From NCBI RefSeq assembly GCF_014638915.1, contig NZ_BMFQ01000001.1:124001-188000 (forward strand): DNA of 64,000 nt. Reading direction: 5' to 3'. The notes beneath the pieces were generated by a model. It was not told the origin of the DNA. It did no database searches and was given only the letters and a program-made list of their open reading frames with translations. Below are positions 1 through 64,000 of this stretch, one piece after another. Position numbers and translations under genes: made by a program. The stretch is from Xanthomarina arctica. Its GTDB lineage: Bacteria > Bacteroidota > Bacteroidia > Flavobacteriales > Flavobacteriaceae. Positions within the stretch are counted from its first letter, which is position 1; every line of letters begins with the position of its first letter.

Positions 1-327
1 GCCTCCAGAGAAACTACTCATCATACCAAATCCACGTCCTCCGCCTCCTGTTCCTGGGGCTTCCAATTTATCTTCCTCCTTATACATAGATTCAGTTTGG
101 GTAAAGGTTAGCGTATATTTTTTTTCTAAAAAGCCTTTCATACGTTCCTGAATTTGCTTTTTCTGTTGCTCACTCATTTGCCTGCCTCCAAAATCACTCA
201 TATCCATAGAGGTCTTGGTTTGATAATAGGCTTTCCCTTGAAAATCTTGCTGTGCAAAAGTACTTGTGGAAATTAGAATAACGAACAAAGCAGAAATTAC
301 TTTGAGTGGATTAGATGTAAAGGTCAT
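1..327 (-). CDS. GLPGLI family-like secreted protein (partial, 3' end outside window)
   Basis: The N-terminal 109 codons are visible on the minus strand; the rest lies left of the window. The start codon at 325-327 is followed by a signal peptide (positive start, hydrophobic LFVILIST, then STFAQQ). The mature part begins DFQGKAYYQTKTSMDMSDF, a beta-strand opening typical of flavobacterial GLPGLI proteins (exported, function unknown). A charged segment with MSEQQKKQIQERMKGF and a Gly-rich run (GTGGGGRGFGMM) follow. The glycine-rich insert and the Met-rich helix are the distinctive parts. The family call rests on the N-terminus only. Confidence 0.6.
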   Translation of the reverse strand, partial: MTFTSNPLKVISALFVILISTSTFAQQDFQGKAYYQTKTSMDMSDFGGRQMSEQQKKQIQERMKGFLEKKYTLTFTQTESMYKEEDKLEAPGTGGGGRGFGMMSSFSGG

Positions 328-485
328 TTTATAGTTTCTTTTAATTAAAATTCACTGTTAAGACTCTAAAAATGGCATTTAGTTTAAATAGCTTATCTAA
401 TATTTTATTAAAGAAATAATTATTAACGCTCTAACAAGGAATTTAACTTTAAAACTAAATGGAATTTCGTACTTTTCAGTTCTCA

Positions 486-1259
486 ATGAAAACAGCCTTA
501 TACTTTATATTTTTTATCTCTTTGTCCATTTTTGGACAAGAACCTATAGAACCAACATTTATTTCCAAAATACCTTTTGAAGCAGATGCCGTTACAGGTA
601 TTGACAATTTTGGATTGATATATTATATTAAAAACAATACCCTTTATAAAACTGAAGACAGTAAAAATTACTCCTATAGCAATGTACAATTAGGAAGAAT
701 TACTACAGCAAACAGCTTTAATCCTTTAAAAGTGACTGTTTTTTATGCAGATTTTAATTCTGTCATTTTACTAGACAATAGGTTTACCGAAATCCTTAAA
801 GTAGATTTTAGTAGTATTGAGTATTACAAAAACGTGTCGCTAACCTCAACGGCAAACGACAATGCTCTTTGGATTTACAATCAAGATCTGCAACAACTGG
901 AATTATTCGATTATAAAACAAATCGATCTAAAGCCACTACTCTGCCATTACAATCGAAAGCCTTAGATTTAGAGAGCAATTATAATTATGCGTGGTTACT
1001 AACGGAAAAATTTCTTTCAAAATATAATTACTTTGGAAGCTTGATCTACAAGGTGAAAAATGATGGTTTCACATCCATTGTTGAAAGCAATGAAAAGATA
1101 TATTTAATTAAAGAAAAATCGATTTATTTTTATAACGAAACGGAAGATTATTTTCAATTAATTAAAACCCCAGAATTGTTAACAAAACAGTTTTTAGTAA
1201 CCAATGAAACCTTGTATATTTACGATTCGAAAAATTTACATAAATTTCAACTAAACTAA
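486..1259 (+). CDS. exported hypothetical protein, probably beta-propeller-like
   Basis: A 257-residue protein if started at the ATG at 486, which places a clean signal peptide (MKTALYFIFFISLSIFGQ) at the N-terminus; an in-frame ATG at 459 adds nine residues before it and is less likely. The mature part has short repeating strands with aromatic and Asp/Asn-rich turns (for example GIDNFGLIYYIKNNTLYK and NALWIYNQDLQQLELFDY), suggesting a periplasmic or outer-membrane-associated propeller. No catalytic motif is seen. It ends 7 bp before the deoxynucleoside kinase gene and is probably co-transcribed with it. Function unknown. Confidence 0.7.
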   Translation: MKTALYFIFFISLSIFGQEPIEPTFISKIPFEADAVTGIDNFGLIYYIKNNTLYKTEDSKNYSYSNVQLGRITTANSFNPLKVTVFYADFNSVILLDNRFTEILKVDFSSIEYYKNVSLTSTANDNALWIYNQDLQQLELFDYKTNRSKATTLPLQSKALDLESNYNYAWLLTEKFLSKYNYFGSLIYKVKNDGFTSIVESNEKIYLIKEKSIYFYNETEDYFQLIKTPELLTKQFLVTNETLYIYDSKNLHKFQLN

Positions 1260-1266
1260 AATAATT

Positions 1267-1881
1267 ATGCACGTTGCAATAGCTGGAAACATTGGTGCGG
1301 GTAAAACGACACTTACTACTTTACTTGCTAAACATTATCATTGGGAATCTCAATTAGAAGATGTTGTAGACAATCCTTATTTAGATGATTTTTACAACCA
1401 GATGGAGCGTTGGAGTTTTAATTTGCAGGTTTATTTTTTAAATAGCAGGTTTCGTCAGATATCTCAAATTCGCGAAAGTGGGAAAGATATTATTCAAGAC
1501 AGAACCATTTATGAAGATGCCCATATTTTTGCGCCAAACCTTCATGCTATGGGATTAATGACTAATCGTGATTTTGAAAATTACCGTTCGCTTTTCGATT
1601 TAATGGAATCTTTTGTACAAGGACCAGATTTATTAATTTATTTACGTAGTTCTATTTCTAATTTGGTTTCTCAAATCCACAAAAGAGGACGTGATTACGA
1701 AAACTCTATAAGTATTGATTATTTAAGTAGATTGAACGAACGCTACGAAGCGTGGATTACTGGTTACGACAAAGGGAACCTTCTAATTATTGATGTAGAC
1801 AATTTAGATTTCGTGGCTAATCCTGAAGACTTAGGAAGCATTATTAACAGAATTGATGCTGAAATAAATGGCTTGTTCTAA
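1267..1881 (+). CDS. deoxynucleoside kinase (dNK/dGK family)
   Basis: 204 residues, the usual size of bacterial deoxyadenosine/deoxyguanosine-type kinases, which phosphorylate deoxynucleosides with ATP in nucleotide salvage. The P-loop GNIGAGKTT is at residues 8-16, the family DRT/E motif appears as QDRTIYED near residue 80, and the lid-type Arg motif KRGRDYE near residue 140. It is the stand-alone paralogue of the kinase half of the fusion at 58904-60046. Substrate preference cannot be read from the sequence. Confidence 0.9.
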   Translation: MHVAIAGNIGAGKTTLTTLLAKHYHWESQLEDVVDNPYLDDFYNQMERWSFNLQVYFLNSRFRQISQIRESGKDIIQDRTIYEDAHIFAPNLHAMGLMTNRDFENYRSLFDLMESFVQGPDLLIYLRSSISNLVSQIHKRGRDYENSISIDYLSRLNERYEAWITGYDKGNLLIIDVDNLDFVANPEDLGSIINRIDAEINGLF

Positions 1882-1886
1882 CCAGA

Positions 1887-2885
1887 TTATTTTATAAAAC
1901 CATTTTCTCTAGCGTGTTCCTCTGCTTGCTCACTGCTATCTACCAATAAAACAGGCGTAGATTTGTAGTTTTCAAACAAGCCTTTAATACGCAACATTTT
2001 CTTTTCGTGTTTCACGCTTCTTAAATAAATGGCAAGGATACGATTGGGATGTGTTTCTGCAATCTCAATATAAATATCGGCATCATGTTCGCCACTATCA
2101 CCAATTAGAATAAATTTTAAATGAGGATAGGCTTTTAAAACATGTAGAATTTCGGTTTGCTTTTGTGGCTTTTCGTCTGGGTTTTTCTTATTAAAAATAG
2201 CACTCATACTTCTCAATAAAATAGGGCCTTTAGGAAAATCATTAACTTTTAAAAAATACTCTAAATACCGATACATATTCCATGGGCTATGACTGACATA
2301 AAAAATAGGATTTGCATGTTTACCCGATTTTCCACGATGCAACATGTGGTAAAAATTGGCAGCTCCTTTTAGAGGGATTCGTTTAAAGGCTCCTTTAAAA
2401 AAGGTATTAAATATAACACGCCATTTTAATCTAGAAACTACTCCAGTATGTAGAATGGTATCATCGATATCACTTATTACACCGAATTCAGAATCAACTG
2501 AAGGAATAAGTATTTCTGCCGGAAACCGATTGTTATTGGTTATGGTTCGTTTAATATTTACATCGCTATAGGAAGCCACGATTTGCAACCATCCTTCATC
2601 ATTAGTCAACGCATTCAAACCATCAACTTGCTCTTCACATTTAAAGTAACCGTCTTTGTCTGTTGTAGCTTTTAATACGTGATTGTTAGCTAGCTTCAAA
2701 TTTATTTCCACATACTTAACCTCATCACTCTCAAAGCGTTTAAAGGTATTTACCAACAATTTAAACCAGCCCTTTGCTTCCAAATCTATAGATTCGTCTT
2801 CGAGCGCTCTTCCACGTAAATAAAAATGCGTATTGCTTCCATAACTATGAAAGGTAATAATTTGTAGAGAATCTTTTTTAAACAT
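1887..2885 (-). CDS. App1-type phosphatidate phosphatase family protein (DUF2183)
   Basis: 332 residues from the ATG at 2883-2885 (MFKKDSLQIITFHSYG). A longer frame opening at 2924 would start inside the terminator hairpin at 2918-2946, so the shorter start is preferred. The HAD-like motif GVISDIDDTILHTGV carries the DxDxT catalytic aspartates, and FILIGDSGEHDADIYIEIA is the second acidic motif of the APP1 catalytic domain. Yeast App1 hydrolyses phosphatidate; bacterial members are poorly characterised, so the substrate is inferred. The gene follows the membrane pyrophosphatase on the same strand but is separated from it by the terminator. It converges with the kinase gene, with 5 bp between their stops. 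Confidence 0.8.
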   Translation of the reverse strand: MFKKDSLQIITFHSYGSNTHFYLRGRALEDESIDLEAKGWFKLLVNTFKRFESDEVKYVEINLKLANNHVLKATTDKDGYFKCEEQVDGLNALTNDEGWLQIVASYSDVNIKRTITNNNRFPAEILIPSVDSEFGVISDIDDTILHTGVVSRLKWRVIFNTFFKGAFKRIPLKGAANFYHMLHRGKSGKHANPIFYVSHSPWNMYRYLEYFLKVNDFPKGPILLRSMSAIFNKKNPDEKPQKQTEILHVLKAYPHLKFILIGDSGEHDADIYIEIAETHPNRILAIYLRSVKHEKKMLRIKGLFENYKSTPVLLVDSSEQAEEHARENGFIK

Positions 2886-2913
2886 GCCCAAAATTAGAAA
2901 ACATTCTACAAAT

Positions 2914-2946
2914 AAAAAAACCACGCTTGGAGCGTGGTTTTTTTTT
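2914..2946 (-). terminator. rho-independent terminator after the membrane pyrophosphatase gene
   Basis: Perfect arms CCACGCT (2921-2927) and AGCGTGG (2931-2937) with a TGG loop, extended by A and T runs on both sides, so it can work in both directions. It lies between the pyrophosphatase stop at 2964 and the start of the App1-like gene at 2885. Confidence 0.85.
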
Positions 2947-2963
2947 ATTTACTTAAATAAGTT

Positions 2964-5423
2964 TTATTTTATAATCTCTACTGAAAACTCTTCTTCCAAT
3001 TCTGCTCTATTTGATTTTACTTTAATAGATGTTGCACCTTTCTTTAATTCATCGACCTTTGCTTTTACTTCTGCAAAAGTTCCAGAAATAACACGCTCAT
3101 CCACTTCAGTTTTATCATTTTCAAGAATGGTTGTACTAACAACTGCTTTAGCAATGTTATCACTTTCCACTTCAAATTGAACATAAACCTTTTTAATCAT
3201 ATTTGCACTAACAGTCGTTTCAGATAAGGCAACGCCATCTGTAACGGCATGTCCTCCTAAAATTGGAGCAATTACCAAACCTATTAAACAGGTTAATTTA
3301 ATTAAGATGTTCATAGAAGGTCCAGACGTGTCTTTAAATGGATCTCCAACTGTATCTCCAGTTACAGCTGCTTTATGAGCTTCAGAACCTTTATAAGTCA
3401 TTTCACCATTAATCAACACACCAGCTTCGAAAGATTTTTTAGCATTATCCCAAGCCCCACCAGCATTGTTTTGGAAAATAGCCCAAAGCACACCAGAAAC
3501 AGTAACTCCAGCCATATAACCACCTAACATTTCGGCAATTGCCATATTGTTCATTCCAAAAATCATTGGAACAAAAGCAATTACTAGAGGAAACCCTATA
3601 GTTAATAAACCAGGCAACATCATTTCTCTTAATGAAGCTTCAGTAGAAATTGCGACACATTTATCGTATTCTGGTTTCCCAGTACCTTCCATAATTCCAG
3701 GAATTTCTCTAAACTGACGACGTACTTCTTGCACCATTTCCATAGCAGCTTTTCCTACAGCGTTCATTGCTAATGCAGAAAATACTACAGGAACCATTCC
3801 TCCAACAAATAACATAGCTAAAACAGGTGCTTTAAAGATATTAATTCCATCAATTCCTGTAAACGTTACATAAGCAGCGAATAAAGCTAAAGATGTTAAG
3901 GCTGCAGAAGCAATAGCGAAACCTTTTCCAGTTGCAGCAGTTGTATTACCAACTGAATCTAAAATATCAGTACGTTCTCTTACAATTGGTTCTTGTTCGC
4001 TCATTTCAGCAATTCCACCAGCATTATCAGAAATTGGTCCAAAAGCATCAATTGCTAATTGCATAGCCGTTGTAGCCATCATTGCAGAAGCTGCTAAAGC
4101 AACTCCGTAAAATCCTGCAAATGCATATGAAGCCCAAATAGCTCCAGCAAATAATAAAACAGATGGGAATGTAGAAATCATACCCGTAGCTAAACCAGCG
4201 ATGATGTTTGTTCCTGCTCCTGTACTAGATTGTTGAACAATTTTCAAGATAGGTTTTTTACCTAATCCTGTGTAATATTCAGTAACAGACGAAATTCCTG
4301 CTCCCACTACTAAACCTACTAAGGTTGCATAAAATACTCTCATTGAAGAAATTTCTTGTAAACCTTCCCCAAAGAAATTCATTTGCATAGTTTCAGGTAA
4401 CATCCAAGTTACTAATCCAAAACATGACACAGCAACTAAAGCTATAGATACCCAGTTTCCAATGTTTAAAGCTCCCATTACTTGAGCTTCTTTAGCATCG
4501 TTACTTTTTATTTTTACTAGCATAGTACCAATTACAGAAATAATAATTCCTACCCCAGCAATAGACATTGGTAATAAGATTGGACCAATACCTCCAAAGG
4601 CATCATCAATCATTCCTCCCATATCTTTAATTACATAATTCCCTAGAACCATTGCGGCTAATACCGTTGCAACATAAGAACCAAACAAATCGGCTCCCAT
4701 TCCGGCAACATCACCTACATTATCTCCAACGTTATCTGCAATAGTTGCAGGATTTCTTGGATCGTCTTCTGGAATTCCAGCTTCCACCTTACCAACTAAA
4801 TCGGCACCAACGTCGGCAGCCTTTGTATAAATACCACCACCAACACGAGCAAACAGCGCAATAGATTCAGCTCCTAAAGAAAATCCAGCTAAAGTTTCTA
4901 AAACAATAGTCATTTTATCTACAGAAAAAGTTCCTGTTGCACCACCCATAAAGTAGTTGTAAAAAATAATAAAAAACACGGTTAGACCTAAAACGGCTAA
5001 TCCGGCAACTCCAAGTCCCATTACTGTTCCACCACCAAAAGACACTTTAAGTGCATTTGGCAAGCTAGTTTTAGCAGCTTGAGTTGTTCTAACATTTGTT
5101 TTAGTTGCTATTTTCATCCCAATGTTTCCTGCAAATGCAGAAAAGAAAGCTCCAAAAATAAAAGCCACTACTATTAACCAGTGAGTTGTAGGTACTATAA
5201 AAGATACAGCCGCTAAAGCCACACTTACAATCACTACAAAAACTGCCAAGAGCCTGTATTCAGCATTTAAGAAAGCCAAAGCTCCTTCATATATATGATC
5301 TGAAATTTCTTTCATTTTGCCGTCTCCAGCATCTTGTTTCATAACCCAAGATTTCTTGATAACCATATAGATTAATCCTAAAATTGCCATTGCAATTGGC
5401 ATATAAATCATCATTGATTCCAT
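2964..5423 (-). CDS. hppA: membrane-bound ion-pumping pyrophosphatase, K+-dependent type
   Basis: 819 residues with about 16 membrane helices. The enzyme hydrolyses pyrophosphate and pumps H+ or Na+ across the inner membrane. The substrate site is visible as VGGGIYTKAADVGADLVGKV followed by EDDPRNPATIADNVGDNVGD, and a second Asp-rich site as AIDAFGPISDNAGGIAEM. In the motif GNTTAATGKG the Ala and Gly occupy the positions that hold Lys and Thr in K+-independent enzymes, so K+ dependence is expected. Ion specificity is not certain; an extra Glu sits in LGAES of the helix before the first Asp cluster. The last 100 or so residues (YVQFEVESDNIAKAVV onward) form a soluble tail beyond the usual family core. 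The soluble pyrophosphatase is directly upstream on the same strand. Confidence 0.95.
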   Translation of the reverse strand: MESMMIYMPIAMAILGLIYMVIKKSWVMKQDAGDGKMKEISDHIYEGALAFLNAEYRLLAVFVVIVSVALAAVSFIVPTTHWLIVVAFIFGAFFSAFAGNIGMKIATKTNVRTTQAAKTSLPNALKVSFGGGTVMGLGVAGLAVLGLTVFFIIFYNYFMGGATGTFSVDKMTIVLETLAGFSLGAESIALFARVGGGIYTKAADVGADLVGKVEAGIPEDDPRNPATIADNVGDNVGDVAGMGADLFGSYVATVLAAMVLGNYVIKDMGGMIDDAFGGIGPILLPMSIAGVGIIISVIGTMLVKIKSNDAKEAQVMGALNIGNWVSIALVAVSCFGLVTWMLPETMQMNFFGEGLQEISSMRVFYATLVGLVVGAGISSVTEYYTGLGKKPILKIVQQSSTGAGTNIIAGLATGMISTFPSVLLFAGAIWASYAFAGFYGVALAASAMMATTAMQLAIDAFGPISDNAGGIAEMSEQEPIVRERTDILDSVGNTTAATGKGFAIASAALTSLALFAAYVTFTGIDGINIFKAPVLAMLFVGGMVPVVFSALAMNAVGKAAMEMVQEVRRQFREIPGIMEGTGKPEYDKCVAISTEASLREMMLPGLLTIGFPLVIAFVPMIFGMNNMAIAEMLGGYMAGVTVSGVLWAIFQNNAGGAWDNAKKSFEAGVLINGEMTYKGSEAHKAAVTGDTVGDPFKDTSGPSMNILIKLTCLIGLVIAPILGGHAVTDGVALSETTVSANMIKKVYVQFEVESDNIAKAVVSTTILENDKTEVDERVISGTFAEVKAKVDELKKGATSIKVKSNRAELEEEFSVEIIK

Positions 5424-5484
5424 ATTATTTTTTATTATTTGATTAGTTTTTAGCAGGGCTAATGTAATAAAATACGTTTACATT

Positions 5485-5517
5485 AAAAAACCCTTCTACA
5501 TGTATTGTAAAAGGGTT
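5485..5517 (-). terminator. rho-independent terminator after ppa
   Basis: Arms AACCCTTCTACA (5489-5500) and TGTAAAAGGGTT (5506-5517) pair over 12 positions with one mismatch around a 5-nt loop. The plus-strand A run at 5485-5490 gives a U run on the minus-strand transcript. It separates ppa from the downstream membrane pyrophosphatase gene. Confidence 0.8.
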
Positions 5518-5543
5518 GATTATATATAAGTAAAAATCTTAGA

Positions 5544-6071
5544 TTAAATAGTAAAATTTCCAGTGGTTTTATGGACACTATTTTCATAGCGAGAAATGCA
5601 TTTATTAAGAATATCGTAGGCTTCTTTGGCATCTCCCCAGCCACCAACATCAACTTTCTTTTTTTCTAAGTCTTTATAAACTTGAAAAAAGTGTTCAATT
5701 TCTTTAATTTGATGTGGGTTCATATCTGATAAATCGTTTAGGCTATTCCAGATTGGATCTGAAACTGGCACACAAATCACTTTCTCGTCAGGTCCTTTTT
5801 CATCAGCCATGTGGAATACGCCAATAGGTTTCACCTCTACCACACACATTGGAAAGGTTGGTTCTCCACCTAAGACTAAAACATCTAATGGATCTCCATC
5901 TAAAGCTAATGTTTCAGGAATAAAACCATAATCTGCTGGATACATCATGGATGAAAACAACATTCTATCGAAACGTATTTTCTTTAATTCAAAATCGTAT
6001 TCATATTTATTTCTACTTCCTTTTGGTATTTCAATCAATACATCGAAGGTTAATTTTCCGCTTGCTGTCAT
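5544..6071 (-). CDS. ppa: soluble family I inorganic pyrophosphatase
   Basis: 175 residues, the normal family I length. Cytosolic Mg2+-dependent hydrolysis of pyrophosphate to phosphate. The signature DGDPLDVLVL holds the metal-binding aspartates; the N-terminal IEIPKGSRNKYEYD and the YPADYGFIPET segment are also typical. A strong promoter lies upstream (6142-6172) and a terminator downstream, so it appears to be expressed mainly on its own although the membrane pyrophosphatase is the next gene. Confidence 0.96.
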   Translation of the reverse strand: MTASGKLTFDVLIEIPKGSRNKYEYDFELKKIRFDRMLFSSMMYPADYGFIPETLALDGDPLDVLVLGGEPTFPMCVVEVKPIGVFHMADEKGPDEKVICVPVSDPIWNSLNDLSDMNPHQIKEIEHFFQVYKDLEKKKVDVGGWGDAKEAYDILNKCISRYENSVHKTTGNFTI

Positions 6072-6141
6072 AATATCTTTTATTGATCCCGAAAATTGGG
6101 AAACTAATTATTTATCGTTCTTGTCCTTGAAAAAAGGATTG

Positions 6142-6172
6142 CAAAGGTACGTAAGTGTTTGGGTTTAGGCAA
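6142..6172 (-). promoter_or_regulatory. Bacteroidota-type promoter for ppa
   Basis: On the minus strand TTG (6170-6172) is followed after 20 nt by TACCTTTG (6142-6149), a perfect TAnnTTTG -7 element with a correctly placed -33 TTG. The ppa start is about 70 nt downstream. Confidence 0.75.
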
Positions 6173-6489
6173 CTAAATAGAAGTTGACTTTTTAGTATTT
6201 TTAATTTAGCAACTCACATTTCATGTTATATGTTAAACTTGAGGCTAAAAATTACAAAACTTCTTATAACAATTTCAGAATTACTAGTGGAGCTCAAGGA
6301 AAAGTCTATCTCCAACAACTTATATGTTATTAAAATTAACAACTTCCTCCAAAGTTACTAAAACACTTTATGCTAAGTATTTATCGCATCTAATTATGGA
6401 GTTCATATTGATATTACAAAAAAATACCTTAATTTAGTGACTACGCATTAATTAACTAGAACCAACAGAAACAGACCAAACCATTTAAA
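6173..6489. other. intergenic region between divergent ppa and the MBOAT gene
   Basis: About 320 bp without a credible gene. It is AT-rich and must hold the leader or promoter of the MBOAT gene at 6490. No strong hairpin, repeat or RNA gene was seen. Confidence 0.5.
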
Positions 6490-7908
6490 ATGCTATTCAA
6501 TTCTTTCGAATATTTAGTTTTTTTTCCCTTGGTGTTTATTTTATACTGGGGGATAAACAACCATCTGAAAGCACAAAATTTGTTGCTATTACTTTCAAGT
6601 TACGTGTTCTACGCATGGTGGGATTGGCGTTTTCTTTCTTTAATCATTCTAAGCTCATTTATTGATTATCAGGTAGGTCTAAATATTTATAGAGCAGTTT
6701 CCGAGAAGATAAAAAAGCGCTGGCTTTTAGTTAGCTTAACTGCTAATTTAGGACTATTAGGTGTTTTTAAATATTATAATTTCTTTGCAGAATCTTTTAC
6801 TGATTTAACGAGTACCATTGGTTGGCATCCAAATGACTTGACTTTAAATATCATTTTGCCTGTAGGAATTAGTTTTTACACTTTTCAAACCTTAAGCTAC
6901 ACTATAGATATTTACAGAGAAAAACTTGAACCAACAACCGATAAAATTGCTTTTTTCACCTATATAGCATTATTTCCACAACTAGTGGCTGGACCTATAG
7001 AACGTGCTTCAAATTTACTCCCTCAAATTACCACGAAACGCCAGTTTAAAAAAACCTTTTTCAAGGAAGGTATCGTACAAATATTCGTTGGATTATTTCG
7101 GAAAATAGTTATCGCAGACACTTTAGGAATTTATGTAGACAGCGTTTATGGGAATTTAGAAATCCATGATGCTTCTACGACCATTCTTGCCACTATTTTC
7201 TATGCGTTTCAAATTTATTATGATTTTGCTGGGTATTCTGATATGGCCATAGGATCTGCAAAACTGATTGGATTTGATTTTAAACAAAATTTTAATCTAC
7301 CTTATTTTTCAACTTCATTGACCGAGTTTTGGCGCAGATGGCATATGTCCTTATCATTTTGGTTAAGAGATTATCTGTACATATCCTTAGGCGGAAATAG
7401 AAAAGGCATAAAAATCACTTATCGGAACTTAATGTTGACGATGCTCCTTGGAGGACTTTGGCATGGTAGTTCCTGGAATTTTATTATTTGGGGATGTATT
7501 CACGGTTTGGTATTAGCTTTAGAAAAGTATCTCAACTCAAATAATTATTTACCGCGTTTAAGGAACATTAAAATATTAGGATTTCTTTGCACCTTTTCTG
7601 TTGTCATATTTTCTTGGATTTTCTTTAGAGCTCAAACCCTTCATGAAGCAATTACAGCCATAAAGAACATCTTTGATGCCGATTTCTCAATACCTTTCCT
7701 TGGGGATTTAACAACACTTATAAATGCCGTTTCCATGTTATGCTTAGGTATTTTATTTGATGCTTTTCTATTTAAAAAGCAAATTCATTTAGAGCAATTA
7801 GGCGCTAATTTTAGCACTCCAAAAATTGTAGGAACATTGACAATTATCGCTTTATTAATTATGCTGTTTTACTCTACCTCTAACAATTTTATATATTTTC
7901 AATTTTAA
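6490..7908 (+). CDS. MBOAT family O-acyltransferase (AlgI/DltB-like)
   Basis: 472 residues with about ten membrane helices. It opens MLFNSFEYLVFFPLVFILYW, the hallmark start of AlgI-like proteins. These use acyl donors to acylate exported polysaccharides or other envelope molecules. FPQLVAGPIERA and DFAGYSDMAIGSAKLIGFD are family motifs, and the proposed catalytic histidine lies in GGLWHGSSWNFIIWG. The next gene, 10 bp downstream, encodes a membrane-anchored SGNH-like protein, the usual partner in AlgI/AlgJ-type systems. The acceptor is unknown. Confidence 0.92.
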   Translation: MLFNSFEYLVFFPLVFILYWGINNHLKAQNLLLLLSSYVFYAWWDWRFLSLIILSSFIDYQVGLNIYRAVSEKIKKRWLLVSLTANLGLLGVFKYYNFFAESFTDLTSTIGWHPNDLTLNIILPVGISFYTFQTLSYTIDIYREKLEPTTDKIAFFTYIALFPQLVAGPIERASNLLPQITTKRQFKKTFFKEGIVQIFVGLFRKIVIADTLGIYVDSVYGNLEIHDASTTILATIFYAFQIYYDFAGYSDMAIGSAKLIGFDFKQNFNLPYFSTSLTEFWRRWHMSLSFWLRDYLYISLGGNRKGIKITYRNLMLTMLLGGLWHGSSWNFIIWGCIHGLVLALEKYLNSNNYLPRLRNIKILGFLCTFSVVIFSWIFFRAQTLHEAITAIKNIFDADFSIPFLGDLTTLINAVSMLCLGILFDAFLFKKQIHLEQLGANFSTPKIVGTLTIIALLIMLFYSTSNNFIYFQF

Positions 7909-7918
7909 ATAAGTACTA

Positions 7919-8866
7919 ATGAATAGAGAACACATTAAATATCTTTTAAAATTCATAAGTATTTTCCTTGTGGTTTCTTTAATTGCCGATAAGCTCATTT
8001 TTTTAACCCTAAACACTTTTAGTGATCAAGTCTATTCTGGTCAAAGTATTGGAAAGCTGAATCATTATTTAAAAACCAAAGACAGTGTGGATGTTTTAAT
8101 CTACGGAAGCTCTAGAGCAAATCATCATATTGATCCTAAATACCTTTCAAATTCGGCTTTCAACATGGGCATCGACGGTTGTAAAATGGCATATCCCACA
8201 ACATTATTAAAACTCCTAAATACGGATAAAAAGCAAATTATATTATTTCATATAGGAATTGATTATGCCTTTGATGAAAACTACTTGGGAGAAGATATAA
8301 AAACTCTAAATATTAAGTACAATAGAAATGATGATATTAAAAAAGAGATTGATAGATTAAATCAAAATAATCCATTACAGGAAATTTATTGGTCTATTGG
8401 GTATAACGGCATGTTACCAGGGATTTTCAAGAATTACTTTCACCCAAATTATGATTATAAAACCTATAATGGTTTTGATGGTTTAAAAATTAATAAAAAA
8501 CAACAAAGCGCTTTTAAGCATGAATTAGACAATAGCATCCCTAAGCCTTGCGATGATAGTTATATTTTGAATCCTTTATATGATAATTATTTACAAGAAA
8601 TAAAATCTTTTTGTGATTCACATAATAAAACGGTCATCTTTTTTACAGCTCCAACATATAGTGATGAGTGCAAAACGGACAATCAAGCCATGCAAAAAAT
8701 AATGGATAACATGTCCTTAACTTATTACGATTTTACCGATTTTTTCTCTAGTGATTCACGTTTGGAATTATGGAAAGATAGCACCCATCTTTCTGATACT
8801 GGTGCTGCTATTTTTTCTGCAGAAATAGGCTCCCTACTTGAGCCAGTTCTTAAACAATTAAACTAA
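7919..8866 (+). CDS. membrane-anchored SGNH-hydrolase-like partner of the MBOAT protein
   Basis: 315 residues with one N-terminal membrane anchor (about residues 10-28). An SGNH block I-like motif occurs as VLIYGSSRANHHIDP near residue 60, and block V as WKDSTHLSDTGAAIF near residue 290, giving the Asp-x-x-His pair. Together they suggest a periplasmic acyltransferase or esterase that receives acyl groups moved by the upstream MBOAT protein. The pairing and spacing support one operon. Overall similarity to AlgJ or AlgX is not obvious, so the exact role is inferred. Confidence 0.75.
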   Translation: MNREHIKYLLKFISIFLVVSLIADKLIFLTLNTFSDQVYSGQSIGKLNHYLKTKDSVDVLIYGSSRANHHIDPKYLSNSAFNMGIDGCKMAYPTTLLKLLNTDKKQIILFHIGIDYAFDENYLGEDIKTLNIKYNRNDDIKKEIDRLNQNNPLQEIYWSIGYNGMLPGIFKNYFHPNYDYKTYNGFDGLKINKKQQSAFKHELDNSIPKPCDDSYILNPLYDNYLQEIKSFCDSHNKTVIFFTAPTYSDECKTDNQAMQKIMDNMSLTYYDFTDFFSSDSRLELWKDSTHLSDTGAAIFSAEIGSLLEPVLKQLN

Positions 8867-8968
8867 CCCGGCAATTAACTGCATTTTAGTATTTAAAAGC
8901 ATTAGCACCTTTAACAAAAAAAGATATTTTTGAGATCCGAAAATAAAGAAAAGCAAGCTTTAGATAGA

Positions 8969-11470
8969 TTAAAATTTAAATCCAAAATTAATAGTTACTC
9001 CAAAATCTCTAGCTTCTGGATTTTCAAAGTAATTACCTCTAAAGTTAAAATCTATTCTCATGAGTTTGAATATATTTCCAACCCCAACACTATATTCATA
9101 GTAAATTTCTTTTGTTGGAGCTACTAAAAGTAAATTTGTAGGACTGCTTAAAGCTTTATTCTCATCAGATAATTCGCCCCAGACTCCACGAATTCCAACA
9201 ATTTCACGCCAATTCAATTTACGTAAAAAAGGAATTCTAGAAAAAAGACGACCATTAAAATTATGCTCAAGGAATAAAGCTACATAAGTATCTGTTACAA
9301 ACTCATAATAATCTAATTGAGAAAAGGACTTATAAAAAGTGAAATACGACTGATTCCCTGGTACTATACTTAACAATCCAAGAGGTACTTCTCCAAAGGT
9401 TTTACCGGCTTCGAAAGTAGACCTAAGTTCTCCAAGACCACCAATTTGCCATGGCTGTATGTAAGAAAATTGTATTTTTTTATAATCAAAATCACTATTA
9501 AATAGATTTTTATTACCAACACTAAATTGAGTAAATAAAGAGGCATAATCATTATTGGAATTAGATCTTTCAACCCCATATCCTATCATTTCTCTTTGCG
9601 GATAATAGTTTACAGAAAAGGAGCTTTCAAATTGTTGGGTTTCGGCAGAAACACCTGTTGGAGATTCTGGATCTACATAATCCAAACTAAAAGAGGTTGA
9701 GGCCGAAGACAGGGTTCTATAACTACCACCAACCCTTAAAACCACATTTTGCCAAGGCTCTATTTCTATTGCCAAAGCTTGTAAATTAATATTTGTAAGC
9801 TTATCATTTGGCGCAACAGAAAACACGTCATTAGAAGCTAAACTCCTTCCCAATACATCTGTTGAGTTTGTTAAGTTGGCTCCAATTTGCTCAATGTCTC
9901 GCCTATGTCCAGCTGAAATGATCAATCGGTTTTCTTTGTAAATCATCCATTTTGCAGAAACCCCATATTTAAACTTATCATCCTTAAAACCATAAGCTAA
10001 AAATCCTTGTGCTCGCCATAAATCGTTTTGACCAAAATAAGTTCTGGCTCCAGCTCTAAGTCTTAATCCTTCTACATCATTATAACCAAAAGTTGAAGAA
10101 ATAGGGCCAAAATCTAGATTTAACTTTTTCACTTCAATATATCCAGAACCCAAAATGCTACCTAAGTTGTATAGTTTTTTAAATTTACCAACCGTTTTTA
10201 AGGTATCTAACATTTTGTAGACGCCCTTCTCATCTTTACTTAATGGTTCCATACGGTTTTCGTCCCAGAACGTCTCGTCTCTATTATAAGCGTCCTTATT
10301 ATAATCGAAGACTTCATCTTTATAGAACTTTTCGTCTTTAACTTCGTCAAACACATAATTATTATAAAGTGTGGTTCGTTTGCCATAAACACCACGTGAT
10401 TTTTCCTTTTTATTAAACGTAAAATCTGACATGAAATAATCACGTTTCACTAGAAAAACCGAATCGTTAAGAACTTCAAATTCTTGTTCGATATAAATTT
10501 CCTTAACCCAGTTTATGTTCGCGCTTTTTGAGGCCTGCATGTTTATGTCCTTGATAGCAAAGGTGGAATCTGCAACCCAAAAATCGCCTTTAAAGGTCAA
10601 TTCATTTTTACGTCTTGGATAGTAAATAATGTTATAACACCATTTGTTGTCTATGTAGGCACTATCTGCCAACACGTAATTATAGGTGTTAATTCCAGTT
10701 GTAGAAATTGGACTAACAAAGCTTTTATCGAAGAATTTCAGGTAATTATCATAAATATCATATTCAGAATATAAATCTTTAACAAAAGCGATAATAGACT
10801 GATTGTTACTAAAGCCTGAGTTTTTATTCCCTTTTAATTCAACTTTTTTCTTTTTAAGGACGTTATCTCCATAGACTTTAGCCACTTCTTCGTTAACAAA
10901 AATGGGCAAATAGGTTTTTCCAGTTACTTTAGAGGTATCAACTTGTTTAAAAACAAATTCCATTCCTTTAAATATTTTACCTTCTATTAGTGAGCTATCT
11001 ATGGTATTGATATCGAATTCTACTTTTTCGTATCTATCATATTCATATTGCTTAAACTTTTTGAGACCATTTTTACGTTTGTTCTCCCAGATTTTCTGCA
11101 TGATGGCAATAGCAGGATTGTCTTCCGCTTTTTTCGATTGTTTTCCAGCTACAATAACAATTTCATTTAATGCCGCTGTGTCTTCTTTTACAATGAAAGT
11201 TAAGTTATAATTAACTTTTTTATCCAAAGGAAATTCTATGGTTTCGTAACCTACAAAGGAGACTATTAAGGTCTCCCAAGTTGTTGGAGATTCTAGATAA
11301 AATGTTCCATTTTCGTCCGTGATAGTACCTTCAAAAGACCCTTTAAGAATAATGTTAGCATAAGCTACAGGTTCATTATTTTCATCATAGACATGTCCGC
11401 TAACCTTTGTTTGAGAAAACAAAAAGCCAACACTTAAGAGAAAAAACAATGTTAATAACCTTAACTTCAT
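8969..11470 (-). CDS. DUF5686 and carboxypeptidase-regulatory-like domain outer-membrane protein
   Basis: 833 residues from the ATG at 11468-11470, which gives a clean signal peptide (MKLRLLTLFFLLSVGFLFSQ). A longer frame from 11503 begins inside the terminator after pdhB and is rejected. After the signal comes a CarboxypepD_reg-like beta-sandwich (TKVSGHVYDENNEPVAYANI to about residue 100) like the one at the start of many TonB-dependent receptors. The remainder matches the DUF5686 architecture with a strand-rich C-terminus ending in aromatic residues (GVTINFGFKF), consistent with an outer-membrane barrel. No plug domain is recognised. Function unknown. Confidence 0.85.
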   Translation of the reverse strand: MKLRLLTLFFLLSVGFLFSQTKVSGHVYDENNEPVAYANIILKGSFEGTITDENGTFYLESPTTWETLIVSFVGYETIEFPLDKKVNYNLTFIVKEDTAALNEIVIVAGKQSKKAEDNPAIAIMQKIWENKRKNGLKKFKQYEYDRYEKVEFDINTIDSSLIEGKIFKGMEFVFKQVDTSKVTGKTYLPIFVNEEVAKVYGDNVLKKKKVELKGNKNSGFSNNQSIIAFVKDLYSEYDIYDNYLKFFDKSFVSPISTTGINTYNYVLADSAYIDNKWCYNIIYYPRRKNELTFKGDFWVADSTFAIKDINMQASKSANINWVKEIYIEQEFEVLNDSVFLVKRDYFMSDFTFNKKEKSRGVYGKRTTLYNNYVFDEVKDEKFYKDEVFDYNKDAYNRDETFWDENRMEPLSKDEKGVYKMLDTLKTVGKFKKLYNLGSILGSGYIEVKKLNLDFGPISSTFGYNDVEGLRLRAGARTYFGQNDLWRAQGFLAYGFKDDKFKYGVSAKWMIYKENRLIISAGHRRDIEQIGANLTNSTDVLGRSLASNDVFSVAPNDKLTNINLQALAIEIEPWQNVVLRVGGSYRTLSSASTSFSLDYVDPESPTGVSAETQQFESSFSVNYYPQREMIGYGVERSNSNNDYASLFTQFSVGNKNLFNSDFDYKKIQFSYIQPWQIGGLGELRSTFEAGKTFGEVPLGLLSIVPGNQSYFTFYKSFSQLDYYEFVTDTYVALFLEHNFNGRLFSRIPFLRKLNWREIVGIRGVWGELSDENKALSSPTNLLLVAPTKEIYYEYSVGVGNIFKLMRIDFNFRGNYFENPEARDFGVTINFGFKF

Positions 11471-11476
11471 AAGAAT

Positions 11477-11509
11477 AAAAAACTTCATCAACAATAACGC
11501 CAATGAAGT
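11477..11509 (-). terminator. terminator after pdhB
   Basis: Arms ACTTCAT (11482-11488) and ATGAAGT (11503-11509) are followed on the minus strand by a U run from the A-rich stretch 11477-11482. It lies between the pdhB stop and the start of the DUF5686 gene. Confidence 0.65.
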
Positions 11510-11533
11510 CCATTTAATTAAAAATAATAGAAT

Positions 11534-12511
11534 TTATTTATATAATACTTTTTTTACAGCCTTTATAACTTCGTTACTATTAGGCATCCATTCTTCCAAT
11601 AATACAGGAGAATAAGGTGCTGGAGTATCTGCCGTGTTTATTTTTATAATAGGTGCATCTAAATAATCGAATGCTTCCGCTTGGATAATATATGTAATTT
11701 CAGTTGACACATTTCCAAAAGGCCAAGCTTCCTCAAGAATCACCAATCTATTTGTTTTTTTAACCGAAGTTAAAATAGTTTCCTTATCTAAAGGACGAAC
11801 TGTTCTAAGATCGATAATTTCACAAGAAATCCCTTCTTTTTCTAATTCATCAGCCGCTTTATAAGCTTCTTTGATTATTTTCCCAAAAGAAACGATAGTA
11901 ACATCTTTACCTTCGCGTTTAACTTCAGCAACTCCTAAAGGAATGGTATATTCCCCTTCAGGAACTTCACCTTTATCTCCATACATTTGCTCGCTTTCCA
12001 TGAAAATGACTGGATCGTTATCACGAATAGCCGATTTTAAAAGCCCTTTGGCATCATAAGGATTAGAAGGCACAACCACTTTTAAACCTGGCGTGTTGGC
12101 AAACCAATTTTCAAAAGCCTGCGAATGAGTTGCTCCAAGCTGTCCTGCAGAACCTGTTGGGCCACGGAAAACGATTGGACAATTAAATTGTCCGCCAGAC
12201 ATTTGTCTAATTTTTGCGGCATTATTTATAATCTGATCAATACCAACCAACGAGAAGTTAAACGTCATATACTCTACAATTGGTCTGCAACCCGTCATGG
12301 TAGAACCAATGGCAATCCCAGCAAAACCTAATTCTGCAATAGGGGTATCAATAACACGTTTAGGGCCAAATTCGTCAAGCATGCCTTTAGATGCTTTATA
12401 AGCTCCATTATATTCTGCTACTTCTTCACCCATTAGGAAAATGCTTTCATCTCTGCGCATTTCTTCGCTCATGGCTTCACATATAGCTTCTCTAAATTGA
12501 ATTGTTTTCAT
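11534..12511 (-). CDS. pdhB: pyruvate dehydrogenase E1 component, beta subunit
   Basis: 325 residues, the usual length of a stand-alone E1 beta subunit. With the alpha subunit it performs the thiamine-diphosphate-dependent decarboxylation of pyruvate. It starts MKTIQFREAICEAMSEEMRR and contains the ThDP-binding glutamate in FLMGEEVAEYNGAYKASKG, the IDTPIAELGFAGIAIG segment and the C-terminal transketolase domain (ISCEIIDLRTVRPLDKETI). No E1 alpha or E2 gene is adjacent. A branched-chain 2-oxoacid E1 beta is the alternative; pyruvate is the better match. Confidence 0.9.
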   Translation of the reverse strand: MKTIQFREAICEAMSEEMRRDESIFLMGEEVAEYNGAYKASKGMLDEFGPKRVIDTPIAELGFAGIAIGSTMTGCRPIVEYMTFNFSLVGIDQIINNAAKIRQMSGGQFNCPIVFRGPTGSAGQLGATHSQAFENWFANTPGLKVVVPSNPYDAKGLLKSAIRDNDPVIFMESEQMYGDKGEVPEGEYTIPLGVAEVKREGKDVTIVSFGKIIKEAYKAADELEKEGISCEIIDLRTVRPLDKETILTSVKKTNRLVILEEAWPFGNVSTEITYIIQAEAFDYLDAPIIKINTADTPAPYSPVLLEEWMPNSNEVIKAVKKVLYK

Positions 12512-12534
12512 TTGTATAACTTTATTACGATAGG

Positions 12535-12542
12535 CAAAAGTA
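12535..12542 (-). promoter_or_regulatory. -7 promoter element for pdhB
   Basis: Minus-strand TACTTTTG matches TAnnTTTG perfectly, 23 nt upstream of the start codon. No clear -33 TTG is seen at the usual spacing. Confidence 0.5.
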
Positions 12543-12924
12543 ACAATTATTGATAAGAAATAATATAATTTTTAAATGGTAAAATTCTTCACAAGAAATG
12601 TTTCTTAAATTTAGGTTTACATATAAAAATATTTGGACTGTAAACCATATACTTATAAGCGTCTCTTTTACCTTATATCTATGAGGTTTACTTCAAAGAA
12701 TACCATTAATCGTATCACCATATTTTATTAGATAAAAACAGTTTCGAAGGAATACAAGGAATTAAAACCATTCAAATTAGCAAAAAGCCAACTTTACTCA
12801 TACGATTTAGTTTCCTTTATTTGTTAAAATTTAAAAATTTGTTATGCGTGCATAGTAAATATTTTGAATTAAATAAGTAACTTCGTAACCTCAAAACAAT
12901 TACACATATTTAAATTAAAACAAT
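12543..12924. other. intergenic region between divergent pdhB and etfB, with a candidate etfB promoter
   Basis: About 380 bp without a gene. Near the right end TTG (12839-12841) is followed after 18 nt by TATTTTG (12860-12866), one base short of the TAnnTTTG consensus, about 60 nt upstream of etfB. The palindrome TATGC-GT-GCATA (12843-12854) sits between them, where a repressor would block the promoter. The rest is featureless AT-rich sequence. Confidence 0.4.
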
Positions 12925-13671
12925 ATGAAAATATTAGTATGTATTAGTCATGTACCTGATACGACTTCAAAAATTAATTTTACTGAAGGAGACACAAAAT
13001 TTGACACTAATGGCGTTCAATTTGTAATTAACCCAAATGATGAATTTGGTTTAACGCGTGCCATGTGGTTTAAAGAAAAACAAGGAGCTACCGTTGAAGT
13101 TATTAATGTAGGAGGTCCTGAAACAGAACCAACCTTACGTAAAGCTTTAGCTATTGGAGCAGATGGAGCAATAAGAGTAAACACAGCTGCTACAGATGGT
13201 TTTGCAGTAGCACAACAAATAGCAAAAGTAGTTCAGGATGGTGGTTACGATTTAGTAATTGCTGGACGTGAATCTATTGATTATAATGGCGGGATGGTAC
13301 CTGGTATGATTGCTGGAATATTAAAAGCAAATTTTGTTACCAACTGTATTAGTTTAGAAGTAGATGGTACAAATGCCACTGCTATTAGAGAAATAGATGG
13401 TGGAAAAGAAACAGTTTCTACATCCTTACCTCTAGTAATTGGTGGTCAAAAAGGTTTAGTTCAAGAAAGCGATTTACGTATTCCAAACATGAGAGGAATT
13501 ATGATGGCAAGACAAAAACCATTAAATGTGGTTGAGCCTATGGATGCAAACATGGAAACAGCATCTGTGAAATTTGAAAAACCAGCTCCAAAAGGCGCAA
13601 TCAAATTAATTGACCCAGATAATATAGATGAATTAATAAACTTACTTCATAACGAAGCAAAAGTTATTTAA
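12925..13671 (+). CDS. etfB: electron transfer flavoprotein beta subunit
   Basis: 248 residues, normal for EtfB. With EtfA it forms the soluble heterodimer that carries electrons from acyl-CoA and other dehydrogenases to the quinone pool. It begins MKILVCISHVPDT, and the AMP/FAD-binding family stretch is seen in VIAGRESIDYNGGMVPGMIA. The signature region LPLVIGGQKGLVQESDLRIP lies near residue 170. The gene is 21 bp upstream of etfA on the same strand. Confidence 0.96.
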   Translation: MKILVCISHVPDTTSKINFTEGDTKFDTNGVQFVINPNDEFGLTRAMWFKEKQGATVEVINVGGPETEPTLRKALAIGADGAIRVNTAATDGFAVAQQIAKVVQDGGYDLVIAGRESIDYNGGMVPGMIAGILKANFVTNCISLEVDGTNATAIREIDGGKETVSTSLPLVIGGQKGLVQESDLRIPNMRGIMMARQKPLNVVEPMDANMETASVKFEKPAPKGAIKLIDPDNIDELINLLHNEAKVI

Positions 13672-13692
13672 TAACCAAATTTCAAGAAAATT

Positions 13693-14652
13693 ATGTCAGT
13701 TTTAGTATATACAGAATCCGATAAAGGAACCTTTAAAAAAACAGCTTTAGAAGTTGCTTCCTATGCAAAAACAGTTGCAGACCAAATGGGAACAACCGTA
13801 ACAGCCATTACTTTTAATGCAGAAGACACTTCCATTTTAGGAAATTATGGTGTTGACAAAGTTTTAAAAATAAACAATGCTCAATTAGAAGCTTTTAATG
13901 CCAATGCCTATGCAGATGTTATTGCACAAGCGGCTAAAAAAGAAGGCTCTAAAGTTGTTGTTGTAAGCTCAAGTGCAGACAGCAAATATTTAGCACCACT
14001 TTTAGCAATAGATTTAGATGCTGGTTTTGCATCGAACGTAGTTGAAGCTCCTTCAAGTACATCACCTTTTACAGTAAAACGTACTGCTTTTACAAACAAA
14101 GCTTTTAACATGACGGCGATTAATACCGATGTTAAATTGGTTGCTGTTTCTAATAATTCTTTTGGATTAAAAGAAAATTCAGGAAGCGCAACTGCAGAAG
14201 ATTTCTCTCCTTCCATTCCAGAATTAGGCGTTAAAGTAGAGTCTGTAGATAAAGTTACAGGACAAGTTACTATTGCAGATGCAGAAATAGTTGTTTCTGG
14301 TGGACGTGGCCTTAAAGGTCCTGAAAATTGGGGAATGATTGAAGAACTTGCTAGTGTTTTAGGTGCGGCAACAGCTTGCTCGAAACCGGTTAGTGATTTA
14401 GGCTGGAGACCACATAGCGAACACGTTGGACAAACAGGAAAACCTGTAGCAGCCAATTTATACATTGCTATTGGAATTTCAGGTGCTATTCAACATCTTG
14501 CGGGAATTAATGCAAGTAAAGTGAAGGTAGTAATCAATACAGATCCAGAAGCTCCCTTCTTTAAGGCGGCAGATTATGGAATTGTTGGTGATGCCTTTGT
14601 AGTGGTACCAAAATTAATCGAAAAATTAAAAGCTTTTAAAGCACAACAATAA
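13693..14652 (+). CDS. etfA: electron transfer flavoprotein alpha subunit
   Basis: 319 residues. The C-terminal FAD-binding domain is clear: VSGGRGLKGPENWGMIEELA, the SDLGWRPHSEHVGQTGK stretch and LYIAIGISGAIQHLAGI. It partners with EtfB from the gene just upstream. A reverse-strand open frame of 185 codons inside this gene is a coding shadow. Confidence 0.96.
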   Translation: MSVLVYTESDKGTFKKTALEVASYAKTVADQMGTTVTAITFNAEDTSILGNYGVDKVLKINNAQLEAFNANAYADVIAQAAKKEGSKVVVVSSSADSKYLAPLLAIDLDAGFASNVVEAPSSTSPFTVKRTAFTNKAFNMTAINTDVKLVAVSNNSFGLKENSGSATAEDFSPSIPELGVKVESVDKVTGQVTIADAEIVVSGGRGLKGPENWGMIEELASVLGAATACSKPVSDLGWRPHSEHVGQTGKPVAANLYIAIGISGAIQHLAGINASKVKVVINTDPEAPFFKAADYGIVGDAFVVVPKLIEKLKAFKAQQ

Positions 14653-14678
14653 ATATTTTTTTTAACTTGTATTGTTAA

Positions 14679-14800
14679 AAAGAACTGTTTAAATTAAATT
14701 TTTACTATCAATAATAGCTCTGATTTCGCTGAATTTAAATAGCAAAATCATTAAAAATGCTTTTAAGCAGTTGGTAAAGTCCTAATTTAAACAGTTCTTT
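14679..14800. repeat. 122-bp element with perfect 18-bp terminal inverted repeats
   Basis: AAAGAACTGTTTAAATTA (14679-14696) is the exact reverse complement of 14783-14800. The 86-bp interior is AT-rich and has a small inner palindrome (GCTT-TT-AAGC). It fills the gap between etfA and the nuclease gene. It could be a MITE-like remnant or a long-range stem in the mRNA. No clear target-site duplication flanks it. Confidence 0.6.
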
Positions 14801-14815
14801 GTGTTTTAAAAATCT

Positions 14816-15430
14816 ATGAGTTTAGTACGACTTAATATAAAAGGAATTTCTTACAGCCAAACGCAAAATGGTGCTTACGCACTTATCTTAAATGAAGTTG
14901 ATGGCGACCGAAAACTACCTATCGTCATTGGCGCTTTCGAGGCTCAATCTATAGCTATTGCTCTTGAAAAAGAAATTAGACCACCTAGACCGTTAACCCA
15001 CGATTTATTTAAAAATTTCGCAGATCGTTTCGATATTGTTGTCAAACAAGTAATTATCCATAAACTGGTTGATGGTGTTTTCTACTCCAGTATTATTTGT
15101 GAAAGAGATAAAATTGAAGAAATTATCGATGCTAGAACTAGCGATGCCATTGCCTTGGCACTTCGTTTTAATGCACCTATATTTACTTATAAAAACATCT
15201 TAGATAAAGCTGGAATTTATTTAAAAGTAAACCCTGAAAGCGAGGACGAAACTCAAGAAGACAGTATCTTGGTAGACGATTTTATTGCTGAAGAGTTGGA
15301 GTCTGGTTCACCCAAAGAACTATATAAAAATAAAACGCTAACCGAATTAAATAGCTTATTAGACGAAGCCGTAGCAAATGAAGATTACGAGAAAGCTGCA
15401 AAAATCCGGGATGAAATTTCCAAGCGATAA
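14816..15430 (+). CDS. bifunctional nuclease family protein with C-terminal UVR motif
   Basis: 204 residues. The N-terminal 130 or so form a BFN (DUF151) domain; family members have been described with RNase/DNase activity, and family motifs include LPIVIGAFEAQSIAIALE and DARTSDAIALALRFNAPI. The C-terminus (LDEAVANEDYEKAAKIRDEI) is a UvrB/UvrC-type helical hairpin motif, common in Bacteroidota versions. Physiological substrate unknown. It is 17 bp upstream of the nucleoside transporter gene. Confidence 0.85.
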   Translation: MSLVRLNIKGISYSQTQNGAYALILNEVDGDRKLPIVIGAFEAQSIAIALEKEIRPPRPLTHDLFKNFADRFDIVVKQVIIHKLVDGVFYSSIICERDKIEEIIDARTSDAIALALRFNAPIFTYKNILDKAGIYLKVNPESEDETQEDSILVDDFIAEELESGSPKELYKNKTLTELNSLLDEAVANEDYEKAAKIRDEISKR

Positions 15431-15447
15431 CTAACCTAAACTTACTC

Positions 15448-17115
15448 ATGAAAAATTTTGTATTAGCTATTGTAGCTGTATTTTTTGGATTCTCTACAAG
15501 TATGGCTCAAGACCTAGAAAAAAAATGGGTAGCTAACGACCAAAATAATAGTTTTGAAACCTTGGAATTAAATCAAGGCGAATTTAATACAACAAATGCT
15601 TCAGGAGATTATATCCACCAAAACAACTTATTGGTTTTTTACTACAACAAACCAAACGATACAATTAGACGTTACAAAATTAAAGAGCACACAGATTCTA
15701 CTTTAGTTTTCTCAGAAAAAAATACGGACTACTATTTTACGGTAGGAAAAGAAGAAGCTTCAACTGCATTAGTAGGAGAAATAGATTCGAATAACGCAAT
15801 TATAGAAAGTCAAGGATTTTCGATGAATAGCTTATGGCGAGGAATAATAGGAATGATTTCACTTTTATTTTTAGCTTTCCTTTTTAGTAATAACAAGAAA
15901 GCTGTAAACTGGAAAACAGTTGGCCTTGGTTTAGCATTTCAGCTTATAATAGCAGTAGGGGTTTTAAAAGTCCCTTTTGTTCAAAGTATTTTTGAATGGA
16001 TTGGAGGTTTATTTGTAAGCGTACTAGACTTTACTAGAGCAGGAAGTAAGTTCTTATTCGATGGTTTAGTTGTAGACATGGACACCTTTGGGTTTATTTT
16101 CGCTTTTCAAGTATTACCAACTATTATATTCTTTTCGGCTTTAACATCGCTCCTATTTTACTTAGGCATCATACAAAAAGTAGTAAAACTATTTGGTATC
16201 GCATTATCTAAAACCTTAAAAATTTCGGGTGCAGAAAGTCTAAGTGTTGCCGGAAATATTTTTCTTGGGCAAACTGAAGCTCCTTTGCTAATCAAGGCGT
16301 ATTTAGAAAAAATGAACAAATCTGAAATGCTCCTTGTTATGATTGGAGGAATGGCAACCGTTGCTGGAGCCGTACTTGCTGCATACATTGGCTTTCTTGG
16401 TGGAGATGATCCAGTTTTAAGATTACAATTTGCAAAACACTTATTAGCAGCTTCTGTAATGGCAGCTCCAGGTGCCATTGTTATTTCGAAAATATTGTAT
16501 CCTCAAACTGAAGAAATAAATACAGATGTAAGTGTTTCTTCAGAAAAAATAGGTTCAAATATCTTAGACGCTATTGCTAATGGTACAACAGAAGGATTAA
16601 AGCTAGCAGTAAATGTTGGAGCCATGCTTCTAGTTTTTGTAGCTTTTATTGCAATGGTTAATGGTATTCTTGGCTGGGTTGGAGATGTTACAACTATTAA
16701 CACATGGATTGCATCAAATACAGCCTATCAAAGTTTATCTTTAGAACTTATTCTTGGTTATATATTTGCCCCATTAATGTGGCTAATTGGTATTGCTACA
16801 GAAGACATGACTCTAATGGGACAATTGTTAGGTATCAAATTGGTTGCAAGTGAATTTGTTGGTTATATCCAATTAGTAGACTTAAAAGATGTGGCAAGTG
16901 CAACACACTTAACGTATAACAAATCTATTATTATGGCCACATACATGTTGTGTGGTTTTGCTAATTTTGCATCTATTGGTATTCAAATTGGTGGTATTGG
17001 TTCTATTGCACCAGGACAACGTAAAACTTTATCAGAGTTAGGAATGAAAGCCTTAATTGGTGGTACAATTGCGTCACTTATGTCTGCAACAATTGCTGGA
17101 ATGATTATTGGTTAG
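15448..17115 (+). CDS. NupC/CNT-family nucleoside transporter with secreted N-terminal domain
   Basis: 555 residues, about 130 longer than typical NupC. Residues 1-20 are a signal peptide (LAIVAVFFGFSTSMAQ), and 21-115 form a strand-rich lipocalin-like segment (KKWVANDQNNSFETLELNQG). The membrane domain starts near residue 130 and contains CNT motifs such as GNIFLGQTEAPLLIKAYLEK and GGMATVAGAVLAAYIG. It should import nucleosides by cation symport. It follows the nuclease gene and ends at a terminator before thyA, so nucleoside uptake sits next to dTMP synthesis. Confidence 0.9.
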   Translation: MKNFVLAIVAVFFGFSTSMAQDLEKKWVANDQNNSFETLELNQGEFNTTNASGDYIHQNNLLVFYYNKPNDTIRRYKIKEHTDSTLVFSEKNTDYYFTVGKEEASTALVGEIDSNNAIIESQGFSMNSLWRGIIGMISLLFLAFLFSNNKKAVNWKTVGLGLAFQLIIAVGVLKVPFVQSIFEWIGGLFVSVLDFTRAGSKFLFDGLVVDMDTFGFIFAFQVLPTIIFFSALTSLLFYLGIIQKVVKLFGIALSKTLKISGAESLSVAGNIFLGQTEAPLLIKAYLEKMNKSEMLLVMIGGMATVAGAVLAAYIGFLGGDDPVLRLQFAKHLLAASVMAAPGAIVISKILYPQTEEINTDVSVSSEKIGSNILDAIANGTTEGLKLAVNVGAMLLVFVAFIAMVNGILGWVGDVTTINTWIASNTAYQSLSLELILGYIFAPLMWLIGIATEDMTLMGQLLGIKLVASEFVGYIQLVDLKDVASATHLTYNKSIIMATYMLCGFANFASIGIQIGGIGSIAPGQRKTLSELGMKALIGGTIASLMSATIAGMIIG

Positions 17116-17168
17116 TCCAATTTTCAATACAGAAATAAATCTTAAATCAGATTACCAAATATAAAATG

Positions 17169-17202
17169 AAGCTTCCAATCTTTTGATATGAAGCTTTTTT
17201 TT
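17169..17202 (+). terminator. terminator after the nucleoside transporter gene
   Basis: AAGCTTC (17169-17175) pairs with GAAGCTT (17190-17196) across a 14-nt loop, followed by a T run to 17202. Confidence 0.7.
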
Positions 17203-17323
17203 ATTTATTTTTACCTTAATTAATTTACCAAATATTAAGTACAATAAAAGTGTATTTGGAGATTTGAACTAGCTTTAAAAACTCCTTTAATTTTAAAAAC
17301 ATCCCTACTTTTAAGGAAGAGCC

Positions 17324-18148
17324 ATGAGACAATATTTAGACTTAGTTAAACACATTTTAGAAAACGGAAACGAAAAAGGAGATAGAACTGGAACTGGAAC
17401 TAAAAGTGTTTTTGGTTATCAAATGCGTTTTGATTTAAGTGAAGGTTTCCCAATGGTTACTACTAAAAAACTTCACTTAAAATCTATTGTTTATGAGTTA
17501 CTTTGGTTTCTAAAAGGAGACACTAATATTAAGTACTTAACGGAGAATGGTGTTCGAATCTGGAATGAATGGGCTGATGAGAATGGCGATTTAGGCCCTG
17601 TATATGGTCATCAATGGAGAAATTGGAATAGCGACGAGATTGATCAAATAAAAGAAATTGTCGAAACGTTAAAGAAAAATCCTAATAGCAGACGCATGTT
17701 AGTTTCTGCTTGGAATCCTTCGGTTTTACCAGACAATTCAAAGAGTTTTAGCGAAAATGTGGCTAATGGCAAAGCGGCACTTCCTCCTTGTCATGCGTTT
17801 TTTCAATTTTATGTAGCTGATGGAAAATTATCTTGTCAGCTATACCAACGTAGTGCAGATACGTTCTTAGGCGTTCCTTTTAACATTGCTTCTTATGCCC
17901 TATTCACTATGATGATGGCTCAAGTTTGCGGATATGAAGCTGGGGAATTTATCCACACGTTTGGCGATGCACATATTTATAACAACCATTTGGAACAACT
18001 AGAATTACAATTATCTAGAGACCCAAAACCGCTTCCTAAAATGCTTCTTAACCCAGAAATCAAAGATATTTTCGATTTTAAATTTGAAGATTTCACTCTA
18101 GTCGATTATGACCATCATCCACATATTAAAGGTAAAGTTGCTATCTAA
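17324..18148 (+). CDS. thyA: thymidylate synthase
   Basis: 274 residues. It methylates dUMP to dTMP using 5,10-methylene-tetrahydrofolate and leaves dihydrofolate. The start [15 protein letters not shown], the substrate loop [13 protein letters not shown], the active-site cysteine in [12 protein letters not shown] and the C-terminal [12 protein letters not shown] are all present. It leads a tight run of genes ending in a dihydrofolate reductase, which recycles the dihydrofolate. Confidence 0.97.
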
Positions 18149-18162
18149 ATTGAACCCAAAAC

Positions 18163-18987
18163 ATGAAATACTACCTACTACTTTTACTTCTTACTACTAG
18201 CCTATTCGCTTTTTCTCAAGAGAATACGATTGAGTTAACAGATGATGAGCTCAATGAAACCTCTGAAAATGCTTCCTTCGATGTCATAGAGAATGTACCA
18301 ATCTATAAAGGATGTGATGAAAACATGGGAAACCAAGCTTTGAAAGAATGTTTTGATGAAAAACTAAAAAAACTCATTGCCAAAAATTTCAATACAAACC
18401 TAGGAGGTGCATTAAATATACCAGATGGAACAATAGTAAAAATTTCTGTGTTTTTTAAAATTTCCACTAACGGTGAAATTATAGATATTAAAGCCAGGGC
18501 GCCATATCCCGAATTAGAAGCAGAAGCCATCCGTGTAACTAATTTAATCCCTAAATTAAAACCTGGTTATCAATTAGGTAAACCCGTAGTTGTGCCATAC
18601 TACGTGCCAATTAAATTTCAAGTATCAAACATAGAAACTAGTGAAAACCAAAAACCACCGATCCATAGAGGGTGTGATGAAATTTTTAATTATCAACTCC
18701 TTGCAGACTGTGCTACTGATAAAGTGAAAGACTATTTAATAGTAAGCATCGATTACGAATTAGCCGACAAACTTTTCCCTTTAGATAAAACAACGCAATT
18801 TAAGGTTAGTTTCAATATTAATAAAAAGGGTAAAGCAGATAATATTACTGTTCAAGCTCATAAAAAAGAAATGGCAGTGGAAGTAATAAATGTATTAAAA
18901 CGCATGCCAAAATTTAAAGAACCGGGTTACAAAAATGGTAAACCTATTGACACAAAAATGAGTTTTTTAGTTACAATCCACCTCTAA
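18163..18987 (+). CDS. periplasmic protein with two TonB-C-terminal-like repeats
   Basis: 274 residues with a signal peptide (YYLLLLLLTTSLFAFSQ). The mature part is an internal duplication: NVPIYKGCDENMGNQALKEC near residue 45 and PPIHRGCDEIFNYQLLADC near residue 165 begin two units of about 115 residues. Each ends with strand patterns (VKISVFFKISTNGEIIDIKA; FKVSFNINKKGKADNITVQA) like the C-terminal domain of energy-transducing TonB. No membrane anchor or proline-rich spacer is present, so it is not a normal TonB. Each unit has a conserved Cys pair. It lies 14 bp after thyA. Function unknown. Confidence 0.75.
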   Translation: MKYYLLLLLLTTSLFAFSQENTIELTDDELNETSENASFDVIENVPIYKGCDENMGNQALKECFDEKLKKLIAKNFNTNLGGALNIPDGTIVKISVFFKISTNGEIIDIKARAPYPELEAEAIRVTNLIPKLKPGYQLGKPVVVPYYVPIKFQVSNIETSENQKPPIHRGCDEIFNYQLLADCATDKVKDYLIVSIDYELADKLFPLDKTTQFKVSFNINKKGKADNITVQAHKKEMAVEVINVLKRMPKFKEPGYKNGKPIDTKMSFLVTIHL

Positions 18988-19030
18988 GTATTGATAGAAA
19001 AAAGCTAACTTTACCTAAACCATTCATATT

Positions 19031-19933
19031 ATGTTCGGAAAGAAAAAAGACATCCCTCAAATAGATAAGGATCAATTAGAATTAATTAAAACAGCTCAAA
19101 AACGCATCAAACAAAAAAGAAGCTTATACATTCATTTTGTACTGTTTCTAATTGGCTCTGTGGCAATTATTGTAGCTAGCCTAGTTTTTGATGTTGGATT
19201 AACAGTTAATCCTTTAGGAGTTAACTGGTTTGTTTATGCCATTCTTGCTTGGCTTTTAATTTTTATGTATCATGCTTTCAATGTTTATTTTACTAATAAA
19301 TTTTTAGGTGAGGTTTGGGAAAAAGAACAACTTAATAAATTAGTTGCCTTACAAAAAGAGCGAATTTCTAAGCTTGAACAACAGGTTGAAAAAGATTATC
19401 CGCTTATTTCAGAAAAAAAAAGTCCAATAATAGCCTCTAAAAAATCCAATATCACTTTAATAGTTGCCGCTGGAGAAAATGAAGCCATTGGAAAAGACAA
19501 CCAACTTATTTGGCATTTAAGTGACGATTTAAAACGTTTTAAAGAACTTACCAATGGGCACCATATTATTATGGGAAGAAAGACTTTTGAAAGTTTTCCC
19601 AAACCATTACCCAATAGAACTCACATTGTTATTTCCAGACAAGCAAATTATCAAGTGCCTTCTGGCGTCATTGTGGTACACAATATAGAAGATGCCTTTG
19701 ATGCCGCAAAATCAGACAAGCAACCTTTTGTAATAGGTGGAGGCGAAATTTACAAGCAAGCCGTGCCATTTGCAGGTAAAATAGAACTAACTAGAGTTCA
19801 TGAGAATTTTGATGCTGACACCTTTTTTCCTAAAATAGACTCAACTATGTGGAAAGAAATCAGCAAAACAAATCATGCTAAAGACGAAAAACACGAATAT
19901 GCCTTTTCGTTTTTAACTTATGAAAGATATTAA
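19031..19933 (+). CDS. folA: 2TM-domain/dihydrofolate reductase fusion
   Basis: 300 residues against about 160 for ordinary DHFR. Residues 1-110 are a 2TM domain: a basic helix, membrane spans near 35-55 and 65-85, then a coiled-coil-like linker (LQKERISKLEQQVEKDY). Residues 138-300 are a complete DHFR (NITLIVAAGENEAIGKDNQL, LIWHLSDDLKRFKELTNGH, IIMGRKTFESFPKPLPNR, FVIGGGEIYKQAV). It reduces dihydrofolate to tetrahydrofolate with NADPH. The two spans would tether the enzyme to the cytoplasmic membrane. The folate link to thyA, two genes upstream, is direct. Confidence 0.92.
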   Translation: MFGKKKDIPQIDKDQLELIKTAQKRIKQKRSLYIHFVLFLIGSVAIIVASLVFDVGLTVNPLGVNWFVYAILAWLLIFMYHAFNVYFTNKFLGEVWEKEQLNKLVALQKERISKLEQQVEKDYPLISEKKSPIIASKKSNITLIVAAGENEAIGKDNQLIWHLSDDLKRFKELTNGHHIIMGRKTFESFPKPLPNRTHIVISRQANYQVPSGVIVVHNIEDAFDAAKSDKQPFVIGGGEIYKQAVPFAGKIELTRVHENFDADTFFPKIDSTMWKEISKTNHAKDEKHEYAFSFLTYERY

Positions 19934-19958
19934 ATCTCTTAGCTAAAACACCCAAAAA

Positions 19959-21233
19959 GTGAAACTAAAACAAAAAAGAAAATTAGTCACTTTTCTAAAT
20001 ATTCTAGATCAGCCTATTCAATTTAATCCGTTTGTTTTTAGTCGGAAATTTATTTTATGGGCCTTACTAGGTCTCATGGGTGGAATTATTGCTAGTCTTT
20101 ATTGGATCGTTTTAGAGTTTTTAACTCATAAATTGGCTTTTTTCGATGGCTGGCAAGTTATTCCAACTATGGCCATTTGTGGTTTGTTAGCTGGTTTAAT
20201 TATTCATTATATTGGAGATCCTGGCGAAATTCATTTAATTGTAAACAATATCAGGTTTAATAAGGGAAAATTAGATCCAAGGAACAATCCGTCCATGATT
20301 TTGTCCTCCCTGCTTTGTATAAGCTCTGGTGGAAGTTTGGGGCCTGAAGCACCTTTGGTTCAAGTTACGGGTTCTACGGGAACTTGGTTAGGGAAATTAT
20401 TTAGATTTAAAGGGGAAGACTTGCGCTCCATGAGTATTGCTGGAATGGCATCTGGATTTACTGCTTTATTTGGAGCACCTTTAGGAGGGAGTTTATTTTC
20501 TCTAGAAATATTGCACCATGAACATGCAGTTGAATATTATAAAGCCATTATTCCTGCATTTGTAGCTAGTAGTTTTAGCTATATTGTCTTCGCGTTTATT
20601 ATTCATATGGGTATTGGACCTATTTGGAATTTACCTTCATATGAAATGATTACAAAATACGATTTCCTTTATGCAGTGGTGTTTGCCATTGTAGCTACCA
20701 TGGTGGGTTGGGGTTTTATATACTGTACAAAGGTGTTTAAAATTTTGTTTAACAGATTAATTACACCTATTTATATTAAAACCTGTATTGGAGGTATTGC
20801 ATTGGGTTTCATTGTTTATTATTTCCCTATTACACGTTATTTTGGGCATCATGAAATAAGCGAGCTCCTAATAGGAGATTTTTCTATTTCCTTTTTAATT
20901 GCCATTTTAATCTTTAAAATTTTAGCTATTTCCATAACCGTAACCTCTGGTTGGAGAGGAGGCTTTATAATCCCATTATTTTTTACTGGAGCCACTTTGG
21001 GTTTAATAATCCATCATTTTATTCCTTCCGTAAGTTTATCCTTAACTGTTGTTAGTTGCATGGCCGCCATAAATGCCTGTGTAACCAGAACCCCCATGAG
21101 TACGACCATTCTATTAGCAACCTTAACTGGCTTCTCCTATTTTATCCCTATTCTCTTTGCTAGTTTGACAGGTTATTTTTTAGCCCCAAAAATCCCCTTC
21201 ATTGCATCGCAAATGAAAGCTTCAAAAGAATAA
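19959..21233 (+). CDS. ClC-family chloride channel or exchanger
   Basis: 424 residues starting from a GTG at 19959. It has the hydrophobic pattern of a ClC transporter without C-terminal CBS domains. The selectivity and gating segment is GGSLGPEAPLVQV, where the gating glutamate of the canonical GxEGP motif is retained as GPEAP. SGWRGGFIIPLFFTGATLGL is the third ion-binding segment. It probably moves chloride or a similar anion. It is 25 bp after the DHFR gene, possibly in the same operon. Confidence 0.88.
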   Translation: MKLKQKRKLVTFLNILDQPIQFNPFVFSRKFILWALLGLMGGIIASLYWIVLEFLTHKLAFFDGWQVIPTMAICGLLAGLIIHYIGDPGEIHLIVNNIRFNKGKLDPRNNPSMILSSLLCISSGGSLGPEAPLVQVTGSTGTWLGKLFRFKGEDLRSMSIAGMASGFTALFGAPLGGSLFSLEILHHEHAVEYYKAIIPAFVASSFSYIVFAFIIHMGIGPIWNLPSYEMITKYDFLYAVVFAIVATMVGWGFIYCTKVFKILFNRLITPIYIKTCIGGIALGFIVYYFPITRYFGHHEISELLIGDFSISFLIAILIFKILAISITVTSGWRGGFIIPLFFTGATLGLIIHHFIPSVSLSLTVVSCMAAINACVTRTPMSTTILLATLTGFSYFIPILFASLTGYFLAPKIPFIASQMKASKE

Positions 21234-21330
21234 ATCATTCTTAGTCCTAGAGTTTTGAATTTATAATTACTAACATTTTTTCGTTGTAATTGATTACATT
21301 GGCCAAATCAGAACCCCTAATCTGCAACAA

Positions 21331-22383
21331 ATGAAAACGAATTATCTAAAACTAAATTTCATGGTATTGCTTCTAGCAATCATGATGGTTTCTTGCCAAT
21401 CGATGAATAATTTAACCATGAGTGTCACAGAACCTGCTCCTGTTTACATCCCATCTACCATTAAAAATATCGGTCTTTTAAACCGAAGCTTAGCGTCAAA
21501 CAAGAACAAACCTTTAGATGATATTGACAAAATACTTTCAATGGAAGGTAAGAATCTCGATATGGATGGTGCTAAATATACCATTCAAGGAGCTAAAGAC
21601 GCGTTTGAAAAAGACGAGCAATTTAATAGTATTAAAATGGTTTCTTCGGATAAAATAGAAAATCCAGGTATGGGTATTTTCCCAAGTGCTTTGCCTTGGG
21701 AAACCATTAATAACTTATGTCAAGAAAATAATCTGGATGCTATTGTTACCTTATCTTTTTATGATACTGATGCAAATGTATCTTACAAAACAAGAACCGT
21801 AGAACAGCTTAATCTATTAGGCATTAAAATTCCTATGATAGAACACGAGGCAACTATTTCCACCAATATAAAAGCAGGTTTTAGAATTTATGATAATTTA
21901 AACAAAGTTATTTTAGATGAAATTGTTACAAACCAATGGATAACGTCTGTTGGCAAAGGCATCAATCCTTTAAAAGCAATAGGGGCAATCAATGGAAGAA
22001 AAGAACTATTATTACAAACGAGTACCAAAATAGGTGAGGATTATGTTTCACGAACTTATCCTTTTAAAATCCGAGTAACCAGAGAGTACTATGTAAAAGG
22101 CACAGAAAATTTTGAAATAGCAAAACGTCGTGCACAAACTGGCGATTGGGATGGAGCTGCTGAATTATGGGAAAAAGAAGTCCATAATCCTAAAGGCAAA
22201 ATAGCTAGTCGCGCATGCTATAATATGGCAATTATTAATGAAATTAATGGCGATTTAGAAGCCGCTATGACTTGGGCTTCAAAAGCATATACAGATTACG
22301 AAGATAAAAATGCCTTACGTTATCTTAATATTTTAAAAAATAGACAAAACCAAAATTTACAGTTGCAAGAACAAGCAAAATGA
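21331..22383 (+). CDS. DUF6340 family lipoprotein with TPR-like C-terminus
   Basis: 350 residues. The signal ends in a lipobox (LLLAIMMVSCQSMNN), so it should be a lipoprotein. The main domain (PSTIKNIGLLNRSLASNKNK onward) matches the DUF6340 pattern of Bacteroidota. The last 80 or so residues look like one or two TPR helical pairs (RRAQTGDWDGAAELWEKEVH; INGDLEAAMTWASKAYTDYE). Role unknown; the TPRs suggest protein-protein contact in the envelope. Confidence 0.75.
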   Translation: MKTNYLKLNFMVLLLAIMMVSCQSMNNLTMSVTEPAPVYIPSTIKNIGLLNRSLASNKNKPLDDIDKILSMEGKNLDMDGAKYTIQGAKDAFEKDEQFNSIKMVSSDKIENPGMGIFPSALPWETINNLCQENNLDAIVTLSFYDTDANVSYKTRTVEQLNLLGIKIPMIEHEATISTNIKAGFRIYDNLNKVILDEIVTNQWITSVGKGINPLKAIGAINGRKELLLQTSTKIGEDYVSRTYPFKIRVTREYYVKGTENFEIAKRRAQTGDWDGAAELWEKEVHNPKGKIASRACYNMAIINEINGDLEAAMTWASKAYTDYEDKNALRYLNILKNRQNQNLQLQEQAK

Positions 22384-22696
22384 TTACTTGTGTTAAATTA
22401 GGGATTTTTAAATGTCCAATTAGGTGTTAATCCAAGTAAAGAATAAATTCTGAATTTTCTTTAAATAAAATCCGCTAAAACCAAGGCATATTTAGAGCAA
22501 AACCTTTGCATTAAAGTACTTCGTAAATCTTTTGAAATGCATAAACCTCATGTCTCATTCTTCATTCAGGCAACCTTTTTCCTAAATTTTACGTCTATTT
22601 ATATAAGTAACTCCTTACAAAATAAAACAACTAACTTGTAACACCTATCATTTTAAGGCGTCTAATTTTTAACTAACCAATTAAACCACATTTTTC
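22384..22696. other. intergenic region, no gene seen
   Basis: 313 bp of AT-rich sequence between the DUF6340 gene and the ABC transporter genes. It should hold the ABC promoter, but no clean TTG/TAnnTTTG pair, hairpin or repeat was found. Confidence 0.4.
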
Positions 22697-23581
22697 ATGA
22701 GTACACTAAAAATCAACAATTTATCAAAAACCTATGCTAACGGTGTAAAAGCATTAGATAATGTAAGTCTAGAATTAGAAAATGGCATGTTTGGTCTTTT
22801 AGGTCCCAATGGTGCTGGTAAATCCTCTTTTATGCGAACGCTTGCAACCTTACAAGAAGCAGATTCAGGAACAGCAACTTTAGATGATATTGATATTTTA
22901 AATAATCCTGCCGAACTACGTAAAGTATTAGGTTACTTGCCCCAAGAATTTGGTGTGTATCCTAGAATTACTGCCGAACAATTACTAAACCATTTAGCTA
23001 TTTTAAAAGGAATTACCAATGCCAAAGAACGTAAAGAATTAGTAAACTATTTACTAGATAAAGTGAACCTTTATGAAAAGCGTAACAAATCTGTTAAAGG
23101 GTTTTCCGGTGGTATGAAACAACGTGTTGGTATTGCACAAGCATTGATAGGAAATCCGAAATTGATTATTGTAGATGAACCTACTGCAGGTTTAGATCCT
23201 GGTGAACGAAATCGATTTTATAATTTATTAGCAGATGTTGGTAAGGATGTGATTGTAATTCTTTCAACACATATTGTTGACGATGTTAGAGAATTATGTA
23301 CCAAAATGGCGATTATGAATTTGGGCGAAATTGTTTATCAAGGTTCGCCACAAGCTGCTATTGACGAATTAAGTTCTAAAGTTTTTCAGAAAATAGTGAG
23401 TCGCGAGCAACTTGAAAATTATGCAAACGACTATAAAATTATCTCGAATAAAATGGTAGGTGGACAACCGTTGATCCATGTTTTTAGTGAAGAGCATCCA
23501 CAAAATGGATTTGAACAAGTATCTCCTAATCTGGAGGATGTTTTCTTTTCTAAAATCAACACTTCAAACGTACTTGTTTAA
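22697..23581 (+). CDS. ABC transporter ATP-binding protein
   Basis: 294 residues. Walker A GLLGPNGAGKSS near residue 34, signature GFSGGMKQRVGIAQAL, Walker B LIIVDEPTAGLDPGERN and the switch His in STHIVDDVRELC are all intact. Q-loop YLPQEFGVYP. It provides ATP hydrolysis for the permease encoded 21 bp downstream. The roughly 70-residue tail after the switch region is typical of exporter-type subunits. Confidence 0.95.
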   Translation: MSTLKINNLSKTYANGVKALDNVSLELENGMFGLLGPNGAGKSSFMRTLATLQEADSGTATLDDIDILNNPAELRKVLGYLPQEFGVYPRITAEQLLNHLAILKGITNAKERKELVNYLLDKVNLYEKRNKSVKGFSGGMKQRVGIAQALIGNPKLIIVDEPTAGLDPGERNRFYNLLADVGKDVIVILSTHIVDDVRELCTKMAIMNLGEIVYQGSPQAAIDELSSKVFQKIVSREQLENYANDYKIISNKMVGGQPLIHVFSEEHPQNGFEQVSPNLEDVFFSKINTSNVLV

Positions 23582-23602
23582 TTCTAACCAACCATTTTAA
23601 TC

Positions 23603-26600
23603 ATGTTTAAAACATTCTTTTTATCAGAATTAAAATATACGCTTAAACAGCCAATGGTGTATATTTTTATCTTCATATTGGCATTATTGGAATTTTTCGC
23701 TACAGTAAGCGATAATGTTACAGTTGGAGGAGCTATTGGCAATGTCTATCGCAATTCGCCATATACCATTACACTTCACATTACCATATTTTGTATTTTC
23801 AGTCTTTTAATGGCTGCTGCATTTTTTAATAATGCCGCTTTACGAGACCACAATAATGAATTTAACGAAATTTTATTTACAACTCCTTTAAGCAAGCCAG
23901 GATATTTCTTTGGACGCTTTTTTGGTGCTTTAATCGTTTCTACTCTACCTCTTTTAGGTGTTTTTATAGGTGTGCTTTTTGGTACTTATATGAATTCAAT
24001 TTTCGGATGGATAGACTCAGAACGTTTTGGAGATTTTTATATCGAAACGTTCATTAATAATTATTTTTTATTCATTTTGCCAAATATGTTTTTAGCAGGA
24101 ACTGTAATTTTTGCCATGGCAAATAAATGGAAAAGTACCGTTATTTCATTTGTTGGGGCTTTAGTAATTATTGTAGCTTATATCGTTTCAGGATCTCTAA
24201 TGTCTGATGTAGATAACGAAAGCATAGCCGCACTTTCTGATGTTTTCGGAATTAACACCTATGCTATAGAAACTAAGTATTTCACACCTATTGAAAAGAA
24301 TACGATTAGTCCAGGATTTTCTGGAGTGTTATTCTGGAATCGTTTAATTTGGACAGCAGTTGGCATAGTTATTTTAATGCTATCATACTTTAGCTTTTCA
24401 TTTAAAACAAAGAATAAGAAAGTTAAAAAACAAAAAGCTAGCAAAATTACTAATGAAACTACTTTTACCCTTCCTAAATTAAACCCTACCTATGGCGCTT
24501 CAACAAACTGGGTACAATTTAAAAGTTTTTTCTACACCAACTTTTTGAGTATTGTAAAAAGTGTGACTTTCAAAATATTGTTTTTATTTTGTATCATCAT
24601 TTTGGTCGCAGATTTAAGTGGTGGCTTTGAGTATTTTGGTTTGCAATCCTACCCACTTACCTACAAATTAATGGATTCCATTAATAATAATACCAATATT
24701 TTCACCATCATTATTCTTATCTTTTTTAGTGGTGAATTAATCTGGAGAGATAGAGATTATAAAATTAATGAAGTGGTAGATGCCACAGCACACACGTCTT
24801 TTATCTCGTTATCTGCTAAAGCATTATCATTAGTTTGTATTACAACCATTTTAAATTTATTCTTTATATTAATAGGTGTTATTTACCAATTACTTCACGG
24901 ATTTACACGACTAGAATTAGATATTTACTTATTAGATTTCTTATATAAAAACCTACCACTATACATGGTCTATGGTGGTATCATGATTACCATTCAGGTA
25001 TTGTCTAGCAACAAATATATTGGCTATTTTATCTCCGTTTTAGTATTGTTAGTTTGGGATATTATCCTGAGTATTTTAGATGTAAGTAGTAATATGTTAA
25101 GTATAGCTGGTGGCGCTTCTATTATGTATTCGGATATGAATGCTTTTGGACCAGGCTTAACTAGCAAATTATGGTTTAATCTATACTGGATTTTAATTGC
25201 TGTTTTAGGATTATTAATTGCTGGAGCTCTATGGAATAGAGGTTCTAAAAGTTCTATATGGAGTCGTATTCAAACAGCTAAAAAGGAAGTTCCAAAAAGT
25301 TATCGTGGATTTATAGCCCTAACTTTTATTATCTGGCTAGGCGTTGCTAGTTTTGTGTATTATAATACCCAGATTCTAAATCCCTATCGTTCTAGCGACA
25401 CCACAGAGCAATTGATGGCAGATTTTGAAAAGAAGTACAACAAATACAAAAATGTGGTGCATCCAAAAGTAATAGATGCTAAATATTACATCGATATTTT
25501 TCCTAATAAAAGAGATATTTACGTTAAAGCAGATCTAACTTTAACTAATGAATCCAATCATGCCATTGACTCCCTTCACTTTTTTAATAATGAAGGTTGG
25601 GATACGAAACTAAATATTCCAAATGCAAAACCCGTTTACAAAGACACAACCTACCTATATACTATTTACAAATTAAGTCCAGCTTTACAACCAGGTGATA
25701 CAATCGTCATGAAAGTTGACAATAAATACATCACTAAAGGCTTTGAAAATGGCATGGGGCAAACCATGATTGTTAAAAATGGAACCTTCTTTAATAATGG
25801 AGAGGTTTTACCAACCATGGGTTATAATGAAAGTTATGAGCTTAGTGACAAGAACACAAGAAAAAAATATGGCCTAGAACCTAAGGAACGCACACCAAAA
25901 TTAACAGCAGAATTAAGCGATCTTCATAACCGTAATTATCTCACTAACGGTCAATCCGATTTTATAAATGTCGAAACGTTTATTTCTACAGTAAAAGAGC
26001 AAACAGCTATTGCACCAGGCTCTTTAATTAAAAAGTGGGAAGAGAATAGCAGGAATTATTACCATTATAAAACAGATACACCTTCGTTAAATTTCTATTC
26101 TTTTATGTCTGCAGATTATCAAATTAAAAAGAGAAAATGGAAGGATATTGACATCGAAGTGTATTACGATGAAAAACATCCCGAAAATGTAGATATGATG
26201 CTTGATGCTGTAGAACGTTCTTTAGCTTATTATACCGAAAATTTCGGACCCTATTTTCATAAGCAATGCCGTATTATAGAGTTTCCACGTTATGCTTCTT
26301 TTGCACAAGCCTTTCCAGGAACTATGCCGTATTCTGAAGCGATTGGTTTTGTTGTTAATCTTGAAGATGAAACCGAAAATAATGTTGTAGATGCTGTTAT
26401 AGCTCACGAAATGGGTCACCAATGGTGGGCTCATCAAGTTATTGGCGCAAACATGCAAGGAGGAACCATGATGAGTGAAGCTTTTTCTGAATACTCTTCT
26501 CTAATGACATTAAAGGGGATTACTAAGAACCCAATGAAAATGAGAGAGTTTCTTAAGTACAATCACGATCGCTATTTAAGAGGTCGAAGTACAGAAACCG

Positions 26601-27184
26601 AAAAAGAATTACCATTATACCAAGTGGAAAATCAAGGATATATTCATTACGGAAAAGGAAGTGTCATTTTGTATGCGCTTCAAGATTATATAGGTGAAGA
26701 AAACGTGAATTTAGCCATGAAAAACTTCTTGGAAGAATACCGATATAAAAAACCACCTTACCCAACATCCCTAGATTTTATTAGACATTTAGAACCACAA
26801 GTGCCTGATTCTTTACAATACTTAGTTACAGATTGGTTTAAGGAAATCACACTTTATGACAATCGCTTAAAAGAAGCGAATTATAAAATACTAGACAACG
26901 GAAAGTACGAAGTAACCTTAGAAATTGAAAGTTCTAAAATTAAATCGGACAGTCTTGGTGTAGAAACCATAACGCCAATTAACGATTGGATTGATATTGG
27001 TTTCTTTATGGATACTGATGAAGAAAAATTATACCATCAAAAACGTGTGAAATTTAACAAACAAGAAACGTTCATAACGGTTCAATTAGATTCTCTGCCA
27101 GTTAAAGCGGCTATTGACCCAAGACATATTTTAATAGATCGTGTTTATAGCGATAATATTAAAAGTTTAAGTTTAAAAGAATAG
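23603..27184 (+). CDS. ABC permease fused to an M1-family metallopeptidase
   Basis: 1193 residues. The first 570 or so form an ABC-2-like permease with about twelve spans in two blocks. From about residue 600 a periplasmic M1 aminopeptidase-type region follows, with the zinc motif HEMGHQWW (His935, Glu936, His939) and the third ligand in MSEAFSEY (Glu959). This is a known Bacteroidota architecture, and the ATPase gene lies directly upstream. The spacing from the second His to the ligand Glu is 19 residues, not the 18 of classical M1 enzymes, and no GAMEN exopeptidase motif was seen, so the peptidase specificity is uncertain. Confidence 0.92.
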   Translation: MFKTFFLSELKYTLKQPMVYIFIFILALLEFFATVSDNVTVGGAIGNVYRNSPYTITLHITIFCIFSLLMAAAFFNNAALRDHNNEFNEILFTTPLSKPGYFFGRFFGALIVSTLPLLGVFIGVLFGTYMNSIFGWIDSERFGDFYIETFINNYFLFILPNMFLAGTVIFAMANKWKSTVISFVGALVIIVAYIVSGSLMSDVDNESIAALSDVFGINTYAIETKYFTPIEKNTISPGFSGVLFWNRLIWTAVGIVILMLSYFSFSFKTKNKKVKKQKASKITNETTFTLPKLNPTYGASTNWVQFKSFFYTNFLSIVKSVTFKILFLFCIIILVADLSGGFEYFGLQSYPLTYKLMDSINNNTNIFTIIILIFFSGELIWRDRDYKINEVVDATAHTSFISLSAKALSLVCITTILNLFFILIGVIYQLLHGFTRLELDIYLLDFLYKNLPLYMVYGGIMITIQVLSSNKYIGYFISVLVLLVWDIILSILDVSSNMLSIAGGASIMYSDMNAFGPGLTSKLWFNLYWILIAVLGLLIAGALWNRGSKSSIWSRIQTAKKEVPKSYRGFIALTFIIWLGVASFVYYNTQILNPYRSSDTTEQLMADFEKKYNKYKNVVHPKVIDAKYYIDIFPNKRDIYVKADLTLTNESNHAIDSLHFFNNEGWDTKLNIPNAKPVYKDTTYLYTIYKLSPALQPGDTIVMKVDNKYITKGFENGMGQTMIVKNGTFFNNGEVLPTMGYNESYELSDKNTRKKYGLEPKERTPKLTAELSDLHNRNYLTNGQSDFINVETFISTVKEQTAIAPGSLIKKWEENSRNYYHYKTDTPSLNFYSFMSADYQIKKRKWKDIDIEVYYDEKHPENVDMMLDAVERSLAYYTENFGPYFHKQCRIIEFPRYASFAQAFPGTMPYSEAIGFVVNLEDETENNVVDAVIAHEMGHQWWAHQVIGANMQGGTMMSEAFSEYSSLMTLKGITKNPMKMREFLKYNHDRYLRGRSTETEKELPLYQVENQGYIHYGKGSVILYALQDYIGEENVNLAMKNFLEEYRYKKPPYPTSLDFIRHLEPQVPDSLQYLVTDWFKEITLYDNRLKEANYKILDNGKYEVTLEIESSKIKSDSLGVETITPINDWIDIGFFMDTDEEKLYHQKRVKFNKQETFITVQLDSLPVKAAIDPRHILIDRVYSDNIKSLSLKE

Positions 27185-27202
27185 CATTTTTTAGACAAAT
27201 TC

Positions 27203-27243
27203 AAAACACCCTTAACCATGATTCTGGTTTAGGGTGTTTTTTT
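27203..27243 (+). terminator. terminator after the ABC/M1 fusion gene
   Basis: Arms AAAACACCCTTAACC (27203-27217) and GGTTTAGGGTGTTTT (27226-27240) pair at 14 of 15 positions around an 8-nt loop and continue into a T run. Confidence 0.85.
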
Positions 27244-27269
27244 ATTTTAATATTCCTTAATTTTGCCTC

Positions 27270-28820
27270 ATGATAAAAGAGCTTCAGCTACGTGTTAGTT
27301 TAAAAGAGGAAGAAATTCCAAATATTCTTTTAATAAAATCTGCAAAGAATTTAGATCTCCCAAAAGACCAAATTTCTGGAATTAAGGTGCTTCGTAAATC
27401 TATCGATGCTAGAAAACCTAAAATAATTTTAAATTATAAAGTAGCTGTTTACATAAACGAGCCAGTTCCTGAAACTTCAGAATACACGTTCGATTATGAA
27501 GATGTTTCCAAAGGGAAACCCATTCATATTATTGGTTTTGGCCCTGCAGGAATGTATGCTGCATTGCGATGTATTGAATTAGGTTTTAAACCCATTGTTT
27601 TAGAACGAGGTAAAAATGTGCAAGATAGACGTCGGGATTTAAAAGCCATCAATCAAGATCATTTTGTAAACGAAGATTCCAATTACTGCTTTGGTGAAGG
27701 AGGCGCAGGAACTTATAGCGATGGAAAATTATATACCAGAAGTTTAAAACGTGGAGATGTTCGTAGAATATTTGAAAACCTGGTATTTCATGGTGCTACA
27801 GACCAAATTTTAGTAGATGCACATCCACATATTGGAACCAATAAACTTCCAAAAGTAGTGACGAATATTCGCGAAACCATCTTAAAATATGGTGGCGAAA
27901 TTCATTTTGAAACTCGTGTCACCGATTTTAAAATTAAGAATAATAAAATACAGGCCATTAACTTATTAAATGGGGAAGAACTTCCTGCCAATCGTGTGAT
28001 TCTGGCAACAGGACATTCGGCAAGAGATATTTTTTATCTGTTACATAATAAAAAGATAGCTTTAGAAGCTAAGTCTTTTGCAATGGGGGTTCGTGTGGAA
28101 CATCCACAACATATTATCGATTCCATTCAATATCATTGCTCTGGAGACAGAGACGAATTGCTTCCTCCAGCTTCTTACAGCTTGGTTCAGCAAGTAAATA
28201 ATAGAGGTGTTTATTCATTTTGTATGTGTCCTGGAGGATTTATAGTTCCGGCCGCTACAGATAATGGAGAGGTAGTTGTTAATGGCATGTCACCTTCTAG
28301 ACGAAACAACCTATTTGCAAATTCTGGAATTGTGGTAGAATTAAATGTTGAAAAAGATTTTTATAAATACGAACATTTTGGAGTTTTAAAAGGTCTTGAA
28401 TATCAAAAAGATTTAGAACGTTTAGCTTTTACTGCTGGCGGAAGAACTCAAACAGCCCCTGCCCAAAGATTAACGGACTTTGTTGAAGGTAAATTATCGG
28501 CAGATTTAAATCCCACGTCTTATCAACCAGGATTAAACTCGGCTCCTTTACATTCGTTGTTACCAAAACTTATTGGTGGAAATTTACGTCAAGGTTTTAA
28601 AGCTTTTGGCGATAAAATGAAAGGTTATTATACCTCTGAGGCAAATATCATTGGTGTAGAAAGTAGAACCTCTTCTCCGGTAAGCATTCCTAGAAACGAA
28701 AAATTAGAACATCCAGAAATTGAAGGCCTATTCCCTTGTGGAGAAGGCGGTGGTTATGCCGGTGGTATTGTTTCTGCAGCTATGGATGGCGAACGTTGTG
28801 CTGAAGCGGCGTGTAAATAG
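27270..28820 (+). CDS. FAD-dependent oxidoreductase (COG2509-like)
   Basis: 516 residues. An N-terminal segment of about 85 residues precedes the dinucleotide-binding fold HIIGFGPAGMYAALRCIELG (GxGxxG). Conserved family stretches include CFGEGGAGTYSDGKLYTR and the C-terminal FAD contact LFPCGEGGGYAGGIVSAAMD. The family is annotated as uncharacterised FAD-dependent dehydrogenases; substrate unknown. It starts 26 bp after the preceding terminator, so its promoter must overlap that hairpin region. Confidence 0.88.
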   Translation: MIKELQLRVSLKEEEIPNILLIKSAKNLDLPKDQISGIKVLRKSIDARKPKIILNYKVAVYINEPVPETSEYTFDYEDVSKGKPIHIIGFGPAGMYAALRCIELGFKPIVLERGKNVQDRRRDLKAINQDHFVNEDSNYCFGEGGAGTYSDGKLYTRSLKRGDVRRIFENLVFHGATDQILVDAHPHIGTNKLPKVVTNIRETILKYGGEIHFETRVTDFKIKNNKIQAINLLNGEELPANRVILATGHSARDIFYLLHNKKIALEAKSFAMGVRVEHPQHIIDSIQYHCSGDRDELLPPASYSLVQQVNNRGVYSFCMCPGGFIVPAATDNGEVVVNGMSPSRRNNLFANSGIVVELNVEKDFYKYEHFGVLKGLEYQKDLERLAFTAGGRTQTAPAQRLTDFVEGKLSADLNPTSYQPGLNSAPLHSLLPKLIGGNLRQGFKAFGDKMKGYYTSEANIIGVESRTSSPVSIPRNEKLEHPEIEGLFPCGEGGGYAGGIVSAAMDGERCAEAACK

Positions 28821-28877
28821 AGTTTACAGTATCAACTGAATACTGTAAACTGCGACTGGAAACTAATAATAAATTCC

Positions 28878-28885
28878 TATTTTTG
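28878..28885 (+). promoter_or_regulatory. -7 promoter element for fabD-lspA
   Basis: TATTTTTG, a perfect TAnnTTTG match, is 21 nt upstream of the fabD start. No convincing -33 TTG was found. Confidence 0.5.
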
Positions 28886-28906
28886 CACCATTAAAATTAA
28901 AAACAC

Positions 28907-29800
28907 ATGAACGCATATATATTTCCTGGTCAAGGAGCTCAATTTTCAGGAATGGGTTTAGACCTCTATGAAAACTCATCTCTAGCACAAGAATTATTTG
29001 AACAAGCTAACGAAATTTTAGATTTTTCAATAACAGATATTATGTTTCAAGGTTCTGCTGAGGATCTAAAAGAAACAAAAGTTACTCAACCTGCTATTTT
29101 TTTACATTCGGTAATTTTAGCTAAAATTTTAGGCGATAGTTTTAAACCAGATATGGTTGCAGGGCATTCCCTTGGCGAATTTTCGGCATTAGTAACAAAT
29201 GGCACTTTAACCTTTGAAGATGGTTTGAGATTAGTTTCAAAACGTGCTTTAGCCATGCAAAAAGCTTGTGAACTACAACCAAGTACCATGGCTGCAGTTT
29301 TAGGATTAGAAGACAACATTGTAGAGCAAATATGTGCAAGTACTGAAGGTGTTGTTGTAGCTGCCAACTATAACTGTCCTGGACAACTTGTTATTTCAGG
29401 GGAAGTGGATGCTATTAATAGAGCTTGCGAAAGCTTGAAAGAAGCAGGAGCTAGACGTGCTTTGGTATTGCCAGTTGGTGGTGCTTTTCACTCTCCTTTA
29501 ATGGAACCTGCTCGTGAGGAGCTTGCTGCTGCCATTGAGAATACATTTTTCAACAAACCTAATTGTCCTATATATCAAAATGTAACAGCTTCAGCCGTTT
29601 TAGATGCGGTGCAAATAAAAGCTAATTTAATTTCTCAATTAACTGCCCCTGTAAGATGGACGCAATCCATCCAACAAATGATAACAGATGGAGCTACTTT
29701 ATTTACTGAAGTTGGTCCTGGTAATGTTCTACAAGGTTTAGTCAAGAAAATTAATAGAGAAGCACAAACAGCTTCGGCTACTTATACCAAAGAATCTTAA
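28907..29800 (+). CDS. fabD: malonyl-CoA:ACP S-malonyltransferase
   Basis: 297 residues. It loads malonyl groups onto acyl carrier protein for fatty acid synthesis. The N-terminal FPGQGAQFSGMG and the nucleophile elbow GHSLGEFSALV (active Ser) are present, as are the Arg-containing KRALAMQKA and the catalytic His in GGAFHSPLMEPA. Its stop overlaps the lspA start (TAATG), so the two are translationally coupled. Confidence 0.96.
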   Translation: MNAYIFPGQGAQFSGMGLDLYENSSLAQELFEQANEILDFSITDIMFQGSAEDLKETKVTQPAIFLHSVILAKILGDSFKPDMVAGHSLGEFSALVTNGTLTFEDGLRLVSKRALAMQKACELQPSTMAAVLGLEDNIVEQICASTEGVVVAANYNCPGQLVISGEVDAINRACESLKEAGARRALVLPVGGAFHSPLMEPAREELAAAIENTFFNKPNCPIYQNVTASAVLDAVQIKANLISQLTAPVRWTQSIQQMITDGATLFTEVGPGNVLQGLVKKINREAQTASATYTKES

Positions 29801-30297
29801 TGAAATTATCCAGAAACACGTTAATTGTACTTCTAATAGTTATTAACATTGCTCTAGACCAAATTACTAAGGTTCTTACAAGACTTTATGTAGTTCCCGG
29901 AAGCGAAACCCCAATAATAGGAGATTTTTTCACCTTACATAATGTTGAAAATGCGGGTGCATTTTTAGGAATGGGAAGCGATTTAAATCCAACATTAAGG
30001 CTTATTTTCCTGCTAATCTTACCAATTTTGGTTTTAGGATATGTAACCTATCATATAATTACAAACAAAGAATTAGACAGAATGTCTTTAATAGGATTTT
30101 GTTGTATAGTAGGTGGTGGAATTGCTAATGTATACGATAGAATAGTTTACGGTTCTGTTACAGATTTTTTCCACATAGATTTAGGAGGCGTTTTTAGAAC
30201 AGGTATATTTAATCTTGCAGACATGTCAGTCATGCTAGGACTTGGCCTCTTATTATTTGCAGGTTTCAAGAAAGGAAAAGAAACAAAAAAGGCATAA
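29800..30297 (+). CDS. lspA: lipoprotein signal peptidase (signal peptidase II)
   Basis: 165 residues with four membrane helices. It cleaves prolipoprotein signals ahead of the lipidated Cys. The catalytic aspartates lie in VYDRIVYGSVTDFF and FNLADMSVMLG; HNVENAGAFLGMG is the other conserved motif. The start overlaps the fabD stop. Several lipoproteins in this window (21331, 34276, 50019) would be substrates. Confidence 0.96.
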   Translation: MKLSRNTLIVLLIVINIALDQITKVLTRLYVVPGSETPIIGDFFTLHNVENAGAFLGMGSDLNPTLRLIFLLILPILVLGYVTYHIITNKELDRMSLIGFCCIVGGGIANVYDRIVYGSVTDFFHIDLGGVFRTGIFNLADMSVMLGLGLLLFAGFKKGKETKKA

Positions 30298-30332
30298 AAA
30301 AAGCCTCTTAATTAAGAGGCTTCGATTTTTTT
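30296..30332. terminator. bidirectional terminator between lspA and the convergent small gene
   Basis: A perfect 22-bp palindrome at 30301-30322 (AAGCCTCTTAA and its mirror) with an A run before and a T run after serves both lspA and the convergent gene that ends at 30331. Confidence 0.88.
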
Positions 30333-30522
30333 ATTTTGCTAGATTGCAAGCTTCGCAATCTTTAACTTCACCATAGTAAGTTTCACGATATTTGTGAATT
30401 GTTTTAATAGGAATACTTAGGAAAGCTTTTTGTACATACGTCACTTTTGTGAGCAATTCTCCCATTTTAAGCGTGTATCTTTTTTCTTCCTTTGTTTCTC
30501 TTTTAATTGTAATCAATTTCAT
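30331..30522 (-). CDS. small conserved-looking hypothetical protein (63 aa)
   Basis: 63 residues from the ATG at 30520-30522 (MKLITIKRETKEEKRYTLKM); an ATG five codons earlier is less likely. Basic and soluble, with the C-terminal pattern GEVKDCEACNLAK, whose CxxC pair could bind metal or form a disulfide. It has its own intergenic space and shares a terminator with lspA, which supports a real gene. Function unknown. Confidence 0.65.
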   Translation of the reverse strand: MKLITIKRETKEEKRYTLKMGELLTKVTYVQKAFLSIPIKTIHKYRETYYGEVKDCEACNLAK

Positions 30523-30691
30523 GTTTTCCGTTATCATTTAAGCTACAAAGTTACGGATTAATGAACTAAATTCCAAGAAAGGATTACTAAATACTTGTGA
30601 ATCAATATATTATTTTCAATCCTTCAATGGTTAGGACATATAATTAACAGATTGATAATTTATTTAGCTTATAAATGAATATTCCTAAATA

Positions 30692-31714
30692 TTAGGATTT
30701 TGAGATTTTTTGTTCCCATTTCCAAGTAGAACGCATCGCATCATCAAGAGTCAGTTTAGAAGTCCAACCCAATTCAAGGTTTGCTTTTTTAGTATCTGCA
30801 AAAACTGAAACTACGTCTCCTACTCTTCTTTCAGCAATTTTATAATTTAATTTTTCACCAGAAGCACGCTCAAAAGATTTGATGGCATCCAAAACAGAAC
30901 TTCCTATTCCAGTTCCTAAATTAAAAACTTCAAAATTAGACTTATTGTTTTTTTCCAATAATCTAGTTAAAGCAATAACATGTGCTTTTGCTAAATCTAC
31001 CACATGAATATAATCACGAATACATGTGCCATCTGGGGTTGGATAATCGTCTCCAAAAACAGACAATTGATTTCTTTTCCCTATAGCTGTTTGAGTAATA
31101 AATGGCACTAAGTTTTGTGGTGCACCAAGAGGCAATTCGCCAATAAGAGCTGTTTCATGAGCTCCAATAGGATTAAAATATCTTAAAGAAATGGCATTTA
31201 AATTTTCTGATACCTTGCAAACATCTCGAATGATCTCCTCTCCTATTTGTTTGGTATTTCCATAAGGTGAAATGGCTGGTTTAATTGGCGCATTTTCATT
31301 TATAGGTAATTGATCTGGCTCTCCGTATACAGTACAAGAAGAACTAAATATAAAATTAGAGGCTTCAAAGCTCTTGAACTCTTGAAGCAAATAAATTAAT
31401 GTATTTATGTTATTTTCGTAGTATAATAAAGGTTCTTCAACACTTTCACCTACAGCTTTGCTTGCCGCAAAATGAATAATTCCTTGAATATCTTGATGCT
31501 TTCCAAAAAAATTCTGAACTAAATTTTTGTCTTTTAAATCGAAATTTTCAAACTCAGGTTTTTTACCACTAATTGCAGTAATTCCATCTAAAACACTTAA
31601 TGAAGAATTAGACAAATTATCAATAATAACAACTTCAAATCCTTTGTTCTGAAGTTCAACAACCGTGTGAGACCCAATAAAACCAAGACCTCCTGTAACT
31701 AAAATTTTACCCAT
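30692..31714 (-). CDS. galE: UDP-glucose 4-epimerase
   Basis: 340 residues of the extended SDR family. NAD-binding VTGGLGFIGSHTVVEL, catalytic SSSCTVYG and the YxxxK as SPYGNTKQIGEE, and the family motif LRYFNPIGAHE. It interconverts UDP-glucose and UDP-galactose for polysaccharide synthesis. Its start overlaps the end of the upstream aminotransferase gene by 8 bp. Confidence 0.94.
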   Translation of the reverse strand: MGKILVTGGLGFIGSHTVVELQNKGFEVVIIDNLSNSSLSVLDGITAISGKKPEFENFDLKDKNLVQNFFGKHQDIQGIIHFAASKAVGESVEEPLLYYENNINTLIYLLQEFKSFEASNFIFSSSCTVYGEPDQLPINENAPIKPAISPYGNTKQIGEEIIRDVCKVSENLNAISLRYFNPIGAHETALIGELPLGAPQNLVPFITQTAIGKRNQLSVFGDDYPTPDGTCIRDYIHVVDLAKAHVIALTRLLEKNNKSNFEVFNLGTGIGSSVLDAIKSFERASGEKLNYKIAERRVGDVVSVFADTKKANLELGWTSKLTLDDAMRSTWKWEQKISKS

Positions 31715-32840
31715 TTATAAATTCAATAATTTTAGATGTTATAAATGTAATTTGCTCATCATCCAATTCTGTGTGCATAGGCAAAGAAATAACGTCTTTT
31801 ATTAACTGGTTTGTAACTACAAAATCGGCTTCGTTATAACGGGAATCTTCGTAAGCTTTTTGTTTATGAAGTGGGATTGGATAATAAACACCACAAGGAA
31901 TATCGTTTTTATTTAAAAACTTTACTAGTCCATCTCTATCAACACCATTAAGCTTTAAAGTATATTGATGGTATACATGGTTATCTGGTGCACCATACTC
32001 AAAAGGAGTGGTTATTTTATCGAGACCCTTTAATGCTTCAGTATATTTGTTGGCAGCCTCTCTTCTAGCTTTATTATAACCATCTAAATGTTTCAATTTA
32101 ATATCTAAGACAGCCGCTTGAATGGAATCTAATCTAGAATTTACACCAACAACATCATGATGATAACGTTCGTACATTCCATGATTTACGATACCTCGAA
32201 TGGTATGAGCTAGTTCATCATTATTCGTAAAAATAGCTCCTCCATCTCCATAACCACCTAAATTTTTGGAAGGAAAAAAGGATGTTGATGCCACATCACC
32301 AATAGTTCCAGCTTTAGCTTTTTGACCATTACTAAAAGTATATGTTGCTCCAATGGCTTGGGCATTATCTTCAATAACGAATAAATTATGTTCTTTAGCA
32401 ATGTCCATGATCGCTTCCATGTTAGCCGATTGTCCAAATAAATGCACTGGAACAATAGCTTTTGTTTTTGGCGTAATGGCTTTTTTAATAGCCTCTACAT
32501 CAATGTTGAAATCGTCTGGATTGACATCTACCAAAACGGGTGTAAGTTGCAACAATGCAATAACCTCAACTGTGGCTGCAAAAGTAAAATCGGCTGTTAT
32601 AACCTCATCTCCGGGCTTTAAACCCAGACCCATCATGGCTATTTGCAAAGCGTCTGTTCCATTAGCACATGGAATAACATGCTTGACACCAAGATAATTT
32701 TCAAGATTTTTTTGAAACTCATGAACCTTAGGCCCATTTATGAAAGATGTGTTTTCAATAATTTCCTGAATGGCAGGATTCACAGCATCTTTGATACCTT
32801 TATACTGACCTTTAAGGTCAACCATTTGAATTTTTTTCAT
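31707..32840 (-). CDS. DegT/DnrJ/EryC1/StrS-family PLP aminotransferase
   Basis: 377 residues. PLP-dependent sugar aminotransferase fold: IPCANGTDALQIAMMGLGLK, the phosphate and PLP contact IEDNAQAIGATY, and the Schiff-base lysine in SFFPSKNLGGYGDGG. It probably aminates a nucleotide-linked keto sugar for cell-surface glycans. It overlaps galE and is divergent from the Kdo transferase gene, so the block is envelope glycan related. The exact sugar is unknown. Confidence 0.9.
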   Translation of the reverse strand: MKKIQMVDLKGQYKGIKDAVNPAIQEIIENTSFINGPKVHEFQKNLENYLGVKHVIPCANGTDALQIAMMGLGLKPGDEVITADFTFAATVEVIALLQLTPVLVDVNPDDFNIDVEAIKKAITPKTKAIVPVHLFGQSANMEAIMDIAKEHNLFVIEDNAQAIGATYTFSNGQKAKAGTIGDVASTSFFPSKNLGGYGDGGAIFTNNDELAHTIRGIVNHGMYERYHHDVVGVNSRLDSIQAAVLDIKLKHLDGYNKARREAANKYTEALKGLDKITTPFEYGAPDNHVYHQYTLKLNGVDRDGLVKFLNKNDIPCGVYYPIPLHKQKAYEDSRYNEADFVVTNQLIKDVISLPMHTELDDEQITFITSKIIEFING

Positions 32841-32854
32841 ACACTACGAAATTA

Positions 32855-32862
32855 CAAAATTA
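32855..32862 (-). promoter_or_regulatory. -7 promoter element for the aminotransferase-galE operon
   Basis: Minus-strand TAATTTTG matches TAnnTTTG perfectly, 14 nt upstream of the start codon. No good -33 TTG at the usual distance. Confidence 0.5.
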
Positions 32863-32922
32863 GTAAACGCTAACCAATGAAATTTTGTCAAAGAAGTGTA
32901 TTTTAGCAACAAAGATTTAAAA

Positions 32923-34167
32923 TTGCAGGTAATTTATAATATAAGTATTTACTTAACTCAGTTGGTATTGAAATTTATTTCATTCTTTAACCAGAAACTC
33001 AAACTTGGAGTTCTGGGAAGAAAGGATGCTTTTAAGATCCTGGAAACCCATATTTCACAAACAGACAAAACATTTTGGTTTCATTGTGCTTCTTTAGGTG
33101 AATACGAACAAGGTCTTCCTGTTTTTAAGGAGTTACGAAAAACACATCCTTCACATAAAATAGTTTTAACGTTTTTCTCCCCTTCCGGTTATGAAATTCG
33201 TAAAAACACAGATATTGCAGATGTGGTAGTCTATTTACCATTAGATACCAAAGCCAATGCGAAACGCTTTTTAGATTTAGTTCATCCTGAATTAACCATT
33301 TTTGTGAAATATGATATCTGGCCTAATATTTTAATCGAATTAAAAAAGAGACATCTAAAAGCTATATTAATTTCAGCCTTATTCAGGGAGAATCAGATTT
33401 ATTTTAAGTTTTATGGTGGCTTTATGAAAAAAGCCTTGTTTGCATTTCAACATATATTTACTCAGGATGAAAGCTCTAAAGACTTATTAAAAACGATAGA
33501 TTATAACCATGTTACAGTTTCTGGAGACACTAGGTTTGACCGTGTTTTTAGTCAGTTAGAACAAAATAATCATTTAGGTTTTATTGAACAGTTTAAAGGA
33601 GATAAGCTTTGCTTTGTAGCAGGAAGTACTTGGCCTGAAGACGAAGCGTTTTTAGTGGAATACATCAATTCATTAGAAACAAATACTATAAAGTTTATAA
33701 TAGCACCACACAATATAAAAGCAACTCAAATAAAAAAACTAAAACAATCCATAAATAAAAAAACAGTACTCTTTACTGAAAAGGATTTAAGCACTATTTC
33801 TTCGCATCAAGTGCTCATTTTAGACACCATTGGACTACTTACTAAGGTTTACAGCTATGCAAATTTAGCATATGTGGGTGGAGCAGTAGGTAAAACAGGA
33901 CTTCATAACACCTTGGAACCTGCCGTTTTTGGAATCCCAATAATTATTGGCGAAAATTATAACAAGTTTCCTGAAGCAAAATTTATGATAAAAAACCAAG
34001 GAATGTTTACAATTAAAAACACAAAAGAATTAACACAGACTATTGACAATCTGCGTAATAGCCCAAAATCTATAAAAACTGCAGGCGAGGCCAATTTAAA
34101 TTATATTAAAAATAATCGAGGTGCCGTAATCCAAATCCTATCTTTCATTCGTACATATGAAGATTAA
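32923..34167 (+). CDS. waaA: 3-deoxy-D-manno-octulosonic acid (Kdo) transferase
   Basis: 414 residues from a TTG at 32923. The family normally begins with a short membrane segment followed by the Asn-Pro/Lys-rich stretch, which fits QVIYNISIYLTQLVLKF here. A GTG at 32896 overlaps a -7-like element (TATTTTAG, 32899-32906) and would lie upstream of the transcript. It transfers Kdo from CMP-Kdo to lipid A precursor at the inner membrane. Motifs: FHCASLGEYEQGLPVF, KYDIWPNILIELKKR, AYVGGAVGKTGLHNTLEPA and FGIPIIIGENYNKFPEA (GT-B fold). Confidence 0.88.
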   Translation: MQVIYNISIYLTQLVLKFISFFNQKLKLGVLGRKDAFKILETHISQTDKTFWFHCASLGEYEQGLPVFKELRKTHPSHKIVLTFFSPSGYEIRKNTDIADVVVYLPLDTKANAKRFLDLVHPELTIFVKYDIWPNILIELKKRHLKAILISALFRENQIYFKFYGGFMKKALFAFQHIFTQDESSKDLLKTIDYNHVTVSGDTRFDRVFSQLEQNNHLGFIEQFKGDKLCFVAGSTWPEDEAFLVEYINSLETNTIKFIIAPHNIKATQIKKLKQSINKKTVLFTEKDLSTISSHQVLILDTIGLLTKVYSYANLAYVGGAVGKTGLHNTLEPAVFGIPIIIGENYNKFPEAKFMIKNQGMFTIKNTKELTQTIDNLRNSPKSIKTAGEANLNYIKNNRGAVIQILSFIRTYED

Positions 34168-34209
34168 TCTCCGGGTTGAAATAAATTATGTTAAAAAATG
34201 TTAACACAT

Positions 34210-34242
34210 TTGTAAAAGTTTAACAATTAGTTATTAAATTCG
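34210..34242 (+). promoter_or_regulatory. candidate promoter of the alanine-rich lipoprotein gene
   Basis: TTG (34210-34212), a 22-nt spacer, then TAAATTCG (34235-34242), one base off TAnnTTTG, about 33 nt upstream of the start codon. Confidence 0.45.
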
Positions 34243-34275
34243 CCGCATTGATTTTTAACACTAAAACCTTACCTA

Positions 34276-34605
34276 ATGAAAAAATTATTATTTAGTACTG
34301 TACTATTATTATGTTTAAGTTTAACTTTCACTTCTTGTAGAGACACAAAAGCTGAAGATGTAACTGAAGAAGCTACTGAAGATGCGGCTAACGCAATGGA
34401 AGATGCTGCTGATGCTATGGAAGACGCTGCTGATGCAACTGAAGAAGCTGCTGACAATGCTATGGATGCTGCACAAGATGCTGCTGATGCAACTGGAGAA
34501 GCTATTGAAAATGCTGCTGATGCAACTGGTGAAGCTGTAAAAGACGCTGCTCATGCAACTGAAAAAGCTGCAACTGATGCTGCTAATGCAGTTAAAGGTA
34601 ACTAA
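34276..34605 (+). CDS. alanine-rich lipoprotein with 7- and 11-residue helical repeats
   Basis: 109 residues. The signal peptide ends in a lipobox (LCLSLTFTSC), so it should be lipid-anchored. The rest is built almost wholly of Ala, Asp, Glu and Thr in tandem repeats: seven-residue units EDAANAM, EDAADAM, EDAADAT, then eleven-residue units DAADATGEAIE, NAADATGEAVK, DAAHATEKAAT. The pattern predicts a long amphipathic helix like those of LEA or apolipoprotein-type proteins. It has its own promoter and terminator. Function unknown. Open frames on the opposite strand here are repeat shadows. Confidence 0.82.
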   Translation: MKKLLFSTVLLLCLSLTFTSCRDTKAEDVTEEATEDAANAMEDAADAMEDAADATEEAADNAMDAAQDAADATGEAIENAADATGEAVKDAAHATEKAATDAANAVKGN

Positions 34606-34629
34606 TACAATACTACTTTAAAATAGTAT

Positions 34630-34662
34630 AAGACTCTCAATAACTTGAGGGTCTTTTTTTTT
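34630..34662 (+). terminator. terminator after the alanine-rich lipoprotein gene
   Basis: Arms AAGACTCTCAA (34630-34640) and TTGAGGGTCTT (34645-34655) pair at 10 of 11 positions around TAAC, followed by a run of T to 34662. Confidence 0.85.
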
Positions 34663-34671
34663 GCATAGAGT

Positions 34672-34714
34672 TGACATATATCATAGCTTCTAGTTCTTTT
34701 TTTTAATAAATTTA
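34672..34714 (+). promoter_or_regulatory. FNR-like box and -7 element upstream of a stress-protein gene
   Basis: TGAC-ATAT-ATCA (34672-34683), a 23-nt gap, then TAAATTTA (34707-34714), one base off TAnnTTTG. One of seven promoters in the window with this exact geometry. Confidence 0.7.
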
Positions 34715-34734
34715 TGTTTCATAAACTTTACGCA

Positions 34735-35574
34735 ATGAAACAGATTCTATTATTAACAGACTTTTCTGCAAACTCTAAAAATGCTATTACTTATGCTTTA
34801 CAGCTATTTGAAAAGCAAGCATGTCACTTTTTAATCTTACACATTCCTACGAAATCTATTTATTCTACTAGCGATTTAATGACTATTGGAAATAACAGCA
34901 TTTACGATTCTTTAGTTAAAAAAGCTGAAAAAAAATTAGATAAATTTGTAAAAACTCTTGAAGCCACTTCAAATAATAAACATGCTACTTTTGAAGCGAT
35001 TGTAGATTATGATATGCTTACAGATTCTGTGAACCAAATAATAAAGTCTAAAAAAATTGATTTAATTGTCATGGGAACAAATGGCGTAACTGGAGCAAAA
35101 GAAGTTGTTTTTGGAAGTAACACTATAAATGTTATAAGAAAAGTAGCATGTACAACTCTAGTTATACCTAAAGGTTTTAAGTATAAAACCCCTAAAGAAC
35201 TATTTCTTCCATTAGACGTATATGACTCATTAAATAGCGAATCCTTTTTAAAATTAAAGAGATTCGCTAAAAAGTTCAATGCATCCTTTAACATTATGCG
35301 TATTATAGAAAATAGTGTGGTTTCTGAAACCGAAAAAACAGATCGAGAACACATAAATACACATCTTAACGACATAACTCACGCCTATCTTTTAGTAAAA
35401 AACATAAGATTAGATCAGGCTATTAACCAATATTTAGAAACCCATGAAAAAATGGACATGTTGACGCTACTTGTTCAGAAAGAATCTGCTTTCGAACGTT
35501 TCTTAACTGGTTCAGACACTAAAAAAATAAGTCAAAATTTAAAAGTCCCTTTGCTTATATTGCATAGCCAGTAA
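34735..35574 (+). CDS. universal stress protein, tandem two-domain (UspA family)
   Basis: 279 residues from the ATG at 34735 (MKQILLLTDFSANSKNAI), the start shared with the other three stress proteins here; an in-frame ATG seven codons earlier is rejected. The N-terminal Usp domain has the ATP-binding pattern G-2X-G-9X-G-S as MGTNGVTGAKEVVFGS. The C-terminal domain (from about residue 145) is divergent and lacks it. Cytoplasmic stress factor, probably ATP-binding. A putative FNR-like promoter lies upstream. It converges with the beta-CASP operon. Confidence 0.9.
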   Translation: MKQILLLTDFSANSKNAITYALQLFEKQACHFLILHIPTKSIYSTSDLMTIGNNSIYDSLVKKAEKKLDKFVKTLEATSNNKHATFEAIVDYDMLTDSVNQIIKSKKIDLIVMGTNGVTGAKEVVFGSNTINVIRKVACTTLVIPKGFKYKTPKELFLPLDVYDSLNSESFLKLKRFAKKFNASFNIMRIIENSVVSETEKTDREHINTHLNDITHAYLLVKNIRLDQAINQYLETHEKMDMLTLLVQKESAFERFLTGSDTKKISQNLKVPLLILHSQ

Positions 35575-35611
35575 TTTTATCAATTAAATATTCGATTTAG
35601 TTTAACTTCTT

Positions 35612-36985
35612 TTATAGTATAATTTCTTCAACATCCCATAATTTCGGGATTATTGCATTCCAGTTATAAGTGTCCTTTAATTTAACTCGAAAAGCATCTA
35701 AAGAATTAGGTTCGCCATGAATTAAAAAGACTTTTTCCGGAATGTTTTTTATCTCGCTAGTCCAGTCCAATAAATCTTTTTGATCTGCATGAGCAGATAA
35801 ACTCTCGATGTGTTTTACACTTGCTTTTACAGGATAATATTTTCCAAAGAATTTAATTTCGTGAGCTCCTTCCAATAATTGTCTACCTCGTGTACCTTCA
35901 GCTTGAAAACCAACCAATAAAACCGTTGTTGCAGTTTCATCTATAAGTTGTTGTAAATAGGTTAAAACCCTTCCTCCTGTTACCATACCGCTTCCAGCAA
36001 TAATTATTTTTGAACGTTTATCGTCTATGGTTTCCCAGGTTTCCTTGTAAGATTGAATGATATTGACGTGGTTGCACATGGCGTGATATTCTTCGTCTGA
36101 AAGTTTATGCCATTTTGGAAATTGATTAAAAACATCCAAAACGTTATTTCCCATAGGACTATCTATAAAAATGGGAATGTTAGGGATTTTATTTTTCTTA
36201 TATAATTTCCAAAGGATATACATTAAGGTTTGAAGCCTCTCTACAGCAAAACTTGGAATAATTAAGTTTCCTTTTTTATGAATGGTTTCCTTAATAATTT
36301 CAGAAAGTATGGTGTCGAGATCTTCTTCTGGGTGCAATTTATTTCCATAGGTACTTTCAATAAATAAAAAATCTGCCAATTCTGGTTTTTTGGGTTTATC
36401 TAACAAGTAATCGTTTACTCGCCCTATATCTCCAGAAAACACAAAACGCTTCCCTAAAATATCCAATTCAATAAAAGTCGCTCCAATAATATGTCCGTTA
36501 TATTGAAATCTATACGAGATGTTTTCTGTTAGTTTTATCCATTTATCGGCTACCTCTGGCTGAAACATTCTTATGGTTTTCTCTGCCTCACGGGCATTAT
36601 AAAATGGTAAGGCTGGATGATGTTTTGTATAATTTTCTTTGTTAGCTTTTTCCGCTTCTTCTTCGTGGATTTTTGCGCTATCCTCAAGAATAATTTTTGC
36701 AATGGCCAAAGTTGGAGCAGTACCTATTATATTACCATGAAACCCTTGTTTTACTAGTCTTGGTAAATAACCTACATGGTCTAGATGTCCATGGGTTAAT
36801 AAAACCACATCTATTTCTTCTACATCTACGGAGAGATTGCTCCAATTTAATTCCCGCAGTTCTTTAAGGCCTTGAAACATGCCACAATCAATCAAGATAT
36901 TTTTTTCTGATGTTTCTATTAAAAACTTGGAACCTGTTACGACGCCTGAAGCTCCCAAAAAATGAATTTTAACTATATTTTTCAT
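35612..36985 (-). CDS. beta-CASP metallo-beta-lactamase-fold RNA exonuclease-like protein
   Basis: 457 residues. Metal site LLTHGHLDHVGYLP, further MBL motifs in FSGDIGRVNDYL, and the beta-CASP domain with ESTYGNKLHP, IIAGSGMVTGGRVL and the late histidine motif ESLSAHADQKDLLDW. The family resembles CPSF-73/archaeal CPSF and acts on RNA. It is the last gene of a four-gene operon behind two stress proteins and the ATP-cone endonuclease, 3 bp after the latter. Confidence 0.9.
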   Translation of the reverse strand: MKNIVKIHFLGASGVVTGSKFLIETSEKNILIDCGMFQGLKELRELNWSNLSVDVEEIDVVLLTHGHLDHVGYLPRLVKQGFHGNIIGTAPTLAIAKIILEDSAKIHEEEAEKANKENYTKHHPALPFYNAREAEKTIRMFQPEVADKWIKLTENISYRFQYNGHIIGATFIELDILGKRFVFSGDIGRVNDYLLDKPKKPELADFLFIESTYGNKLHPEEDLDTILSEIIKETIHKKGNLIIPSFAVERLQTLMYILWKLYKKNKIPNIPIFIDSPMGNNVLDVFNQFPKWHKLSDEEYHAMCNHVNIIQSYKETWETIDDKRSKIIIAGSGMVTGGRVLTYLQQLIDETATTVLLVGFQAEGTRGRQLLEGAHEIKFFGKYYPVKASVKHIESLSAHADQKDLLDWTSEIKNIPEKVFLIHGEPNSLDAFRVKLKDTYNWNAIIPKLWDVEEIIL

Positions 36986-36988
36986 ATT

Positions 36989-37825
36989 TTAACTATCACA
37001 AAGTGGTTTAATTTCGTTTAGAATCTTTTCTTTTCTTACTTCTGAAATCCCTAAATGATCCAGATAAAAAGCATCTCCAATTAAATCTCTGCACAAAACG
37101 ACATCGCGACTTAACAGGAATTGTTTTTCTCTATTGGTAAGCAATGTCGAAACTGTTATTGGATACAAGCCGAGTCTATCTATTTTATTTTTTAAACCAT
37201 CCTCTTTGGGGTAATCCCAACTTAACAACTTTAAACCTATACATTTTCCATACTGAATCGCATCTTCAGTAAAACGAGTATTAGTTACAACCCAACCTTC
37301 ATTTAAGTTACTTTTATGAGGTTTAGAATCCCAATACTGTTTAACATCCTTAAACCTGGATGCGATATAAAGTGGTATTTTCACATTACAATTTCTGCCT
37401 TCTTCGTTATGAAATTTACATTCCACAATAGTTGTTTCTTCATTTTTATAGGCAACTACATCAATTTCATGTGTGACACAATGTCCCTGTAAAATTTTTC
37501 CAACCTCAGCACGGTAACCAGAATATGTAAAAATAGTGGCAACAAATTTCTCAAAAGGAAATCCTGTGGGGCCTAATTCATAAATGGCTTTTTTTAATTT
37601 GTATTTAGAAGCAAAATAAGTTTTCTTCTTTTTTAACAAGGCAAATGCTCTGTTATATATTTCTTTGGTTGAAATACCTTGATATAATTCGTCCCGAACC
37701 TTATTGATTATTTGGTTTACAAGTTCGTTGTCTGCTCCAGAATGGCTTAACGAAGTCCGTAATTTTTCTATTGAGAACTTCACTTTTTCACCAGACGTTT
37801 TTATGATTTCTATATTTGGATCCAT
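36989..37825 (-). CDS. ATP-cone domain fused to PD-(D/E)XK endonuclease-like domain
   Basis: 278 residues. Residues 4-90 look like an ATP-cone (IEIIKTSGEKVKFSIEKLRT through GISTKEIYNRAFALL), the nucleotide-sensing domain best known from ribonucleotide reductase and NrdR. Residues 90-200 resemble an Mrr-type restriction endonuclease fold with Asp122 and Glu135-x-Lys137 in TIVECKFH. The C-terminal 60 or so residues are helical. A nucleotide-gated nuclease is plausible but untested. It sits between stress-protein genes and the RNA nuclease gene, 27 bp after the stress-protein gene. Confidence 0.78.
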   Translation of the reverse strand: MDPNIEIIKTSGEKVKFSIEKLRTSLSHSGADNELVNQIINKVRDELYQGISTKEIYNRAFALLKKKKTYFASKYKLKKAIYELGPTGFPFEKFVATIFTYSGYRAEVGKILQGHCVTHEIDVVAYKNEETTIVECKFHNEEGRNCNVKIPLYIASRFKDVKQYWDSKPHKSNLNEGWVVTNTRFTEDAIQYGKCIGLKLLSWDYPKEDGLKNKIDRLGLYPITVSTLLTNREKQFLLSRDVVLCRDLIGDAFYLDHLGISEVRKEKILNEIKPLCDS

Positions 37826-37852
37826 AGGTTTTATTTAAAGTTTTCAAGAATT

Positions 37853-38719
37853 TTACATAGCAATTACACGTTTCTTTTTTGATTTGGCTGGAATAACTAA
37901 AAACGGAACGCTTAAATGAAAACCTATTTGGCTAATGGTAGATTTAAAAAATAAGTTTTCGAAAAATGAGTGTTTGTTGTTAATCATAACCAATAAATCT
38001 ATTTGTGTTTTTGACTGAAAATCTGAAATAGCTTTGGTTACTTCCTGACTTTTAACACTATGAAAATTTGTTGTGCAATCTTTCAATAGTGTTCCTAACT
38101 TCGTTCTATTACTCTCTTGCTCTTTGGTTAAATCTTTACCATAAGACACATTCAAAACATGTACTTTAGAATTCTGGTTTTTAGACAACTCAATAAGAGG
38201 CTTTACTTGTTTGTTTGTGTATTCTATTTCATAATCTGTAGGAAATAAAATATTTAGAGTAGTTTCAAATTTAAAATTATCAGGAATGGCCAAAACAGGA
38301 CATTTCACGTGTTTAAATACATGAACCGTATTAGAGCCAAACAAAACTTCTTTTGCACCAGTTGCTCCCTTGGTACCCATAACAACGTAATCTATTTGTT
38401 TTTCTTTTACCAATTCTTCAACTTCTAAATTAAGTGTATTGAAAACTGCATTTGAATCAAAAGCATGTTTAGGATTATTGAAGGTTTCTTGAATTTTCTT
38501 TTCAATAAGCTTTAAACTTTCTACAGCTTGGTCCCGAACTATATTTGCCAAATCCAATTGTGAAGGACTTAACGCAACATATCCTGCATCATATACAATA
38601 GGTGTGTAAGTGTGTACCAAATAAAATATGCATATATCGTCTTTAAATAGTTGCAATGCATAGGAAATAGCATTCCATGAGTTTTCCGAAAAATCTGTTG
38701 GTAATAGTATTTTTTTCAT
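37853..38719 (-). CDS. universal stress protein, tandem two-domain
   Basis: 288 residues, MKKILLPTDFSENSWNAISY at the start. The N-terminal domain keeps the ATP motif MGTKGATGAKEVLFGS; the C-terminal domain (from about 150) lacks it. Second gene of the operon starting at 39582, 14 bp after the first. The basic C-terminus (PAKSKKKRVIAM) is unusual among the four paralogues. Confidence 0.92.
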   Translation of the reverse strand: MKKILLPTDFSENSWNAISYALQLFKDDICIFYLVHTYTPIVYDAGYVALSPSQLDLANIVRDQAVESLKLIEKKIQETFNNPKHAFDSNAVFNTLNLEVEELVKEKQIDYVVMGTKGATGAKEVLFGSNTVHVFKHVKCPVLAIPDNFKFETTLNILFPTDYEIEYTNKQVKPLIELSKNQNSKVHVLNVSYGKDLTKEQESNRTKLGTLLKDCTTNFHSVKSQEVTKAISDFQSKTQIDLLVMINNKHSFFENLFFKSTISQIGFHLSVPFLVIPAKSKKKRVIAM

Positions 38720-38733
38720 AATTATATTTTTAA

Positions 38734-39582
38734 TTAAATACGTTTAATATTCTGTAAGACTAGAAAAGGAATTTCTATATGCAAACTAATTTTAGAAACA
38801 GTAGATTCAAACAAAATATCCTCTAAAAACGATTGTCTGGTATTTACCATAACTAGCATGTCTACCTTTTTACTTTTTAAATAATTTAAAATAGTGTTTT
38901 TGACATCTTTTTGTTTAATAAATGTAAAATTAATTTGATTTTTACACAGCTCATTTTTAATAAACATCTTGTTATCTTCTTGACGCATAGATAGTTTATT
39001 AGAAGTCGAAATATAAACCATATCAATCATGGCTTTAAAAGAATAGGCCATTTCACAAATCAATTTTAACTCCCTTCTTTTATTAGGAATTATATAATTT
39101 GTTGGAAACAATATGTTTTGAGGTTGTACATATTTATAATTTTCCGGAATGGCCAAAACAGGGCATTGCACATATTTTAAAACTTGTAATGTATGAGATC
39201 CAAAGCTTACATGCCTGTCGTTTGTCTCACCTTTGGTTCCCATAACAATAATATCTATATTTTCTTTATCCACGATTCTATCTGTTTCATCCACAAGAAT
39301 ACTGTTAGATGAAATAATATGATATTCGTGTCTCGGATTAGGCGAAATTTTCTTAACCTGTTTTAAAATGTTTTCTAATTTTTCAACTGAATTATTATGA
39401 ACAGTTTTAGTTACAGAATCCAGCTTTTCCCTATGTAATAAAGATTCATCGTTATAAATCTCATCTTGATATGCATGCATGATATAAAATTTACTGATAT
39501 CGTACTTAAAAAGCTCTAAGGCATATTTTACAGCATTCATGGCGTTATCTGAAAAATCTGTAGGAATCAATATTTTTCTCAT
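38734..39582 (-). CDS. universal stress protein, tandem two-domain
   Basis: 282 residues beginning MRKILIPTDFSDNAMNAVKY. The ATP-binding pattern is intact as MGTKGETNDRHVSFGS. The C-terminal half is divergent. First gene of the operon usp-usp-ATP-cone nuclease-beta-CASP nuclease, with a perfectly palindromic FNR-like box 55 nt upstream (39637-39648). Confidence 0.92.
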   Translation of the reverse strand: MRKILIPTDFSDNAMNAVKYALELFKYDISKFYIMHAYQDEIYNDESLLHREKLDSVTKTVHNNSVEKLENILKQVKKISPNPRHEYHIISSNSILVDETDRIVDKENIDIIVMGTKGETNDRHVSFGSHTLQVLKYVQCPVLAIPENYKYVQPQNILFPTNYIIPNKRRELKLICEMAYSFKAMIDMVYISTSNKLSMRQEDNKMFIKNELCKNQINFTFIKQKDVKNTILNYLKSKKVDMLVMVNTRQSFLEDILFESTVSKISLHIEIPFLVLQNIKRI

Positions 39583-39605
39583 GACAATTCTTTTAGTATT
39601 AGGAC

Positions 39606-39648
39606 TAAAACTAATGTTTAGTTAAAGGAAAAACTATGATAATTATCA
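39606..39648 (-). promoter_or_regulatory. FNR-like box and -7 element of the four-gene stress operon
   Basis: Perfect palindrome TGAT-AATT-ATCA (39637-39648), a 23-nt gap, then minus-strand TAGTTTTA (39606-39613). The start codon is 23 nt downstream. Confidence 0.75.
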
Positions 39649-39670
39649 GAAGAAGCTACTTTATAAAACA

Positions 39671-39699
39671 AAAGCGAGAAAGTTTAACTTTCTCGCTTT
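39671..39699 (-). terminator. strong terminator hairpin in the 567-bp gene-free region
   Basis: AAAGCGAGAAAGTT (39671-39684) and AACTTTCTCGCTTT (39686-39699) are exact complements. On the minus strand it is followed by TTTTGTTTTA. No annotated gene ends here, so it marks the end of an unrecognised minus-strand transcript. Confidence 0.85.
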
Positions 39700-39856
39700 T
39701 TTAAGAATTCGACAGTATTAAATAACTCTTTTTAAATTTGAACCACCTTTAAATCAATAAAGACTTCTTAAATAAAGTTAAACAACAACTAAGGAATTCA
39801 ATTTTGATTATGTACTTTAACACAATAACCTTTAACCATATAAACACTATATTTAT
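39671..39856 (-). ncRNA. candidate small RNA or short-peptide transcript 2
   Basis: Predicted minus-strand transcript of about 186 nt. The start is placed 12 nt inside the -7 element TACTTTTA at 39861-39868, which follows an FNR-like box. The end is the perfect terminator stem at 39671-39699. No gene of usual length lies inside; a 13-codon frame at 39798-39839 (MVKGYCVKVHNQN) starts about 17 nt from the predicted transcript start. Whether the product is RNA or peptide is open. Boundaries are predictions. Confidence 0.5.
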
Positions 39857-39860
39857 AAGG

Positions 39861-39903
39861 TAAAAGTAAACCATATTTAAGGGGTGAAAAATGATATTTA
39901 TCA
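39861..39903 (-). promoter_or_regulatory. FNR-like box and -7 element of candidate small transcript 2
   Basis: TGAT-ATTT-ATCA (39892-39903), a 23-nt gap, then minus-strand TACTTTTA (39861-39868). There is no conventional gene directly downstream. Confidence 0.65.
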
Positions 39904-39923
39904 GCTTTAGACCTAAAAGAAGA

Positions 39924-39950
39924 AAAGCCAGAAATATAATTCCTGGCTTT
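39924..39950 (-). terminator. terminator-like hairpin after candidate small transcript 1
   Basis: Arms AAAGCCAGAAAT (39924-39935) and ATTCCTGGCTTT (39939-39950) pair at 11 of 12 positions. On the minus strand it is followed by TCTTCTTTT, a modest U-rich tail. Confidence 0.65.
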
Positions 39951-40076
39951 ACTCGATTAATAGCTTAAATCTAAAAATGGTTCCTCAATCATTGTTAGAT
40001 TTATTTTCAATTCTATCTTAAGTAGATAGTTTCAAAAGATAAATACTTCTTGTAAAAGAACTATCGTTTTATTTAC
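39924..40076 (-). ncRNA. candidate small RNA or short-peptide transcript 1
   Basis: Predicted minus-strand transcript of about 153 nt, from 12 nt inside the -7 element at 40081-40088 to the hairpin at 39924-39950. An 11-codon frame (MIEEPFLDLSY, 39957-39992) ends 7 bp before the hairpin. It has the same layout as candidate transcript 2 (FNR-like box, 23 nt, -7, short transcript, terminator), in tandem. Boundaries are predictions. Confidence 0.5.
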
Positions 40077-40080
40077 ATTA

Positions 40081-40123
40081 CTAAGATATAACGAAATTAA
40101 AATACTTAAAATGATAACTATCA
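40081..40123 (-). promoter_or_regulatory. FNR-like box and -7 element of candidate small transcript 1
   Basis: TGAT-AACT-ATCA (40112-40123), a 23-nt gap, then minus-strand TATCTTAG (40081-40088). It lies 26 bp past the stop of the gene at 40150, so it cannot serve that gene. Confidence 0.65.
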
Positions 40124-40149
40124 GGTTTAGTGTTTTTCACAGCAAAAAT

Positions 40150-40536
40150 CTAGTAAGGCACAATATTGTAGGCTATATTTAAAAGAAAAACACCTATAAT
40201 AAAAAGTAACATATAAATTAGTTGAACAAATTTTACATTTATTACATTAAGCCTTTTAACAGTTTGTTTTGGAAAACTAAACAAGGCTAAACCTTCTAAG
40301 AGAGCCATCCAGCCAATTAAGGTAATAATAAGTTTCCAGTTTGCTTCCCAAACATTGTGTAATAAAATATTTATTAAACCAACAATAATGGCAATAAATG
40401 AAACGATAATCAAGAATTTTTCATCTTTTAAATCGTTAAAAATCTGTTTGATTCTTCTTGGATTAAAGCTTAATATTATAAAAAAAACTAGTAAATACCA
40501 ACCCCAAAATTTAGCTAATAGAATAGAAATATCCAT
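40150..40536 (-). CDS. small four-helix membrane protein, unknown function
   Basis: 128 residues with four hydrophobic spans (WGWYLLVFFIILSF; FLIIVSFIAIIVGLINILL; KLIITLIGWMALLEGLALF; LIYMLLFIIGVFLLNIAY). No known motif recognised. It lies 12 bp after the stress-protein gene at 40549 on the same strand and should share its FNR-like promoter, so it may be a membrane partner in the same response. Confidence 0.75.
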   Translation of the reverse strand: MDISILLAKFWGWYLLVFFIILSFNPRRIKQIFNDLKDEKFLIIVSFIAIIVGLINILLHNVWEANWKLIITLIGWMALLEGLALFSFPKQTVKRLNVINVKFVQLIYMLLFIIGVFLLNIAYNIVPY

Positions 40537-40548
40537 AATTATTTATTT

Positions 40549-41391
40549 TTAATTGTGAAGCACCAAAAACGGAATGTTTATATGGTAGCTTATTTCCTCC
40601 ACCTTTGAATGGAATAAAATTTGCTGAAAATAATTCAAGTTTTTGGCTACCATTATCATCAAGTCTATGTCTCTGCTTTCCGCAAATTCCTGGACTGCAA
40701 CTTCAATGTTTTTATTGGTTAAGAAATGAAAGCTATGACTATTTGCATGAAAATAATCTTCAAGCAACTCTTTATTTTTTATTTGATCCCTATTTAAATT
40801 AGCTGTTTTTTTACTAATATGAACAACTCTCAAGGATGCCTCGTTATCCTGAATAATTTTTAAAATAGGTTCTAAAGTATTGATGCTATATTGCATCGAG
40901 AAATCTGTTGGAAAAGCTATTTCTTTAATTTTAGAATAAGTAGCCAATTCTGGTACCATTAAAGTTGCACATGGTACCTTGGTAATAATGTCCCCTGTGT
41001 TACTACCAATAATTGTTTTTCGTAACCCCGAAGCACCTTTGGTACCCATAACAATAAGATCGATGTTTTTCTCTTCAACATGTTCTCTAATAGATTCTAC
41101 AAAAAAATTATAATCGGAAATGGTATAAAACGTATGTTTTTTATTTTGAATCTTGCAGGTTGCTATTCGATTTAACAACGCATTTAATTGTGCTTTAGCA
41201 GGTTTTGTATAAATGGATTCTATAATATCTTCAGTAGGCAAATAAGGTGAATCACTTAAAACAACATTGCCTAATCTATTGACATGTAGTAAAAAAAAAT
41301 TACAAGCGATATTCTCGTGAAAATCCAAAGCAAACTTTATGGCATTCCATGAGTTTTCTGAAAAATCTGTTGGCAATAAAACATTTTTCAT
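40549..41391 (-). CDS. universal stress protein, tandem two-domain
   Basis: 280 residues beginning MKNVLLPTDFSENSWNAIKF. The ATP motif in the first domain is intact (MGTKGASGLRKTIIGS); the second domain is divergent. First gene of a two-gene operon with the small membrane protein. Its promoter has an FNR-like box and a perfect -7 element (41411-41453). Confidence 0.92.
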   Translation of the reverse strand: MKNVLLPTDFSENSWNAIKFALDFHENIACNFFLLHVNRLGNVVLSDSPYLPTEDIIESIYTKPAKAQLNALLNRIATCKIQNKKHTFYTISDYNFFVESIREHVEEKNIDLIVMGTKGASGLRKTIIGSNTGDIITKVPCATLMVPELATYSKIKEIAFPTDFSMQYSINTLEPILKIIQDNEASLRVVHISKKTANLNRDQIKNKELLEDYFHANSHSFHFLTNKNIEVAVQEFAESRDIDLMIMVAKNLNYFQQILFHSKVEEISYHINIPFLVLHN

Positions 41392-41410
41392 TTTTTAATA
41401 ACTTAAAACT

Positions 41411-41453
41411 CAAAAGTAAGTCGAGAAAGCACCTTATAAAATGATATAAATCA
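41411..41453 (-). promoter_or_regulatory. FNR-like box and perfect -7 element of a stress-protein operon
   Basis: TGAT-ATAA-ATCA (41442-41453), a 23-nt gap, then minus-strand TACTTTTG (41411-41418), a perfect TAnnTTTG. The best example of the class. Confidence 0.78.
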
Positions 41454-41474
41454 TATTGCCATGAATCTAATTGC

Positions 41475-42524
41475 TTAATAAATATCTTTAAGTCGCTCCA
41501 AATCTAGAATTCTAATATTTCTTCCTTCAATTTCAATAAGACCTTGCTTTTTAAAATGGGTCATGGTTCTAATTAAGGTTTCGGTAGCAATTCCAGCGAC
41601 ACTTGCTAAATCGTTTCTTGAAATTCTAATAGGTTCGTCCGGTTTTCTATTTAATTTTTCTGAAAATTTTATTATTGTTTGAGCTGTTTTTTGATTTACA
41701 GATCCATAAGCCATTTGCAATAACTGCTCTTTCACGTTAAACAGATTGTCTGTTAGTAATTGAATTAATTCTAGGGCAACATGATGATTATTTTCTAAAA
41801 CTTCTTTTAAAATGTTTTTAGAAACACTCACCAAAGTGGTTTCCTTAACTGCTGTGGCAGATTCTTGATAAGGGATATTTTGGATGAATGAGGTATAACC
41901 AAATAAATCATCTTCTTTATAAAGTGATGTAATAAGCTCTTTGCCTTTTTCGTCTAGATTATGACATTTTACAATGCCTTGGTTTATTAAAAAAATAGCA
42001 TTGGAATGTTCGCCTTGTCTATAGATAACATCTCCTTCGGAAAAATGAATGATATCTCCATTATCGTCCAAAAAGTTTTTTAAATCATTTAAGGTTTTTA
42101 ATTCAGATTCATTATCGTTGGCCAGCTTACTGCTATTTTTCGCCTCTTTTAAGATTGAAGCTTTTGCTATCCTACTTTCTATTGCGCTTATTAAATCGAT
42201 TTCATTATAAGGTTTTGATAAATAATCGTCGGCGCCCAAATTCATGCCTTTTCTAACATCTTGTTGTTCGGTTTTTGCCGATAAATAAATAAAGGGAATC
42301 TGATTTGTTTCTGGATTTTTTGAAAGCTCATCTAACACGCCATATCCATCCAATTCTGGCATCATAATATCACAAATAATAATGTCAGGCAAATGCTTTT
42401 TTGTCATTAAAACTCCTAATTTACCATTCGAAGCTGTTAAAACCTTATAATTTGAAAGCTCTAATAACTCTGCTGTATTTTCTCGTAAAACAATATCGTC
42501 TTCAATTAATAATATGGTTCTCAT
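41475..42524 (-). CDS. response regulator with receiver plus CRP/FNR-type DNA-binding module
   Basis: 349 residues. Residues 1-120 are a receiver domain with acidic pocket LLIEDD, phospho-acceptor Asp52 in IIICDIMMPELDG and the conserved Lys in DYLSKPYNE. About 150-270 is a cyclic-nucleotide-binding-like barrel (HFSEGDVIYRQGEHSNAIFL), and about 285-349 a CRP-type winged helix. The recognition helix has ATETLIRTM, keeping the Glu and Arg that contact GA in CRP and FNR half-sites. Only two cysteines are present (51 and one in VKCHN), so there are no FNR-type iron-sulfur ligands. It lies 47 bp after the sensor kinase gene. Confidence 0.93.
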   Translation of the reverse strand: MRTILLIEDDIVLRENTAELLELSNYKVLTASNGKLGVLMTKKHLPDIIICDIMMPELDGYGVLDELSKNPETNQIPFIYLSAKTEQQDVRKGMNLGADDYLSKPYNEIDLISAIESRIAKASILKEAKNSSKLANDNESELKTLNDLKNFLDDNGDIIHFSEGDVIYRQGEHSNAIFLINQGIVKCHNLDEKGKELITSLYKEDDLFGYTSFIQNIPYQESATAVKETTLVSVSKNILKEVLENNHHVALELIQLLTDNLFNVKEQLLQMAYGSVNQKTAQTIIKFSEKLNRKPDEPIRISRNDLASVAGIATETLIRTMTHFKKQGLIEIEGRNIRILDLERLKDIY

Positions 42525-42571
42525 TTGGTGTTATTTAGTGTTTTTTTTTCCAAACTATAGATTCTTAATAA

Positions 42572-45007
42572 TTAAAACATGGATGTTTCATTACTGGGTT
42601 TATTTGGTAAAGTAATTGTAAAGGTACTTCCTATGTGTTCTTGGCTTCTAAAGACTAAGGTACCACCTAAATTCTCAATATGGTTTTTAACAATATTTAA
42701 ACCAATTCCTGTACCTTGAATAGTCAATACATTTTCTGCTCTAAAATAACGATTAAAAATGTTTTTTTGATCTGCTTCTGGAATACCAATACCCTGATCT
42801 TTAATTTTAAAAACCGTTTGGTTTTTCTTTTGGGATATCTTAATTTCAATATGCCCATTTTCTGGTGAATATTTAATAGCATTATGAATGATATTGGATA
42901 AAGTGAGCTCTAATATTTTTTCATCTTGATGCAAGGACAATTCATCTATGTTCTCCGGATATTTAATTTTCTGACCATCCTTTAATAACATGTTCGAGTT
43001 GTATATAACTTCATTAAGCACGGAACTTAGTTTAAAGGTTTTAAAATGATATGTTACTTTTCCCGCATCCAATTTCTCAACCGAAAGAAAATCATTTAAA
43101 ATGTTATTTAAATTATTAACAATATTGCTAATAGTATTAATATGCTTATCTCGTTTATCTTGCTGTTCCTCAAAATGATATTTTTTCAATAGCATGGCCG
43201 AGGTAAGAATACCACTTAAAGGCGTTTTAAACTCATGTGACACTAAAGATAAAAACTTTGTTTTCAACTCGTTTAGCTCTATTTCTTTTTTTAACGCTAT
43301 TTTCAATTCTTTGGTTTGCTCCGCAACTTGTTCTTTTAAATCTTTAGCATGACTTTCTAGTTGAAATTGAGTTTTCTCTATATACTTGTTTGTTAGATGT
43401 TTTTCAATTGCAATTCCTGCTAGTTTGACACCAACCTCAACTACTTGTTTGTTAAGGTTTTTGAATTCTCGTTCTTCTTTTCTATAAATGGCAAATGTTC
43501 CTAAAACGACATTTTTAGATGACAGAATTGGAATAGACCAACAAGATTTTAAGCCAAGTGGTAAAACCAAATGCTTAAAATTCTGCCAATATTCATGGGT
43601 TTCAATATTTGAAACAACCAACTCTTTTTCCAGAAACATATTTGTGCCACTAGTGTCTAAATGTTCACCAATTAGCTCACTATTTATGTTGTTCGAATAA
43701 GCTTCTGGTAAACTTGGAGCAACTAAGCTTTTCAGTTTTTGCTCCTCTTGATCCAATAATAAAACAGACATAAAAACATCTTCAAATTGGTCTTCAATTA
43801 AAAAAGCAATATCCCTTAAAATAGTTTTTAAAGGCGTGTCCAATACCATTAATTCTAGTATCTGATTTTGTTTAATTTTAAAAAGTTCCTGTCTCTTTCT
43901 TTCCGTTATATCCAAAATTATGGCTACAAAAACTTCTTTGTCCTGTAAATTAGACAATTGCAAATGGACCTCAACGGGATAAGTACTACCATTTTTACGT
44001 TGATGTATCGTTTCGAAATTTAGTTTCTCTACACGTTTTCCTAATAAAATATCTATTTCCTTTTTAAAACCATCCACGCTGTAATCTGGCTTGATATCGA
44101 CAGGAGTCATTTGTTTTAACTCGTCCATAGAATAACCTAGGTTTTTTACAGCGCCATAATTAGCACTTAAAAACAATAAACTACTTGAGTCAAAGACAAA
44201 AATCTCGTTTAAAGACTCGTCTAAAATGGTAGCTAGATGTGTTTGGTTTTCCTCTGCTAATTTACGTTGGGTAATATCATTTTGAATCCCGATATAATGG
44301 GTAATTATGGCTTCATTATTTTTTATGGGAGTCAAGTGAAGTTCATTCCAGAACATGTTACCATTTTTTTTGTAATTACGTAAAACAGCATGACAGCTTT
44401 TGCCTTTGCTCAAGGCATTTTTAATTTTATCTATACTTTTTTGGTCTTTATCGTCTGCTTGTAAAAACCTGCAGTTTTTGTTAAGAATTTCATCTTGAGA
44501 ATAGCCGGAAATTTTTTCAAAAGCTTCATTGGCATAAATAATGGGATGATCTTTTTGCAAGGCATCTGTTATAACAATACCATTACTCGCATATTGCAAG
44601 GCTTTACTTTTTATATTTAAATTCTTTTCTATTTCTACACGTTTGGAAATATCTATTACCAAAGCCATAACATAAGCTTTGTTTTTTATTGTAAACGGAT
44701 TTAATCCAACTTCTAGAGGAAATGTGTTACCATCCTTTTTTATACCATAAAGAACCCTATCCATTCCCATAGCACGTTTTTCTCCATTTTCAAAAAATTT
44801 CTTATAATATGTTGTATGGTCTTTATGAAAGTTTTTTGGGATTAAAGTGTCAAGCGACTTATTTAAAAGTTCCCCTTCTAAATAACCAAACATTAATTCT
44901 GTAGCAGAATTTAATGAGACTATCTCTTGGTTTTCATCCACAATTACTATCCCTTCTGAAATAGCTTCAGAAAGGATTTGAAAAATCTCTTGGTTATTTT
45001 TTAACAT
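42572..45007 (-). CDS. LOV/PAS-containing hybrid-sensor histidine kinase
   Basis: 811 residues, apparently soluble with no clear membrane span. Order: PAS (8-122); LOV domain (about 135-250) with the flavin-cysteine motif NCRFLQ (Cys179), FWNEL and GIQNDIT; a third PAS (about 255-372); GAF (about 380-535); coiled coil; HisKA with SLVSHEFKTPLSGI (His591); HATPase with N-box NIIHNAIKYS and DQGIGIP. The LOV residues needed for a blue-light flavin photocycle (the Cys, Asn in WNEL, Gln in GIQ) are present. It should phosphorylate the regulator encoded directly downstream. It has no C-terminal receiver of its own. Confidence 0.92.
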   Translation of the reverse strand: MLKNNQEIFQILSEAISEGIVIVDENQEIVSLNSATELMFGYLEGELLNKSLDTLIPKNFHKDHTTYYKKFFENGEKRAMGMDRVLYGIKKDGNTFPLEVGLNPFTIKNKAYVMALVIDISKRVEIEKNLNIKSKALQYASNGIVITDALQKDHPIIYANEAFEKISGYSQDEILNKNCRFLQADDKDQKSIDKIKNALSKGKSCHAVLRNYKKNGNMFWNELHLTPIKNNEAIITHYIGIQNDITQRKLAEENQTHLATILDESLNEIFVFDSSSLLFLSANYGAVKNLGYSMDELKQMTPVDIKPDYSVDGFKKEIDILLGKRVEKLNFETIHQRKNGSTYPVEVHLQLSNLQDKEVFVAIILDITERKRQELFKIKQNQILELMVLDTPLKTILRDIAFLIEDQFEDVFMSVLLLDQEEQKLKSLVAPSLPEAYSNNINSELIGEHLDTSGTNMFLEKELVVSNIETHEYWQNFKHLVLPLGLKSCWSIPILSSKNVVLGTFAIYRKEEREFKNLNKQVVEVGVKLAGIAIEKHLTNKYIEKTQFQLESHAKDLKEQVAEQTKELKIALKKEIELNELKTKFLSLVSHEFKTPLSGILTSAMLLKKYHFEEQQDKRDKHINTISNIVNNLNNILNDFLSVEKLDAGKVTYHFKTFKLSSVLNEVIYNSNMLLKDGQKIKYPENIDELSLHQDEKILELTLSNIIHNAIKYSPENGHIEIKISQKKNQTVFKIKDQGIGIPEADQKNIFNRYFRAENVLTIQGTGIGLNIVKNHIENLGGTLVFRSQEHIGSTFTITLPNKPSNETSMF

Positions 45008-45082
45008 ACGTTATTTAGAATAGGTATTAAACTTTTAAAGTTAGTTGTTTTTTTATAGAATGGATGAAATTTCAAGCCTAAA

Positions 45083-45125
45083 CAAATGTTAGATTTTAGT
45101 TAAAAGGTGAGTCTGAGCAATATCA
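45083..45125 (-). promoter_or_regulatory. FNR-like box and -7 element upstream of the LOV kinase operon
   Basis: TGAG-CAAT-ATCA (45114-45125), one base off the palindrome, then a 23-nt gap and minus-strand AACATTTG (45083-45090), one base off TAnnTTTG. The box also lies upstream of the divergent gene at 45181, where a weaker TAATTTG begins 23 nt away on the plus strand. Confidence 0.55.
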
Positions 45126-45180
45126 TTTCATATCATTTTTTCTATCTTTAATTTGTTTAAATAATTCTAATCTTAGTATT

Positions 45181-45591
45181 ATGAAAAACAAAAAACATTT
45201 AAACGTTCCATTTTATGAAATTCTCGGCAAACTTTTTTATGCTATTGCAGCCATAGATGGTGCAATTAAACCCGTGGAATTTAATAAACTAAAAGAAATT
45301 ATAAAAACCCAATGGTTAGATGAAACAGAAGATAATTTCCAAACTGATGCTATTTACCAGATTGAGGTTGTTTTTAATTGGCTAAATGTGCAAAACAACT
45401 TAAATAGTGAGGCATTATTTAAAGACTTTGTAGAATATAAAAACGAGCATAATCATTTTTTTACTCCTCCTATTAAGAAATTGATAATAAAAACGGCACA
45501 TGGCATTGCAGATAGCTTTTGTAGAAAAAACAAATCTGAACTTATTTTGCTTGCTAAATTAGATATGGAATTAAAAAAAACAAATGATTAA
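45181..45591 (+). CDS. hypothetical helical protein, TerB-like
   Basis: 136 residues, all-helical in appearance, with FYEILGKLFYAIAAIDGAIK and an acidic pattern like tellurite-resistance TerB or related DUF domains. No membrane span. It is followed after 5 bp by the MscS channel gene, so it probably heads a three-gene operon, divergent from the LOV kinase. Family assignment is weak. Confidence 0.65.
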   Translation: MKNKKHLNVPFYEILGKLFYAIAAIDGAIKPVEFNKLKEIIKTQWLDETEDNFQTDAIYQIEVVFNWLNVQNNLNSEALFKDFVEYKNEHNHFFTPPIKKLIIKTAHGIADSFCRKNKSELILLAKLDMELKKTND

Positions 45592-45596
45592 CCTAA

Positions 45597-46496
45597 ATGA
45601 ACCAAATTAAAAACTGGATTCTAGAAAATCCTACAATTTATAGTATTGCAAAATTTGTTCTAATTGCCACATTTGTACTGGTTATAATTCAATTTTTAAG
45701 ACGCTTTTTAAGAAAAAGCATTTCAAACACAACGGCACGTTATAAATCTCAAAAAACCGTGGAATTTGTAGGTTATGTGCTGTTAGTTATTTTATCCTTT
45801 TCTTATTTTACAGGAAACATCAAGGACTTTACTTTAGCTATTGGGTTGTTTTCTGCAGGTGTTGCTTTTACACTTCAAGAGTTAATTTTAAGCATTGCAG
45901 GATCTATTTATATTTTTGTAGTTAATGTCTATAAACCTGGAGATAGAATTGAAATTAATGGTATAAAAGGAGATGTTATTGATGTAGATAGCATGTACAC
46001 AACCATGATGGAAATTGGACAATGGGTTTCTAGCGATAATTACAGTGGTAGAATTGTAAAATTAAGCAATGCTTTTGTTTTTAAAGGTCCTATTTACAAC
46101 TACTCTCAGGACTTTCCTTTTATTTGGGACGAATTTAATTTACCCATAAAATACGGTTCAGACATAGAATTAGCAAAATCTTTAGTGATTGACATTGCAT
46201 CAAAAACACTCTCTGAGTTCACTGCTAATTCCAAAGCACAATGGAAAGAGGTCGTGAACAAATATTATATAGAAGACGCTATTGTAGAACCAACCCTAGC
46301 CATTACATTAACAGATAATTGGGTTCAGTTTAATTTAAGGTATATTGTAGATTATAAAAAACGAAGGGTTACAAAACACGAATTAAACGACAGCATCAGG
46401 AAAGCTTTTGAAGGCACAAACGGCAAAGTAGTTTTAGCTTCAACAACCATAGAGCTTGTTAAAATTCCTGAAATAAAAGTCGATATCAATCCATAA
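45597..46496 (+). CDS. MscS-family mechanosensitive ion channel
   Basis: 299 residues. Membrane spans at about 17-36, 57-72 and 78-105; the pore-lining helix has the Gly/Ala pattern FSAGVAFTLQELILSIAGSI. The beta domain follows as VNVYKPGDRIEINGIKGDVI. The channel would open on hypo-osmotic shock. It lies between the TerB-like and metallophosphoesterase genes. Confidence 0.9.
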   Translation: MNQIKNWILENPTIYSIAKFVLIATFVLVIIQFLRRFLRKSISNTTARYKSQKTVEFVGYVLLVILSFSYFTGNIKDFTLAIGLFSAGVAFTLQELILSIAGSIYIFVVNVYKPGDRIEINGIKGDVIDVDSMYTTMMEIGQWVSSDNYSGRIVKLSNAFVFKGPIYNYSQDFPFIWDEFNLPIKYGSDIELAKSLVIDIASKTLSEFTANSKAQWKEVVNKYYIEDAIVEPTLAITLTDNWVQFNLRYIVDYKKRRVTKHELNDSIRKAFEGTNGKVVLASTTIELVKIPEIKVDINP

Positions 46497-46514
46497 AAAA
46501 CAGTATTATAATTT

Positions 46515-47732
46515 ATGAAAAGCTATTCATTTTTCACCATTTCACTCCTATGTTTGGCCATTTTTATAGTTGATTTTTTAGCATTTTATTGGTTAATATC
46601 TATTACGGACCTCATTCCTTCTTCCTTTTTAAAGTACACTATTTACATTCTATTTTGGTTTTTCACACTGGGTTTAATAGGATCTATTATGGTATTAAAA
46701 ATAAGGTTAGACGACATACAACCTAGAAGAAAGCAGTTGCTTATTTCTTCATTATATGGCTTAACAATTTCGTCTTTTATTCCTAAAATTATTTTTGTAG
46801 TTGTAATGGCCATCCTCTTTTTTACCAATTATGTATTTTCCGAAAAGGAATCTCATATTGTTATTCCACTTATTGGATTATTTGCTGGCTTTTTACCATT
46901 TTTCGCGATTGCTTATGGTATTTTTAAAGCTAGATACAACTTCAAAGTACACCATATAAACTTAACTTACAATCATTTACCAGAGGCGTTCCATGGCTTA
47001 AAAGTGGTGCAGATTTCCGACTTACATTTAGGAAGTTTCAATCATAATTTTCAAATTCTTGAACGAGCTATAAAAAAAATCAATCAGTTAGAACCAGATT
47101 TCTTGTTTTTCACAGGAGACCTTGTAAACAACTTTGCTTGGGAATTACGTGGTTGGCGAAAAGCCTTCAGACATTTTTCACCCAACATAAAAAAATATGC
47201 CGTTTTAGGAAATCATGATTATGGCGATTATAGCAAATGGGATTCTAAAGAAGCAAAGCAAGAAAATTTTGAAGCCATCAGGACCTTTTATAAAGAAAAC
47301 GATTTCAATCTCATGATGAACGAGTCCGAAATCATTGAAAGAAAAGGCGAAAAAATTGCCATTATTGGTGTAGAAAATTGGGGTAATCCACCCTTTAAAC
47401 AATATGGAGATTTACAAAAAGCATTGAAAGACTCAAAAGATGTTTCGTTTAAAATCCTCCTCTCTCACGATCCTTCACATTGGCCTGAAGAAGTTATAGA
47501 GCAAACCGATATTGCCTTAACCCTTTCTGGACACACACATGGCATGCAAGCAGGTTTCAAAATTAAAAATAAAGAATGGAGCCCTATAAAATATAAATAC
47601 AAGCACTGGGCAGGATTATACAAACAAAACAACCAATATCTATATGTAAATCGAGGTTTAGGTTGGCTTGGTTTTCCTGGTAGGTTAGGTATGCGCCCTG
47701 AGATTACGCTTATAGAATTTCAAAAAGAATAA
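46515..47732 (+). CDS. membrane-anchored metallophosphoesterase (YkuE-like)
   Basis: 405 residues. About four N-terminal spans (to residue 145), then a calcineurin-like phosphoesterase with the full metal-ligand set: VVQISDLHLG, FFTGDLVNN, VLGNHDYGD, LLSHDPSHW and LSGHTHGMQ. The substrate may be a lipid or nucleotide. Last gene of the operon that starts at 45181. Confidence 0.9.
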   Translation: MKSYSFFTISLLCLAIFIVDFLAFYWLISITDLIPSSFLKYTIYILFWFFTLGLIGSIMVLKIRLDDIQPRRKQLLISSLYGLTISSFIPKIIFVVVMAILFFTNYVFSEKESHIVIPLIGLFAGFLPFFAIAYGIFKARYNFKVHHINLTYNHLPEAFHGLKVVQISDLHLGSFNHNFQILERAIKKINQLEPDFLFFTGDLVNNFAWELRGWRKAFRHFSPNIKKYAVLGNHDYGDYSKWDSKEAKQENFEAIRTFYKENDFNLMMNESEIIERKGEKIAIIGVENWGNPPFKQYGDLQKALKDSKDVSFKILLSHDPSHWPEEVIEQTDIALTLSGHTHGMQAGFKIKNKEWSPIKYKYKHWAGLYKQNNQYLYVNRGLGWLGFPGRLGMRPEITLIEFQKE

Positions 47733-47742
47733 ATTTTCAAAC

Positions 47743-47785
47743 TGATTTATGTCATAAACTTAAACCCCAAAATGTCTTAAGTTAG
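47743..47785 (+). promoter_or_regulatory. FNR-like box and -7 element upstream of the flavoprotein/DnaJ operon
   Basis: TGAT-TTAT-GTCA (47743-47754), a 23-nt gap, then TAAGTTAG (47778-47785), one base off TAnnTTTG. The start codon at 47829 is 43 nt downstream. Confidence 0.65.
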
Positions 47786-47828
47786 ATGCATATTTTTTCG
47801 ATTGAAATAACGCTTTAAAACAGACAAG

Positions 47829-48284
47829 ATGATAACTACTTTAGAAACTAAGGAATGTCAGTATATACTAAGTAATAATTACATTGGTCATTTAGGATAC
47901 ATCTTCCAAAACAAACCATATGTCGTTCCAATAACCTATTTTTATGATGAAAAAGAAAATCACATCATTTGTTATTCTGGGGAAGGACATAAAATTCAAG
48001 CCATGAGAAAAAATAACCAGGTGTCTATTCAGGTTTCTGAAATAGAATCTGTAAATAACTGGAAATCTGTTTTGGCTCATGGCACATTTCATCTATATTT
48101 TGGTAGTGAAGCAAGAGCTTACCTACATGAATTTTCATTAGGTGTAAAAAGTGTTATTACAGAAAAAGAACATCAGACAGTTAATTTTATAAGCGAATTT
48201 TCAAGTAAAATTTATAAAGACGAAACGCCATTTGTGTTTATAATTAAAGTAACAGAAGTAACTGGCAAAAAAAGAATTCACTAA
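47829..48284 (+). CDS. pyridoxamine-phosphate-oxidase-like flavin-binding protein
   Basis: 151 residues with the split-barrel fold of FMN-binding PNPOx-like proteins: GHLGYIFQNKPYVVPITYFY and CYSGEGHKIQAMRKNNQVSI. Members include heme- or F420-linked and nitroimidazole-resistance (NimA-like) proteins; the exact activity is unknown. First of four tightly spaced genes. Confidence 0.82.
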   Translation: MITTLETKECQYILSNNYIGHLGYIFQNKPYVVPITYFYDEKENHIICYSGEGHKIQAMRKNNQVSIQVSEIESVNNWKSVLAHGTFHLYFGSEARAYLHEFSLGVKSVITEKEHQTVNFISEFSSKIYKDETPFVFIIKVTEVTGKKRIH

Positions 48285-48301
48285 AAATATTATACTTTAT
48301 A

Positions 48302-48667
48302 ATGGGAGAAATAGCCACATCAGACAAACAAATAACTTTGTTCTACAGTTCTAACTCTACAAGAGCCAAGCAAACTTTAGCCTATGCAAAAGCAGAAGGT
48401 TTGCCAATTTTAGAGGTAGATATTTTAAAAACTAAGCTTACAGGAACTCAAATAGCAGAATTGGCAGACAAACTTAACATAGAAATCAAAGATTTGGTTA
48501 ATCAGGAACATCCTTCATATACTCAAAAATTTGAACCTCATGATTTCTCTGAAAACGATTGGCTAACTATGATTCAGCACAATCCTGAAATCATGAAACA
48601 ACCCATTGCTTTGCGAGGCAACAGGTCTATTTTAATCGAGACGCCAACTGATATTATTAAAATTTAA
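48302..48667 (+). CDS. ArsC/Spx-family thioredoxin-like protein lacking the catalytic cysteine
   Basis: 121 residues. The ArsC-like fold is suggested by [20 protein letters not shown] and the late arginine-containing [17 protein letters not shown]. The usual CxxC or Cys-x5-Arg site is replaced by NSTRAKQT, and there is no cysteine anywhere in the protein. It cannot be an arsenate reductase; a binding or regulatory role as in Spx/MgsR relatives is possible. Second gene of the FNR-box operon. Confidence 0.75.
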
Positions 48668-48678
48668 AACACCTTAAA

Positions 48679-49569
48679 ATGTCGTATATAGATTACTATA
48701 AAATGTTAGGCATTCCAAAAAATGCCACAGAAAAGGACATTAAAAAAGCATTCAGAAAATTAGCAAGAAAATACCATCCAGATTTAAACCCTAACGATAA
48801 AGAAGCTGAAAAAAAATTCAAAGAAATTAATGAAGCAAATGAAGTTTTAAGTCATCCAGAGAATAGAAAAAAATACGACGAACACGGAAAAGACTGGAAA
48901 CATGCTGAAGAATTTGAAAAAGCAAAACAGCAACAACAATATCAGGGCAATAGGCAACAACAACATTCTGGCAATTATAATGAAAGTGATTTTTCAGATT
49001 TTTTCGAATCCATGTTTGGTGGAGGCGGAAGATCCAGACAAAGTAGTAATAATGCCATGTTTCGAGGTCAGGATTTTAATGCCGAATTACAACTAGATCT
49101 TAAGGATGTGTACACAAGTGAAAAACGAACGCTAACCGTTAACAATAAAAACATTAGGATTACCATTCCTGCTGGAGTTGAAAACGGCCAATCCATTAAA
49201 ATTAAAGGTCATGGTGGCAAGGGTGTCAACAAAGGTCCAAATGGCGATTTATACATTAAATTTAATATTGTAAACAATACCAATTTCAAGAGAGATAAAG
49301 AGAATCTTTATACCACGATAGATTTAGATTTATATACCTCTCTTTTAGGTGGCGATGTAACGGTTGATACTTTTGACGGAAAAGTAAAATTAAAAGTAAA
49401 ACCAGAAACCCAAAATGGCACCAAAGTAAAGCTTAAAGGCAAAGGATTTCCAGTTTATAAGAAAGAAGGTCAATTTGGCGACTTATACATTACTTACAAT
49501 ATAAAAACACCAACAAATTTAACTGATAAAGAAAAAGAATTATTCACCGAATTATCAAAATTAAGATGA
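48679..49569 (+). CDS. cbpA: DnaJ-like co-chaperone (CbpA type)
   Basis: 296 residues. J domain with YHPDLNPND (HPD intact), then a Gln-rich linker, a Gly-rich stretch ([11 protein letters not shown]) and two C-terminal substrate-binding domains ([40 protein letters not shown]). There is no zinc finger, as in CbpA and unlike DnaJ. It works with DnaK. The next gene, overlapping by 4 bp, encodes its modulator CbpM. Confidence 0.93.
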
Positions 49570-49868
49570 TTATGGAAAAAGAAAATTTAATATCAATTCA
49601 AGAATTTTGTGTCATTTATAAAGTTCCAGAAACTTTTATAAACTCGTTATATGATTACGAGCTTATTGAGATTGTAACCACAGAAAACACCCAATTTGTA
49701 CAAATAACGCAAATTAAAAACATTGAGAAACTCATTCGGTTTCATTTTGAAATGGACATTAATTTAGAAGGTATTCATGCCATTTCAAATTTACTTAATA
49801 AGGTAGAAAATCTTCAAGACGAAATAAATAACCTCAATAATAAAATAGATTTTTACCAGGCAGAATAA
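49566..49868 (+). CDS. cbpM: chaperone modulator CbpM-like (MerR-fold) protein
   Basis: 100 residues; ATGs at 49566 and 49572 are both possible, the first overlapping the end of cbpA. It has the MerR-like N-terminal helix-turn-helix ([20 protein letters not shown]) and C-terminal helix of CbpM proteins, which bind and inhibit CbpA-type J domains. Position and size agree with the family. Confidence 0.82.
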
Positions 49869-50018
49869 GCAAGAAAAGGAGATTTATTTTTAACTAGAAC
49901 TTGAATTACCGACTAAGATTTAGACTGAAATAACATGATTTCTTTAATAAAGTATTTTAAATGGACTATAAATTTCTTTCAGTAACAAAACCCAAATAAC
50001 CCAAATAAAAAACCACAG

Positions 50019-50549
50019 ATGAAAATAAAAAACCTACTTCTTATCTTATTTTTAGGATTAATTTTTTTAGCATGCTCTAGCGATGATGATGAAAATCCAG
50101 AAGCTGAAAATCAAAACATTGGAGGCTATCAAATTGGCAATACTTATTACAATACTCCTTTTGCATATATTAATGATGAAAACACCCAAAATGATAACCC
50201 CAGTGATTTGGCAATTATGTTAAGCAATATAGATATCCTCCAATCAAACAATATCGATTCAGGAATAGATATGATGTATGTTGATTATCTAGGTATTGAT
50301 TTTGAAATTGGACCAAAAGATCTGTTAGATTATAGAATTACAGAAAATGCGTCAAGAGTTAACGGTTATATTGAGGGAGGAACCAGATTACTTGATAACA
50401 TGAATCAAGATCTGTATGCCACGCAAATTAACTTTATAATAAATTCTTTTTCAGACACACATATTGATTTTGAATTTACGTTTACCAGACAAGATGGCGA
50501 AATAGTTACAGGAGAATATTCTGGGACTTATGTGAATGTTAGCAGCTAA
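50019..50549 (+). CDS. hypothetical lipoprotein
   Basis: 176 residues. Lipobox LIFLACSSDDD, with an acidic run just after the Cys that is typical of surface-exported Bacteroidota lipoproteins. The rest is strand-rich with no recognised motif. It stands alone. Confidence 0.7.
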   Translation: MKIKNLLLILFLGLIFLACSSDDDENPEAENQNIGGYQIGNTYYNTPFAYINDENTQNDNPSDLAIMLSNIDILQSNNIDSGIDMMYVDYLGIDFEIGPKDLLDYRITENASRVNGYIEGGTRLLDNMNQDLYATQINFIINSFSDTHIDFEFTFTRQDGEIVTGEYSGTYVNVSS

Positions 50550-50647
50550 TTTATTTAACTCTTAAACCATATTTAATTGCCTTGATTTGAAGTTGCTTCT
50601 GAAAATTCAATATCTTGTAGAAATCATTAAAAACCAAAATTAGCGAT

Positions 50648-51403
50648 ATGAATTTAAACTTAGCAGTTCTTATAGATGGCGATAATATTCCTTCGGCTCA
50701 CGTAAAAGAAATGATGGAAGAAATTGCGAAATATGGCAATCCAACCATTAAAAGAATTTATGGAGATTGGACCAAACCTCATCTTACTAGATGGAAAGAT
50801 CTCCTACTACAAAATGCCATTACCCCTATTCAACAATACGCATATACTACAGGAAAAAACGCAACAGATTCTGCCATGATTATAGACGCCATGGACATTC
50901 TCTATTCCAATAAAGTAAATGGTTTTTGTTTGGTTTCTAGCGACAGCGATTTTACAAGATTAGCTACCAGATTAAGAGAAGCAGGTATGCAAGTGATAGG
51001 AATTGGCGAAAAAAAGACTCCTACACCTTTTATTGTAGCCTGCGATAAATTTATATACGTTGAAATTCTAAGAAAACAATCTGAACAAAAAGACGATGCC
51101 AGCACCAAAGAGAAAGAAAAAGACAGTGTTGATAAAATCACCCCACAAGTTATAAAATTAATTTCTACAACCATCGACGATTTATCAGACGAAGAAGGAT
51201 GGGCTTTTCTTGGAGATGTTGGAAGTTTACTTCAAAAAAAACAGCCTAATTTCGATTCTAGAAATTATGGCTTTGAAAAATTAACTCCAATGATTAAATC
51301 TATAGGGAGCTTTGAGGTTGAACGACGAGAAACACCAAAAAGCAAACACAAGTTAATTTTTGTTCAAAACATGGAACAACACAATAAAAAAATTAAAAAG
51401 TAA
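50648..51403 (+). CDS. NYN-domain protein with OST-HTH/LOTUS C-terminus
   Basis: 251 residues. The N-terminal NYN/PIN-like nuclease (LabA/DUF88) has acidic residues in AVLIDGDNIPS, NATDSAMIIDAMD and LVSSDSDFTRLATRL. From about 165 an OST-HTH/LOTUS-like domain (ISTTIDDLSDEEGWAFLGDV through PMIKSIGSFEVERR) should bind RNA. It probably acts on RNA. It is 9 bp upstream of the ChaN-like gene. Confidence 0.85.
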   Translation: MNLNLAVLIDGDNIPSAHVKEMMEEIAKYGNPTIKRIYGDWTKPHLTRWKDLLLQNAITPIQQYAYTTGKNATDSAMIIDAMDILYSNKVNGFCLVSSDSDFTRLATRLREAGMQVIGIGEKKTPTPFIVACDKFIYVEILRKQSEQKDDASTKEKEKDSVDKITPQVIKLISTTIDDLSDEEGWAFLGDVGSLLQKKQPNFDSRNYGFEKLTPMIKSIGSFEVERRETPKSKHKLIFVQNMEQHNKKIKK

Positions 51404-51412
51404 TTAGAAGTA

Positions 51413-52297
51413 ATGAAACAAATATCATTAACAGCTTGCATCCTTTTATTCTTTGTAAGCTTCATTTCTGCTCAAAACAAACCAGCTTACAAATTGTTTA
51501 AAAACGATGGAAAAATAGTTGATTACGATAAAATGATTAAAGATTTATCTAAAAGTGATATGGTCTTTTTTGGAGAATATCACAACAACCCAATTTCCCA
51601 CTGGTTGCAATTGGAAATGAGTAAAAGTTTCTTTGAAACTAATGGAGACAAACTTTATTTTGGTGCCGAAATGTTTGAGAATGGCAACCAATTAGTTTTA
51701 AACGAATATTTAGCAGGCTCCTACCCTGAAGATAAAATGCTTCCAGAAATTACTCAATTATGGAGTAATTACAAAACAGATTATAAGCCATTAGTAGAGT
51801 TTGCTAAAGACAATAACCTACGTTTTATAGCGACCAACATTCCAAGGCGTTATGCTTCCATGTTAAGCAAAAAAGGCATGGACGCTTTAAAAGAACTAAG
51901 TCCCGAAGCCCTTGCCATGATTGGTCCAGATTTAGAAACCTATTTCGATCCTACGGTAAAAGCATATGCTGAAATGGCGGATAATATGGGAGGACACGTA
52001 CCACCAAACATGTTAAACATACAAATTGCACAAGCATCTAAAGATGCAACCATGGCCTATTTTTCTTTACAAAATTTTAGTCCTGGTGATTTCCTCTTTC
52101 ATTTTGAAGGCTCTTATCACTCTAATTATAATCAAGGTATTATTTGGTGGATTAATAAAATGCAACCCGGATTAGATATTAAATCGGTTACCACTGTTTT
52201 ACAATCGGAATGGGATGAATTGAGCAAAGATGACAGAGCCGAAATTGCCAATTATATTATTGTGGTGGCAGATAATATGACACAGACAAAAGGATAA
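51413..52297 (+). CDS. ChaN-family (heme-uptake-like) exported protein
   Basis: 294 residues with a signal peptide (SLTACILLFFVSFISAQ). The mature part begins with the ChaN/PF04187 pattern MVFFGEYHNNPISHWLQLEM. Campylobacter ChaN binds heme cofacially; here heme binding is inferred. No lipobox Cys is seen at the cleavage site. Confidence 0.82.
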   Translation: MKQISLTACILLFFVSFISAQNKPAYKLFKNDGKIVDYDKMIKDLSKSDMVFFGEYHNNPISHWLQLEMSKSFFETNGDKLYFGAEMFENGNQLVLNEYLAGSYPEDKMLPEITQLWSNYKTDYKPLVEFAKDNNLRFIATNIPRRYASMLSKKGMDALKELSPEALAMIGPDLETYFDPTVKAYAEMADNMGGHVPPNMLNIQIAQASKDATMAYFSLQNFSPGDFLFHFEGSYHSNYNQGIIWWINKMQPGLDIKSVTTVLQSEWDELSKDDRAEIANYIIVVADNMTQTKG

Positions 52298-52376
52298 AAT
52301 GGGTTAATTTAGATAACTAAGTTTATTAGGTTTACAAGAAAAACATCATTGAAAAACATTAAAATTTATATTTAAA

Positions 52377-53207
52377 ATGTCCATAAAATTAGATTTATCA
52401 GGTCATGGATCTATACCAAAATTAATTCACATCTCTTGGAAAAACAAGAGTATCTTGGATAACCAATCTCCTATAATACTGAATGGTATTACAAATCTAA
52501 TAAAAATCAACCCAGATTACAAAGTAGAAATTAGTGATGATGACGATGTGGAAATCTATCTCAAAAACAACCTTAAAAAATGGGACTATTTTAAAATAAA
52601 GAATAAAAAAATTGTCGAGAAAATAGATTTATGGCGATTACTAAAAATGTATGACGAAGGTGGTATTTACATAGATATAGATAGGTATGTTAACATTCCT
52701 TTTAGCGACATTATAAAAAGTGAAACCAAGTGTGTCTTACCAACTTGTGGAGACGTCGATTTCTCTCAAGACATCATGATTAGTTGCAAAAACAATCCCA
52801 TCTTTAGAAAGGCAATTGACTATAATCTAAAGGGCAGATATTGGATTAACCCTCGTGGGGTATTTCATTTGGGCCCACCTTTATATATGAGAGCCTTAAC
52901 AGAAGTGGTTTTTGGTGAAAGAAAAGGAAGAAAACCTGGAAGTGATGTCATGGAGAATTTTAGAAATATACTAAAAAGTTCAAAGCATTTTCAAACTTAT
53001 AAAGAAAACTTACCTAATGATTCTTTTCTTTTTAATTACGATGAGACCACTTTCCACTTAGGAAATGGATTGAGCAAAGCAGAGTTTTATAAATCGCAAA
53101 ATGTAAAAGATTGGAGTTCGGGCTTTGATAAAAACACCCTTATTTTAGTATCTATTCTCTGCTTCATGGCCCTTGTGCTGTACTTGCTAATCTTCTTAGC
53201 TACTTAA
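52377..53207 (+). CDS. OCH1/GT32-like glycosyltransferase with C-terminal membrane tail
   Basis: 276 residues. IPKLIHISWKNK start and the DxD sugar-nucleotide site in YDEGGIYIDIDRYV, as in family 32 and capsular-type sugar transferases. The last 25 residues are a membrane span (LVSILCFMALVLYLLIFLAT). It probably transfers a hexose to a surface glycan. It stands alone before the toxin-antitoxin and repeat region. Confidence 0.8.
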   Translation: MSIKLDLSGHGSIPKLIHISWKNKSILDNQSPIILNGITNLIKINPDYKVEISDDDDVEIYLKNNLKKWDYFKIKNKKIVEKIDLWRLLKMYDEGGIYIDIDRYVNIPFSDIIKSETKCVLPTCGDVDFSQDIMISCKNNPIFRKAIDYNLKGRYWINPRGVFHLGPPLYMRALTEVVFGERKGRKPGSDVMENFRNILKSSKHFQTYKENLPNDSFLFNYDETTFHLGNGLSKAEFYKSQNVKDWSSGFDKNTLILVSILCFMALVLYLLIFLAT

Positions 53208-53268
53208 ATTAATATGGGACTACAAGTTGTTTATTTACCTTTTAAAGTGAAAAGGTTATGATGTAAAC

Positions 53269-53310
53269 AGACTTGACTTCGTCGAGTCCTATATCAAATT
53301 GTTGAGAAAA
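53269..53310 (+). repeat. copy 1 of a short intergenic repeat (partial)
   Basis: Contains ACTTGAC-TTC-GTCGAGTCC, which can fold with one U-G pair, then a degenerate TCAAATTGTTGA and GAGAAAAG. The right part diverges from the other two copies. It lies upstream of the antitoxin gene. Confidence 0.75.
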
Positions 53311-53382
53311 GCGCCTCAGATAAAATCTTCGCTTGTTTCATTTCATGAACTTGGTTCTCGGTATTTAATAAACAAAATTCAT

Positions 53383-53390
53383 TATATTTG
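53383..53390 (+). promoter_or_regulatory. -7 element directly before the antitoxin gene
   Basis: TATATTTG, a perfect TAnnTTTG, ends 4 nt before the ATG. If the transcript starts at the usual distance the message would be leaderless. Confidence 0.45.
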
Positions 53391-53394
53391 TATT

Positions 53395-53640
53395 ATGGCA
53401 ACAACACCAAATCTAACAGTAGAGCAATTAGCTCAAGCATTTAAGGAACTTCCTGTTAAGGAAAAAATAAAACTCCTTAATTTGCTTCCTGAAGAATGGT
53501 TTGAATCTAAAACCCATAAGCTTACAGAAAAACAAAAGGAAGTTTTAGATGTAGCTACTCAAAAAGAAGTTGAAGGAAAATCTGTTTTTAACTCCTGGAC
53601 AGACGTTGAGCATTACGTGAGAACTCGAAACAATGCCTAA
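53395..53640 (+). CDS. antitoxin-like addiction module component
   Basis: 81 residues from the ATG at 53395; a longer frame starting at 53299 runs through a repeat copy and is rejected. The pattern LTVEQLAQAFKELPVKEKIK and the late NSWTDVEHYVRTRN fit the small putative addiction-module component family (PF09720 type) that pairs with ParE/RelE toxins. Its stop overlaps the start of the toxin-like frame. Confidence 0.75.
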   Translation: MATTPNLTVEQLAQAFKELPVKEKIKLLNLLPEEWFESKTHKLTEKQKEVLDVATQKEVEGKSVFNSWTDVEHYVRTRNNA

Positions 53641-53926
53641 ATATCATGTTACTTTAGAAGATGATGCAAAAATAGATATCGCAGACTCTTTTGATTGGTA
53701 TAGTAATATTTCTACTATTATTGCTGATAACTTCCTTACTGAAATAAAGAAATCTATTAACTACCTCGAACAAAACCCAAACCAGTTTAAAATTGTTTAT
53801 AAGGACTTTAGACAAGTTCCAGTAAAAAAATATCCTTTTGTATTATTATACTAGACTGAACACAGTATGGTTAAGATATATAGAGTATTCGCAACTAGAA
53901 ATAATCCGAAAAAACGTTTTAAATAA
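53633..53926 (+). pseudogene. ParE/RelE-type toxin remnant interrupted by an in-frame TAG
   Basis: The frame reads MPKYHVTLEDDAKIDIADSF, then YLEQNPNQF, a ParE-like core, and stops at TAG (53852-53854) after PVKKYPFVLLY. Read through, the same frame continues 23 codons to TAA at 53924-53926 and includes VFATRNNPKKRF, the C-terminal motif that normally completes ParE toxins. This indicates a nonsense mutation in a once-complete gene of about 97 residues. The antitoxin upstream is intact. Confidence 0.75.
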
Positions 53927-54061
53927 AAGATTCTTTAAATAGACAGATTCTTACTAAACAAAACTCTTAAAACTAAAAGACTAACAAAGCTCTACTACTA
54001 AACAGGAGAATGGTTGCCTAAATGTTGACTAGATTAAAAAAACTAACATCTTAAAATAAAC

Positions 54062-54110
54062 GGACTTGACTTCGTCGAGTCCTATATCAACATGTTGAGA
54101 AAAGTCGATT
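54062..54110 (+). repeat. copy 2 of the short intergenic repeat
   Basis: GGACTTGAC-TTC-GTCGAGTCC forms a 9-bp hairpin with one wobble pair, then a perfect TCAACATGTTGA palindrome and GAGAAAAGTCGATTC. Similarity to copy 3 continues loosely to a GGTTTAAAAA shared at 54133 and 54248. Confidence 0.8.
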
Positions 54111-54176
54111 CAAAAGGTTGGATTGCATTTATGGTTTAAAAACTTGCTAGTAAGAAAAGGATTTGGAAGTAAAAAA

Positions 54177-54225
54177 GGACTTGACTTCGTCGAGTCCCAT
54201 ATCAACATGTTGAGAAAAGTCGATT
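54177..54225 (+). repeat. copy 3 of the short intergenic repeat
   Basis: Nearly identical to copy 2 over 49 bp, with one change (GTCCCATATC for GTCCTATATC). It keeps the 9-bp hairpin and the TCAACATGTTGA palindrome. Confidence 0.8.
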
Positions 54226-54240
54226 CATAAAAATGAATCG

Positions 54241-54301
54241 CTTTTTTGGTTTAAAAATTTACTGGAAAGCGAGCTTTCCGTAAATTTTTAAACCAAAAAA
54301 G
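54241..54301. repeat. 61-bp near-perfect inverted repeat
   Basis: Arms of 29 bp: 54241-54262 plus GGAAAGC (54264-54270) pair with GCTTTCC (54273-54279) plus 54280-54301, with one bulged T at 54263 and a GA loop. Every paired position matches. It directly precedes the tRNA terminator and shares bases with it. Confidence 0.85.
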
Positions 54302-54324
54302 TCGAAACTTTCGTTTCGACTTTT
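54294..54324 (-). terminator. terminator of the tRNA-Gly/tRNA-Leu unit
   Basis: AAAAGTCGAAAC (54297-54308) and GTTTCGACTTTT (54313-54324) pair perfectly around TTTC. The A run at 54294-54300 gives a U run in the minus-strand transcript. Confidence 0.8.
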
Positions 54325-54330
54325 CATCTG

Positions 54331-54414
54331 TACTGAAGACGGGACTTGAACCCGTACGTCCTAATGGACATTGGATTTTAAGTCCAACGTGTCTACCAAT
54401 TCCACCACTTCAGC
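54331..54414 (-). tRNA. tRNA-Leu (anticodon TAA)
   Basis: 84 nt. Acceptor GCTGAAG pairs with CTTCAGT (one G-T pair), with discriminator A. Anticodon loop CTTAAAA reads TAA, there is a long variable arm as expected for class II tRNAs, and the T-loop is GGTTCAAGTCC. No encoded CCA. Confidence 0.93.
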
Positions 54415-54445
54415 TTGGTATATTTTTATCTTAATCAGCGTATAG

Positions 54446-54517
54446 AGCGAAAGACGGGATTTGAACCCGCGACCTCCACCTTGGCAAGGTGATGCTCTAC
54501 CCCTGAGCTACTTTCGC
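54446..54517 (-). tRNA. tRNA-Gly (anticodon GCC)
   Basis: 72 nt. Acceptor GCGAAAG pairs with CTTTCGC, discriminator T. Anticodon loop TTGCCAA reads GCC; T-loop GGTTCAAATCC. It is 31 bp upstream of tRNA-Leu and transcribed with it. No encoded CCA. Confidence 0.94.
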
Positions 54518-54613
54518 AGTTTTAATGAACGTACAATCCCTCGATTGCGGTTGCAAATTTAAAATATTTATGCGAATAGCAAAGCCTTTTTTAAAAAAAA
54601 ATTAAATTTATTT

Positions 54614-57226
54614 TTAAGCCAGCTTTTTCTTTACCAACATACGCTTAATTTCATTGAGTTTCATAAGCGCTTCCACAGGCGTAAGTGTATCAATATCAAG
54701 ATGTAAAATTTCTTCTTTAATATTTTCCAACAAAGGATCATCCAAATTAAAAAAACTTAACTGCATGTCATTATCTAGCGATTTTACTTTTTCAGTTAAT
54801 TCTTCGCTAGAATGCGATTTTTCCAATTTCTTCAATATTTTATTTGCACGATGTAAGACTTGCTGTGGCATACCAGCCATTTTAGCAACGTGTATTCCAA
54901 AACTATGGGCTGATCCACCCGCAACAAGCTTTCTTAAAAAAAGTACGTTGTCTTTCAATTCTTTTACCGAAACGTTATAGTTTTTAATCCGAGCGAAAGT
55001 TTCGGTCATTTCATTTAATTCATGATAATGGGTTGCAAAAAGTGTTTTTGCTTTCGCCGGATGTTCATGTAAATATTCGCTAATAGCCCAAGCTATCGAA
55101 ATCCCATCGTAAGTACTGGTTCCTCTTCCTATTTCGTCAAGGAGAACTAAACTCCTTTCAGAAAGATTATTTAAAATAGAAGCCGTTTCGTTCATTTCTA
55201 CCATAAAAGTAGATTCTCCCATCGAAATGTTGTCACTCGCTCCTACTCTAGTGAATATTTTATCCACCACACCTATTCTCGCTTCTTTTGCGGGCACAAA
55301 ACTCCCAGTTTGAGCCAAGAGCACAATAAGCGCTGTTTGACGTAAGATAGCCGATTTACCAGACATGTTTGGCCCAGTAATCATGATGATTTGTTGCGTA
55401 TCTCTATTCAGAAAAACATCGTTAGCTATATAAGCCTCACTTGGAGGTAATTGCTTTTCAATAACTGGATGTCTCCCGTCTTTAATATCTAAATCGAACG
55501 AATTATCTAAAATTGGATACACATAGTTATTATCGTTTGCCAATTGCCCAAACCCACACAAACAATCCAATTGCCCAATTATTTGAGCATTTTGTTGCAC
55601 TGCTTTTATGTATTGCATCATCCAAGTAATTAATTCTGCAAACAACTGTTGCTCTATGGCTAAAATACGCTCTTCGGCACCAAGAATTTTCGCTTCGTAA
55701 ACCTTAAGTTCTTCGGTAATATAACGTTCTGCATTGACTAAGGTTTGTTTTCTAATCCATTCAGCAGGCACTTTGTCTTTATGCGAATTTCTAACTTCAA
55801 TATAATAACCATACACATTGTTTGAAGCTATTTTTAAAGATGTGATTCCTGTGCGTTCGCTTTCACGCTTCAGCATATTATCCAAATAGGTTTTCCCTGA
55901 ATGAGATAACCCACGTAACTCGTCTAATTCAGAAGAAAAACCTTCAGAAATAGTAAAGCCTTTTAAGACATTTACAGGGGCATCTTCATTTAAGGTTTCC
56001 TTAATTTTTTCTCGAAGCACTTCACAACTTTGAAGCGTATCTCCTATCACTTTTAAAGCTTCGTTATCGCAATTTGAAGCCAAGGCTTTTATAGGAACAA
56101 TAGCTTCTAAAGAGTTTTTAAGCTGAATAACCTCCCGAGGATTCACTTTACTTGTTGCGACTTTAGAAATTAAGCGTTCTAAATCGCCTATATGTTTGAT
56201 GTGATTCTGAATTTTTTGAAGAAAACTTTTATTTTTACTCAAAAAATCAACCACTTCATGGCGTTGTTTTATTTTCTTAATATCTTTTAAAGGTAAGGCC
56301 AACCAACGCTTAAGCAAACGTCCTCCCATAGGAGAAATGGTTCTATCAATAACATTTAAAAGTGTAACCGCATTATTATTTGTAGAATAATACAATTCGA
56401 GATTTCTAATGGTAAATTTATCCATCCAGACATAATCGTCTTCGGCAATTCTACCAATAGAAGTAATATGTTGTAGTTTGTTGTGTTGGGTTTCTGCTAA
56501 ATAATGTAAAATAGATCCTGAAGCAATAATTCCTTCGTCTAAATCTTCAATTCCAAATCCTTTTAAGGTTTTAGTATCGAAATGTTTGATTAAGGTTTCA
56601 TTAGAATAATCTATTTGATAAACCCAATCTTCCAAATAAAAAGTATGAAAATCGGCGCCAAAGGCCTCCTTGAAATTGTTTCGTTTTTGTTTCGAAACAA
56701 GTACTTCACTCGGACTGAAATTCTGAAGAAGTTTATCTATATACTCTTGGTTCCCTTGAGATGTTAAAAACTCGCCAGTTGTAATATCAAGAAAGGAAAT
56801 ACCTATATGGATTTTCCCAAAATAAACCGAACACAGAAAGTTATTGGATTTAGATTTTAAAACCTCATCGTTAAAAGCCACTCCAGGAGTCACCAATTCG
56901 GTTACACCACGTTTTACAATATTCTTAGTAAGCTTTGGATCTTCTAGTTGATCGCAAATAGCAACACGTTCACCAGCTTTTACCAATTTAGGCAGATAAG
57001 TATTTAAAGAATGATGAGGAAACCCAGCCAATTCAATCTCACTTTCGCTTCCTGCACCTCTTTTAGTTAAAATAATCCCTAAAATGCCGGCTGTTTTTAT
57101 AGCATCTTCACCAAAAGTTTCATAAAAATCTCCTACGCGAAACAACAACAAGGCATCAGGATATTTAACCTTAATCGCATTATACTGCTTCATTAAAGGC
57201 GTTACTTTTTTAATTTCTTTTGCCAA
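54614..57226 (-). CDS. mutS: DNA mismatch repair protein MutS
   Basis: 870 residues. Mismatch-binding Phe-x-Glu in [13 protein letters not shown] near residue 36, connector, lever and clamp domains, then the ATPase with Walker [18 protein letters not shown], Walker [17 protein letters not shown] and the composite-site [11 protein letters not shown]. The C-terminal tail is short. It recognises base mismatches and starts their repair. The gene stands alone. Confidence 0.97.
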
Positions 57227-57341
57227 GGTTCAGGTGCTTTTTAGTGTCTAAATTCAATTTAATGCGAATTTAGTCAATTTAATAGTTGTTATAAAATAAT
57301 GTTAAAAATAAAAATCTAATAACATTTTTGTATTATTTAAG

Positions 57342-57349
57342 TAATTTTG
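57342..57349 (+). promoter_or_regulatory. -7 element for the DUF1573 gene
   Basis: TAATTTTG, a perfect TAnnTTTG, 34 nt upstream of the start codon. No well-placed -33 TTG. Confidence 0.5.
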
Positions 57350-57383
57350 AGGTAAATCTTAATTAAATAAAAACTTTATACAT

Positions 57384-57818
57384 ATGAAAAAATTATTTTT
57401 ACTAAGTTTCGCTATGCTTGCCATGGTGACAGTAAGTGTAGCTCAAAACGCTATCGAAACAAGTGCCCCAGGAACTGTCGTTACTGAAGATGGCGCCATG
57501 ATTGAGTTTGAATCGGAAACCATAGATTATGGAACTATTGAGAACAAATCGGACGGAAACAGAGAATTTAAATTTACAAACACAGGTAATACACCACTAG
57601 TAATAACAAATGCTAAAGGTTCTTGCGGATGTACAGTTCCTACAGTGCCAAAAGGAGCAATTGCACCAGGTGAATCTGCTGTTATAGGAGTAAAATATGC
57701 AACAGATAGAACTGGAGCTTTTTCTAAAAGCATCACTTTAACGTCGAATGCAGTTAATGCACCAACTAAAGTGATTAAAATTAAAGGTACAGTGAACCCA
57801 CCTGTTGAGGCTAACTAA
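57384..57818 (+). CDS. exported DUF1573 protein
   Basis: 144 residues. Signal peptide LLSFAMLAMVTVSVAQN, then a DUF1573 immunoglobulin-like domain with FKFTNTGNTPLVITNAKGSC, GCTVPTVPKGAIAPGESAVI and DRTGAFSKSITLTSN. The family is common in Bacteroidota and has no assigned role. It has its own promoter and terminator. Confidence 0.9.
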   Translation: MKKLFLLSFAMLAMVTVSVAQNAIETSAPGTVVTEDGAMIEFESETIDYGTIENKSDGNREFKFTNTGNTPLVITNAKGSCGCTVPTVPKGAIAPGESAVIGVKYATDRTGAFSKSITLTSNAVNAPTKVIKIKGTVNPPVEAN

Positions 57819-57843
57819 TAATTCCATTTTAAAAATTATATTT

Positions 57844-57876
57844 AAAACTTCCTTTTTTTAAAGGAAGTTTTTTTTT
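57844..57876 (+). terminator. terminator after the DUF1573 gene
   Basis: AAAACTTCCTTT (57844-57855) and AAAGGAAGTTTT (57860-57871) pair perfectly around TTTT and are followed by more T residues. Confidence 0.88.
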
Positions 57877-57889
57877 GGATATTTACAGC

Positions 57890-58429
57890 ATGAGAAAATT
57901 AAAAAATAGCGAGTTAGACAGACTAAGTGTTGAAGATTTTAAAGGCGTTAAAAAAACACCTATAATTATTGTACTTGATAACATTAGAAGTTTAAATAAC
58001 ATTGGCTCCGTTTTTCGAACAAGCGACGCTTTTTTAATTGAGAAAATTTATCTCTGTGGTATCACTGCAACGCCACCACACAAAGACATTCATAAAACGG
58101 CTTTAGGAAGTACGGATGCTGTTGCTTGGGAATATGTTGAAAACACCATAGACCTAGTTGAAAAACTCAAGAAAGACAATATCAAAATAGTCTCTATTGA
58201 ACAGGCCGAGAATGCCACCATGCTCAACGACTTTACGCCTAAACAACAAACAACATACGCCTTAGTTTTCGGGAATGAAGTAAAAGGAGTAGCTCAAAAT
58301 ATAGTTACTAATAGCGATGTCGTTTTAGAAATCCCACAGTTTGGAACCAAACATTCTTTAAATATTTCTGTGAGTTGTGGTGTTGTTATTTGGGATTTAT
58401 TTTCTAAGCTATCTGCTTTAAAAAATTAG
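57890..58429 (+). CDS. SpoU/TrmH-family RNA methyltransferase
   Basis: 179 residues from the ATG at 57890; an upstream TTG lies in the terminator tail and is rejected. SPOUT motifs IIIVLDNIRSLNNIGSVFRT, ALVFGNEVKGV and IPQFGTKHSLNISVSCGVVI are present, which form the knotted AdoMet site and carry the catalytic Arg and Asn. It probably 2'-O-methylates a ribose in tRNA or rRNA; the target is unknown. Its stop overlaps that of the convergent gene. Confidence 0.9.
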   Translation: MRKLKNSELDRLSVEDFKGVKKTPIIIVLDNIRSLNNIGSVFRTSDAFLIEKIYLCGITATPPHKDIHKTALGSTDAVAWEYVENTIDLVEKLKKDNIKIVSIEQAENATMLNDFTPKQQTTYALVFGNEVKGVAQNIVTNSDVVLEIPQFGTKHSLNISVSCGVVIWDLFSKLSALKN

Positions 58430-58917
58430 TCTTTTCCTTTAATAGGAATCCAAACATCTTCTTCGATATTTTGTAAATATTTACTGTAGTTTTCAGATAG
58501 TTCCTCAAAATGAGCTCTGTTGTCTAATTCGAAGTCTGAATTTGGTAACCAGTCCTGAAAAATATATTGACGGCTTTTTGGGAAATCCTGGGTAGCTCCT
58601 TTATAAGTAAAAACGGCATAGGTACCAGCTTTTAAAATAAACGGTTCCATACCTTTCGGAATGTCGTCTAAATTTGAAACCTCAACGCCAACCCATTTTT
58701 CGAATGTAGTTCGAGCTGTTATATCTTTCATTTCAAGTTCTCCATAATCTTGAATTGAAAACACGTGTTTTCCTAAGCGAGAAGAAATTTCATGTCTTCT
58801 AGGCATAAACTGCCTCGCCAAATTTCCAGTTTCTTGCTGGATTGTTTGTAAACTCATGTTGGCTTTTATACCAACAACCAATCTATCTTTAGTTTCTTCA
58901 ATTCTATGTTTCATCAT
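58426..58917 (-). CDS. GyrI-like small-molecule-binding domain protein
   Basis: 163 residues from the ATG at 58915-58917 (MMKHRIEETKDRLVVG); the next codon is also ATG. The fold matches effector-binding GyrI/AraC-ligand domains: VGVEVSNLDDIPKGMEPF, AGTYAVFTYKG and YIFQDWLPNSDFELD. No DNA-binding domain is attached. It overlaps the end of the HPPK-dNK fusion gene by 14 bp, so the two should be translated together. Confidence 0.8.
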   Translation of the reverse strand: MMKHRIEETKDRLVVGIKANMSLQTIQQETGNLARQFMPRRHEISSRLGKHVFSIQDYGELEMKDITARTTFEKWVGVEVSNLDDIPKGMEPFILKAGTYAVFTYKGATQDFPKSRQYIFQDWLPNSDFELDNRAHFEELSENYSKYLQNIEEDVWIPIKGKD

Positions 58918-60046
58918 TTTTACTACAAATCTCACCTAAAAGCCAAAGATAATCAGCTCTGTTTTCAACAAAATCTCTATCTGATATATCAATAATTTTC
59001 ACATTCAATTCCGATTGATTTTTTAGAAACTCTAAATAGCCAGAATTGATTTTATCTAAATAATCATTTTCAATATTCTGCTCGTAATCTCGTCCTCTTT
59101 TCTTAATATTTAGTTGCAAACGCTCCGTATTTTGATATAAATACACATATAATTCTGGCTTTGCAATGTCTTTGTACATTAAATAAAAGAGTTTTCTATA
59201 CAACTTGAATTCGTCTTCTAAAAGCGTAATTTTAGAAAATATCAAGGATTTATAAATATCGTAATCACTAATTATAAAGTCTTTAAAAAGATCTAATTGC
59301 GATAAATCGTCACTAATTTGTTGATATCTATCGGCTAAAAAAGACATTTCTAAAGTAAAGGCATACCGCTTAGAATCTTCATAGAATTTTGGCAAAAATG
59401 GATTTTCAGCAAAACGTTCTAAAATTAACTTCGCATTAAAATCTTTAGAAATCATTTTTGTTAAACTCGTTTTCCCTGCACCAATATTACCTTCAATAGC
59501 AATATAATTATAGTTTGAAAATTGAAATTGTTTGCTTGGGTTTTTTAGCCAGATATTAATAGATTCTAAGTTACTTGCATCTTCACATTCCTCCAACAAA
59601 ACGGCGATATTTTTATGTAGAATGGGATGCGCTAATTTGGGTGAAATTTCCAATAAAGGTTTTAAAACAAATTTTCGTTTGTGAAGTTCTGGATGTGGCA
59701 CCTGAAGTAATTTGGTGTCTATAATTTCTTCATCTATAAACAATATATCCAAATCGATAGTTCGAGATTGATAACCTACCTGCTCATCTCTCACCCTCCC
59801 TAAAGAATTTTCAATTTCTAGTAAGCCTAGCATCACTTTTTCTGGAGATATTTCCGTTTCCAAAATAATACAGCAATTATAAAAATAGTCTCCCTCAAAG
59901 CCAAGTGCAGGCGTATTGTAGACTTTAGAAATGATTTTTATTTTACCAATTTTTTGAAAAATCAGGTTTATAGCATCTTGAAGATATTTTAATCTATCGC
60001 CTTTATTGCTACCTAGAGAAATGAAAATTTTGCGTTGTGTATCCAT
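58904..60046 (-). CDS. folK: HPPK-deoxynucleoside kinase fusion
   Basis: 380 residues. Residues 1-160 are HPPK, which pyrophosphorylates 6-hydroxymethyl-dihydropterin in folate synthesis: FISLGSNKGDRLKYL, LGRVRDEQVGYQSRTIDLDI, VPHPELHKRKFVLKPL. Residues about 175-380 are a deoxynucleoside kinase with P-loop EGNIGAGKTSLTK and KKRGRDYEQNIENDY. Folate synthesis and nucleotide salvage are thus joined in one chain. A stand-alone kinase paralogue is at 1267-1881. The GyrI-like gene overlaps its 3' end. Confidence 0.92.
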   Translation of the reverse strand: MDTQRKIFISLGSNKGDRLKYLQDAINLIFQKIGKIKIISKVYNTPALGFEGDYFYNCCIILETEISPEKVMLGLLEIENSLGRVRDEQVGYQSRTIDLDILFIDEEIIDTKLLQVPHPELHKRKFVLKPLLEISPKLAHPILHKNIAVLLEECEDASNLESINIWLKNPSKQFQFSNYNYIAIEGNIGAGKTSLTKMISKDFNAKLILERFAENPFLPKFYEDSKRYAFTLEMSFLADRYQQISDDLSQLDLFKDFIISDYDIYKSLIFSKITLLEDEFKLYRKLFYLMYKDIAKPELYVYLYQNTERLQLNIKKRGRDYEQNIENDYLDKINSGYLEFLKNQSELNVKIIDISDRDFVENRADYLWLLGEICSKNDET

Positions 60047-60398
60047 TGAAAAAACAAATTAACTAAAAGAATTTTTAAAAGTTTATATTTACCAAGCCTA
60101 TTTATTCACAATTTTAGATGAACATAAAATACAAACTTGCTGCACAACGACTCTCCCTCAATTTATCTGCACTATTGTCCGAAACAACTTTAGTAGCTCA
60201 ATAATTGCTAACTTTCATATTAAGGTTTTATACAAACCATTACCCAATTTTGGCATTAATCTTTTAAAACACATTTTCAACTTAAAAACGAAACAGGACA
60301 TAGACCTACTAAAATATTAAAGTTTTATTAAACTTTTGTTTTTAGACAACCTTGGCCTTATTTTATACGTATATACTTACATAAACTAATCACCCTAC
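60047..60398. other. intergenic region between divergent folK fusion and AsmA gene
   Basis: 352 bp. The only open frame is a 28-codon ATG frame at 60118-60204 on the plus strand, not convincing as a gene. A small hairpin AAAGTTT-TATT-AAACTTT (60319-60336) with a T-rich tail is present. No clear promoter pair for the AsmA gene. Confidence 0.45.
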
Positions 60399-63092
60399 AT
60401 GAAAAAAATATTAAAAATTACTGGAATCACCTTACTAACCATCCTGCTATTACTAATAGCTATTCCTTATGTGTTTCAGTCCAAAATAAAAGAGATTGTT
60501 AAACGTACCATCAACGATAATTTAAATGCACATGTTGAATTTAGTGACGTTAGCCTAAGTTTTATTAGAAGTTTCCCGCAAGCTCAGGTTCAAGTAACCG
60601 ATTTGGTAATTACCAATTTCGAACCTTTTAAAGACGAAACTTTAGCATCGGCGAAAAACATTTCATTAAACATGTCTGTTAAAGAATTGTTTAAAAATGC
60701 AAGTGAAGACCCGATTGTAATTAATGAAATCAATTTAGAGGAAGCCCTTATTATTCTTAAAACAAATAAGAGAGGCGAAACTAATTACGACATATCTAAA
60801 AAAGAGGATGAACAAACAAATACGCCTAAAGATTCATCTAGCGGCTTTACGTTAGATATTAAAGATTATGCCATAGTAAATAGTGCTTTAACTTATTTAG
60901 ATGAAGCCTCGAACACTGCTTTTTATATTACAGAATTAAATCATTCAGGAAAAGGCACTTTTTCAGGTGACGTTTCAGAGTTGGACACAGAAACAAGCGC
61001 CAGAGTCAGCTTAAAAGTTGATAGCACCGAATATTTAAGCAATAACGAGCTTAAACTAGATGCATTAATTGGTTTAGATTTAACCAATAACAAATATACC
61101 TTTAAAGAAAACAAAGCTTTAATCAATCAATTACCATTAGAATTTCAAGGTTATGTGCAGATGCTTGAAGATGGTCAGGAAGTTGATATAACCTTTGAAA
61201 ACCCAGGTTCCGATTTTAAAGATTTCCTAGCAGTAATTCCTAAAACATATTCTAAAAGTTTGGACAATGTAGAAACCACGGGTAATTTTAAAATCAAAGG
61301 GTTTATTAAGGGTAAAATAACTGAAGAAACAATTCCCACTCTAGATATTAACATGGTTTCTAACGATGCTTCCTTTAAATATCCTGATTTACCAAAACGC
61401 GTGGAAAACATTTCAATAAATGCATCTATTAAAAATTCAACAGGTCTTGCAGATGACACTTATGTAGATCTTCAAACTTTGAATTTTAAAATTGATCAAG
61501 ATGTTTTTAAATCGTCGGCTGTTATTAGAAATCTGACTTCAAACATCACAGTAAATGCGAATGTTGATGGAGTTATAAATCTTGCCAATTTAAGCCAAGC
61601 TTATCCTATAGATTTAGAAAATGATCTTACAGGTATTTTAATTGCTAAATTGGAGACTAATTTCGATATGGATGCCATTGAAACCAATGCTTACCAACGC
61701 ATAAAAAGTAATGGGAATTTGAATATAAAAGGTTTCAAATTTGCTTCGGAAGACTTAGTGAATCCAATTGAAATTTCGGAAGCAACCATCACTTTTAATC
61801 CTACAACTGTAAATCTTAATAAATTTGATGCAACTACTGGGAAAAGTGATATAAAAGCCAATGGAACCATTAATAATTTACTTGGTTTTGTTTTTAGCGA
61901 CAAAAAACTAGAAGGAGAATTCAATGTAAATTCCAACGCATTTTACGTGAGTGATTTTATGAAAGAAACTACTCCAAACACTTCAGAAAACAAAAACGCA
62001 ACACCTACAGAAGCTTTTAAAATCCCAGCTTTCTTAGACTGTAAAATCAATGCAGACGCTAAAACAGTCTATTACGATAACCTAACTTTATCCAATGTTA
62101 AAGGGAATTTATATATAAAGGATGAAAAAGCGGTACTAAGAAATATGAGTTCTAATATTTTTAATGGGAAACTCTTGTTGGATGGTTATGTAGATACAGC
62201 TACAACTACCCCAACATTCATGATGAATTTAGACATGAATCAGTTTGATATTTCTCAAGCATTCAACGGTTTAGAACTCCTGCAAAGCTTAGCTCCAATT
62301 GCTAGCGCCCTTCAAGGAAAGTTAAATAGTATTATTTCACTTTCTGGAAATTTAGATGACAGTTTCACACCAGATTTAAACAGTATTAGCGGTAATGCTT
62401 TTGCCGAATTACAAACTACAGAAATTAAGCCTAAAAATGAAGCACTTATAAGTGCTTTAGACAACGCACTTAGTTTTGTCGATTTTAGCAAATTAGATTT
62501 AAAAGACTTAAAAACCAATCTAACTTTCGAAAATGGGATGGTAAACATCAAGCCTTTTAATGTTAGCTATAAAGATATTGGGATTACCATAGACGGTTCT
62601 CATAGCTTTACTAACAACATGAATTACAACGCCGTATTCCAAGTTCCAGCAAAATATTTAGGAAGTGATATTAATCGATTAATTGGAAAAATAGATGAAC
62701 AAGCCGTGAATAACTTATCCATTCCAGTTTCTGCCAATATTACAGGAACTTTTAATAAACCCGTTGTAAAAACAGATTTAACTAGTGGTGTTACAAGCTT
62801 GACCAAACAGCTTATAGAAATTGAAAAACAGAAACTATTAAATCAGGGTAAAGATCAATTATTACAATTAATTGGAGGTGTTGCCAATACCCAAAATCCT
62901 ACTACTCCAAAGGATTCTACTAGTACAACCAACCCAATTTCCGATCCAATAAAGAATGTTTTAGATGGAATTATTAATAGCGGTTCAACCAAGCCGAAAG
63001 ATTCAATAACGACAACAAAACCAAAATCGATTAAAGATCTATTAAACGAATCTTTGAACAAAAAACCTAAAAAGACAGATTCCATTAATTAA
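60399..63092 (+). CDS. AsmA-family protein
   Basis: 897 residues. An N-terminal membrane anchor (ILKITGITLLTILLLLIAIP) is followed by the AsmA start YVFQSKIKEIVKRTINDNLN and a long strand-rich body that should form a lipid-transfer-like groove in the periplasm. The C-terminus holds NAVFQVPAKYLGSDINRLIG and then a Thr/Pro/Lys-rich tail with repeated PKDS elements. It probably takes part in envelope lipid homeostasis. The low-complexity tail is the odd part. Confidence 0.88.
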   Translation: MKKILKITGITLLTILLLLIAIPYVFQSKIKEIVKRTINDNLNAHVEFSDVSLSFIRSFPQAQVQVTDLVITNFEPFKDETLASAKNISLNMSVKELFKNASEDPIVINEINLEEALIILKTNKRGETNYDISKKEDEQTNTPKDSSSGFTLDIKDYAIVNSALTYLDEASNTAFYITELNHSGKGTFSGDVSELDTETSARVSLKVDSTEYLSNNELKLDALIGLDLTNNKYTFKENKALINQLPLEFQGYVQMLEDGQEVDITFENPGSDFKDFLAVIPKTYSKSLDNVETTGNFKIKGFIKGKITEETIPTLDINMVSNDASFKYPDLPKRVENISINASIKNSTGLADDTYVDLQTLNFKIDQDVFKSSAVIRNLTSNITVNANVDGVINLANLSQAYPIDLENDLTGILIAKLETNFDMDAIETNAYQRIKSNGNLNIKGFKFASEDLVNPIEISEATITFNPTTVNLNKFDATTGKSDIKANGTINNLLGFVFSDKKLEGEFNVNSNAFYVSDFMKETTPNTSENKNATPTEAFKIPAFLDCKINADAKTVYYDNLTLSNVKGNLYIKDEKAVLRNMSSNIFNGKLLLDGYVDTATTTPTFMMNLDMNQFDISQAFNGLELLQSLAPIASALQGKLNSIISLSGNLDDSFTPDLNSISGNAFAELQTTEIKPKNEALISALDNALSFVDFSKLDLKDLKTNLTFENGMVNIKPFNVSYKDIGITIDGSHSFTNNMNYNAVFQVPAKYLGSDINRLIGKIDEQAVNNLSIPVSANITGTFNKPVVKTDLTSGVTSLTKQLIEIEKQKLLNQGKDQLLQLIGGVANTQNPTTPKDSTSTTNPISDPIKNVLDGIINSGSTKPKDSITTTKPKSIKDLLNESLNKKPKKTDSIN

Positions 63093-63229
63093 TGTAAATC
63101 CTAATTATATGTTAACTTTTACTGATTATCAGGAATTTAGTTTATAATTTTTTAAAAGAAATGCTCTTTTACTTGGATTTGTCAGCTAAAAGGTTACATT
63201 GATAGATTCACACTAATACAGCAATCTGA

Positions 63230-64000
63230 ATGAGGCAATTAAAAATTACAAAGCAAGTTACAAATAGAGAATCTAAGTCTTTAGATAAATATTTGCAAGA
63301 CATTAGTAAACTCCCTTTAATTACAGCCGATGAAGAAGTTGAATTGGCACAACGTATTCGAGAAGGAGACCAACTTGCTTTAGATAAATTAACTACCTCT
63401 AACTTACGTTTTGTAGTATCTGTTGCAAAACAGTACCAAAATCAAGGGTTAACATTACCGGATTTAATTAATGAAGGAAATGCAGGATTGGTTAAAGCTG
63501 CCAAACGTTTTGATGAAACCAGAGGTTTTAAATTTATCTCGTATGCTGTTTGGTGGATAAGACAAGCCATTTTACAAGCTCTAGCAGAACAATCTAGAAT
63601 TGTACGTTTGCCTTTAAATAAAATTGGTTCTATTAACAAAATCAATAAAGCTTATTCTTATTTAGAACAAGCGCATCAGCGACCTCCAAGTCCTGAAGAA
63701 ATTGCAAACGAGTTAGAAATGACCGTTAGTGACGTAAAACAGTCCTTAAAAAATTCTGGACGTCACTTATCCATGGATGCTCCTTTAAAAGAAGGTGAAG
63801 ATTCTAGCTTATACGATGTTGTTAAATCTGGTGAGTCACCAAATCCAGATAGAGAACTGATGAGTGATTCGTTAAACTTAGAAGTCAATCGTGCTTTAAA
63901 CACCCTGTCTCAAAGAGAAGCAGATGTGATTAGACTTTACTACGGAATTAGTAACGAACAACCTATGAGTCTTGAAGAAATTGGTGAAACCTTTGGTTTG
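63230..64000 (+). CDS. rpoD: principal RNA polymerase sigma factor RpoD (partial, 3' end outside window)
   Basis: 257 codons visible from the ATG at 63230. It lacks region 1.1 and starts [20 protein letters not shown], as Bacteroidota primary sigma factors do. Region 1.2 [20 protein letters not shown], region 2 with [20 protein letters not shown] and [20 protein letters not shown], region 3 [11 protein letters not shown] and the start of region 4 ([15 protein letters not shown]) are seen. Region 4.2 is cut by the window edge. This sigma recognises the TAnnTTTG-type promoters seen throughout. Confidence 0.96.

Follow-up and report, generated by a model that had tools for sequence, protein, structure and literature searches.

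The window, the whole 64,000-nt stretch of DNA analysed here, holds a regulator gene and a histidine kinase gene on the minus strand, together with genes that we take, from their sequences, to encode universal stress proteins (USPs). Pfam assigns the regulator (41475–42524) a REC, a cNMP-binding and a Crp-type HTH domain; its recognition helix reads ATETLIR, and we refer to it as REC-CRP. The kinase (42572–45007) has PAS domains and a GAF domain by Pfam. One of the PAS domains is LOV-like, with the sequence NCRFLQ, which we take to be a LOV motif, and residues 134–259 resemble YtvA blue-light receptors with a score below that model's cut-off. The USP genes lie at 34735–35574 (plus strand), 38734–39582 (minus strand, followed by a second USP gene at 37853–38719) and 40549–41391 (minus strand). 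The plus strand also encodes a 136-aa protein (45181–45591) that has no Pfam match and is provisionally labelled TerB, and a gene run (47829–49868) whose ORFs and Pfam matches give a Pyridox_ox_2 flavoprotein, an ArsC/Spx-like protein scoring below curated cut-offs, a presumably DnaJ-like protein and a MerR_2 (CbpM-like) protein.

Boxes and promoter elements in the window

A sequence-only reading of this DNA proposed seven FNR-like boxes, starting at 34672, 39637, 39892, 40112, 41442, 45114 and 47743, each at the same distance from a -7 element. All seven are found at these positions, and exactly 23 nt downstream of each lies an octamer that matches TAnnTTTG, the -7 element of Bacteroidota primary sigma promoters, at five or six of its six fixed bases. 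The palindrome TGATN4ATCA is exact in the boxes at 39637, 39892, 40112 and 41442 and has one mismatch in those at 34672, 45114 and 47743, the first and last of which also fit TGAYN4RTCA. A TAnnTTTG consensus is reported for promoters of Flavobacterium psychrophilum in PMC9723704.

On the plus strand, TGACATATATCA (34672–34683) and its -7 element TAAATTTA (34707–34714) place a predicted +1 at ~34719; the first USP gene, listed as an ORF from 34714, has an MKQ start at 34735, 16 nt past this +1. Likewise, TGATTTATGTCA (47743–47754) and TAAGTTAG (47778–47785) place a predicted +1 at ~47790, ahead of the flavoprotein gene run. The other five boxes lie on the minus strand. Of these, TGATAATTATCA (39637–39648) with TAGTTTTA (39613–39606) is upstream of USP gene 38734, and TGATTTATATCA (41442–41453) with TACTTTTG (41418–41411), a 6/6 match, is upstream of USP gene 40549. 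Two more, TGATAAATATCA (39892–39903) with TACTTTTA (39868–39861) and TGATAGTTATCA (40112–40123) with TATCTTAG (40088–40081), form the predicted promoters of the RNAs S1 and S2 described below. The weakest box, TGATATTGCTCA (45114–45125) with AACATTTG (45090–45083), has a broken palindrome and could belong to the kinase/regulator operon or to the opposite gene 45181.

Each part of this pattern is common alone, and the whole might be a chance product of AT-rich DNA. Many one-mismatch palindromes are scattered across the window, and a lax rule (at most one mismatch, -7 match of 4/6) gives 11 sites, within the range of 60 dinucleotide shuffles of the window (mean 7.2, maximum 16). The excess over chance therefore rests on good -7 matches. 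When at least 5/6 is required, the window has four exact boxes at gap 23, where the shuffles average 0.017 (maximum 1), and nine boxes with up to one mismatch, where they average 1.07 (maximum 3). TGAYN4RTCA occurs six times at gap 23 and at most twice at any other gap. These counts leave chance a negligible prospect, one already contradicted by the gap counts in other genera given below. Two of the nine one-mismatch sites, at 9156 (minus) and 35781 (plus), were not part of the sequence-only reading; we judge both to be chance occurrences, their number being about that expected from the shuffles. A generic sigma-70-type promoter scan found 73 promoters against a shuffle mean of 71.9 and is uninformative here.

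Recurrence across genomes

In 20 other genera, the surroundings of the REC-CRP orthologs contain 104 boxes with a -7 element at gap 23, compared with one to eight for every alternative gap among the 39 tested between 5 and 44, and palindromes with N2, N3 or N5–N8 spacers number 0–3. An ORF of at least 60 codons follows 92 of the 104 sites, at a median of 19 nt from the predicted +1; nine sites lead into terminator-ended units and three into neither. Because gap 23 is the sole peak and the ORFs follow at this distance, the class II position (about -41.5) proposed from the sequence stands. The proposed stress-gene regulon adjoining the regulator recurs in other genera as well.

The boxes are conserved in three sister species (G003, G004 and G005), where the relatives of USP gene 34735 are also behind a box at gap 23, 90–113 nt from the predicted +1. 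Beside REC-CRP, the relative of USP gene 40549 has a box at gap 23 upstream in 19 of 20 other-genus loci (the exception is L102), while relatives of the 136-aa protein gene are behind such a box in 8 of 24 listed loci and those of the flavoprotein gene are behind a box in L111 (G006) and L096. The box at 45114 had been attributed to the LOV kinase/regulator operon. It is indeed present at gap 23, but it is the weakest of the seven, and in other genera the box between these two genes points toward the opposite gene in eight loci and toward the kinase gene in one. Its distance to AACATT in the three sister species is 22, 23 and 23 nt, with -7 scores of 4, 4 and 5 of 6.

The description of the regulon as local needs widening: the sites are densest in this window, but a 792-kb sample of the genome contains five further gap-23 sites. 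Among them are sites at a Dps-like protein gene and at cbb3-oxidase-like genes that adjoin the gene of a cysteine-bearing FNR homolog; we presume these names from sequence. Within this genome the element is found at CcoI- and CcoS-like genes (named from sequence), and in relatives the low-oxygen genes under it are CcoN/FixO, HemN and Cu nitrite reductase. USP genes are its commonest identified targets.

Candidate regulators

The boxes had been assigned to REC-CRP, which carries an N-terminal REC domain and two cysteines (residues 51 and 187) rather than an N-terminal cysteine cluster. The separate cysteine-bearing FNR homolog of this genome is a putative Fe-S binder, and a cysteine FNR is detected in 31 of the 39 genomes chosen for the search. 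Such a protein could be the sole reader of the boxes genome-wide, with REC-CRP a bystander that has other targets, since the same box and gap occur at the cbb3-like genes beside FNR and at some USP genes of genomes without REC-CRP. In genomes lacking REC-CRP, 10 of 30 USP loci have a box upstream (nine lie 58–72 nt before the match and one, in L164, 323 nt), all 10 in genomes that have a cysteine FNR; the other 20 show no box at 5/6.

Four genomes without a cysteine FNR (no match at E ≤ 1e-50) argue the other way, as G175, G158, G188 and G046 keep 7, 9, 7 and 3 gap-23 sites near REC-CRP. The one other Crp-type protein found in G046 has an unlike helix, as have the two others above the family cut-off in G188. 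A fourth Crp-type protein of G188 (L225), below the family cut-off, has the Glu/Arg-like helix SRETLSR, and other Crp-type proteins with Glu/Arg-like helices are present in G175 (L220) and G158 (L221), so REC-CRP is the sole candidate in G046 only, with its three sites. On balance, reading by the cysteine FNR alone appears unlikely. Because USP genes of REC-CRP-less genomes bear the box and genomes without cysteine FNR keep boxes near REC-CRP, we favour two readers, of which REC-CRP is probably one; the original assignment thus holds in part, as the box is also on some USP genes where REC-CRP is missing.

Probable small RNAs S1 and S2

The two units first described as apparently gene-free are most likely small RNA genes, ~194 and ~158 nt long and terminator-ended. 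In silico, each has its own predicted promoter, an intrinsic terminator and no conserved ORF. In S1 (39663–39856, minus strand) a 5′ stretch and the terminator are conserved in the three sister species, and the terminator scan places an intrinsic-terminator-like hairpin of 14 pairs at 39670–39700. S2 (39919–40076, minus strand) contains a hairpin with a G-rich loop, a GCUAUUAAUC motif and a terminator-like hairpin of 12 pairs at 39924–39950. The units, boxes and terminators are conserved in G003, G004 and G005, and no S1/S2 locus was found in the same-genus G001, G002 and G007. The internal fold of S1 is poorly supported by the four sequences, and S1 shows no clear sequence homology to terminator-ended units of other genera. 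At the gathering threshold, Rfam finds two tRNAs in the window and nothing else. DNA matches L006–L012 and L016 (E 4.5e-5 to 8.6e-4; L006, L007, L008 and L016 read) were taken as unrelated, and L013–L015 are opposite-strand matches within S1/S2 loci already counted.

S1 and S2 follow one another in the same direction ahead of a USP gene and might instead be its attenuated 5′ leaders. Among the nine terminator-ended units in other genera, five likewise have a USP gene as the next ORF, 161–504 nt from the predicted +1, and one, in L096, has its hairpin within a short leader, 87 nt ahead of an ORF. However, a separate box and -7 element for the USP gene stand past the final terminator, both in the window and in the three sister species. 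In L105 both units lie ahead of a different kind of gene (515 and 844 nt), in L100 the unit is followed by an oppositely directed ORF, and S2 relatives stand beside LytTR genes, in other surroundings. Leaders are thus quite unlikely. That the units encode tiny peptides is very unlikely: short ORFs are present (9–13 codons in S1 and 11 in S2, in this genome, G003 and G004), but G005 has lost the start codon of S1, and the distance between hairpins in the S2 family changes by steps not divisible by three. S1 and S2, as probable free-standing small RNA genes, seem to be previously undescribed.

S2 belongs to an RNA family whose members elsewhere are mostly behind paired repeats, 21 bp apart, beside LytTR-type response regulators. 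A first model of S2 (R1) matched generic terminators, with hits in 173 of 299 genomes at E ≤ 0.01; of its five matches in this genome, S2 included, the one at C3:421826 is just a terminator hairpin. A second model (R2) was built from seven relatives taken as real among 28 loci read (L019–L046). Two-sided changes occur in 8 of the 21 pairs of the S2 core, a value that none of 500 shuffles reaches on that measure, with six of the eight pairs supplied by terminator helices and the alignment fitted to the earlier model of the same RNA. Ten S2-family loci gave no Rfam match at E ≤ 1.

Since S2 is paralogous to an RNA found mostly beside a LytTR regulator, one RNA module may be under two different inputs. 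There is perhaps an even chance that this Flavobacteriaceae module answers to two unrelated signalling inputs: in the commoner case, an adjoining LytTR two-component system and, after duplication, an FNR-like operator read by REC-CRP with its light-sensing kinase and by the cysteine FNR, giving in the window a relay of two tandem RNAs ahead of stress-protein genes.

A proposed model of the regulon

The best explanation of the whole, to which we give a probability of about 75%, is a class II FNR-like regulon with two readers that includes stress genes and the small RNAs S1 and S2. A dimeric Crp/Fnr-family activator on TGAT-N4-ATCA, centred at about -41.5, would recruit RNA polymerase to the Bacteroidota -7 element 23 nt away. 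REC-CRP and the cysteine-bearing FNR encoded next to the cbb3-oxidase-like genes resemble each other in their recognition helices and would share the operator, and REC-CRP probably receives its phosphate from the PAS/LOV-like kinase encoded in its operon. The boxes, their spacing and conservation, the terminators and the covariation are observed in silico, whereas binding, signals, transcription and RNA function are our inference. The predicted output comprises universal stress proteins, the flavoprotein/Spx-like/DnaJ gene run, and S1 and S2 as independent, terminator-ended units stacked upstream of a USP gene. The design is a tight cluster of sites of identical geometry that appear to switch on stress proteins and two probable small RNA genes.

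Little seems to have been published on how flavobacteria link gene control to oxygen and light. A literature search by title and abstract opening, with subscription papers mostly outside its reach, returned no report of the operator, the REC-CRP/LOV regulon or S1/S2. The fixed-geometry motif would make the regulon predictable from sequence across many genera, and offers a testable case of two regulators on one operator, and small RNAs with a ready-made promoter.

Relation to known systems

The E. coli FNR consensus is TTGAT-N4-ATCAA, and class II promoters are centred at -41.5. The TGAT-N4-ATCA core, the predicted centre and the low-oxygen genes among the relatives' targets are shared here, whereas the outer bases differ: across the 104 sites, T follows the box in 97%, and A or C precedes it in 92%. 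Also unlike E. coli, the promoters have a Bacteroidota -7 element, one likely reader has a REC domain but lacks a cysteine cluster, and USP genes are the commonest identified targets. In enterobacteria, FNR activates the small RNA FnrS, which similarly has an FNR-type promoter of its own (predicted here) and an intrinsic terminator, but S1 and S2 are two RNAs in tandem without an Rfam match.

Rfp18 of F. psychrophilum, a species with TAnnTTTG promoters, is another conserved structured flavobacterial small RNA (PMC9723704). F. psychrophilum is, however, absent from the 27 stretches that match an S2-family pattern. LytTR regulators are known to drive an RNA in AgrA-RNAIII and VirR-VR-RNA. The relatives of S2 resemble these in that they follow paired repeats next to the gene of a LytTR-type response regulator, but they belong to Bacteroidota, and S2 itself lies behind an FNR-like box.

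A class II FNR-like operator with two proposed readers

Taken together, the data are best explained (probability roughly three in four) by class II FNR-like operators with two readers that control stress proteins and two predicted small RNAs, S1 and S2. This mechanism belongs to a known class, combining class II Crp/Fnr activation with an FNR-driven small RNA; we infer its signals, phosphorylation, binding and RNA targets. Low oxygen would act through a separate cysteine-bearing FNR homolog (cysteine FNR), or a PAS/LOV-like kinase signal through REC-CRP, the Crp-type regulator with a REC domain at 41475..42524 (minus strand). The activator on its box would start transcription ~47 nt from the box start, yielding stress proteins, S1 and S2, and we guess that the G-rich loop of S2 pairs with C-rich mRNA leaders. 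In the literature searched, the fixed-gap element across many genera of the family, the evidence of two readers of one operator and the predicted RNAs, absent from Rfam, all appear to be new.

Box geometry in the window

The sequence-only reading placed TGATN4ATCA palindromes or close variants at 34672, 39637, 39892, 40112, 41442, 45114 and 47743. All seven are there, each with a -7 element matching at least five of the six fixed bases of TAnnTTTG at exactly 23 nt. When the window is compared with 60 dinucleotide-shuffled versions of itself, exact boxes that have a -7 of this quality at gap 23 number 4 versus a mean of 0.017, and boxes with at most one mismatch number 9 versus 1.07 (maximum 3). 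Under a lax rule (one mismatch, -7 at 4/6), the count of 11 falls inside the shuffle range (mean 7.2, maximum 16). The nine sites comprise the seven reported and 9156 and 35781, which we rejected as further sites, the number of extras being about the chance expectation. Directly upstream of box 34672, a lipoprotein-like ORF of repeated Ala/Asp/Glu-rich units occupies 34276-34605.

The boxes had been taken to define a local regulon, which holds for their density but not for their confinement. The cluster has six gap-23 sites within 13 kb, versus five in 792 kb sampled from the same genome (40 stretches, ~20% of it), where every other gap has 0 to 3; the element therefore extends beyond an exceptionally dense cluster. 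We take the genes at the five sampled sites to be CcoI-like, CcoS-like, Dps-like by sequence, and two others.

The element across genera

We then turn to 19 kb around one REC-CRP ortholog in each of 20 genomes, each from a different other genus of the family and drawn from the better-scoring of 66 with a match among 149 searched. Gap 23 holds 104 TGAYN4RTCA boxes with -7 at ≥5/6, and the other 39 gaps (5 to 44) hold 1 to 8 each. Swapping the spacer for N2, N3, N5, N6, N7 or N8 with matched centre leaves 0, 1, 1, 0, 3 and 0 sites. Downstream of 92/104 sites lies an ORF 60 or more codons long, and 86 of these 92 start 10-39 nt past the predicted +1 (median 19). Such distances match expectation for putative promoters in which the box centres near -41.5, supporting the class II position assigned earlier.

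The universal stress protein (USP) gene adjoining REC-CRP has a box upstream in 19/20 loci. By BLAST, boxes also precede relatives of the 136 aa protein (45181), the Pyridox_ox_2 protein and DnaJ, and further box-led genes encode HSP20, MlaE, patatin, YceI, CcoN/FixO, metal ATPase, HemN and copper nitrite reductase. One such nitrite reductase (L106:14523-15965, gap 23, near the REC-CRP ortholog) carries a cytochrome c domain at its C-terminus; its presence hints that the element has a connection with nitrite or nitric oxide.

Candidate readers of the box

HTH_Crp_2 has 11 matches in the window's own genome, 10 above the family cut-off. One matching protein (L047) bears an N-terminal C-x2-C and adjoins cbb3-like genes; its recognition helix, TATESAIR, is like those of REC-CRP (ATETLIR) and a second REC-CRP (TATETAIR). 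This paralog (G000:C2:891902-892954, 37% identity) may use the same operator too.

Eighteen genomes are without a REC-CRP match at E≤1e-60. Among their 30 USP loci listed of 43 matches, 10 have an upstream box at gap 23 with -7 at ≥5/6, and two more a box with -7 at only 4/6. Nine of the ten boxes lie 58-72 nt before the USP match; the tenth, at 323 nt (L164), may serve another gene. Cysteine FNR is present in the genomes of 10/10 box-bearing loci. G030, with neither regulator, yielded one USP locus and no box there, and the search gave no USP match in G011, G017 and G027, also without either.

At E≤1e-50, cysteine FNR is absent from 8/39 genomes searched, four of which carry REC-CRP. Their REC-CRP loci hold 7, 9, 7 and 3 gap-23 sites, with 16, 10, 14 and 1 over the 39 other gaps summed. 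The sole other Crp-type protein found in G046 has an unlike helix, as do the two others above cut-off in G188, where a fourth, below cut-off (L225), has the helix SRETLSR; G175 (L220) and G158 (L221) each have one further Crp-type protein with a Glu/Arg-like helix. One operator read by REC-CRP and cysteine FNR would be the simplest account, though not a proved one, and proteins with divergent HTH domains could have escaped the searches. The earlier assignment to REC-CRP thus fits the boxes kept beside it in four FNR-less genomes, but not the USP boxes of genomes without it.

Elsewhere (L104), a metal-ATPase-like ORF and an FNR-like gene whose product has N-terminal cysteines are separated by overlapping boxes at 16725 (+) and 16736 (-), both of which have a gap-23 -7; this suggests that cysteine FNR is itself controlled by the element.

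Predicted small RNAs

On the minus strand, the units behind boxes 39892 (S1, 39663..39856) and 40112 (S2, 39919..40076) are without a long ORF, and each ends with a strong terminator-like hairpin. The S1 hairpin (39670-39700) is almost perfectly palindromic and flanked by T-rich DNA on both sides, and may end transcription coming from either direction. Both units, their two hairpins and all three boxes of this part of the window are conserved in three same-genus genomes (G003, G004, G005). Eight of these nine boxes have gap 23 under the one-mismatch TGAT rule; the remaining one, G003's S2 box, has it when the TGAY rule is applied. In G006 an S2-like unit follows a box that is divergent from the Pyridox_ox_2 relative; in three further same-genus genomes (G001, G002, G007) the S1/S2 locus was not found.

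In the other genera, terminator-ended units without a preceding ORF follow 9/104 gap-23 sites, in 7 of 20 loci. A USP gene is the next ORF for 5/9 (161-504 nt); in L100 an opposite ORF comes next and a USP gene afterwards at 1686 nt, and L105 has two units whose next gene is of a different kind. The L096 unit may be a leader, since its next ORF is just 87 nt away. L101 8341, counted in neither class, is a similar unit ahead of a USP gene, but its hairpin failed the T-run rule. At L092 8410 (+), a gap-23 box has no ORF and no recognised terminator after it and stands 76 nt from the opposite-facing box 8334 of a terminator-ended unit.

Twelve S2-like sequences, in an alignment fitted to a first RNA model (R1), have 95.1% of cells paired and two-sided changes in 8/21 pairs, a level that 0/500 shuffles reached; the terminator accounts for six of the eight. 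A second model built from this alignment (R2) matches 21/397 family genomes at E≤1e-7, in 15 genera; nine of the 21 supplied training sequences and 12 are new. The S2 pattern has 27 matching stretches, those named including Gelidibacter, Psychroserpens, Aquaticitalea and Ichthyenterobacterium, and 10 S2-family loci searched have no Rfam match at E≤1.

Of 22 R2 places, three have an FNR-like box with -7 at gap 23 (G000, the window's genome; G003; G133). In 17, one or more ACCAACTATACA-like repeats lie upstream, and 15 of these 17 have a pair 21 bp apart. The last two have neither; one of them, L241, is probably spurious. G133 holds both contexts. All five repeat-type loci examined are divergent from a response regulator gene, a LytTR protein in the one tested. 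Within the window's genus, a diverged relative lies behind a repeat pair at the equivalent place in 8/8 genomes searched, with R2 E-values of only 0.001-0.04. At L272-L276 and L277-L285, ACCAACTATACA-like repeats, mostly paired at a distance of 21 bp, precede a conserved unit that resembles a small RNA and is divergent from the gene of a LytTR-type response regulator. This unit looks like a separate LytTR-controlled RNA; the genes downstream of it in 4/5 of L272-L276 are presumably ribonucleotide reductase-like.
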